NCBI RefSeq assembly: GCF_964340395.1
Contig: NC_135557.1
Coordinates: 24,433,875 to 24,497,874, forward strand
Reading direction: 5' to 3'
Length of the DNA stretch: 64,000 nt
DNA from: Glandiceps talaboti
Lineage: Eukaryota > Hemichordata > Enteropneusta > Spengelidae
The translations under genes and the position numbers were made by a program. A model generated the notes under the pieces. The model was not told the origin of the DNA, did not search any database, and saw only the letters and a list, made by a program, of their open reading frames with translations. Shown piece after piece: positions 1-64,000 of this stretch. How positions within the stretch are numbered: the stretch's first letter is position 1; each line of letters opens with the position of its first letter.

Positions 1-267
1 ATTTTACTCACAGTAATTATCATAAGGTATATGTACTATTCCTTAATGTAAATGTTGGAGTTTGTGACGTCATCAATTAGGTATTCCTGAAATATCATCA
101 CAGGACATACTGTTTTAACATTTACGTTACGTTCTACTTCTGGCAATTATATAGCTACTCACCACAATTACTTAAACTTGATTTTGAACAAATCATGTAG
201 ACATTCCGACAAACTCTTCCCCCATAATCTCACATGATTCTACAACCTTTTCGTAACAATTAATTAC

Positions 268-2044
268 CTATACTTCCGGTAGTGTATCGTATCTCCTTGC
301 CATAGACGTTGACAAATTCTTTCACTTCATCACCAAAGTCTTCTAATGCCTTCAATATCCGTACAAATCCCATGTGATATCCTAGACTCTGGTGACAGAA
401 TTGTGATGGCAAGGCTTTAATTCTATCTTCAAATGTCGACATTTTATCAGCGAATGTTTAAATTTTAGGATATGATTTGAATGACAGCTGTTATTGATCA
501 TAACCTTAGAAACACTTTCTTCAAAATATTGTAGTTTTGTCACTTCAAACCTATAACCTGGTAATATTGATATTTAGCGTTTTTCATTCGGTTAGCAACG
601 TCTTTCAACTTACTCTGTTAATATTCCTATAACTATCAACAGAACAAATAATAGATGTTTTGTATAAGTTTATTGCTTCGTAAATTACTCTAATGGTTAA
701 GACAGTCATTGGACAATTATTGGATTCTCCTACATTTGTGTCAAGGTTCTAACATTTGCTAAAATCTGTAAAGGTGCATTACATGCATTTGTAACTATTA
801 CTAATTATCTTAGTAAACACAACGGACCAATGGCCATACTAGATCCTAATATTAACACCTGGTGAAAGGAATACGTGGATAACTCTTAAAATTACATTTC
901 GTTACAGGAATTATAATCGAACTTCTTGCTATTATTTATCCTAACATCCGGTGAAAGAAATTAATATTATAATATATCGCCCATGCATTGCTCATTTAAA
1001 TCTAAATTTCTCATTATATCGCTATAAAGGTTGCCATCGCTACCTGTTTTCCTCGACTTTGATGTAAAATGAATTTTAGCTTCTATAATTAAAATATTAA
1101 CCGACATGCCAAAATAAGAATCAGTGGGTGTTACACTGAAAGTGATTTAATTCACTAACCTGGTATATGTCTTGCCAGTCTGATCGTTGTTCCCACTCTA
1201 GCAACCTATTTGCAAAGTCAACATACGACTACAAACAAAAGAAAATTAAACTTTTACAGTATTTCAGTAAAAGAATATTACATAATAAAATAGTTTATAC
1301 ATTGTACATATTATTAAAATTGTCAACTACTATGTGTATGAACACTCTAGTAATTGACAATGTGACGTTAGGTTTTGTGTACGTTGCTACCTGTTTAAAT
1401 TGGAAATCATTTGCTTTACCCCGCATAAGTTATAACGTCAGGTGCAAAGGCAATAGGCATATTGCCGGTTCCAGTATGTATTGCGCTTCTGTCCACACAA
1501 TGCCGAGCACGCGCTACACAGGCGGATGCGGATGGTTGACATGATATGCCCAGAAACAGTAGGCTGGAACAAAGCGAATATATTTCCATTCACCTTAATC
1601 ACGTCAATCTTCTCATCTCCGTTGATACCAGCTGTCAACAAAGGTTTTTTGTCAGCCACAACCAACTCTAGGATATCCAACGATAATAATAGATCGCCTC
1701 CATGAAGGACATCGGAATTTAAGAATACCAGTACTTCGGCTATAAGTGACTTGACCTCACTGAACTCACGGACACGTGCCTAACAGATAATTAAATCAGA
1801 TCAAATAAGGATAGGTAGGGATACCAGACAAGCTGAATACACACAATAATTCTGAATAATTAACAAAAATATATTATTTCAAATCACTCTCGGACTAATA
1901 GAGATGTTTAAAGTAAACTTTAATGTATATTTTAAATAAATAAATATATAAATAAGTGTGTGTATGTCTGAGCATGTATGCGCGCGCAGTGTCTGGGTGT
2001 ATGTGTAGATGTTTGTGTGTGCCTTCGCGCGTGCTTGCGAGTGA

Positions 2045-2089
<45 letters not shown>

Positions 2090-2625
2090 CGCTTGTGAGT
2101 GAGTGTATATGTATGTGCGGGTGTCTGTATCTGTGTCTGTGTGTGCCTGTGTGCGCGCGCGCTTGCAAGCGTGTGTGTGTGTGCACGCGCATAGAAAATT
2201 TCCGTGTATGTATGGCCCCATGTGTATGTTTGTGTTGTTTACTGTAGTGAAACAATGGTACACATTACGTTTACAGTTTGACTAAAAGCAAACTATTAGT
2301 ACTTACTTGTTTCGTCAAATTGTTCATAGTGACCGATTCACAGAAAATAGTCACTATATGGTCCCATTTTCCATCTTCTCGGCAACCACGTTGCATATAA
2401 CCTAAATAATATATAATAAAGCAATGGAACGATACGGGAATGTCTTCATCATCTGTGAACTAAATCGATTTATTTATGTTATTTCTGGATGAGAGCTCTT
2501 GTATGTTAATATATATCATGCAAATGTAGTTTTGGGTATATTCTTGAAAATATGCAGTTACAATAAGACATAAACTCTATAGTTGTGCTACAACACAATT
2601 GGTGCTATTTTTATATATCGTGATC

Positions 2626-2722
<97 letters not shown>

Positions 2723-5700
2723 GATAACACAAGCTCTTATTTACAGAACGGAAAATAGAGAAATCTGTCTCAGAAGAGACCCGATGTACACTGGGGCGAG
2801 GCATCATGGGAAGTAAACATAGTTAGGAGCTTCATGCCTTGCCTCTTGAACCCACACTCAAACAATGACGATTTTGCAATATTTACATATTTGCTATGCA
2901 AATTCTGGCAAGTTCCATTAAACTCCAACCCATGCAGAAACGACAAAACCTGTCACCATGATGTTCAACTTCTGTATTCTAAAATGGGAAAATAGTTTTT
3001 TTTGCATATCGCATTTGTATGAAATGTAACAACGCTAATAACGTTAGCATTTTTACCGTCTTAGATCGTTAGCCAGGAGGAGGATGAATTCGTTGAAGTG
3101 AAAAGTACAGAACATCACATTTTCCTTCAGCTTAGACAGGGAATAGGGTTTTCAAAGGTGATCAAATGAAAGATACTGGTATGAAAGGCATACAAATATA
3201 TTTGTTAACTTTACTTACCAATATCGTTTCCAGGGCAGGGAGGTTTGCTAACACAGTTCGCATTGGTTTGTTCCCATCGAACACCATACTGGCTGTCACG
3301 TCCAAAGGGACATTTCAGTGTATCGAGGTCTAGAAATACAACAATTAGTAGACAAGTTAAGATATTAAAATGTCATTCATAACAATCGATGGATATAATT
3401 TATTTTATGAGTGAGTGGGCGGTTGGGTGAGTGGGTGAGTGAGTGAGTGAGTGAGTGAGTGAGTGAGTGAGTGAGTGAGTGAGTGAGTGAGTGAGTGAGT
3501 GGGTGGGTGGGTGGGTGGGTGGGTGGGTGGGTGGGGTGGGTGAGCGGGCGAGCGAGCGAGCGAGCGAGCGAGCGAGCGAGTCAATGAGCGAGTGATTTAG
3601 ATGATAATAACGTCATTACAAAGGAAGAAGACTACATAGCTATGCTGAGAAACTATTACATCGAATCAAACTGCAGAAAGTACTGACTATATGAACAAAC
3701 GTGCATAAATTATTGACAATTGGAATACCATTTTATGCCAAACGGTATCAAAAATGAGTTAATTAAAGATATGAAAATTGGTTATTTTGATACATCACTG
3801 GTTGATGAGAACTTATCGGTTGAGACATGATGTATTGTCAAGTTCCCAGACATGTTTCTGACTGTAACAGAGCAGAGCCCAAGTCGATGATTAGCAATAG
3901 GGAATATTGTTGACACGTTGAAAAAAAATTTAAAAAGTAGGCCTACACGCTGAAAGTAGTATAAATGTAGGATAGGCAATGGCTTACCAGGATGACATGG
4001 GTCTGTGACCATACACGAACATATTGGGCCATATCCATTCCCCCAAGATTCGCATATACCCTCTGTATTGATACAAATATATATGTGTTAAGTTTACTGT
4101 ACAGTGTGGATGGCTGACGTCGTTGTAAATGTGTTATTGTCTATCATATCATGAAGGTAACACCATTTGTATACAAACAACCTTGCTGGGGAACAACGAC
4201 GGCGTCAATTTTTCACAGTATAATTTCTTTGTGATATAAAGTGGCCATATGAATGAGGAATTAGTTGGCATTTATTTTGTATTTTTGATTTTAATAACAA
4301 TTTTATCACATGTGTACTGTACGTACAATAACAAATCTTCTGCACAGTTTTTACCTTTTTGCAATGTTTTGAGTTACAAACAAAGACGTAGTCAATGTTG
4401 AATTGGTTCATGTTGTGTTGATTTTGAATTGAATTGAATTGAATTGAATTGAAAGTTATTCCCTACAAGAAATAAACATACACACAAAAAATAAATGACA
4501 ACATATCCAAAAGGAAAACGATTTCAAGTTGTGAGTGAGAGACTAGAAAATAGTTTTCCGAAGGAAACCATGATAAAATTGTTATGAATTATGAATTACA
4601 AATCAAAACTAAATCCTCATCCATATGGCCACTTAAATGGATCAGAAAAGTTGTTTTCACTTATCCTTCTTCTTCCGACCTTTGTAATGTTGAAAACTCT
4701 AACTTAGCAGAGACCTGCAGCAAACTATTGTGAGGTACTATGGTAAATAAACATCGGAGCTTCACATCGTAATGCCTGCAAATGTTGAGATCAGTTTTGA
4801 GACGCTACCATAATGCCTCGCATTCTGAACTAGATGTCTTCGTATCTAATATTTAAATATTACTTCTTTTCAATTGCGTACTTGCGTATACAGCCAGCTA
4901 TAAGTCAAAATAATCCCATTGCGTTAAAATAACAACTAGTATCAAACACAGTATCGTGTCATGCTCTGCATCACTTCATTTTCTTAGTAATCGTATTATG
5001 GTAATTAGGGCCACCATATTGATATCCAAAGTTGCCATAGGAACATAATCCTTAGTTGGGTGCATGTACAGCAAATTAACTATCTACTGGATTTGTGAAG
5101 AGTTTATTGTATTAACTGTTTGAAAATTCGATGCCTTGTAATCACTTTCAGAATGAATTACAACCTATAAAATATTTCAATAGTACAATACATTATATCT
5201 AATGACTTGACGTTGAGAGTTTGACTATATACGGTTACCATAAATATCTAGATAATGTTGCCATATAAAATGATATTTAAGGTTAAATACATACCGGTTG
5301 GATGTGGTACATTGGTTGGCGCAGTTGTCTTAGTTGTAACGGCACTTGACGGTACATTGGTTGGCGCAGTTGTCTTGGTGGTAACGGCACTTGGCGGTAC
5401 ATTGGTTGGCGCAGTTGTCTTGGTGGTAACGACACTTGACGGTACATTGGTTGGCGCAGTTGTCTTGGTGGTAACGGCACTTGACGGTACATTGGTTGGC
5501 GCAGTTGTCTTGGTGGTAACGACACTTGACGGTACATTGGTTGGCGCAGTTGTCTTGGTAGTAACGGCACTTGACGGTACATTGGTTGGCGCAGTTGTCT
5601 TGGTAGTAACGGCACTTGACGGTACATTGGTTGGTGCAGTTGTCTTGGTAGTAATGGTACTTGACGGTATATTGGTTGGCGCAGTTGTCTTGGTAGTAAC

Positions 5701-8700
5701 GGCACTTGACGGTACATTGGTTGGTGCAGTTGTCTTGGTAGTAACGGTACTTGACGGTACATTGGTTGGTGCAGTTGTCTTGGTAGTAACGGTACTTGAC
5801 GGTATATTGGTTGGCGCAGTTGTCTTGGTAGTAACGGTACTTGACGGTATATTGGTTGGCGCAGTTGTCTTGGTGGTAACGGCACTTGACGGTACATTGG
5901 TTGGTGCAGTTGTCTTGGTAGTAACGGCAATTGACGGTACATTGGTTGGCGCAGCTGTCTTGGTAGTAATGACACTTGACGGTACATTGGTTGGCGCAGT
6001 TGTCTTGGTAGTAACGACACTTGACGGTACATTGGTTGGCGCAGTTGTCTTGGTAGTAACGGCACTTGACGGTATATTGGTTGGCGCAGTTGTCTTGGTA
6101 GTAACGGCACTTGACGGTACATTGGTTGGCGCAGTTGTCTTGGTAGTAACGACACTTGAGGGTACATTGGTTGGCGCAGTTGTCTTGGTAGTAACGGCAC
6201 TTGACGGTACATTGGTTGGCGCAGTTGTCTTGGTAGTAACGGCACTTGACGGTACATTGGTTGGCGCAGTTGTCTTGGTAGTAACGGCACTAGATGGTAC
6301 ATTGGTTGGCGCAGTTGTCTTGGTAGTAACGGCACTTGACGGTATATTGGTTGGCGCAGTTGTCTTGGTAGTAGCGGCACTTGACGGTACATTGGTTGGT
6401 GCAGTTGTCTTGGTAGTAACGGTACTTGACGGTATATTGGTTGGCGCAGTTGTCTTGGTAGTAACGGTACTTGACGGTACATTGGTTGGCGCAGTTGTCT
6501 TGGTAGTAACGGCACTTGACGGTATACTGGTTGGCGCAGTTGTGTTGGTAGTAACGGCACTTGACGGTATATTGGTTGGCGCAGTTGTCTTGGTAGTAAC
6601 GACACTTGACGGTATACTGGTTGGCGCAGTTGTCTTGGTTGTAACGACACTTGACGGTACATTGGTTGGCGCAGTTGTCTTGGTAGTAACGGCACTTGAC
6701 GGTACATTGGTTGGTGCAGTTGTCTTGGTAGTAACGGCACTTGATGGTACATTGGTTGGTGCAGTTGTCTTGGTAGTAACGGTACTTGACGGTACATTGG
6801 TTGGTGCAGTTGTCTTGGTAGTAACGGTACTTGACGGTATATTGGTTGGCGCAGTTGTCTTGGTAGTAACGGTACTTGACGGTATATTGGTTGGCGCAGT
6901 TGTCTTGGTGGTAACGGCACTTGACGGTACATTGGTTGGTGCAGTTGTCTTGGTAGTAACGGCAATTGACGGTACATTGGTTGGCGCAGCTGTCTTGGTA
7001 GTAATGACACTTGACGGTACATTGGTTGGCGCAGTTGTCTTGGTAGTAACGACACTTGACGGTACATTGGTTGGCGCAGTTGTCTTGGTAGTAACGGCAC
7101 TTGACGGTATATTGGTTGGCGCAGTTGTCTTGGTAGTAACGGCACTTGACGGTACATTGGTTGGCGCAGTTGTCTTGGTAGTAACGACACTTGAGGGTAC
7201 ATTGGTTGGCGCAGTTGTCTTGGTAGTAACGGCACTTGACGGTACATTGGTTGGCGCAGTTGTCTTGGTAGTAACGGCACTTGACGGTACATTGGTTGGC
7301 GCAGTTGTCTTGGTAGTAACGGCACTAGATGGTACATTGGTTGGCGCAGTTGTCTTGGTAGTAACGGCACTTGACGGTATATTGGTTGGCGCAGTTGTCT
7401 TGGTAGTAGCGGCACTTGACGGTACATTGGTTGGTGCAGTTGTCTTGGTAGTAACGGTACTTGACGGTATATTGGTTGGCGCAGTTGTCTTGGTAGTAAC
7501 GGTACTTGACGGTACATTGGTTGGCGCAGTTGTCTTGGTAGTAACGGCACTTGACGGTATACTGGTTGGCGCAGTTGTGTTGGTAGTAACGGCACTTGAC
7601 GGTATATTGGTTGGCGCAGTTGTCTTGGTAGTAACGACACTTGACGGTATACTGGTTGGCGCAGTTGTCTTGGTTGTAACGACACTTGACGGTACATTGG
7701 TTGGCGCAGTTGTCTTGGTAGTAACGGCACTTGACGGTACATTGGTTGGTGCAGTTGTCTTGGTAGTAACGGCACTTGATGGTACATTGGTTGGTGCAGT
7801 TGTCTTGGTAGTAACGACACTTGACGGTATATTGGTTGGCGCAGTTGTCTTGGTAGTAACGGCACTTGACGGTACATTGGTTGGCGCAGTTGTCTTGGTA
7901 GTAACGGCACTTGACGGTACATTGGTTGGCGCAGTTGTCTTGGTAGTAACGGCACTTGACGGTACATTGGTTGGCGCAGTTGTCTTGGTAGTAACGACAC
8001 TTGACGGTACATTGGTTGGCGCAGTTGTCTTGGTAGTAACGACACTTGACGGTACATTGGTTGGCGCAGTTGTCTTGGTAGTAACGGCACTTGACGGTAC
8101 ATTGGTTGGTGCAGTTGTCTTGGTAGTAGCGGCACTTGACGGTACATTGGTTGGTGCAGTTGTCTTGGTAGTAACGGCACTTGACGGTATATTGGTTGGC
8201 GCAGTTGTCTTGGTAGTAACGGCACTTGACGGTATATTGGTTGGCGCAGTTGTCTTGGTAGTAACGGCACTTGACGGTATATTGGTTGGCGCAGTTGTCT
8301 TGGTGGTAACGGCACTTGACGGTACATTGGTTGGCGCAGTTCTCTTGTTAGTAACGGCACTTGACGGTACATTGGTTGGCGCAGTTGTCTTGGTAGTAAC
8401 GACACTTGACGGTATATTGGTTGGCGCAGTTGTCTTGGTGGTAACGGCACTTGACGGTACATTGGTTGGCGCAGTTCTCTTGTTAGTAACGGCACTTGAC
8501 GGTACATTGGTTGGCGCAGTTGTCTTGGTAGTAACGACACTTGACGGTATATTGGTTGGCGCAGTTGTCTTGGTAGTAACGGCACTTGACGGTTCATTGG
8601 TTGGCGCAGTTGTCTTGGTTGTAACGACACTTGACGGTACATTGGTTGGCGCAGTTCTCTTGTTAGTAACGGCACTTGACGGTATATTGGTTGGCGCAGT

Positions 8701-10039
8701 TGTCTTGGTAGTAACGGCACTTGACGGTATATTGGTTTGCGCAGTTGTCTTGGTAGTAACGGCACTTGACGGTTCATTGGTTGGCGCAGTTGTCTTGGTA
8801 GTAACGGCACTTGACGGTACATTGGTTGGCGCAGTTCTCTTGTTAGTAACGGCACTTGACGGTACATTGGTTGGTGCAGTTGTCTTGGTAGTAACGGCAC
8901 TTGACGGTATATTGGTTTGCGCAGTTGTCTTGGTAGTAACGGCACTTGACGGTATATTGGTTTGCGCAGAAAGTGCAGGTATACCACTTGTCATTATAGT
9001 CACGCTGTTGTTTTCTAACGCTAGCGAATTGTTAATTTCTCCAGGCAATGGATCTGAAGATGAGATAATATGTCAATGTTAGTGTTGTCATCCTATTGCA
9101 TGGGATCTAGTGGTAATACGTCAACTTTGTGTTATAATGTTCTATAGATTTACTTCACTTTAACTTCATCTATTGGTGTTGTCGTTAACACTATTGCAAC
9201 TGGTGATTGTGATAATAATACATGGTTTATTAAAACAAAATTGTGACCAAAATAAAATGGTCAAATGGTTTGAGTTCACATATCAGTAAATTAAGCATGT
9301 TGAGAAACAAAATAAATTGATGAATAAAACAAGTCCTAAAAAGTTGAAACAGTCTAACAAAATACAAAATACAATGGTAATTAACTAGAGTTCTTGTCGA
9401 CAGTGTACGATTTAGACCGTTGTTAATTGAAACTGTACAAATGCATGTTATCATAACACAAGGCTAAAAAACGTTTAAATTTGAAAACTGTTGCCAAATG
9501 TTGGATGCTCCACGATCAAAATATAATTATTACGTATTACATATAAAGTGTATATAGAAGCAAAACAATTTGCAGCAGTGGCGTTTTCCTTTAATGAAGA
9601 CAATGTATTGGAAGTAGATTTACCATAAAGAGTATAACTCAAAAAACTATTACTTTTAACTACATTCAAACAACTCCTATAGTGAGAACAGATTATAAAA
9701 CACACTTATATATTCATATCTATTTTGGTCAAAACTTAGTTCGAGTGGTGACTACTGGTTCAGTCTAATTGTAAACTATATATTCACATTTGTTTGGGTC
9801 ATAACTAACACCGGTCGATGAACATACTAATTGTTCAATAAACTTGGTATGGAATTTAAAACAATGTTACTACGTTACAAAGTCTACTTAGCACTTTCTG
9901 TATTCGAGACTTGCGATCAATAGAATTCCTTCGACTTACCAGGTTTTTGATCATCTAGGTTCTGTGCATTTATTAGAATGGTCAAAGCAGCCAGGAAATA
10001 CCCCGAGTAGCGAAAAAGTGTCACCATTTTCAGTTCCAT
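268..10039 (-). CDS. Adhesion-GPCR-like receptor with giant mucin-like stalk (5' part, gene runs off left edge)
   Basis: Eight coding exons on the minus strand, all GT-AG and in phase: 9940-10039, 5295-9053, 3988-4062, 3219-3329, 2307-2401, 1594-1779, 1160-1228, 268-388. Exon 1 starts at ATG 10039 and encodes a 33-aa piece with a hydrophobic signal peptide (FLAALTILINA). Exon 2 (about 1250 aa) is a Thr/Ser/Pro-rich 15-residue repeat, probably an O-glycosylated extracellular stalk. Exon 3 is a short Cys-rich module. Exons 4-5 read as a hormone-receptor (HRM) domain, with CPFG, a Trp, PPCPG, RGC and EDGKW in the family order. Exons 6-8 read as GAIN subdomain A (LHGGDLLLSLDILE, then NRLLEW..DW, then ILKALEDF). 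The GPS and 7TM parts would lie left of base 1. Exons 1-4 end in phase 1, as in shuffled extracellular modules. Family placement rests on HRM plus GAIN order by eye; the 7TM part is not visible. Confidence 0.78.
2040..2095. repeat. (TG)n microsatellite
   Basis: Pure TG run flanked by degenerate GTGT/GCGC sequence, in the intron between receptor exons 5 and 6. The open frames across it are low-complexity artefacts. Confidence 0.95.
2630..2721. repeat. (CAGA)n followed by (CA)n microsatellite
   Basis: Compound microsatellite in a receptor intron: about eight CAGA units run straight into about 30 CA units. Confidence 0.95.
3411..3585. repeat. (GAGT)n/(GGGT)n/(GAGC)n compound microsatellite
   Basis: A tetranucleotide array changes from GAGT to GGGT to GAGC along its length, suggesting successive point change and re-expansion. 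It lies in the intron between receptor exons 3 and 4. Confidence 0.93.
4425..4500 (-). mobile_element. Probable non-LTR retrotransposon 3' tail
   Basis: Read on the minus strand, an AT-rich stretch ends in about five ATTCA units (GAATT repeats on plus). LINE and SINE 3' ends of the CR1/L2 kind often finish in such short tandem repeats. Only the tail is visible and no reverse transcriptase frame was found. Confidence 0.35.
5300..8980 (-). repeat. 45-bp coding minisatellite, about 81 copies
   Basis: Uninterrupted 45-bp tandem repeat inside receptor exon 2, encoding variants of APTNVPSSAVTTKTT. Variation is confined to a few positions (NVP/NIP, SSAV/SSVV/SSTV/SSAA, KTT/KRT/NTT). Because 45 is a multiple of three and the unit lacks stops in three of the six frames, long open frames also appear on plus and in a second minus frame. 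Only the minus frame joined in phase to the signal-peptide exon fits a protein. Thr and Ser density is that of mucin-like stalks. Confidence 0.97.
5740..7810 (-). repeat. 1035-bp higher-order tandem duplication (23 x 45 bp) within the mucin-like exon
   Basis: The rare variant unit with 'ggcaattgacgg' followed by 'gcagctgtc' occurs at about 5926 and again at 6961, exactly 1035 bp apart. Flanking variant units (tactgg variants, gtgttggta, ttgagggta, actagatgg) recur in the same order at the same offset. The match breaks at about 6781 versus 7816. The compared stretches look nearly identical, so the duplication is recent. Confidence 0.9.
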
Positions 10040-10852
10040 GTTTAAATATTAAAATCCAAGCACTGTTACATTGACTAGTGCTATCCGTCACACCACAACA
10101 CCTACTGTATCAGACAACTCAGTAATAAGGCTTATGTTACTCATTATTCATTATTCTAATTATTTCGATGATCATTCAAGTGAGACTACCTACTAGCAAC
10201 ACTGTTACCATGACAATAAACACGAATCTCAATACATAGATACGTAGTTGGATTCATGTATTTTGAATTTTAATTAGTTTGAAGTGACTTGCAATAATAT
10301 ACTAGTATACAAATTCGACCAGAAAGCAGCAATATTTGTAGTTAATAATCAACATTTACAGCATAACCCGTTCCTCTTACCACTTAATAAGAATGACGGC
10401 CGTATTTGTAGATAAAAAACATATAATACTGCATATCTCAGAAACTTTAAGGCATAAATCCTCCATTCAAATGTCGAACTCAATGTAATCATGTGCAAGC
10501 TTTATTGTAAAACAGTGACCTTTGAACTTGACTTTTAAGGTCGACTATGCAAATCAAGCCATTTCTTACACATTGCGTACATTGGAGACACTTCGTAACA
10601 TTTTTAAGAGTCCAATAGATAGGGGTTGGAAGGGTGTCCCTCCTCCCACTGTAAAAACCTTTTCGGAAATAAGGATTATGTAGAAGGTCATTTAGAGGCA
10701 TAAGATTTCAAACCATATAAATTATTAAAGGCCACAGAGTACTTTAATTTCTTCATTATCCCAATTTGACTCTCAGTACATTATCATATTGATATAGTGT
10801 CTACATTTAACCTGTGGTGATATCAAGGCGCATACACACACAGACACACACA

Positions 10853-10923
<71 letters not shown>

Positions 10924-13370
10924 GCTTTTTTTCGACTGCCTCATAGTAAAACTTAAATTTACTAGTATTTAAATGAAGTGAAAAATTTCCCCAATGTATA
11001 AGGTAGACGATTCCCCCTACTGTGGTATATAATTCAAAATCCACCCCCCCCCCCGCCCCACAGGAAGATCTGAAGGGAATTCGTAACAACTGTTTTCAGA
11101 TATTAGAGTGTATCCTTGATATTAATGGGAACGATGAGATATCTAATTCATGATGTCTGATGCGACTGAATAACCTCAGTTTCCTGTTTGTTTTCCTTAC
11201 TAGATGCTGTATGCATAACCTCATACACTCTACCATAGTCATAAAGATTTAATAATACGTCTTTGTTATCACTATTTCTCATATCAGGAGTGTTTATCAC
11301 ATTGGCAAGTACAATACACTTAAGGAAATAATGGTTGTTTATATCAAATATAATGGTGTGAAAAAAAATCCAATTACGTGATGACTTTAAGCGAGTGATT
11401 GTCCTCAATTATATCCCCCTTCCATTATTTCTATAGTTGAAAGTGTATTTTGTTTTCATTGACAACTGGTGTTTTGTAATTTTTTTGCAATTATTTCCTT
11501 CTATTGATTAATATTTTGTCAGCTTCGATTCTCTTTAGTAGCTTGTATCGAATTATATCAAATGTGGTTGTCCAATATTTTGAAAACTGAGGTTATTCAG
11601 GCGTAGAAGACATCACGAATAAGATAATATGATGATATTAATTTGTCATGATTAATAGCAATGTACATGTATACTGCAGGACATATATTATCACTTAGCA
11701 TATCTGCAAAAAATGTGTTTTATGGGACGTTATAGAATAAGAATTTGAAAGTATCATTTATGTGAGAAAATTGTGATGTTGTCAACATTTATTTGGCACT
11801 GTCCAATTTAGACAATGGAATGTTAGGAAAAACAGTAAATGAGCAAAACCCAAAATAAATGATCGTGTGTCATACATAAATTAATGTCAGTAGTCGTGAG
11901 TTTGCAGTTTAATCAGCGAGGAGGTTAACCTATGTTACTATGTTACCTTACTACGTTACTGCGTTACTATGACAATACATTACACAGTCTGACAGTTTCA
12001 CCTTGAAGATGATGGCCTAGGTCAAAGGTCAAGCCCAAATTTAATCTAAACTTGATTTTCATAATGTGAATGCATGAGTTTGAATTGAGTCACTATTTAG
12101 TAAACGAAATAAAATATGGCCGTGGTTCAGAAATAATTCAGAGAGTCAAGAAACAAAGTGACGAGCAAGCGTGTCCTACAATATATTTGTCACTTGTTTT
12201 GTTTCAGACAAGTCGCGAATAAAATAACAGCTCTCGATTTTCACTGTTACGTTGTTGCTATGGTTTTATCAGTTTGTGCATACACGATAATGTGTTAAAA
12301 TACCTGAATGTGCACAAAGCGACAGTAGATCGTCTTCCGAGTACAGAGAAATGTGTGTTGTACTGCCAACCTACCAGTCATCGCCAACATATACACCACT
12401 GGCGTATGTGGTCAGTGGGACACATATTATAGCGAATGTGTGTTTTCATAATAAGGAAAATAACACACGAATCGTGCTACTACAAATGTATCAATATACG
12501 CTTTATACTACAAGACAACTGTGTTCTTTCCACAAAGGTAGGGAAAATATATTCAAAGTTACTTATACTAAGGGGTGGGGGAGGGGTCAAGAAAAGACAG
12601 CTAAAAACCCAGTCTATCCTAACGTAATTAGATTAGATTAGATTAGATTTCTTTATTGATCAATACGATTATAAAAATCGAAAAGGAATATCTCTTGGTG
12701 TTGCTAAAACTATCTGCAGCACATGACAAATACATCATATATACAGTACATACAATACTATGGTACAATACGATAAAAGATAAAATACAATAATCACAAC
12801 TATAATGATAAAATGAATTGAACCATTCCGAAAGGATAGTAGAACGACTCAGGAGAAGTTGGGCGAAGTAATTGCTCTCGGATAAAATGAAAATGTGTAT
12901 GAGAAAATACCTATAATGAAAGTGCATTTAAGTCGTTAGTAATTTCTTATTTGAAATACGTAATTTAAAATTGAAGATTATTAATCCTTTCTTATTGAAT
13001 TACTGATTTTACCTCTTAGTGGACTTTTTCTACGTTTTCTGTACTTCCAATAATATCAAACCTAGGCCTGCTAGAAAAGGTTTGAATGTATAGCTGCAAA
13101 TTAATCGGCGAAAGACACCCAATAATACCCCGGCCTTGTTGAATTTCTACCTTCATCTGAAGTGGGGAAATGAGTCAGCTGAATAAGTGTAATCGATCGG
13201 GTAATTTAAATTGATTAGCACCCCTATCGCCCTACTGTAACAGTCAACTGTTGGTACTCTCTCTCTTTGTTTTCACTGTTGTCACGTTCTTTAGAATGTT
13301 TACGTCTTTCATTTCATTTATTGCATGTCTAGAAGGTATAAATAAGAGTGTGCATGTTTTATGTCTCAAC
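10040..13370. other. Intergenic region between divergent receptor and TPR genes
   Basis: No convincing coding exon. It holds the putative receptor promoter (no clear TATA box identified), a (CA)n run at 10836-10920, a C-rich run at 11042-11058 and AT-rich DNA. Short open frames here lack coding character or splice support. Confidence 0.6.
12628..12740 (-). mobile_element. Probable LINE/SINE 3' tail
   Basis: On the minus strand the sequence runs through CAATAAAGAAA into four ATCTA units and then unrelated DNA. This matches the polyadenylation-signal plus short-tandem-tail layout of non-LTR retrotransposon 3' ends. No coding part was recognised upstream. Confidence 0.4.
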
Positions 13371-13379
13371 TGGTGAATG

Positions 13380-13500
13380 CACTGACCCAACACACGACCT
13401 GTAATTTAAACCAACAATACCAGAAGAGGAACGTCTGTTAACGAGTAAAGTCGATAATAATGGCGATGTAGTGCGCAGAGTACAACTTTACCGTTTGAAA
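13380..13500 (+). other. Putative 5' UTR exon of the TPR gene
   Basis: A consensus donor AAAG|GTACGT lies after base 13500, and an acceptor TTTATTTACAG ends at 14323, just before the exon carrying the start codon. The 5' end is not defined. This non-coding exon is inferred only from splice-site quality. Confidence 0.35.
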
Positions 13501-14399
13501 GGTACGTGGATTCAAATATAACCAGTCACATAAGTTTTTATCTATGTATAACATCCTGTGTTTGATTAGTTTTAGTGCATGTCATTTACATTGGTTGGAT
13601 TATTGACGATACGTCTAAGATTCGGTAAAGAAAGCCATTCGCATTCATTCGATGAATATCTGCACTCGGTTGTCGCTGTGTCTGTTTTGTAAGTAGACTT
13701 GTTGATATACGTAGACAGTAGTGACGAGGGTAGCGGACGTCTCTACATTCACACACCGACTTAGAAATCTTCGATTGCCTGCAAACACACAGGTGTCAAA
13801 CTAACATTTTTAGAATACGAAAAATATTTTCACATTTTCGGTTTCTGGCATATTAAAGTATATACGAACGACACCATAGAGTTGTACAATATGGCATGTT
13901 TTTGTAAGGAAGTGTCGTTAAGTGAGAGCAGAATAGCGCAGTACAGTTAAAATGGGAGGGTCACCTTGGTTCTTTGTTCTGTGTAGGGTCATCTACCGTG
14001 TCCAGGTCTAATCGCCAATGACAACTCAACTTTCAAATAACGGGCAAGTCTTAGACCGACACGGTAAAAACGTCTACACTTTTATCTAAATGTGTGTCAG
14101 GTTTGTTTTATAGACTGTGTTACCGATAGATTGTGAAGGTATTAACTCATCTATTAGTTAGAACTACAGCTAAATATTTGAATGGATGAATGGAAGAGAG
14201 TTTGACATGAATAATATATGAACCTCCAGTTCTCTGCTTAGTACAATACAATAGCAGTACAGTGTACCATTCACAAGACATGTCGACAACAACTAGTTTG
14301 AAAATCGCTATTTTTATTTACAGTTTAGATTCGTTTGTGATACGTCATTCAACTGAATACACGAGTTAGGGTCAGAAACACTTGTTATAATGCAACGAT

Positions 14400-17054
<2,655 letters not shown>

Positions 17055-17417
17055 AACAGCTACATACCTGTATCACCACAGAAACAAGACATTGGACATC
17101 CAAGATGAAACAGTATTACAAATATCAGAGCTATATCACCATGGAGACAAGATATTAGACATCCAATATGAAACAGATACAGACCGCATCACCATGGAAA
17201 CAAGATATAATAGGACATCGAAGATAAATCAGTATTACAGTAACTATGGAAGTCTCACTAGCTGTAACTAACTATACTATGGAACATTTTTGAACAACTT
17301 TCGTTTTTATTTTGGACATGTTTATATGGTTGTATTCGCTAATGCATATATAATTACTTAGACGACAAGTCTGATCGACGTGTACTACATTTTTTAACCA
17401 GTACACACAACATATTT

Positions 17418-17480
17418 TAAAAAGCTGAGAGCTTTCGACTGCAAACAGTCAGTCTTCTCGCCATGATGATAGATGGCGCT
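17418..17480. mobile_element. Possible fragment of a small inverted-repeat DNA transposon
   Basis: The phrase 'gagagctttcgactgcaaac' followed by 'agtcagtcttctcgcc' resembles terminal sequences of widespread miniature DNA transposons in invertebrates. The other end was not found in the window, so this is a weak call from memory of the motif style. Confidence 0.22.
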
Positions 17481-17630
17481 GTTTATGAACACGATATAAG
17501 TCCTATCACCAATCAGTAAATTTACAAATTGTTGACACACAAGTCATTTGGTTTGTTTACATACTGACATAAATTCAGAGTACACAATACCAATGATTAG
17601 TAATTTAAAGAGGCATTTCAGCAAGTCAGA

Positions 17631-17721
17631 AGCATCGTCGTAAACCACAGCCTCTTTTACGGCACCGTCCAAGACCTTTATCGCACAGTGTCGTGGAGGA
17701 ACAGCTCTGATTTGTAAGAAT
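17631..17721 (+). repeat. Duplicated stem-loop element, copy 1
   Basis: Contains an 8-bp stem GTCGTAAA...TTTACGGC (one G-T pair) with a CA/CT-rich loop, followed by 'accgtccaagac' and, further on, 'agctctgatttg'. It shares these with copy 2 at 18974. It lies about 580 bases after the TPR stop, possibly in the 3' UTR. Confidence 0.6.
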
Positions 17722-18155
17722 CAGAAGGGATTGTTTGACCTGTCTCCAGGTTTGGTGTATCTTACAACAAACAAGAGTTAACGAAAACAAAGCGAAATAT
17801 TACTGCTATACTTTGATGATAAATAGAACAATAGTATTGTTTTGTTTTGTTTTGTTTAATTGTATTGTATTTACATATTGAAGTTATTATTGTATGTAAA
17901 ATGTATCTACATATGTAAGGAGTCTTGAGATATAGATCACATAAAAGCACATTCTAGTAATTGCTTTGTATAGAACCTCACTCAATCAACAATAGAAGTG
18001 GTCTGAGGTAGTACATAGATTAGAATCTAGTCCTTGGCACTCGAATCTAACGATCATTTCCATATTTTCATTTCGTTGGAGGAGATCCTCAGATTAAAAG
18101 CCAACCCAATGGATAGAGTCTAGACTGCATTGAACTTGATAGGTCTCCCGCTCTG

Positions 18156-18184
18156 ACCTGACCTGACCTGACCTGACCTGACCT
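18156..18184. repeat. (CTGAC)n microsatellite
   Basis: Five to six CTGAC pentanucleotide units in the region between the TPR and TRADD-N-like genes. Confidence 0.9.
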
Positions 18185-18973
18185 AACGTACGAAACTTGG
18201 TCAGCGTCAGTCCTATGCAGACTAAATATGAAAACTTCTCTGTTCAAGTTTCATATCATTTACAACAAATTACCCTAAACACAGAGGACCCAGGAACTAG
18301 TGTTTTTTTTATAGTGATGGGTACAAAAAACATATCTAGTATACCCCCACGAGTACCTGTTTATTTGCTGGTTTATTTAATTATTTTATTTGTCCCTATA
18401 CTTGTCGTTCGTTCGTTTGCTTGTTCATTTGTCATTTATTTGATAGTTTATTTATTTGTTTGTTTTGTTTTGTTTTGTTTTGTTTGTCACACGGTTCCTG
18501 GGTTTCCTGTGTTCTAAACGGCCAACAGTGGCAACACACTCTTAATAGCATGATTATATTCAAGATCGTGTCTTAATATTGATTTGTACACTACATCAGG
18601 TGAAGTTTTTTTTTTTCAAATGAGAAAGATACGCAAACAAGACAACACATACTTTAATATTATGGGATGCATACCTTTATTGACACAATAGTCACGTGTT
18701 TAACATACAATGTACTAGAGTTTACATCATATAGGCAAGGATAGGTTGTCTAGGCACTATGTTATGAAAATCAGACACACAAAGGTACGATGACGTCACT
18801 CAGTAATTTGCATATCTATTTTTTCTGTTATTGAAGATTAGACTGACATGTATTAGTTGCCATGAAAAATCACGTGTTGATTAAAATATATCATCCTTTT
18901 TAAGGAGTTGTATAAAATGTAGCCTTGACTTGATTAATTATGATAATGTTCTAGACGAGTCCTACTATATATA

Positions 18974-19071
18974 AGCATCGTCGTAAACCACACTCTTTTA
19001 CGGCACCGTCCAAGACGCACCGCCAAGAGTTATTTCGCAGCTTTGAAATAATAGCTCTGGTTTGAGAGAAT
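18974..19071 (+). repeat. Duplicated stem-loop element, copy 2
   Basis: Same orientation and stem as copy 1, with a loop two bases shorter and both arms unchanged. The 3' half is more diverged but keeps 'tagctctggtttg'. It is 1343 bp from copy 1. Confidence 0.6.
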
Positions 19072-19166
19072 GCTGTATATGACGCCTACTTTAAATATTT
19101 GACGTCAGACTACTAAAAGAATTTAGACAGACACAAGAATAGTCTGTAAGGTAAGCCATGACGGGG

Positions 19167-19213
19167 CGCCCTCACACATCGGTCAACCTCTCACGAGGAG
19201 GCCTGTGAGGGCG
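19167..19213. repeat. 10-bp perfect inverted repeat with CpG-rich surroundings
   Basis: CGCCCTCACA at 19167-19176 pairs with TGTGAGGGCG at 19204-19213. The loop itself holds CCTC...GAGG. The region is much more CpG-rich than its surroundings. Confidence 0.55.
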
Positions 19214-19771
19214 GAGCGACATGACGTCACAGCCTAACGCAAGCATTATTATAATAATTGACGTGTGTTTGTAACACAAAACCATGTGAATTTTATAAAT
19301 TTCAAATTTTGTTAAGAAGTAATAAATGGAAATAAAAATCTTGACAACTAAGCATGCCTTTATAGTTGTATATGCGTTCATCCCTTCAGAACAAAATCAC
19401 CTTTCCACCATAAATGAAAAATATGCATGTTTTGTTTTTCTATATCATATTTTTTTAGAACGGATTATTCTTTTGAATCTGGCTTAAAATATACCACAGA
19501 CAATGTTGACAAAGTAAGCATATCATCATAGTGATGTCGCCCTACTGCCGAGGGCTTGGAAAGAATTTGTGTGCACATCGCGGTGCGGCAGAACATTTAG
19601 CAGTTAATCTCTCACAGAAATGGTATTTTTATGTTTCGCATAAGTTTTGAACGCACAGAAAACTCTAGTGGTCATTCGTAATTGTATATACTATCGTCTT
19701 GTCTATGTCTATGTCTGTGTGGGTATTGGAACTGCGTCATCACTTTTCCAGCATACACGTACAACTCGCCT

Positions 19772-22440
19772 TTACTTCTTGGAGCTCTTCGGACTAGTAC
19801 TACCCCCTGTACTGGTGCTTGGTTGGGGACTGCCAGGACTAGCTGCACTGGCTCCACCCATTGCTGCACTGGCTCCACCCATTGCTGCATTTGCTTTCTC
19901 TACTTCAGCTTTCTTCGCTTTTATCTGTTCTTCACTCGCTATTCGCAATTTTTCACGAAGTCTCTCGATCTCTTTCCTCTTTGTCTCACTTTGTTCTTTC
20001 AGCACAACGATCTCCTTCTTCAAGTTGGCTACCTCAGTAATCAACTTCTTGTTCTCTTCTTTCAGAAGACCTGCAATGTCTTCACCCCTCTTCTGTCTCT
20101 CGATCAAATCTCTCAGTCGGGCGTTCGACTCCTCCAGACTAGCGATGCGTGCCTTTAATCTCTTCTCTAACTTCTCTCTTCCATCCTTCTCTTGTAAGAT
20201 GGCTAATCGAAGGAGCTGAACTTCTCTGTCTTTCTGTCGGTTGATTACCTCGAGTTCAGCGACGGTCTTCTTCAGTATCACCAAGTTACGTTTAAGTCTT
20301 GCGTTTTCTTCTTCTAAAACCTTACGACGTGCGGCCTGTTCCTCTGTCTCCTCCTCTTCCTCATCGTCAGAGTCAGGTATCAGTTCATCACCTATATAAA
20401 GAATAGTGTCAAAAAATAGTTTCTATGGAAATAAGAAGAATTGTAAACAATTGCATTCCAATCATCCAACTACATGACTTTAAATCATTGTGTATGTGAA
20501 TGACGTATTAAAGTTTTAGTTGGGCTAGATAGGTATGTTGAGATTTTATAAGATTTATATGACGTGCATAAATTTGTTCTCTAATTTTGATGTATTCAAT
20601 AATTTTGCTCTATTAAGTCGAGAGAATGGGAACTCCACAAGGGCTAGACATGATTATGATTCTACTTTCACAGAAATAGTACATCTTTGATTTATGCCGT
20701 AACCTTTCCATGTTTTGTCACTGTCGTAAAGAAGGCTGTTAGTTTTACGACAAAAGAGATATTCCTTACCTTCCTTCGCATTAAATTCTTTACGGCACAT
20801 CTCATACTCTTCAAAATCCAGGTTGACACGCAAAGACATATAGATGGCGCCGATGTCTTTCTTCATTTTCTCTGTAACGATCGTCTTCTGAACCATATTT
20901 TCAAGTTTCTTCTCCGAGTAATGATGCCACAGTGCCTTGAGCGCTTTGAAGCTTCCACATTCCAAGATGTAGACCAAACTGGATAATTCGATTCGTTTAC
21001 CTCTCAGCTTCTTGTGAATCTTGCTCATGTTGTTCATGACTTCCAGAAACTCTGGTCTGATGGAATGTTTCCGGTAGAGATTGGCCTCCACTTGGCTTAT
21101 GTCGTAGCCTTCGTCTGGTATTCCTCCTCTACAGGATACACGTATGCTGGCCTCGACTAAAACAATGAGGAAAAGGGCATCGTTGATAAATACGATCATA
21201 GAATGATCATGGATGAATATACATTCTATAAATGGATGGGGAGGGGAGGATGGAGGAGGGAGGGGGGTACTGTATTCAACCTCATTTTTAAGCTCTCTGA
21301 TCACATCAGTTTACGGTCACCAAAATTGTTCCAACGTTAAGACTTTATCTTACATCTAAAATGGAGATGAATGATGAAAGTGAGATTTTATTATAGTAAA
21401 AGTGAACACAATAGGTTGAAAAGACTCGCTGTTCTTAATTATATCATGAAGATATTTCAAGACCAATTTTATAGAAGCATATAGAAGCATACTAGTTTAA
21501 ATGAGTGTTTCTGTCAGTTTTATTGACGCTGTATACAGTATTTGTCACCTTACATTTGCATTTCTGTGCTTTACTTATCCTGTTTTTGTTGTCTTTTAGA
21601 GGGCCCTGGGGAAGACTAGTTTTAGCTAACCAGGTTATCTGTAGGATTTTTAACCATATTTAAAAAAAGTAAATAAATAAATAAATAAATAAATGAAAAA
21701 ATAAATAAATAAATAAATAAATAAATAAAATAAAAAAGTAGTAAGGACAGTGTTTCTACCGCCATGATTATAATTACATGTAGGTTGTAGTTTTTCAACA
21801 TCTATTCTAGCAAACAACATGACTCTGTCTGAAAGGCAAATCTCACTGTGCTATTTAAAAGTACAGCCAAGTTTAGGGGATATATTGAAAGAAATTAAAG
21901 TTACGACGCTTGGTAAAAAAACGTTGTTTGAGCACGGCTGTGATGAGTGGGAAAGGATGGGGTTCTACACATTTTCAAAACGCGATGAAGATGATGCTGA
22001 AAATGTAAACACCCAGTTTTAATCTTTGTCATAGTCTTATTCCGGACTTTTCCAGGAAGGGTTGGACCTTTAGTATATATATTCCCAGATATCGTTGCTG
22101 ACTCCCTTACGCCAAGTATATCATGAAGTGTTTCTTAATCACAGCGCTGTGACAGATCAGGCTTCTACTTGGACTTGCAGGTAGCTTGTCATGTGACATT
22201 TACTCTCAGATATGTATTCAGCTACGTCATAAATATCCTGTTGCCATGACAATACAATATTTTGAGCATATTTAATTTAAAAGATCTTATTACAAACAGA
22301 TACTTACACTTGGATCGTACGTTGACTCTTGGGAATGTTTCTTCACGTAAGACAACAACTTCGATTGCTTGTGACTTAGGATCATTTGGATCTCTTTCCG
22401 AAATGGGTTCGTCAACTTCCATCATCACCGGCTGCTCCAT
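19772..22440 (-). CDS. TRADD-N-like domain plus coiled-coil protein, 379 aa
   Basis: Three coding exons, 22308-22440, 20770-21156 and 19772-20391, joined GT-AG in phase 1 both times; total 1140 nt including TAA. Residues 1-44 are acidic. Residues about 60-172 contain LVYILECGSFKALKALW, then HHYSEKKLENMVQ, then YMSLRVNLDFEEYEMCRKEF. This is the hydrophobic/Cys-Gly pattern and strand-helix order of the TRADD N-terminal domain (human TRADD: FCG..CGRFLRAYREGALRAAL). An acidic linker (PDSDDEEEEE) follows, then about 150 residues of heptad-rich coiled coil, then a short Ala-Met-Gly-Gly repeat and a Ser/Lys tail. No death domain follows, unlike TRADD. A role as a signalling adaptor or oligomeriser is inferred. 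An acceptor at 22454 points to an upstream non-coding exon. Confidence 0.8.
21660..21742. repeat. (AAAT)n microsatellite
   Basis: AAAT/AATA tetranucleotide run with slight interruptions, in intron 1 of the TRADD-N-like gene. Confidence 0.92.
21819..22022 (+). other. 67-codon open frame of unknown status inside the TRADD-N-like intron
   Basis: An ATG-to-TAA frame antisense to the host gene: MTLSERQISLCYLKVQPSL, then a charged C-terminal half with HGCDEWERMGF and KRDEDDAENV. Composition is protein-like rather than low-complexity. Splice-acceptor-like TTCTAG lies just before the ATG. It could be a nested small gene, a lone exon or an old retrocopy fragment. I do not recognise the sequence. Confidence 0.25.
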
Positions 22441-22595
22441 GGCGATTTCAGATACTAAACCAATGAAATATTGGAAATAAAATGCGTCAGAAAAAAAATT
22501 AACAGCGAAAGTTTATAGTCTGACAGAAGTTTCACAAGATCAGAAATCTTTGATTTTAATTATACAATTTCCCATTCACCGCCAAGTCATTGAAT

Positions 22596-22620
22596 TGACA
22601 CACACACACACACACACACA

Positions 22621-22707
<87 letters not shown>
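22596..22707. repeat. (CA)n then (CT)n compound microsatellite
   Basis: About 13 CA units abut about 42 CT units, upstream of the TRADD-N-like coding start in the putative 5' UTR intron. Confidence 0.95.
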
Positions 22708-22711
<4 letters not shown>

Positions 22712-23434
22712 CCTCCCCATGAAAATTAAGATTATTAACAACATTCCTATGACCAGTACAAATCCAACACGTGAATATTCCCTCTACCGAAAACTCCTGA
22801 AGTAGATCCGGTAGCAAACAAAGTAAACCATAGCTTACTCAGACAAACACGATTGACCTTAAATCACCCCGTCCTATATTCAAACTGTCACGTGATATAT
22901 TTATTCAAAGTACAAAGTACGCGGTACACTCTACGTAGTTTAACAAATATTTACACAAAGAAACGCTGTTTCCAGAAAACTAAAGATATTCACATTAATC
23001 TGAAGAATAAAAGCTATGTTTTTTGAAATTGCAATTTTTACAATCATAGAAACTAGACTATTATGGGAGCAAATACAAACCAGGAAGAAGGTGCATTATT
23101 GTGATAAACAGTAACGGTACGGTTTCACTTCGAATGTTAATGTTTATATTTCATTGTGCATTGCATTGAAACAAGTTGTTGCTACTTTGATATACTACAC
23201 TGAAATTCAACATAGACATATTAGGAATACATATATACTGTTGAAATCATATAGTTTAGTTTGGATAACGTACGGTAATGTGTGAGTGTGTTATGCCATT
23301 TTGATGACTACCACAAGTACTGCTTAGATCCTACATGTAGTATTAGTAATGGCGTCACTGACACGTACATAACTACATTGAAAATGTCCAAAGACATCGA
23401 TGTCTCAAATGTGATAGTTTAGGGTAAGACTTAC

Positions 23435-23530
23435 CTGTTAGATTCACTCAAACTGAAGGAAATGTGTAGTCAGTCGTGTTTACAGTAAATCCGACCTGTG
23501 GTGGCACGTCAAAAATAGCAGTTTACACCA
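23435..23530 (-). promoter_or_regulatory. Putative 5' UTR exon and promoter of the TRADD-N-like gene
   Basis: On the minus strand a consensus donor AACAG|GTAAGT lies at 23435, pairing with the acceptor GGTTTAG at 22455. Just upstream (23530-23550) is a CpG-rich patch with a GCCATATTGG YY1-like motif and an inverted CCAAT (CCCAATC). The 5' boundary is approximate. Confidence 0.4.
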
Positions 23531-23979
23531 ATATGGCCGCCGATTGGGACGCGGAGGAACGTTGTCTGTTGGTTGACTTATTAATGTTGTCGTAGACAGG
23601 CTTCGTTGTGGTACTCCAAGTTACATATTAACCTGTCGAGTAGGCCGTTTATGGTCAGACTGTACGCGTATGTACGTGTACGCGCACCACAGTAAGAGAA
23701 CAGTTGAACTCTCACCTCCTCACTGTGTATAAAGTTACTAGTAATAGTACATATTGTTTGCTAGGGTCGAGTCATAGCATTCGCGAGATACTAGTATCAG
23801 TGGTGTAAACTTTTGAAGTTACATACAAGGTGAAAGACATTTTACCGCGGTTTGTTTGCAACCTTCTTTCCCGAGAAGTTTCCCCTAATTACCTTTCTGT
23901 AAGTGTTAATAAATAAAAGTGCCAATGGTGTTGTAGCACAACTGTTGAGAGTAAACTTTAATTTTCTAGTTAGCTTATG

Positions 23980-24400
23980 ATTAATGTGTTCTTGTTGCTA
24001 GACATATTTTCATACATTTTTTTGAAGAGTCAGTCACATATTCTTACCCATCCATAGTATTATACTTGCAATACACACCATCATTTAACTATTGCTATGG
24101 GTGTGGTCTTGTTGCTAGGCATATCTGCATACATTTTTGGAATGTTTATTCATTTGCCTTCCCTTCATTGGTGTTATATTGCCATTATGTCGTCGTTTTA
24201 TCTGTTGCTATGGGTATGGTCTTGTTGTTAAGGACATTTGCATATATTAAAATGATGTTTATACAATTGCCTACCCATCCCTGTTGTTATATTTGCAATA
24301 AGACCTACCATTTTAACTGTTGCTTAGGGCGGGGTCATGGTTGCTATGGTCAATTACATAAGTATGACACATTCGCAATATTCAGACTTTTAGAAATACT
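23980..24400. repeat. About 115-bp tandem repeat, 3-4 diverged copies
   Basis: 'gttgctatgggt.tggtcttgttg' followed by 'catatctgcatac' recurs near 24089, 24204 and 24319, with a partial copy near 23988. Confidence 0.7.
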
Positions 24401-25269
24401 TTTAGAAACATTACCAAATTCCATCCCCAGTAATTGAGAGGTAAAGTTCGATACCAAAATCACTTGCTTCATATACAAGACAGAGGCATCATCTATTTTG
24501 AACCAATCTATGGTTTACTGTTCAGTTTGTGTTAAACTTACTTGGAGAATGTTTCAAAGCAACCCTGGGGAGAAATAACTGCAGTTCCACTGATGACAAA
24601 CACTTGTTACAATATGTTAAGTATCCCATAAAATGTTTGTTTAATGAGATAAATAAAACAATAACATTTCTGTACTCCTATCTACCTAAATATTCATCAG
24701 AAACATTTCACCAAACACCTTTTATGCCCTAATTTGCATATCACTGATGGGATCATCATCTAATTAATATCACTTGATATGTACATCCCCAGAAACATTC
24801 CAGCAAAATTTCAGCCAAATCTGCCCCATACTTTTGGAATTAACGATTTTTACCAAACAATTACATTTGTATTCCTCATTTGCATATCTCCGATGGGATC
24901 ATCATGTCATGAACAATCTTTTGTCTACACACCCTTATCAACATCTTCACCCAGTAATTTTTAAGTTTAAGTTTTTCTCTTTTTTTTAAATACATTTTTT
25001 GACCCAAAACACAGACTTTTAAAGTGCAATAATTTTTATTTGAACAATTTCCCAAATAGACAGCACAAGTAATGTCCCACCAAATACCAAGGCAATCGGT
25101 CTGGCAGTTTTTGTGTTTAAGTCGTCCACACACACACACACACACAGACAACCAGGCACCACACCATAGCACTACTGAACCTTGTCAGTTCAGTTGTGCT
25201 AAAAATACTGTGATAAATAAAAACTTCAGGAAAGTCTGGTTTTATAATTTTTTCGCCAGCGGTAATTAA

Positions 25270-25487
25270 TACACATACATACATACATGTATACAGACAT
25301 ACATACATAAATGCGTACATACATACATAAATGCGTACATGTATACATAAATGCATACATACATACATACATACATACATACAGACAGACATACGTACAT
25401 ACTGTGTACACACACATACATAAATGCATACAAACATATACATACATACATACATACATACAGACAGACAGACAGACAGACAGACAA
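25270..25487. repeat. (ACAT)n/(CAGA)n microsatellite
   Basis: Long, interrupted ACAT/ACAG array. Six-frame translation gives only Tyr-Ile-His type repeats. Confidence 0.94.
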
Positions 25488-25589
25488 GAAATTGAGGTAT
25501 GGGATATCTTTTATTCTGAAATAAATTTGATAATCAAATATTCATCATCAAGTATACAGAGGACAGAGTACCAGTAATAACCATTGGAG

Positions 25590-25880
25590 TCTTTGATTTC
25601 ATCTGACACTAAACCACCCTACGTTGAAATTATAGAAATCTGACACTAAACCACCCTACGTTGAAATTATAGATATAATTATTTGATCTCTCTTATTAAC
25701 TGCTTTACAACAAACAGATCATTTCACATCCAAAAGTCACTGTTTGCCAAACTGCATCATACCGACATAAAACTTGAAAGTGGTCATTTCATGTCAAATC
25801 TCCCCATTTGCCAAACAATGCATTGCGTCCACATGAAACTTGAGAAAAGTGGTCATTTCATGTCAAATATACTTGTTAAA
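25590..25880. repeat. Two short local duplications
   Basis: A 41-bp segment with 'gacactaaaccaccctacg' is repeated head to tail at about 25599 and 25639. Next to it, about 80 bp containing 'gtggtcatttcatgtcaaat' is repeated at about 25720 and 25798. Confidence 0.75.
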
Positions 25881-26255
25881 TTATCTACATGCTGACAATG
25901 CAAAACTAAAGTCTAACTAAAAGTACTTGGGACAACAAGAAAGTGAGAACTGAAAAGCGGCTAGTTTCGACAAGGAATTGAACAAAAATACTGTACATTT
26001 AATTATGTTTTGCATTATCATATTATTGTGAAATACTATTCCTTGAAAAGAATATTTTGCATAACAAAACTGTTACGAAGAATTGTAATCATAAGGTTGA
26101 ACAAAAAATATAATAGCCTGGCAACCTGGCTCTATTTGTTATACTTGAAATACGTCTGCATATACATCCAGATGTGCACCTGTGTTTGTATACTTTCAAA
26201 GAAGATAGACCAATCAACTTGCACTTCTAATGGTAATGACTCAAACCACTAATCT

Positions 26256-26625
26256 TAAGCAACTTGCTGATTGGTTGTTGTAGGACCTTTCCTAAAAGAA
26301 ACTTGCTTATTGGTTGCTGTTGTTGTTGTAGGAACTTTCCTAAAAGAAACTTGCTTATTGGTTGTTTTGTTGTTGTTGTAAGATCTATCATAAAAGCAAC
26401 TTGCTGATTGGCTGTTGTAGGAGCTTCCCTAAAAGCAACTTGCTGATTGGTTGTCATATGATCTATCATAAAAACAACTTGCTGATTGGTTGTTGAAGGA
26501 TCTATCATAAATGCAGCTTGCTGATTGGTTGTTGTAGGACCTTCCAGAACAGCAACTTGCTCATTGGTTATGGTTGAAAGTCCCATCCTAGATCCTATGA
26601 GCTACTTCTTGATTGGTTGGTAGTC
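26256..26625. repeat. 45-60-bp minisatellite carrying a CCAAT motif in every unit, about 8 copies
   Basis: Units share 'gcaacttgctgattggttgt'. Each contains ATTGG, a reverse CCAAT box. Confidence 0.8.
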
Positions 26626-26844
26626 GAGTGACTTGTCCAATAAGGTATTTATTTACTGGAAGATGACAACTAGTTACTTTAAATAAGGGCATCCACTCTT
26701 TTGTCATCAGTGTGATCTCATGTGACAATTAAAAATTTTAGCAGAAAAAATGTCAAAACTTGGTCCCTATCCATGAAAAATTGTCAAAACATTACTATTT
26801 TATATTGTCTCATAACAAAATTAACTTGCCTAACAACAAATATT

Positions 26845-27010
26845 AGGTCATTATGTTGCAACATTGTATTTTCCATCATTATGTTGCAACATTGTGTTTG
26901 TTCTGTTACTATGTTGCAACATTGTTTGTTGTCACCATGTTGCAACATTGTGTTGTTCTGTCACTATGTTGCAACATTGTCTATGTTGTCACTTTGTTGC
27001 AACATTGTCG
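26845..27010. repeat. About 30-bp repeat built on the palindrome ATGTTGCAACAT, 6 copies
   Basis: The 12-bp palindrome core recurs about every 27-33 bp from 26851 to 27004, with slight decay in the last copy. Confidence 0.85.
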
Positions 27011-27309
27011 GTCATAATTTTGCAATCAGTTTGTTCCTACATATTAACAGACTGCCATGTGTCATCATGTGATATTAAGTAGTGCTGACTATACATCATC
27101 CAGCAGCCAACCAACCAACCAACCAAAGATCACATCTAACGACCAAAAATATTCAACCATACTCCAAAATTAACGTTCACCTAACAAAATATTCCTATAA
27201 AACTGCAATTCTACGAATCAGGAACCATCTTTTATACTATGTTACATATGAGCCAATCAAAATCTTCTTTCCATAAGTTTTCATAATTCATTGACCAATG
27301 AGGATCCAT

Positions 27310-27315
27310 TTTATT
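27310..27315 (-). promoter_or_regulatory. Candidate ARCN1 polyadenylation signal
   Basis: AATAAA on the minus strand about 200 bases after the ARCN1 stop codon. It is the first perfect hexamer I found downstream. Confidence 0.45.
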
Positions 27316-27515
27316 GAAGTACAGCATCTCATAGCCAATCAGGATCTACTGGTGTGTGTTGTTCAGGGCTGCTTACATCTGGTGACTGAAGTTCTTTGTG
27401 TATGGGTAGTGTTAAAAGATTACAAAAACCTTACTTCAGTTTAGTAAAGAGATACCAATGCTAATGATAATTATATAATATTTGAAAAAAAAAGAAAATG
27501 TCTAGATATTTTTTT

Positions 27516-29817
27516 TTACACAATTTCATATTTATCAACAAGAAATGCTACATCTGTGGAGTATTTGACTGGGGCACTGTCATCTACTAATTTCACATCA
27601 GTTACCTGCAAGACAAAACAAAGGTCAAGGTTAAGGTCACACACAAATCAAAGACATTTCAATACCAATGATTCAATTTCATGTTGGCATTAGTCCTGTC
27701 TTTATCAGTGGAACCATCCTTTTGTTCTAGCCAAAGATTTTTCAACAGCTTTGCTAGAAAATCTTTGTCTTATTCAGATTTTAATTCTACTCTGCCACAG
27801 GCTTGTAAGACTTCACAGTTCTGCTGCATTTGCATGTAAGATGGTAAATGATAATGGTCTTACTACTTTAGTCGGGGATTAAGATTTTGGTGTGAATCAT
27901 AGTTGTCTGACAAAGCTTTAGAAAAAGTATGTCCAGAACAACAGAATAATCTTATCAATCCTCATGATCCCGCTAATAAGTTAATGTGAATGGAAGAACC
28001 TGGGATTGAAACCCTGGCCGTTAAGTGGATTTTTCCTCTCATTATTACATATATTTATCCCAAACAACAAATTTCTGTTAAAATGACACAATGCACTTTT
28101 GTGTCCTCATTTGCATGGAGGTATCCGATACAATAATGCTTTTGGTAGTGGTATTTGCACTACTATGCATACACACTGGTGCAAGTAATCTCTGGTTACT
28201 CTGTAGTATTTCTAACTAACCAGACAAAAACAACATACCTCTAAGTCACAGTATGATTTCCTTGACAAGAAGTTGACAGTGACTGGAAAGAAATCGTTGG
28301 GATGACCACCTATACTGAATTCTAGACTTCCTGTTTTATTGCTGGCATCGATAACTGGTAGGGTCCATTCTAAGATAGCATGGCGATTATCATGGTGGTA
28401 GTTGCCATCAATTTCACCAATAACCGGCGCTCCAACACCAGCTCTATAAACAATTAATATCAAACAGCATAAGCTAACTACATTCAAGGAAACATCATTT
28501 TTTGTCGTATACTGGTTGATATACTACTATGGCACCTGAGGTCTAAGTTCACTAAGACGGACACAAATATTGTTGTGCAGACATACATGTGATCAATCTG
28601 TAATCACAATAATGTAAACACTGGCAGTCACCAAAATAAACACCACGAGATCCTGAAAGTCATAAATAATGCCACTCTACTAGAAATCACTAGAAATTGT
28701 GTGTCAGTTGCACATCAAATTGGCTTAGAGGACACACTGGTCACCACATAGTAAGAGATAGGGGAACACCAAATTTTGGTGCGTCACTAGAAATTGTGTG
28801 CGTCAGTGGTGCGTCAAATTGGCTTAGAGGACACACTGGTTACCACATAGTAAGAGATAGGGGAACACCAAATTTTGGTGCATCACTAGAAATTGTGTGC
28901 GTCAAATTGGCTTAGAGGGCACACTGACTGAGTATAATTAATCCAACTTCCATCTTACATCAACATGTCACAACAATAGTTACAATTCGTAAAGCTTGTT
29001 TTTCACCTGTTGAAAAGGTTTGCAGAGTGCAGAGTGAATGGGCAGTGTGTCATCTAAGCCAATATTATGCGTCACTGACACACAGCAATGTTAGCCACCA
29101 ATATATCGTCTATTCCTATCCCTTACTATATGGTTACTCATTAGAAATGACTGTGTATCAGTGACATGTCAAAGTAGTTTGGTGGGCTATAAAAGAACTT
29201 GTCAGAGACCATAGCATACCATAGCATACCATAGCATAGTATGTATTTTAAGCTCCCCAGGGAGTTGAGGAAGTAGCCAAAAAGAAATTGCACGTGTACA
29301 CTACATCTGATTTCAATCAGATGGGTTCAATAGTATAAGGTCGAGTCTACACTACAATATGGAAGTGCACCCTAAATAAGTGTCTAAATTTGACATGCAT
29401 GGTTTTGATAGTATTGCATAAGATACAAATACACAGTCTGCATTTGTCATATGAGTGTTTGCTAATCTACACCTACTATCAATTGCAAGAGACATACAAA
29501 AATGCTAAAAGAGTGTACATGATGAAAAAAAAAAAGGATTGTTATATGAACTTAGGCAATGCCTACGCTACTATAGGAAAATGTACCCATATACATTAAC
29601 CTGCTAGACCTACCACACTATCCCATATAAAGTATATGTAGTATCAACATGCTATTCATTCTGTATTTTCATGTTATGTTACAGTTTTATTCCTAAATTT
29701 GAGTAAGTTGTCAAATGTCTATGCATGCTAGTCGTGTGTACATGTCATGTGAGTGTGCATGTATGTATGTATGTATGTATGTATGTATGTATGTATGTAT
29801 GTATGTATGTATGTATA

Positions 29818-29850
<33 letters not shown>

Positions 29851-32800
29851 ATGTATGTATGTATGTATGTATGTATGTATGTATGTATGTATAGTATAGT
29901 ATCACATTGTATACTTACCTTTGCCTGATGTTACAGGCAATAGAAAAGAAGAAATAAAAGAAATCAAATATTTATTCTAAATATTGTCATTTTAAACTAC
30001 AGCTAGAAAGTATGTTTACTGGATAGAATATAATTCTTATCCTAATAATCACCACTGTAGCTATTGACAATACAAGTCACTAATATATAAATAACCTTTT
30101 ATTTAGAAACATAAATGATGAAAAATACCGGTACTTCAAAATTCCAGACCATGTCCTTTTATGAAAACAAACTATATCATTTTGCAGGTCTAAGCCAAAA
30201 CTGGCTGATTATTGTAGAATACTGAGAGCCCTTAATAGGTATAACTGAATTCTACTTGTCATAAAAATTTTAACTTCTGTGGCTTCAAAATACTGAGCTA
30301 ATACTAATGGATACACCTTGCAATTCTAAGTACAAAATGTACTAAGGTGCAATGAATACTTACGGTAATGGAATACTAATGGCTACATCTTGCAATTCTA
30401 AGAAAAAAATGTACTATGGTGCAGTGAATACTTACGGTAATGGAATACTAATGGATACATCTTGCAATTCTAAGAAAAAAATGTACTAAGGTGCAGTGAA
30501 TACTTACGGTAATGGAATACTAATGGATACATCTTGCAATTCTAAGTCTTCTTGTTCTAATGTATACTCAATATTGACATCACAACCACCATCATTATTT
30601 TCAGAAGGCCAACAGTTGACTGAAATAAATGAATTAGAGGTTAGTCAGACGTACTGTGACAGAACCCCATGACATGTGAGACTGCAAGTGTGGTGTACTC
30701 AGGTATTTGCATGAGTGCTTGCAGTGTTCTCTGTGAACGTGTAGCAGAAAACACTGCAAGCACAAATGCAAATACCCCCTGTGTACCCACACTGGCACTC
30801 ACGTGGCATGAGAGTTATACTATTATTACTTATGTTTATCCAAAACAACAAATTTCCATAACAATGACGCTATGCATCTACACGCTTTTGTGCAGAATGA
30901 ATGATCGCATCCTCATTTGCATGCAGGTATGCAATAACGCTTTCAGTATTGCACTGTAGTGCAAATACCACTAGTATGTGCACACATCGTTGCAAGTAAT
31001 CTTTTGTACATAATGTAATACTGTATAGCATTCATACCTCTGTCTAACACAGATAATCACTAGATAGAGGCAATAAGCTTTCATTCTGTGTTATATACAG
31101 AGTATCTTCCCGTCCTTACACCCCTCCCCCTCCAACCAGGCTTCACACCTCTGTCTAACATAGATACTTACTAGAGAGAGGCATTAAGCTTCCATCGCGT
31201 GTTACATATCCTCCCATTCTTAACACCCTTCCCCTCCAACCAGGGTTCACACCTCTGTTTTAACAGATACATGTACTTACTAGATAGAGGCATTAAGCTT
31301 CCATCACATGTTACACATCCCCCCATTCTTACCACCCCCCTCCCCCTCCAACCAGGCTTCACACCTCTGTCTAAAACAGATACTTACTAGATAGAGGCAT
31401 TAAGCTTCCATCGCGTGTTACACATCCCCCCATCCTTAACACCCCCCTCCCCCTCCAACCATAGAGTTCATACCTCTGTCTAACACAGATACTTACTAGA
31501 TAGAGGTATTAAGCTTCCATCGCATGTTACACATCCCCCCATTCTTACCCCCCCCCCCCTCCAACCATAGAGTTCATACCTCTGTCTAAAACAGATACTT
31601 ACTAGATAGAGGCATTAAACTTTCATCCTGTGTTTGAAGTCTCCATTTAAGGACACCGACATCATTGTTAAGTGGGAATGGTTTGGCAGAATTCTTCATA
31701 CCAATACATGACTGAGATGCAAACAGTTTTTTATCAACATTGGGATGTGTCTGAAACAAAATACCATTTCATAATTATATATGTGTATTCTTAACAGACA
31801 GGACTGAGACACTAGTAGGAAATTTGCATATTGAAACTTTCATCAGTTTCTATGGTTTGCTGGGAACCATACACATAGGTTGGAATTTAACAACTCAACA
31901 GGTTCCTAGTCTGGCTACTAGGCCCCTCAGGCTAATGTGTTTACTGTAAAGGCGACCAAAGGTCGCTACAGATGGCACTAGCCTGAGAGGTATTCGTTAC
32001 CTGAGAGCTTTATTCAGCAATGCTAAAGCAATGATCCAAGGCCTTATTACAAGACTAGGAGGTTCCCAGATACACATTACAACTCAATCACCTTTCTGAC
32101 TGGGTTTACATATGGCTAGATCAGTGCCAATACATGATCAGCAAGGTGTTACTACCATGCTAGCATTAACAGTAACACCTAACTTGCATGCGTTGCCTAC
32201 TCAACGAGAAAATGCCTCCACTATCCTAATGCAATACAGATGATAACATCAGGCTGGCACTCATTTTATGCAGACTACCAATTCTTGTCATGGGACTACC
32301 ATAATTTGCAGCTGATAGACAAGTCAGGCTACCACTGATTATGCGATGATTTAAGAATGCAAGATTTACAGACATAAAAGTATTTTAATAAAACACATAT
32401 TTCCAATAGCGGAACTCTGTTTACAGTTCAGGAATATGTGACTACAGGTCACCATCCCTGGGCCACCACTTTCTGAAAATGGTAGCCTATTATGACTACC
32501 AACCAAGTTTAATTTCAAGCCCTGATATGGAATGCTTTGATAGAACCTACCTGAAGTTGTACTCCTTTCCTATCACCGTTAGTAATGCCTATCCTGACTT
32601 TACCATAGGTTTCATCTGTTATTCTTAGTAATGCCAGACCATGTATCTCCATACCTTGTAAACCACCATCACGTCCTGCTGTTAGTGTGATCTTTTCTTC
32701 TACCCTGACATGTACACTGTAAATAGTCAAATGTACACTGTAACAGTGAGTATGTGATTTTATATTTTCTCTGTAAGACTACCTTCTACCCTGACATGTA

Positions 32801-35800
32801 CACTGTAAATAGTCAAATGTACACTGTGAGTATGTGATTTTATATTTTCTTTGTAAGACTACCTTCTACCCTGACATGTACACTGTAAATAGTCAAATGT
32901 ACACTGTGAGTATGTGATTTTATATTTTCTTTGTAAGACTACCTTCTACCCTGACATGTACACTGTAAATAGTCAAATGTACACTGTGAGTATGTGATTT
33001 TATATTTGCTCTGTAAGACTACCTTCTACCCTCACCTGTACACTGTAAATATGTACACTGTGAGTATGTGATTTTATATTTTCTCTGTAAGACTACCTTC
33101 TACCCTGACATGTACACTGTGAGTATGTGATTTTATATTTTCTCTGTAAGACTACCTTCTACCCTCACCTGTACACTGTAAATATGCAGGGTTCTCCACA
33201 ATTTAGAAAAATACAGGGGCGCCCTAATTTGCATATTTATTTGCATATCATTAGCATATTTCCAGATCATAATATTAGGAAGTGAAAAAAGTTTCCAAAA
33301 TCAAAAACTCCTATTTTATTCATTCAGCAAACTAAAATGTACTGAAATGTATTGTAATCACCAATTTCCAAACCTTTCACATAATTCACAATGTAAAAAT
33401 TTCAGGAAGGAGGTTGACAGTTAAGTTACACAAACGATGTTATAGTAATGTTGGCAAGCATGTTTTACACACAGGAGTGACAACACATGGCATTGTTGAT
33501 GTACATGTATGCACCTCTAGGCTAGCTATCACTTAGTTTTGAGTTGTTGGTTTCACCTTGTAAATGTGCATGTCATTCATAAAAATTAATTGAAAACAAT
33601 TCATTTTCCTTTATTTCTCTAAAATTTGATATCCTTTTAATTTTCATGAATGGAAAATGATTTTTCATCCAAATTTGCCGGAAATACGTACATTTTTAAT
33701 GTGACGAATTTGGGCTAAGAATAACCGAATACGTTCAGTGCAAATGTACAGTAACAAACATGGCTGCCACATCGGAGCTACCTCGTGGTACTACGATCGC
33801 GATTCACATCCAAACGTGATCATTTAGGACATAAATTTTACCATGGAACCGTACCGGAGTAGTTATTTCTAAAGAACATGTATAAATTTTAGGATTTTGT
33901 TCGTATTTATCGATACAATACGAAAATTGCCGTGACATCGTACATCGTATGCGTACTGTATTACGTATACGGGAAGGCTTGGAAATTACCGGCTTGATAT
34001 ACCCGGCCATAGAAACTACCAACGTACCGTCTTCTACTTTACGACGGTACTACATTTACTGTTTTTGTTTCGGCTACCATTGTTATAAACAAGGCGATAA
34101 ATAAGTTCATAAATGATGATAGACGCAGTGTCGCTGTTCACTTCCTTCATTAACGGCATTGAATAGAATCTCTTGAAGACGTTCACACCAAAACAAAGGG
34201 GCGCTGAACGCAAACAGAGGGGCGGTTCTGTAAACAGAGGGGCGGTCCATGAAAACAGAGGGGCGGTGCGCCCCTCAAAAACCCCTCGTGGAGAACACTG
34301 ATATGTACACTGTCAGTATGTGATTTTATATTTTCTCTGTAAGACTACCTTCTACCCTGACATGTACACTGTAAATAGTCATATTTTATGACACTTTTCC
34401 AAAGTATAATGTCAAATTTCCTCTTAATTACTCACTGTGTATACATATATCTATGTGAATACAAGACCAGCCACACTGAGACTCTCTGAGACTATTAAAT
34501 TTAACTCAACAAAGAATTTGGTCCCATTTCTGACCAATGCCTCATAAAGTGAAATGTTGAAGTATTATTCTAAGAAGAATATAATGTTTTGTAGTGGACG
34601 GCAGTTTTTTGTGTCGGCTATTTTCTATGAATACTGGATGGGGGCCGTCCACTGCCGACCACCATGAGGCGGTCCATGTGTGGGTAATAGCCCAAATATA
34701 CATACTATAAATGAGTGTAGCACATAGAGAAAGTGCTTTACTTCAATGTTACTGGTTGTACCAGAAGCATAGAATCTAGGTGACATAAAATCTTACCTTT
34801 CCATGTTACTGACTGGTGTGGTTGCATAGAATCTAGGTGACATGAAATCTTACCTTTCCATGTTACTGACTGGTGTGGTTGTTTTCACTACATTGGCTGA
34901 CTGTCTTGATTTATTTGGACTAATCACATCTTCACCCTCAGTTCGAAGTTTGTCAACAAAGCTGTCAACGTCTTTATTCTTGCTGCCTAGTTTCATAGCT
35001 CTACCTGATCCAACGTTTCTTAAAAAATGAAAATATCACTTATTAGACAGTAGGGGACATGCAAATCCTTCATGAAACATTTCTTTCAAAATGGAAAAAG
35101 CAATTATTAGACAATATGATACAGGTAGGTCCTTTTATACAATACTAAGATGTACCACATGGTGATATTCAGGATAAACACTTTGTTTTCTATTTTTGTT
35201 AATTGACTTTTTTTATTACATTCCAGAACAGACTGACACATGTAATCATGCCAATGTATCAGACAAGAACCTTCATTATAAAATAAAGCTTCTAACATTA
35301 ATTAGTTTGGTTGTCTAATAAAAATTTATGACACATTTTTGGGTGAAAACACACACATTTGAGCATTTTAACAAATGCATAGCCCTGCTTACTGGCGGTG
35401 CACGAGTCTATATTGCTGACATCAGAATCGTGTCCCGGATTACTCTGTATGCAAGCAGGACTAATAAATGCACAGCATAACATTACATTTTAATTCCTTT
35501 TCTCCCAGCTTGTTCTCTTTATTTTTTAAACTTGTGCTTAGTTGTGTACAGAGATATATCCCTGACAGAGAAAGAGGATTAATTTTTGACTACTTGTTAA
35601 CACTGGGTTGGCACTAACACTTTACCAACATGTAAGCATTAGTACCCACCCCATACAAATCTCTCAACTATGACTTCATGTAGTTCAGCTAATCTGCTGG
35701 CAAGATTTCTGAGGTGTAATGTCATAATATGTGAGTTTACAGAATTAATTATAAATTTTAATTCTAAAAAACGTTTCTTACTTAATAGGTGCTGGTGTTG

Positions 35801-38800
35801 GTTTAGATACTTCTGACACTCCAGCACTATCTCCAACAATAGGAGTCATATCTGAACCCTTTGAAGTGCTACCAAAGCCTGTATACCCAGTTGGCCTTAT
35901 TCTTCCCATCTTTTCTGCCTCTCTGCGTTGCTGTTGAAGTTCTCTGGCCTTTCTTTTCATTTCTGCCTTTGCCTCTCTTTCTTGAGTCTGTTAGTAATAA
36001 TACAAGAAGAACAAATTTCACACAAACCTTCGTAGGAGACACTGTCGCCGTTCAAATGCATTACTTCTATGTGACTGATTTACAAGAAATTGGTGCATGG
36101 CAACAAACTTACTACAAAGTATCCATTCTATGAAAGAAATGGCTACATTTTGATAAGTGACCCTGGATATCAAAGCAAGGTCAAAGGTCAATGTCTTAAA
36201 AGAAATTTGCATATGCCACAAAATAAAGTGATGTCCATATGTCACCTTTGTGCCAGGTTTGAAAGAAATTGGGATATTGCATGTCTGAGAAATGAGGTAT
36301 TACAGATGAACGGATGGACACATGCATGCACACATGCTGCTGTACTACTGCAGTGCAAAAACTAATACTAGTAATAATAGTATTTACATGCACAGCGGGG
36401 CAATTAATCACAGGTTTTTATGTAATTACATATGTATTGCACATTTCACTTGCATAAATCCCAGAATGCACTTATTTGTCAACATGCCTTCTGAGTTTTA
36501 AATTTGGCAACTAGCATCATATTCTATTTCAGGTACTAAGAATTAATTGTAATGATGGTGCCAATTGAGGTTATTCTCAGTACCCGCAATAGAACTTTAC
36601 CTCATGCTAGAGGGTAACAAGAAGGTTGACTTATTCTCAAATTGAATGTTCGTTATTTTTATAATGCAGTAGGCAGTAATATTCTATTTCAGGCACCGAG
36701 AATTAAATATATTGATGGTGCCAACTGAGGTAGAAAAGCAGCTTTTTAAATAATCCCTGACCTATTACAACTGAATGACGAACACAAAATATTAATATAT
36801 ATATACGTGTATATCCATGCACCCAGCCTGTAACTTAAGAGATGTTTTGCTGTTCTGCCTTCATTGGCCTTGTGGCTGATATGGTAGCATGGCAAGTCTT
36901 ATGGCAATTATACTACATATTGAATGCATTCCATAAAAAATATGATTGTTTACATACTGCCGTTTCCTACATCACAACAATTCGGAGATATATCTATATA
37001 ATTCCATATTATATACCTGCATTCAGTTAGCAAATACTTGTGACCTAAGGGTTTTGTTACTACTATGTCTGACTGCTAGGGAATAATATCTACTTGTACA
37101 CAAACCTGTCTGACTGCAAGGGAATAATATCTACTTGTACACAAACCTGTCTGACTGCTAGGAAATAATATCTACTTATACACCAACCTGTCTGACTGCT
37201 AGGAAATAATATCTACTTATACACCAACCTGTCTGACTGCTAGGTAATAACATCTACTTATACACCCACCTGTCTGACTGCTAGGTAATAACATCTACTT
37301 ATACACCAACCTGTCTGACTGCTAGGGAGTAATATCTACTTATACACCCACCTGTTTGACTGCTAGGAAATAATATCTACTTATACACCCACCTGTCTGA
37401 CTGCTAGGTAATAATATCTACTTATACACCCACCTGTCTGACTGCTAAGGAATAATATCTACTTATACACCCACCTGTCTGACTGCTAAGGAATAATATC
37501 TACTTATACACCCACCTGTCTGACTGCTAGGTAATAATATCTACTTATACACCCACCTGTCTGACTGCTAAGGAATAATATCTACTTATACACCCACCTG
37601 TCTGACTGCTAGGAAATAATATCTACTTATACACCAACCTGTCCGACTGCAAGGGAATAATATCTACTTATACACCCACCTGTCTGACTGCTAGGTAATA
37701 ATACCTACTTATACACCAACCTGTCTGACTGCTAGGTAATAACATCTACTTATACACCAATCTGTCTGACTGCTAAGGAATAATATCTACTTATACACCC
37801 ACCTGTCTGACTGCTTGGAAAACCTTTTCTTCATGAGAGTCCATTTCTGTAAATGTTCTGATTTGGGCTAAATTGACATTCTCTCTGTATCCAAGGGCAA
37901 CAATTTCATCGAAGGCAAAGATGAGTTCAAAGGAATGGTCAAGGATCTCAGTTTCATCTATCACTCGGCAGTACTCTGGAATCTGTAAATAATACAAATA
38001 CATACTGTTATAGGTCAAATGCTGGGTCATAGGTCAATGATTGAATCCTGGGTCATAGGTCAATAATTAAATCCTGGGTCATAGGTCAACGATTAAATCC
38101 TGGGTCATAGGTCAATGTTTCAATCCTGGGTCATAGGTCAATGTTTCAATCCTGGGTCATAGATCAATGTTTCAATTGCTTGAGTTTCCCCTAACATATT
38201 CTTTTGTGATTCCCTAATTCCCTAAACAATAGCTGCTGAACATGTCAAGCAACATAATCAAATATTTCAAAAGATTGAATATTACAGATGACCATAATAT
38301 TAAGAATTTCTATTCTGTCATGTGACATATCTACCTGATACATGTATCTCCAGACATATCCTGGGCACCCCATCACAGGGTTCTCCCAAGCTATAGAGTA
38401 GTCCCGGATACTAATTAATATTCATGCTAATTTGCATAATTAATATTCATGAATAAATTAATGGTACACTCAAAGTACATGGTGTATGATCAAAGTTGCT
38501 AACAAAAAAGTTAAAACCAACTTTTCTTTCTCTACAGATTTATAACTCTAATCTCAATCTTTGCACATCGATTTTTTTCAATCACAGTTTTTGATTAATT
38601 TTCTCAGAAAAGCTAAAGTTGTTTCAATCAAACTAAATATCCAAAGACGACTGCAGTTTCAAAACTCTAAAAAGTTGCGTATACCCACACATACGCATTG
38701 AGTTTAGACGAAATCTCGTGATACATGAGACATCGCGATAATTTGTGACGTCACCACCCACCATTTTGGAAATTACATGTTTTCATCGTCGTGCTATGTA

Positions 38801-41786
38801 CGATGTCAAACTACCAACTAAAAGTGTTTTCAGAGTAAAATTGAACAGAAAACTAATGATCGGACACAACGTCAACACTTTATAAAAGGTATATGAGGCT
38901 GTTATACTTTTTTTACGACGCTGAAGAATGCTAGTCGAAAGTCTGCAGCATCGTGTATGCCCTGTAATTCACACGTACTCACTGTACACGAGATATCAAT
39001 GTATAGCGTCAGCTGTTGTCAGTTCACACTTTGTCTTTATAAATAGTCGAGTATTTGTCATTACTGGTCGTCTACATTGTTCGTTTCTCAAAGACATTTT
39101 AATACTTCATTATCTTTTAAATCAATGCGTCCATGTGGGCAGAAAATGAAAGTACAATTATTAAAGTGAGTGTGTGTGGGGTGTCGAATGGTAACCAATT
39201 GTGACACTTGAAGGTGGTGGACGGTGACTTTGAGTAGTGGTCGCCAAGACTGAGTCCCGGACGCTAGCGTCCGGTGCCGTCCAGCGTGAGGAGATCCCTG
39301 CATCAAAATTATCATTATAAAATATATGTCAATCACGGCTAATTCTACAAACTTTCCTTCTTCTGCTTCTTGTATTTCTATAACCTTTGCAAAGATTTAG
39401 TATATTAAATTGGATATGCCCAGATTATATTTATCGTCAATTGTTAAATGTTTGTATAGGGGTTGGACTAGATTAGTTGCAAGACAACTATTTTCATTCC
39501 ACCTTTCCTTTTAGCTATTGATATACATATTTATCTCGACTAGTAAATGCATTTGTAATTTGTAACCATATATTTTTGGAAAATTATTATTATTATTATT
39601 ATTATTATATTAAAATACTGGCAAATATTGACTACATTTGTAAATGTATAACATTACACTTACCACTCTAGAAAATAACCTCAGTGTTTTTAAATCCACT
39701 GGCAAATATTGACTACATTTGTAAATATATAATACTTACCACTCTAGAAAATAACCTCAGTGTTTCTAAATCCTCCAAGATATTACTGGCCTTTGTTGTG
39801 ATCAATAACATATATAATTTCTCTATAGGTTGGTACACGTATCTGACACTCTCTGTCTCAACAAATGTGTGTTGTTTACCGGTATTCATCAGTTTGGGGA
39901 AAGCAGCCAGTAAACCCTCTACACGGGATCTCGACATCTCAACAAATTGTCGGGACAAGATTGGCTTGCCCGACTTGGTGCAGATGGCCGATGCTAACAA
40001 CACCTGAAGGAACAAATGAAGGAAATGGTAATGTAATTATAACAATGGTAACTGACTTGCATTATTTTTTTTATTTTTTTTGTCAACATTCATTTGTATA
40101 CTTGATAGTAAATAAAGAACTGAAACACCTTTCATAAAAAGACAACACTACAAACCATTAACTTGAATGAAAGATTGGTGTAATAATCAGGGGTGAACAA
40201 ATCCACTGGTCCTGGGTCTGGGACTAGCTATTTTTTATGGCAGACAACACAAATTCTACCTTGTACCACTAATTCTTTCAGCAGGACCACTGGATTTTTT
40301 AAGGCACTGGTCTGGGGACCACCAGTTCACAAAATGATTTGTTCACCCCTGACTGTATAATCGTCCTAAATATTGGGATACACTCATCAAGTCTGGGTAA
40401 AGATTATAATACATTGTAATAGCTTACTTGCAGCTCTTAATGCATCAAAATAAAGATTATATGTATGTCACGCTTTTTTCATTGCTTAGTACATGTATAT
40501 ACATTTGTGCTTCTCAAATAAAACAAATTATTAACATCTCATTTCAATTATTTGGAAGTTAAAACTTCTGACTTCAAACTCTGTTATTTCTGCAAAGCAC
40601 TTAGGAATTGTTTTCCTGGTGTAATGGAACATGGTAACACTGAAGTAAAGCACTTTCTCTATGTGCTACACTCGTTTATAGCATTCACATCAAGTGCAAA
40701 TGTATACTGTTTCAATTTACAAACACAGCATGTGGCCTTTCTAATGTGGTCAATTAGCAAATGAAACAGTATACTTCTACACTTGATATGGGTGCTATAC
40801 ATGTAAACAATTGTGGTATATACAGAAAATGCTTTACTTTGGTGTTATGGGTTGTACATGTAGCATTCCTTTGGTTTTATGTATGGCAGCACAGTAGAAC
40901 TTAAATACCATTACAATGTACAAATTCTTACTGTGCTTAAAGGAAAAAAACACTGATCAGATGCATTGTAAAAATTTGGTTGCATCTAGCATGATACAAT
41001 GTACATATATGTAGGATTCTGTTTAGGAAGTTTATGTGATTTGACACTCAATCTTACATTTATCCATCAACAACCACAAATGTGAGAGAATGGTTATCTT
41101 TTTTCTTAAATTATAAACATTTTGATGATGTGCATCTGAGTCTGTATTTCAAGAAACTTCATCAATTTCATATTCATTGAATGGAATATTTATCACTGAG
41201 AAAATGTGTAAATACAAGTTATTTTAAGGACAGTAAGTTATCACTGGACAGCAAAATTGATATCTTTTGGCGAGTATTATTGATGTTTTCATTTGTAATA
41301 TGATTCGTGATTTATCAACTCAAAGAGATTAAAATGCGTCGTTCTTTCGTAATTTTTCCAATGGTACATCTATTCCTTCGTACGATTTGGTTTCAAACTA
41401 CACTGTACTTTTTTGTGTAGATGTGTCGACACTATGCATAGGATTTATACAGAATCATGTGCACTTGACAGAAAAATATGCTTCCGTATTTTATGCCAAT
41501 ATTTTCTATCATTTATAATTCCGTTGGTCCCTAATGTGGGTAATTTTGTCAAATATGTTTGTTAAGGTTGACAAGAAGAAACATCTTAATGTTCTGATGG
41601 TCGACAGTCGAACAAATCACAGTAAAATATTGAAAATGCTTTACTACGATGTCTTTCTTAGGAGGTCGCCATTTTGACTTCTGAGAAGTCAGATGTGATG
41701 GGGCGCGTTCTCCGCGATCACCTTGGCCAGGTCTCGGAAATACCTACTTATCGCTCTTTGCCACAGAGAGGGGGTTTACTTACCAT
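27516..41786 (-). CDS. ARCN1: Coatomer subunit delta (delta-COP, archain), 512 aa, complete
   Basis: Ten coding exons, minus strand: 41784-41786 (ATG only), 39740-40003, 37803-37982, 35782-35987, 34854-35018, 32551-32716, 31603-31750, 30508-30619, 28239-28443, 27516-27605. All introns are GT-AG, phases agree, and the sum is 1539 nt ending in TAA. Delta-COP is a subunit of the COPI coat that drives Golgi-to-ER retrograde transport; it is related to adaptin mu chains. Near-identity to animal delta-COP is plain: [20 protein letters not shown] and [13 protein letters not shown] in the N-terminal longin-like part, [20 protein letters not shown] after it, a basic linker ([18 protein letters not shown]), and a C-terminal mu-homology domain with [23 protein letters not shown] and the terminal FLVDKYEIV. 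Length matches the human protein (511). Five introns carry tandem copies of their own exon boundary. Confidence 0.98.
28040..28200 (+). mobile_element. Dispersed repeat, copy A (paired with 30825-31010)
   Basis: Shares the order 'tttatcc.aaacaacaaattt', 'cctcatttgcatg', 'tagtg' and 'tgcaagtaatct' with the copy in intron 8. Probably a small non-autonomous element; class unresolved. Confidence 0.5.
28685..29190. repeat. 98-bp tandem repeat with inverted partial copies
   Basis: 'ttggcttagaggacacactg' and the linked 'cacatagtaagagatagggg' repeat at a 98-bp period (28693, 28791, partial at 28889). Reverse-complement versions appear at about 29045-29090 and 29110-29170, so the block can fold back. 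It may be a foldback-type element in intron 8 of ARCN1. Confidence 0.6.
29757..29893. repeat. (GTAT)n microsatellite
   Basis: Long GTAT array with a short central GT run, in ARCN1 intron 8. Confidence 0.96.
30295..30545 (-). repeat. ARCN1: 70-bp array copying the 3' end and donor of ARCN1 exon 8
   Basis: The exon 8 end (about 38 nt, ending TTACC|GTAAGT) recurs at 30429 and 30359 with the donor intact. A further copy near 30300 lacks the donor. Period is about 70 bp. Confidence 0.9.
30668..30810. repeat. Long imperfect palindrome, 66-bp arms
   Basis: 30668-30733 is the reverse complement of 30745-30810 with scattered mismatches (about 80 percent by eye). The loop is 11 nt. Core phrases 'ggtatttgcat' and 'gtgcttgcagtgtt' match fully. 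Confidence 0.8.
30825..31010 (+). mobile_element. Dispersed repeat, copy B (paired with 28040-28200)
   Basis: Follows the palindrome directly and matches copy A in order and orientation, so palindrome plus repeat may be one element of which copy A is a truncated relative. Confidence 0.5.
31040..31628 (-). repeat. ARCN1: About 108-bp array copying the 3' end and donor of ARCN1 exon 7
   Basis: The last about 27 nt of exon 7 plus donor (CTATCTA|GTAAGTATC) recur near 31495, 31385, 31275 and 31165, with a weaker copy near 31060. Copies are separated by C-rich 'cccctccccctccaacca' spacer. Confidence 0.9.
32690..34395 (-). repeat. ARCN1: About 80-bp array copying the acceptor and 5' end of ARCN1 exon 6, split by a transposon
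   Basis: The acceptor ATTTACAG and the first about 20 nt of exon 6 recur about seven more times upstream in the intron (about 32720-33186 and 34306-34390). In each extra copy the exon piece ends in AAG|GTAGTC, so it carries both an acceptor and a donor-like site. The array is interrupted at 33187-34300 by an inserted element. Confidence 0.9.
33187..34300. mobile_element. 1114-bp non-autonomous inverted-repeat DNA transposon, 5-bp target duplication
   Basis: Ends CAGGGTTCTCCAC and GTGGAGAACACTG form 13-bp terminal inverted repeats with one mismatch. It is flanked by ATATG on both sides (33182-33186 and 34301-34305). Neighbouring array copies show the empty site 'gtaaatatgtacactg', proving the insertion. 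It carries CpG-rich internal sequence and three short 'aaacagaggggcggt' units near its right end. No transposase frame is visible. CAGNG ends suggest the hAT group; a 5-bp duplication would fit only some hAT lineages, so the superfamily is open. Confidence 0.85.
34590..34675. repeat. Short GC-rich hairpin in ARCN1 intron 5
   Basis: AGTGGACGG near 34594 pairs with CCGTCCACT near 34650, and 'gtcggc' pairs with 'gccgac' around it. It resembles the 'ggtggacggtgact' stretch near the right end of the element at 38376-39300, so it may be a remnant of that family. Confidence 0.4.
34769..34880 (-). repeat. ARCN1: 57-bp duplication of the 3' end and donor of ARCN1 exon 5
   Basis: Exon 5's last about 28 nt and donor (GGAAAG|GTAAGA at 34854) are repeated once, 57 bp into the intron, with one base change nearby. 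Confidence 0.9.
36040..36360. mobile_element. Degraded interspersed repeat fragment
   Basis: Contains 'gtgaccctggatatcaaagc', 'aaggtcaaaggtcaatgtc' and ends in 'gatgaacggatggacacatg'. Such phrases recur as dispersed repeats in marine invertebrate genomes. Classification from motif style only. Confidence 0.35.
36515..36745. repeat. Diverged about 60-bp direct duplication
   Basis: 'tattctatttcagg' followed by 'gagaattaa' and 'gatggtgccaa.tgaggt' occurs at about 36518 and again at about 36680, in ARCN1 intron 3. Confidence 0.65.
37045..37820 (-). repeat. ARCN1: 41-bp minisatellite (19 copies) nucleated on the 3' end and donor of ARCN1 exon 3
   Basis: The unit holds the last about 14 nt of exon 3 (GCAGTCAGACAG) and the donor GTGGGTG or GTTGGTG. 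Eighteen intronic copies lie beyond the exon copy ending at 37803. Nearly all keep the CAG|GT junction, so the intron begins with a ladder of decoy donors. Confidence 0.95.
38015..38175. repeat. About 28-bp minisatellite, 5-6 copies
   Basis: 'cctgggtcataggtcaat' repeats just upstream of the ARCN1 exon 3 acceptor. Unlike the other arrays it does not include exon sequence. Confidence 0.85.
38376..39300. mobile_element. 925-bp non-autonomous inverted-repeat DNA transposon, 5-bp target duplication
   Basis: Begins CAGGGTTCTCC and ends GGAGATCCCTG (one mismatch when paired), flanked by CATCA on both sides (38371-38375, 39301-39305). Ends and target length match the element at 33187-34300, so both belong to one family or close relatives. 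The interior includes a CpG-rich stretch (about 38690-39010) and a palindromic GGACGCTAGCGTCC. No transposase frame. Confidence 0.8.
39588..39608. repeat. (ATT)n microsatellite
   Basis: Short ATT run in ARCN1 intron 2, close to the duplicated exon 2 end. Confidence 0.9.
39620..39781 (-). repeat. ARCN1: 81-bp duplication of the 3' end and donor of ARCN1 exon 2
   Basis: Exon 2's last about 37 nt plus GTAAGT (true donor after 39740) are repeated 81 bp into the intron. Use of the second donor would add sequence with an in-frame TAG, so the first must be used for a full protein. Confidence 0.9.
40188..40351. mobile_element. 164-bp MITE with 16-bp terminal inverted repeats
   Basis: CAGGGGTGAACAAATC at 40188 is the exact reverse complement of GATTTGTTCACCCCTG ending at 40351. 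The interior is largely self-complementary. CAGGGG ends suit hAT-type MITEs. Flanks are similar (tgtaataat / tgtataat) but not a clean duplication. Located in ARCN1 intron 1. Confidence 0.75.
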
Positions 41787-41930
41787 TTTGTTGTGGTGAT
41801 TATAACCAGCGATCTATTGTAGAATCGTATGCTAGGTTATACCGTTTGTTCTGATGTCTCTGCCGGCCACGTACACATGGATTACGAGGACGGTCTTCCG
41901 CTACCGGCGTATGAATACATTTTTGGGCAA
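41640..41930 (-). promoter_or_regulatory. ARCN1: ARCN1 promoter and first-intron region
   Basis: Exon 1 contributes only the ATG (41784-41786) directly before GTAAGT. CpG-rich patches on both sides hold a CGGAAG ETS-like motif upstream (minus strand, near 41895) and a GCCATTTTG YY1-like motif in the intron near 41669. No TATA box seen. Confidence 0.35.
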
Positions 41931-42399
41931 TCTGTATCACAAATTTGATTTTCATTTATTTTTATAACAATTTCTTACAATTTTCATAATTTCAAACAGT
42001 GATTGTTTTAAATGTACTCCCAACATATATTTGGTGATAAGGATATTACAGCTTCCAAAATAATGTACGATAATATAGCACTATTTTGTTCCAAGTGATG
42101 TGGTTCCACGTCAGGTTATCATTGGAGTACACAATTTTATAAACAAACGACACAAAACAGTGGAGAAAAGTCAAACAACACACAAATATAGGTTATAGGT
42201 CAAAATGTCTAAACTCTGCCGGTAGGAGGCGCAGTCGTCCATGAGTCAACACGTTGACAAGTTCGTGCCTCTCTGCTGCAGCTGCATGATAAACAACATA
42301 GAAAACAAAACTATGTAGTGTTTTCACACTTTGTTTCCAAGTGTTTCTAATGTCTGTATGCTTTACTTTTGCTAAAATATTATAATGTAACATATTTTA

Positions 42400-42765
42400 C
42401 TCATCAGATCCAGTGGTTCTGGACAAAGTCTATAATCATCAGTGGTTGCAAGTTCAAACCTCACTAAAGTCAGAGAAACTTTTTTTTCAGTTGAAAATGA
42501 TTGATTATAAATAGATAAAGGGTTAAATGCACATATGTAATCACAAAATCCATGTGGTCAAGTGGTTAAAGTTTTGGACTTCAAAGATAAAGACTATATG
42601 GTTCAGGTTCCATGACAATTTGAGAATTTTTTTTTCATTTGAGGTGCATGCATTATAAATAGATAAATGGTTAATGTAATGTGTGTAATCACATGGTTCA
42701 AGTGGTGGAGTTGCTAAAGCTTAGATTTCAAATCACAAGGCTTCAGGTTCAATCCCATACAAGGT
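42400..42765 (+). mobile_element. Tandem tRNA-like (SINE-related) units, about 3 copies
   Basis: A unit of about 150 bp repeats three times. The middle copy has box A-like 'tggtcaagtggtta' and box B-like 'ggttcaggttcc'; the third has 'tggttcaagtggt' and 'aggttcaatccc'. Each is followed by 'ataaatagataaa.ggtta'. This is what a tRNA-derived SINE that was tandemly duplicated would look like. They are too degraded to be functional tRNAs. Confidence 0.5.
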
Positions 42766-43345
42766 AATGTAAAGTACAGTAAATGTATATGTAGTATACT
42801 ACACTGTGACATTATCCCACCCCTCCCCACGGAGTAGAACAGAGTAGTTTTTCAAAAAAAATATATTTTCCCTATCTTGTCCCATTATAAAACAACGAAA
42901 AGCTGGTGTTTTTCTAAGTCAAATTCAACTGTTCCATTGGCTTTACTGTGGCTACCTCAATGAGTACTTTCTACCAAGCATCTTTTCGAACACTTATTGT
43001 TTATTAATCAGGAAATCACACGATTCATTCGTCTCCAGCTTAGAGAGAAGAGAGTAGTCTTGCACACAACAGGCTGATTCTCCCAAGATCAGATAGAAGT
43101 GTGATCCTAGTCACAAATGATGCAGCCATACATACTAATATACACTGTATCATTTATTAGGCTTATACTGTGTGAGCATACATGAGATAGGTCAGCCAGA
43201 GATCTGGTAGAATGACTTGGACGTGATGTGAAGCTGTCCAAAGCGTCAACTTGATGTAAGAATAACATGTTCGTTATAGTCAGTTACAATACATAACAGG
43301 GTGACATGTATCATTTACCAGTATTTGCCCAAAGGATTGAAGAGC

Positions 43346-45835
43346 CTCCTCTCAGATCTACATACACCATCAGTCCATACCCCACCCTCTAAGATCTACA
43401 TACACCATCAGCTGATACCCCACCCTCTCAGATCTACATACACCATCAGCTGATATCCCTCACTCGTATCTACATATATACACCATCAGCTGATACCCCA
43501 CCCTCTCAGATCTACATACACCATCAGCTGATACCCCTCACTCATATCTAGATATATACACCAACTGGTATCCCACCCTCTAAGATCTACATACACCATC
43601 AGCTGATACCCCACCCTCTAAGATCTACATACACCATCAGCTGATACCCCACCCTCTAAGATCTACATACACCATCAGCTGATACCCCACCCTCTAAGAT
43701 CTACATACACCATCAGCTGATACCCCACCCTCTAAGATCTACATACACCATCAGCTGATATCCCACCCTCAGATCTACATACACCATCAGCTGATATCCA
43801 ACCCTCTTAGATCTACATACACCATCAGCTGATATCCCACCCTCTTAGATCTACATACACTATCAACTGATATCCCACCCTCTTAGATCTACATACACCA
43901 TCAGCTGATATCCCACCCTCTTAGATCTACATACACCATCAGCTGATATCCCACCTCTCAGATCTACATACACCATCAGCTGATACCCCACCCTCTACGA
44001 TCTACATACACCACCAGCTGATATCCCACCCTCTCAGATCTACATACACCATCAACTGATATCCCACCCTCTCAGATCTACATACACCATCAGCTGATAC
44101 CCCACCCTCTACGATCTACATACACCACCAGCTGATATCCCACCCTCTTAGATCTACATACACCATCAGCTGATATCCCACCCTCTACGATCTACATACA
44201 CCATCAGCTGATACCCCACCCTCTCAGATCTACATACACCACCAGCTGATATCCCACCCTCTTAGATCTACATACACCATCAGCTGATATCCCACCTCTC
44301 AGATCTACATACACCATCAGCTGATACCCCACCCTCAGATCAACATACACCATCAACTGATACCCCACCCTCAGATCTACATACACCATCAACTGATACC
44401 CCACCCTCAGATCTACATACACCATCAACTGATACCCCACCCTCTAAGATCTACATACACCATCAACTGATACCCCACCCTCAGATCTACATACACCATC
44501 AACTGATACCCCACCCTCAGATCTACATACACCATCAACTGATACCCCACCCTCAGATCTACATACACCATCAACTGATACCCCACCCTCTCAGATCTAC
44601 ATACACCATCAACTGATATCCCACCCTCTCAGATCTACATACACTATCAGCTGATATCCCACCCTCTAAGATCTACATACACCATCAGCTGATATCCCAC
44701 CCTCTAAGATCTACATACACCATCAACTGATACCCCACCCTCAGATCTACATACACCATCAACTGATACCCCACCCTCAGATCTACATACACCATCAACT
44801 GATACCCCACCCTCTCAGATCTACATACACCATCAACTGATATCCCACCCTCTCAGATCTACATACACTATCAGCTGATATCCCACCCTCTAAGATCTAC
44901 ATACACCATCAGCTGATATCCCACCCTCTAAGATCTACATACACCATCAACTGATACCCCACCCTCAGATCTACATACACCATCAGCTGATATCCCACCC
45001 TCTAAGATCTACATACACCATCAACTGATATCCCACCCTCTCAGATCTACATACACCATCAGCTGATACCCCACCCTCTACGATCTACATACACTATCAA
45101 CTGATATCCCACCCTCTCAGATCTACATACACTATCAGCTGATATCCCACCCTCTAAGATCTACATACACCATCAACTGATATCCCACCCTCTCAGATCT
45201 ACATACACTATCAGCTGATACCCCACCCTCTACGATCTACATACACCATCAACTGATATCCCACCCTCTACGATCTACATACACTATCAACTGATATCCC
45301 ACCCTCTCAGATCTACATACACTATCAGCTGATACCCCACCCTCTACGATCTACATACACCATCAACTGATATCCCACCCTCTCAGATCTACATACACTA
45401 TCAGCTGATATCCCACCCTCTAAGATCTACATACACCATCAGCTGATATCCCACCCTAAGATCTACATACACCATCAACTGATACCCCACCCTCAGATCT
45501 ACATACACCATCAGCTGATATCCCACCCTCTAAGATCTACATACACCATCAACTGATATCCCAACCTCTAAGATCTACATACACCATCAACTGATACCCC
45601 ACCCTCAGATCTACATACACTATCAACTGATATCCCACCCTCTCAGATCTACATACACTATCAGCTGATACCCCACCCTCTACGATCTACATACACCATC
45701 AACTGATATCCCACCCTCTCAGATCTACATACACTATCAGCTGATATCCCACCCTCTAAGATCTACATACACCATCAGCTGATATCCCACCCTCTAAGAT
45801 CTACATACACCATCAACTGATACCCCACCCTCAGA
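43346..45835. repeat. 37-bp satellite block, about 68 copies
   Basis: Units of 33-38 bp with 'agatctacatacaccatcag' then 'ctgatatcccaccctct'. Variants (cagctgat/caactgat, accatc/actatc, tcagatc/taagatc/tacgatc) recur in ordered groups, showing higher-order copying. Non-coding, between RPLP1 and ARCN1. Confidence 0.95.
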
Positions 45836-45975
45836 TATGCATACAAATACAATGACAATCATTCAAACAGCACTGAACAACAATGTCATTCATGGTTTAC
45901 ACCACTTAAATGTAGTGACTTGAAATTAGTCTTCCAACAAACCAGACGGTCACAATTGCATTTTTTTTTCTAAAA

Positions 45976-45981
45976 TTTATT
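45976..45981 (-). promoter_or_regulatory. RPLP1: RPLP1 polyadenylation signal
   Basis: AATAAA on the minus strand about 97 bases after the RPLP1 stop codon, followed by an A-rich stretch. Confidence 0.65.
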
Positions 45982-46077
45982 TTGTTTCATGGCATGTGAT
46001 GTTACAAAGCCGCTGTATACAAACAATTACAGTGTTCTTTTCCTGTAGAAGTAACTCTCAGCTGGGTCCAACTCTTC

Positions 46078-48498
46078 TTAATCAAAGAGACCTGAAAATA
46101 GAACAGGATGGGGTTAATGTTATGTTATACATTGGGGTCAAAGCTCTGGGGTCAAGGGTTACAATATGCTTCAGCTCTTTTTGCCTGGGACCTTCCACTG
46201 TACGATATCTTACTCCCTGATTGGTATGCTTGGAGATTTTTATAAGTTCTTCAAAATCCCATACTTCTGAGAATACTAATTACTTTTAAATAATATATAA
46301 CAAAAGTATGCTTAGCAATCAAACATACAGGTCTACCTGTCATATAAAAATGTACTAAAAAGTAAATCAAACATGCGAGATTTGTCAGACTTCAAGATGT
46401 TGGACGGTACAAATCAGAGAGTTATGGGTAATATATTACAGTGCCTTCCCTTCAGTTATTTCATGACACTTGGTTCTTCCTAAAGAAGAACTTTGATAAT
46501 TCTTTTCTTTCTTCTTTTTTTTTTTGGGGGGGGGGGGGGGGGGAGGGGCGAAGTACGGTACTTACCAAAGCCCATGTCTTCATCTGATTCTTCCTCAGAT
46601 TCCTCTTTCTTTTCTTCTTTCTTTTCCTCAGCAGCTTCTGTGACATCAAATAAATCAGAGTCAGATTAGAGAACAATGAATGCTAGATTTATCTGCTGTA
46701 TAACTGGTTATGTATATATACTTTTGAAGTCCCTAACTTTTCGAACAATTTACACTTTTCATCTTACCATATGGTAATATTTTTTCCATTTACTTCGGCA
46801 CCTGGCACACTATAAATCTCACTATCAATATCACACAATAAGCTCAATAAGGTGAACTTCGTTGTTTTAGGGGGAGGGGAGGGGGTCTGGCATCACTGCA
46901 ATTGCTGCACTTCATTTTCGCACTTCTAACCAAATTTCGACGGAAAACTTTCACTCCTTCAATGACAACAGCTTTTGTATTTTCTACTGACACGTTGATA
47001 AGTTGATCAAAAATTTACATGTAATTATATGAGATATGGTGCTGGGTTTCTGCTTGTATTTGAATTAATATATTTATAACCATGTTTTTACATTACATCA
47101 ATCATAATGGTGTAAATGCTAGTTTTCATCATAGTTTACATCATATATAAATGTTTGATGTCACTCATGTGAGCATTCATTTAGGTGCAGGGTTTTTTGA
47201 CCTAAATGAACAATGTTCGTTTGTTGAGCTGTGCGACACTGTTCAATCGCCCCTTAGTGTCAGTATAAACACTACATTAGCTAGGATCCCATCATTCTGT
47301 TTAAATTAGAACACTACACATTATAACACTGAATATACATGCATAGTCTCAGTTACTCAGACTCTCGCCACTGAGGGGCTCTGCCTACAAGACCTCCCCA
47401 GATGAGTCTGGGGAAACGAGATTCCAACTACCCAGCTACAGAAGCTTTTGTATATGTTCTATTGTTGTTTTTGTATATGTTCTATTGTTTTTGTATATGT
47501 TCTATTGTTGTTTTTGTATATGTTCTATTGTTGTTTTTGTATATGTTCTATTGTTGTTTTTGTATATGTTCTATTGTTGTTTTTGTATATGTTCTATTGT
47601 TGTTTTTGTATATGTTCTATTGTTGTTTTTGTATATGTTCTATTGTTGTTTTTGTATATGTTTGTATATGAGCTGCTATTTGTATGTGTCTCTATGTTCT
47701 ATTGTTGTTTTTGTATATGTTCTAGTGTTGTTTTTACCTAATTTTGCATGAAGTCTTTCCTTGGCTTACTTCACTCATTCAAATATACAGGTACTTATTT
47801 GCAGCTTGTATTTACTGCATTCATTACTGTCTCTGAGCTGCTATTTGCACAAGATATCAGTTGGCACATGAGGTGTGTATTCACTAAATCTGCTCGTTTA
47901 TGTGGAGTATTTTTTACCTTGTTTCCTACCCGTTACTAAAAGACCTCTGTTACAATGACTAATTGCATCTGTTTCCAAGGCGATAATTTTACACAAACAT
48001 TGTCCTTACCCTCACCACCAGCAGCAGCAGCTCCTCCAGCAGCCGCACCACCACTACCACCACTACCAACTGCACTCAGAAGACTGGTGATGTCAATGTT
48101 CTCCAGTGCTTTGGCAAATAAACCAGTCCAGAATGGTTCAACGCTAACATTGGCTGCATTGATGAGGGTTTTCATCTTTTCTGCCTGAAAATTTACAATA
48201 AAAAATTTGTATTAATTATGATCATGTAGAATTATTTCTGGTTCATATGTATGTGTCTCTATGTATGTATGTATGTATGTATGTATGTATGTATGTATGT
48301 ATGTATGTATGTATGTATGTATGTATGTATGTATGTATGTATGTATGTATGTATGTATGTATGTATGTATGTATGTATGTATGTGTGTATTTGTGTGTGT
48401 GTATGTATGTATGTATGTGTGTGTGTGTGTATGTGTGTGTATGTATGTGTGTGTGCTTGTGTCATGTAGATGTCCGTATATTTCTATTGGAATCACTG

Positions 48499-48560
<62 letters not shown>

Positions 48561-49532
48561 TGAGAGAGAGAGGGCAGGAGGGGTTAATTCAGTGCAAATG
48601 GTCATTCACTACTGGCTGAGTCCTGAGTACCAAAATGATAAGATTAGCAGACATCAGAATAGACTCTACTAAAGGCCATGGTTAGTGAGTGGACAATAAT
48701 CTTATCTTCTCTGATTTGATGAGAATATCACTCAACAAGAGGACACTCAAACAGAAACCATATGTGCGACTAGACTTCTTTACTTGTACTAGAGTAACAA
48801 ATGGAACAAGCTACTGGACAATGTAGTATCATCAACATCTGTAAATGCTTTTAAGAATGCTATTGACTCATATGATGCTACAGAACAGAGGGATGTTTAG
48901 AATCCAATAAAGGATTACTAGTCCCATGAACTGAACTGATGAAAGGTTAAAACCTTTTCCAGCAGTCTATCATAACTATTGCAAATGGAGTTAAGTACAA
49001 AGTACCATATATTATATATTCACATCTCTCCTTTGATATGATCGTAAATTGGTAAACTCATTGGCCAAATATCTGGACCAAAATTAATGTTGACAGTAAT
49101 ATGCAAATAGTGAATATCAGTTGAACTTGTGTAAGCTGACAGTCAGTGAAATTTGCTTCCCTGCCTGTCTTGCCATGGAGTTTTCCATGTCAAATCATAG
49201 TTGTGTTAGCATTGTAGTCAACAGTGTGGTAGAGTAAGCAGCTGAATGTTATGTTTTCTGTCTCGATGTTGGGATCGAACACACTTGAAAAATGTAATGA
49301 CAATTTCATATATTCACAATAAACAAATTGAGGGAAAGTATCAGACGGGAACCAAACTTATATAATTTATGACGAAAAGTTTAAGTTGATGGGTTTAGTG
49401 ACTGTGGTGTTATCTCACTACACCGGCCTACGTACGAGAATATACCATGTGGATACTTACGGTAATAGCGACTTCATCATCATGGAGAATGAGAGCACTG
49501 TATACGCAAGCCAGTTCAGAAACGGATGCCAT
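46078..49532 (-). CDS. RPLP1: 60S acidic ribosomal protein P1, 110 aa, complete
   Basis: Four coding exons, minus strand: 49461-49532, 48010-48184, 46566-46637, 46078-46091; GT-AG, phases 0, 1, 1; 333 nt with TAA. P1 pairs with P2 and binds P0 to form the ribosomal stalk that recruits and activates translational GTPases. The start [20 protein letters not shown], the central [18 protein letters not shown], an Ala/Gly hinge ([12 protein letters not shown]), and the conserved acidic tail ending [11 protein letters not shown] are diagnostic. The last exon encodes only the end of that tail (LFD plus part of a Gly codon). Human P1 is 114 aa; the difference is in the hinge. P1 rather than P2 is chosen from the N-terminus. 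Confidence 0.98.
46505..46546. repeat. T-run followed by G-run of about 18
   Basis: A poly-T/poly-G junction lies about 20 bases past the RPLP1 exon 3 donor. On the minus strand it is a C-run, not a G-quadruplex in the transcript. Confidence 0.9.
47447..47735. repeat. 23-bp minisatellite, about 12 copies
   Basis: Near-perfect repeat of 'tatatgttctattgttgttt' plus ttg, in RPLP1 intron 2. It creates overlapping false frames in all three plus frames. Confidence 0.95.
48258..48560. repeat. (GTAT)n and (GT)n microsatellites
   Basis: A long GTAT array (about 48258-48385), degenerate GT/GTAT to 48450, then a pure GT run at 48504-48559, all in RPLP1 intron 1. Confidence 0.96.
49130..49440. mobile_element. 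Possible degraded tRNA-derived SINE
   Basis: 'gtggtagagtaagcagctga' with 'gttgggatcgaacac' resembles box A and box B on plus. A minus-strand 'ggtgtagtgagataacacca' with 'ggttcccgtc' resembles a second unit. Both are weak matches in RPLP1 intron 1. Confidence 0.3.
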
Positions 49533-49589
49533 CTTGTTATAGGATGAAAGTTGAAATACTCAACAAATTTTTTGTGTTGTTTTAAAAGC

Positions 49590-49680
49590 TGGATGGCTTT
49601 ATACAAGGGTACACGTCGCCGGATTGGCCTTAGCTTGAAGACAAGAACGGTGCACCTTCTATTTTCAATATGGCGAAAGG
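49590..49680 (-). promoter_or_regulatory. RPLP1: RPLP1 promoter region
   Basis: On the minus strand the order is CCTTTCGCCATATTG (pyrimidine tract plus YY1-like motif, 49666-49680), CCAATCC (near 49623) and TATAAAG (near 49600), then the start codon at 49532. A start at the pyrimidine tract would fit ribosomal-protein genes but gives a long leader; a TATA-driven start near 49575 is the alternative. Confidence 0.4.
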
Positions 49681-50493
49681 ATGACTGCTAGTGGATCATT
49701 CCATTCTATAGGGGGAATCAGGATCTGCATGACGACCTTCTTAATTCCGATATCCCTCAGTCCGTAATTCACACAACGAGTAAAATAAGAAGGATGTTGT
49801 CGCATTTATCAAAATAATTGCAAATGTTTATGATAATATGTGAGAATTATTTTTATAATAATTACCAACATTATCTAGACACCCCTGAGAAGGACTTGTG
49901 GTTTTCTCCACGCTTTCACAACATTTTGAAACTTTAATATTTCGTTCGTATTGTGAAATCGTTAAATGTGTTTAATCAAATTACGTCAACATTTTAATCA
50001 TCTAGTTTTTAACTTCACCATTTGAAAAATCACCAGCCGGTTAAAAAAAATATATCTTGACCGCAAAGTCGTTGGGGATTCAACATGCAGTATAGTCTAT
50101 CAGCTAGCCCTTCTTCCGATAAAATACGACACAAAGCCGAACAACGCTATCGAGGATGGAACATCCGTGTTCGGGCAGGCCCTCACATGCGAACTTCGTT
50201 CGCAAAGCCCGAACGTCTAGCAGCAAGACTACATGCAGTAGTGTGTGTGCTCGATACAGAGCAGCTGCACGCACAAGCCACCATCATTGCTCCCTTTACA
50301 AATATAGTTTGATCCATGAAACCTCACAATGATGACTGCCCTCTATCAGGGATAGCCCACATAAACAAAATGGCCACAGTACCGTAAATATCGTATTTAT
50401 TTCCTGGTTCCAAAAATATCACTTATGCGGTCGTTTACGATCCCGATTACCATACTACTTTGGCGACAGTGAACTACAGAGCGTAGACTTAAG

Positions 50494-62773
<12,280 letters not shown>

Positions 62774-62798
62774 ATCATTGCACGCTATACTTGAAGGC

Positions 62799-62804
62799 AA
62801 TAAA
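62799..62804 (+). promoter_or_regulatory. Polyadenylation signal of the membrane-protein gene
   Basis: AATAAA 26 bases after the TGA stop codon; the 3' UTR would be very short. Confidence 0.6.
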
Positions 62805-62927
62805 AGCTAAATAATATAACTTAGTGTACAAATTATCAAAGTCATTTTACTGGATGAATTACTGGCTGGACTCCAAATTATGGATCATAACAATTTATCA
62901 AAGTTCATAATTCACCAAAAGCAATAT

Positions 62928-63205
62928 TAATAATAATGATAATGATAATAGTAATAACCATTGTTCAATTTGTTGTCATTACCACTGCCACCACCATCAC
63001 CACCACCATCATCATCACAACCACCATCACCACCATTACCACCATCACAATCACCATCACCACTATCATCATCATCATCACCATCCCACTACCATCACCA
63101 CCATTGTCATCATCACCATCACCACCATTGTCATCATCACCATTGTCATCATCACCATCACCACCATTGTTATCATCATTATCATCATTATCATGATTAT
63201 TATCA
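62928..63205. repeat. (ATA)n then (CAC/CAT)n trinucleotide tract
   Basis: Imperfect ATA, ACC and ATC triplet array. Open frames across it encode only Thr/Ile, His or Asp runs and are not genes. Confidence 0.93.
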
Positions 63206-64000
63206 GAAAAAAAGGCATCACAGCCTTCTTTAGCCTCACATTGAACATTTATTGATTTCAAAGAAAGATATGAAAGAAATTAAAATGAAAATATTATTTT
63301 TGATTGTATCACTGTTTAAACTATGTTATAAGATTGGCTGGACTTTCCCTTCAAGTTGCTTCCATAATTAACAATATAATGCTTGACCTTTAACCTTTGC
63401 TATGGTCACATGTCTAGACCTTGTTCCGTGTGTACTAGCCTTCAAGACATTACAATGTATGCAGTTAAGGACTGTTAGATACGTGTATTATTCTGCCCTT
63501 GTCTTCCTTCCCCATAGAGGAGTAGGGTGGTATGTATATGAGGGTACGCCCACCCAAACATATCTTATAGATTTATAAAGACTATGTGTGTCCTAAAACT
63601 ACTGTCAACTAGGAAGATCTTTTGAATTTGAATGACATACATGAATGACTTGAAGGCTTGCATGTTGTTTTTATGTTAAATACCAATAACAAGATATATA
63701 TCTGTGATAAATATGTTCCTAACTGTACTTTAGTAAACTGCTAGTTAGCTCATCAAATGTATTTCTTGGTAATTGTGCTCAAAGCTTAATTTGTATGTTG
63801 TGTGTTTACTGCATGCCAATGTACCACAAACCAGTTAGCCACTTTGCAGCTAGCATGAACCATCACACGAATACATCCTAGATTTGTGGAAATGTGTGGT
63901 GACATTTTTATTATGGATGTCAGCTGTTTGACAATACATGGTTCAGTCCAGAACATTGATGTCAAATAACTTAAGGAGTGTTTTATCTTTGGACACAAAA
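63206..64000. other. Intergenic sequence downstream of the membrane-protein gene
   Basis: AT-rich, no exon with coding character and no clear repeat seen. Confidence 0.5.

Follow-up and report, generated by a model that had tools for sequence, protein, structure and literature searches.

Six of the 18 splice junctions of the ARCN1 gene in the hemichordate Glandiceps talaboti are copied in tandem into the adjoining intron, while the coding frame is kept by the copy nearest each exon. The observation is real and striking in this one gene, and it is of a known kind. The genes that we sampled outside ARCN1 give no support to an above-chance seeding of introns by junctions, although that sample is small (2/82 junctions; 95% interval 0.3–8.5%). 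We consider it probable that the arrays reflect ordinary tandem duplication that hits junctions at chance level, is tolerated as splicing uses the outermost copy, and lengthens the introns.

The ARCN1 gene and its junction arrays

The window analyzed here is a 64,000-nucleotide stretch (C10:24433875-24497874) of the 590 Mb assembly, in 47 contigs, of G. talaboti, an enteropneust. It contains a complete ARCN1 (delta-COP) gene on the minus strand, with a coding span of 27516..41786. The introns have GT/AG boundaries, and joining the following 10 exons gives one open frame of 512 aa.

41784-41786, minus strand, ARCN1 exon 1
39740-40003, minus strand, ARCN1 exon 2
37803-37982, minus strand, ARCN1 exon 3
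35782-35987, minus strand, ARCN1 exon 4
34854-35018, minus strand, ARCN1 exon 5
32551-32716, minus strand, ARCN1 exon 6
31603-31750, minus strand, ARCN1 exon 7
30508-30619, minus strand, ARCN1 exon 8
28239-28443, minus strand, ARCN1 exon 9
27516-27605, minus strand, ARCN1 exon 10

The translation is 100% identical over 100% of its length to P0001, annotated by NCBI as coatomer subunit delta-like [Glandiceps talaboti], and matches PDB chain 5a1u_H (coatomer subunit delta) with an E value of 2.8e-238. The next-best relative is from Saccoglossus (82% identity, full length), and a Ptychodera isoform shows 83% identity across 83% of the query.

Each of the 18 junctions was represented by a 28-nt window centered on it, which was compared with the gene span plus 200 bp per side. 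Tandem copies extending into the intron are found at six junctions, with 79–100% identity over the 28 nt. They occupy introns 2, 3, 5 (at both ends), 7 and 8, or 5/9 introns, confirming the donors of exons 2, 3, 5, 7 and 8 and the acceptor of exon 6 that were named in the initial annotation of this DNA. The other 12 junctions have no copy at ≥72% over 28 nt in the same search space. The arrays, and an insertion within one of them, are as follows.

39617..39773, minus strand, exon 2 donor, 2 copies; offset 76 bp, 34 nt exonic, the decoy retaining GTAAGT like the used site
37066..37815, minus strand, exon 3 donor array; 41-bp unit, 18 splice-site copies and one partial, 12–19 nt exonic
34767..34881, minus strand, exon 5 donor, 2 copies; 57-bp unit, 28 nt exonic
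32697..33186, minus strand, exon 6 acceptor array; used copy and 6 upstream decoys, spacings 59–86 bp, 20 nt exonic, AG in all
34301..34380, minus strand, exon 6 acceptor, displaced eighth copy; junction of the copy at 34368, edges set by eye
33187..34300, no strand assigned, insertion in the exon 6 acceptor array; 1114 bp, terminal inverted repeats CAGGGTTCTCCAC / CAGTGTTCTCCAC (12/13), flanking ATATG duplication
31031..31634, minus strand, exon 7 donor array; 6 copies, spacings 106–111 bp, 25–32 nt exonic
30300..30546, minus strand, exon 8 donor array; 72-bp unit, 3 donor copies and a partial fourth, 39 nt exonic

The copy numbers first proposed (2, 19, 2, about 6, 4 and about 8) hold for the exon 2, 5 and 7 donors (2, 2 and 6) and the exon 6 acceptor (8), but the exon 3 and exon 8 arrays have 18 and 3; the extra copy counted earlier in each is, by eye, a partial one without a splice site. 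Similarly, the exonic stretch carried by each copy, put at 14–38 nt, spans a slightly wider 12–39 nt. In total the junction-anchored arrays make up 2278 of the 12732 intronic bp of ARCN1 (17.9%), which bears out the proposal that existing introns have been extended. An origin of the arrays in the insertion of a dispersed satellite was considered and rejected, as the units hold ARCN1's own exon sequence.

The 1114-bp insertion, which from its termini is likely a DNA transposon, parts the eighth exon 6 acceptor copy from the rest of its array, so that this copy is 1652 nt away from the used junction. Since the insertion splits the array, the array is probably the older of the two and the insertion the younger. 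A second insertion, at ~38376-39302 in intron 2, has ends like those of the one in intron 5 (CAGGG...), and the two are likely related DNA transposons.

Among the 17 inner copies of the exon 3 array, similarity is 96.5% in the exonic 13 nt, 92.0% in the intronic remainder and 85.5% in the donor hexamer. No part of these inner copies would be expected to be under constraint, and plain neutral decay does not predict that the exonic part should be the most alike.

Three further tandem repeats lie elsewhere in the window. At 17012-17205 a 54-bp array (3.4 copies) starts just within the final coding segment of a TPR-protein gene, crosses the stop codon (17052-17054) and extends into the 3' region. 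Similarity of this protein to its Ptychodera relative P0121 stops at 16997, ahead of the array, and its C-terminal tail may derive from the repeat. A 45-bp unit is repeated ~81 times at 5248-9072 and is open in more than one frame as well as on both strands, one minus-strand frame giving a Thr/Ser/Pro-rich, mucin-like stretch. Finally, a 38-bp unit is present in ~66 copies at 43348-45832, upstream of ARCN1.

Predicted consequences of the inner copies for splicing

The splice dinucleotide is retained in 32/33 decoys, with GT in 25/26 donors (16/17 in the exon 3 array) and AG in 7/7 acceptors. A truncated protein is predicted from every one of these 33 inner sites (26/26 donors and 7/7 acceptors). 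Together with the identity to the NCBI protein, this supports, at the level of the gene model, the earlier statement that the frame stays intact because only the outermost copy is used. The assignment of outermost copies rests on that annotated protein, that is, on annotation rather than RNA, and the inner copies are presumably left unspliced.

When donor strength is scored with a consensus matrix, the used donor is equalled or surpassed by 17 of the 26 decoy donors, nine of them in intron 3. Site strength alone therefore cannot explain the choice of the outermost copy, which is likely picked by its proximity to the exon (exon definition). In the exon 8 array, both decoy units in intron 8 also hold an acceptor-like site, and each unit could in principle be a candidate 34-nt pseudo-exon.

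Chance tests within ARCN1

The initial annotation held that random duplication should rarely include exon sequence so often in one gene. We evaluated this with two null models, and all P values for ARCN1 are uncorrected for the selection of the gene because of its pattern. In the founder null, each array is treated as one founding duplication placed randomly among tolerable positions. Nine ARCN1 arrays with units of ≥20 bp were counted, leaving out 4-bp and 10-bp arrays and nested rows; one of the nine (34190-34267) lies inside the inserted element. Six of the nine cross a junction against 0.76 expected (P = 1.7e-5).

The coverage null asks how often a junction falls in locally repeated DNA, here at an 82% identity threshold and with 17 junctions tested. 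Local repeats take in 19.3% of intronic positions and 6/17 junctions. Circular shifts give a mean of 3.1 junctions, with six or more in 760 of 14231 shifts (5.3%), and random positions give 7.4%. By repeat coverage, then, the excess is marginal (0.05–0.07), though this null is conservative because much of the repeated DNA consists of the junction arrays themselves. With genes numbering in the tens of thousands, a single gene like ARCN1 would be no great surprise. The claim of rarity is thus upheld by the founder count and left marginal by the coverage test, in a gene that was picked for its pattern.

Junctions outside ARCN1

For comparison we assembled junctions from eight CCT-family genes (L027-L034) and from genes with homology support in a 200-kb block chosen arbitrarily, C1:10.0-10.2 Mb (L003-L022). 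In the CCT control, 46 of 57 matches were used, giving 38 neighboring pairs, of which 24 were modeled (48 junctions, with 2/24 pairs scoring below -11 and probably wrong, and a few more weak) and 14 were left out. The 11 matches set aside belong to two intron-poor copies (3), a gene on C26 (6) and C13:16.53 Mb (two). The 34 junctions of the C1 block, several of them weak, were positioned with a splice-site score. An open frame of 2 kb running across the CCT introns was rejected, as the one locus checked (L033) has no closed open frame >111 aa.

A local junction copy at ≥75% identity is present at 2/82 junctions, one of 48 in the CCT genes and one of 34 in the C1 block, against an intronic background of 2.0% (n = 4800) and 8.7% (n = 3000), respectively; the kinase-like exon behind the C1-block hit entered the sample partly because its array drew attention, which favors hits. 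At the 82% threshold, the count is 1/82, with backgrounds of 1.25% and 7.5%. By arrays, 2/14 cross a junction against 0.85 expected (P = 0.21), the 14 having been hand-listed from TRF rows with units of ≥15 bp and overlapping rows counted once. In this small sample a junction preference is not shown, and the claim that junctions are unusually frequent targets as a rule is not supported. ARCN1 differs from the sample both by junctions (6/18 vs 2/82; Fisher P = 0.0003) and by crossing arrays (6/9 vs 2/14; Fisher P = 0.023). It is also two to four times richer in arrays, with 0.71 per kb of intron compared to 0.18 in the CCT genes and 0.34 in the C1-block genes.

The two outside cases stand up on inspection, and both are donor arrays of the same structure as in ARCN1. 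In a CCT-family gene on C13 (L031, ~8149-8392, reverse complement), three copies of the exon end and donor are spaced by 86 and 85 bp, and their exonic parts align without gaps over 47 and 62 nt. In a kinase-like gene (L007 483-910; C1:10040483-10040910), the donor ...GGCAAGG|GTGAGT is repeated in six copies of a 68-bp unit. The following exon begins GACAATTCGG, and splicing from the outermost copy would give GKGQFGRVV, which we take to be the glycine-rich loop of protein kinases. One exon of the tandem paralogue of this gene is 96% identical to the matching exon, and the paralogue exon matches the Pfam tyrosine-kinase family.

Other arrays of the C1 block (71379, 105572, 170753 and others) were dropped as junction arrays, since by eye their flanks could be tied to none of the homology-supported exons, which are a minority of the exons in that block. 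In the window itself, a few junctions in three other genes were checked by eye, outside all counts, and none is crossed by an array; a neighboring gene there is one that we take to be RPLP1-like.

Origin of the arrays

From these data we infer the mutational steps of array growth as follows. A short tandem duplication would by chance span an exon-intron junction, and slippage or unequal exchange would then multiply the unit into the intron. The spliceosome would stay with the exon-proximal copy, that is, the 5'-most donor or the 3'-most acceptor, and the duplication would survive because this copy is still used and the mRNA is unchanged. The intron would thus grow and fill with unused splice sites while the mRNA remained unaltered. 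Junctions would be struck roughly in proportion to chance, and ARCN1 would have many junction arrays because its introns are array-rich and the gene was noticed for its pattern. The notion that splicing hides junction duplications fits the intact frame obtained with the outermost copies and the truncation predicted from inner ones; the part of it that would have junctions seeded above chance is not supported by the outside genes.

A different possibility is that tandem duplications arise preferentially at transcribed exon-intron borders, for example through RNA-DNA hybrids or splicing-linked breaks. The founder excess in ARCN1 points this way, as do the predominance of donors (five of its six junction arrays) and the recurrence at donors in the CCT and kinase-like genes. 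The marginal coverage test and the outside counts, which by junctions are near the intronic background or under it and by arrays do not significantly exceed the expectation, lead us to regard such targeting as unlikely. The same holds for its broader form, for which we see little probability, namely that borders are favored in the genomes of certain deuterostomes (lancelets and acorn worms), seeding intron growth and pseudo-exon ladders, with ARCN1 the visible extreme of a genome-wide process.

Selection might instead keep the copies, with extra donors, acceptors or pseudo-exon units tuning the splicing or expression of ARCN1. The nearly universal retention of the splice dinucleotide among decoys would agree with this, and so would the exon 8 units, in which 34 nt are flanked by an acceptor-like site on one side and a donor on the other. 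The exon 3 array, the one measured, cuts both ways: its exonic part is more conserved than the rest, but its donor hexamer is the least conserved part. With truncation predicted from all inner sites, and with copy numbers (2 to 18) and units that vary between junctions, we judge selection to be quite improbable. An artefact of assembly, in which tandem junction copies would be imitated by repeats that were collapsed or expanded or by the joining of haplotypes, deserves mention, as tandem arrays are a usual site of assembly error; moreover, the lengths of C10 (26,682,613 bp) and of the longest contig listed with P0001 (26,684,518 bp) are 1.9 kb apart. Yet the assembly places its 590 Mb in 47 contigs, the copies vary in substitutions and spacing, an insertion has displaced one of them, and junction copies occur at three unrelated loci, all of which makes an artefact highly improbable. 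Chance-level duplication tolerated by splicing is the reading that we prefer.

Relation to known systems

Junction-copy arrays are already in print as the "mirage" minisatellites of amphioxus, a closer precedent than the AGGT-based intron gain to which the initial annotation pointed. Mirages are described as tandem copies of exon-intron boundaries, at donors or at acceptors, many of the copies retaining splice signals, in Adh3 and the globin genes BflGb6 and BflGb9 (PMC3087553); PGBD5 is added and TnC named in a second report (PMC3902484). The Adh3 data and globin RT-PCR are reported to suggest that mirages leave splicing undisturbed (PMC3087553). By their sequence features the ARCN1 arrays are of the mirage type: as in amphioxus, the boundary is copied in tandem (here at 6/18 junctions) and splice signals persist in many copies (25/26 GT, 7/7 AG), and the coding sequence is intact by way of the exon-proximal copy (512 aa, 100% identical to the NCBI protein). 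They differ in occurring in a hemichordate rather than a cephalochordate, in affecting six junctions of one gene with up to 18 copies, and in being known from the sequence of one assembly. No hemichordate mirage appears among the matches listed in the literature searched, which covered few subscription papers, and as far as these searches reach, a mirage in a hemichordate is new.

A 1995 study, reportedly of human IFI6 / 6-16, describes by its title a minisatellite with multiple splice donor sites. There, as in ARCN1, donor sites are carried in a tandem repeat, but the title has the extra donors offered to the transcript, whereas the ARCN1 model uses the outermost only. Where introns are gained through tandem genomic duplication of AGGT segments, a short duplication likewise makes or copies splice signals, and the new intron arises within an exon (PMC3443670), while in ARCN1 existing introns are lengthened.

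Implications

These results carry mirages beyond lancelets, into a hemichordate and three unrelated genes. Mirages thereby come to resemble a general side effect of genomes rich in minisatellites and not a peculiarity of lancelets. For one gene, they provide a measured case of introns lengthened from their own edges, to the extent of 17.9% of intron length. Finally, ARCN1 is a natural setting in which to examine how splicing passes over as many as 17 downstream donor-like sites, nine of which, in intron 3, equal or surpass the true donor in score.
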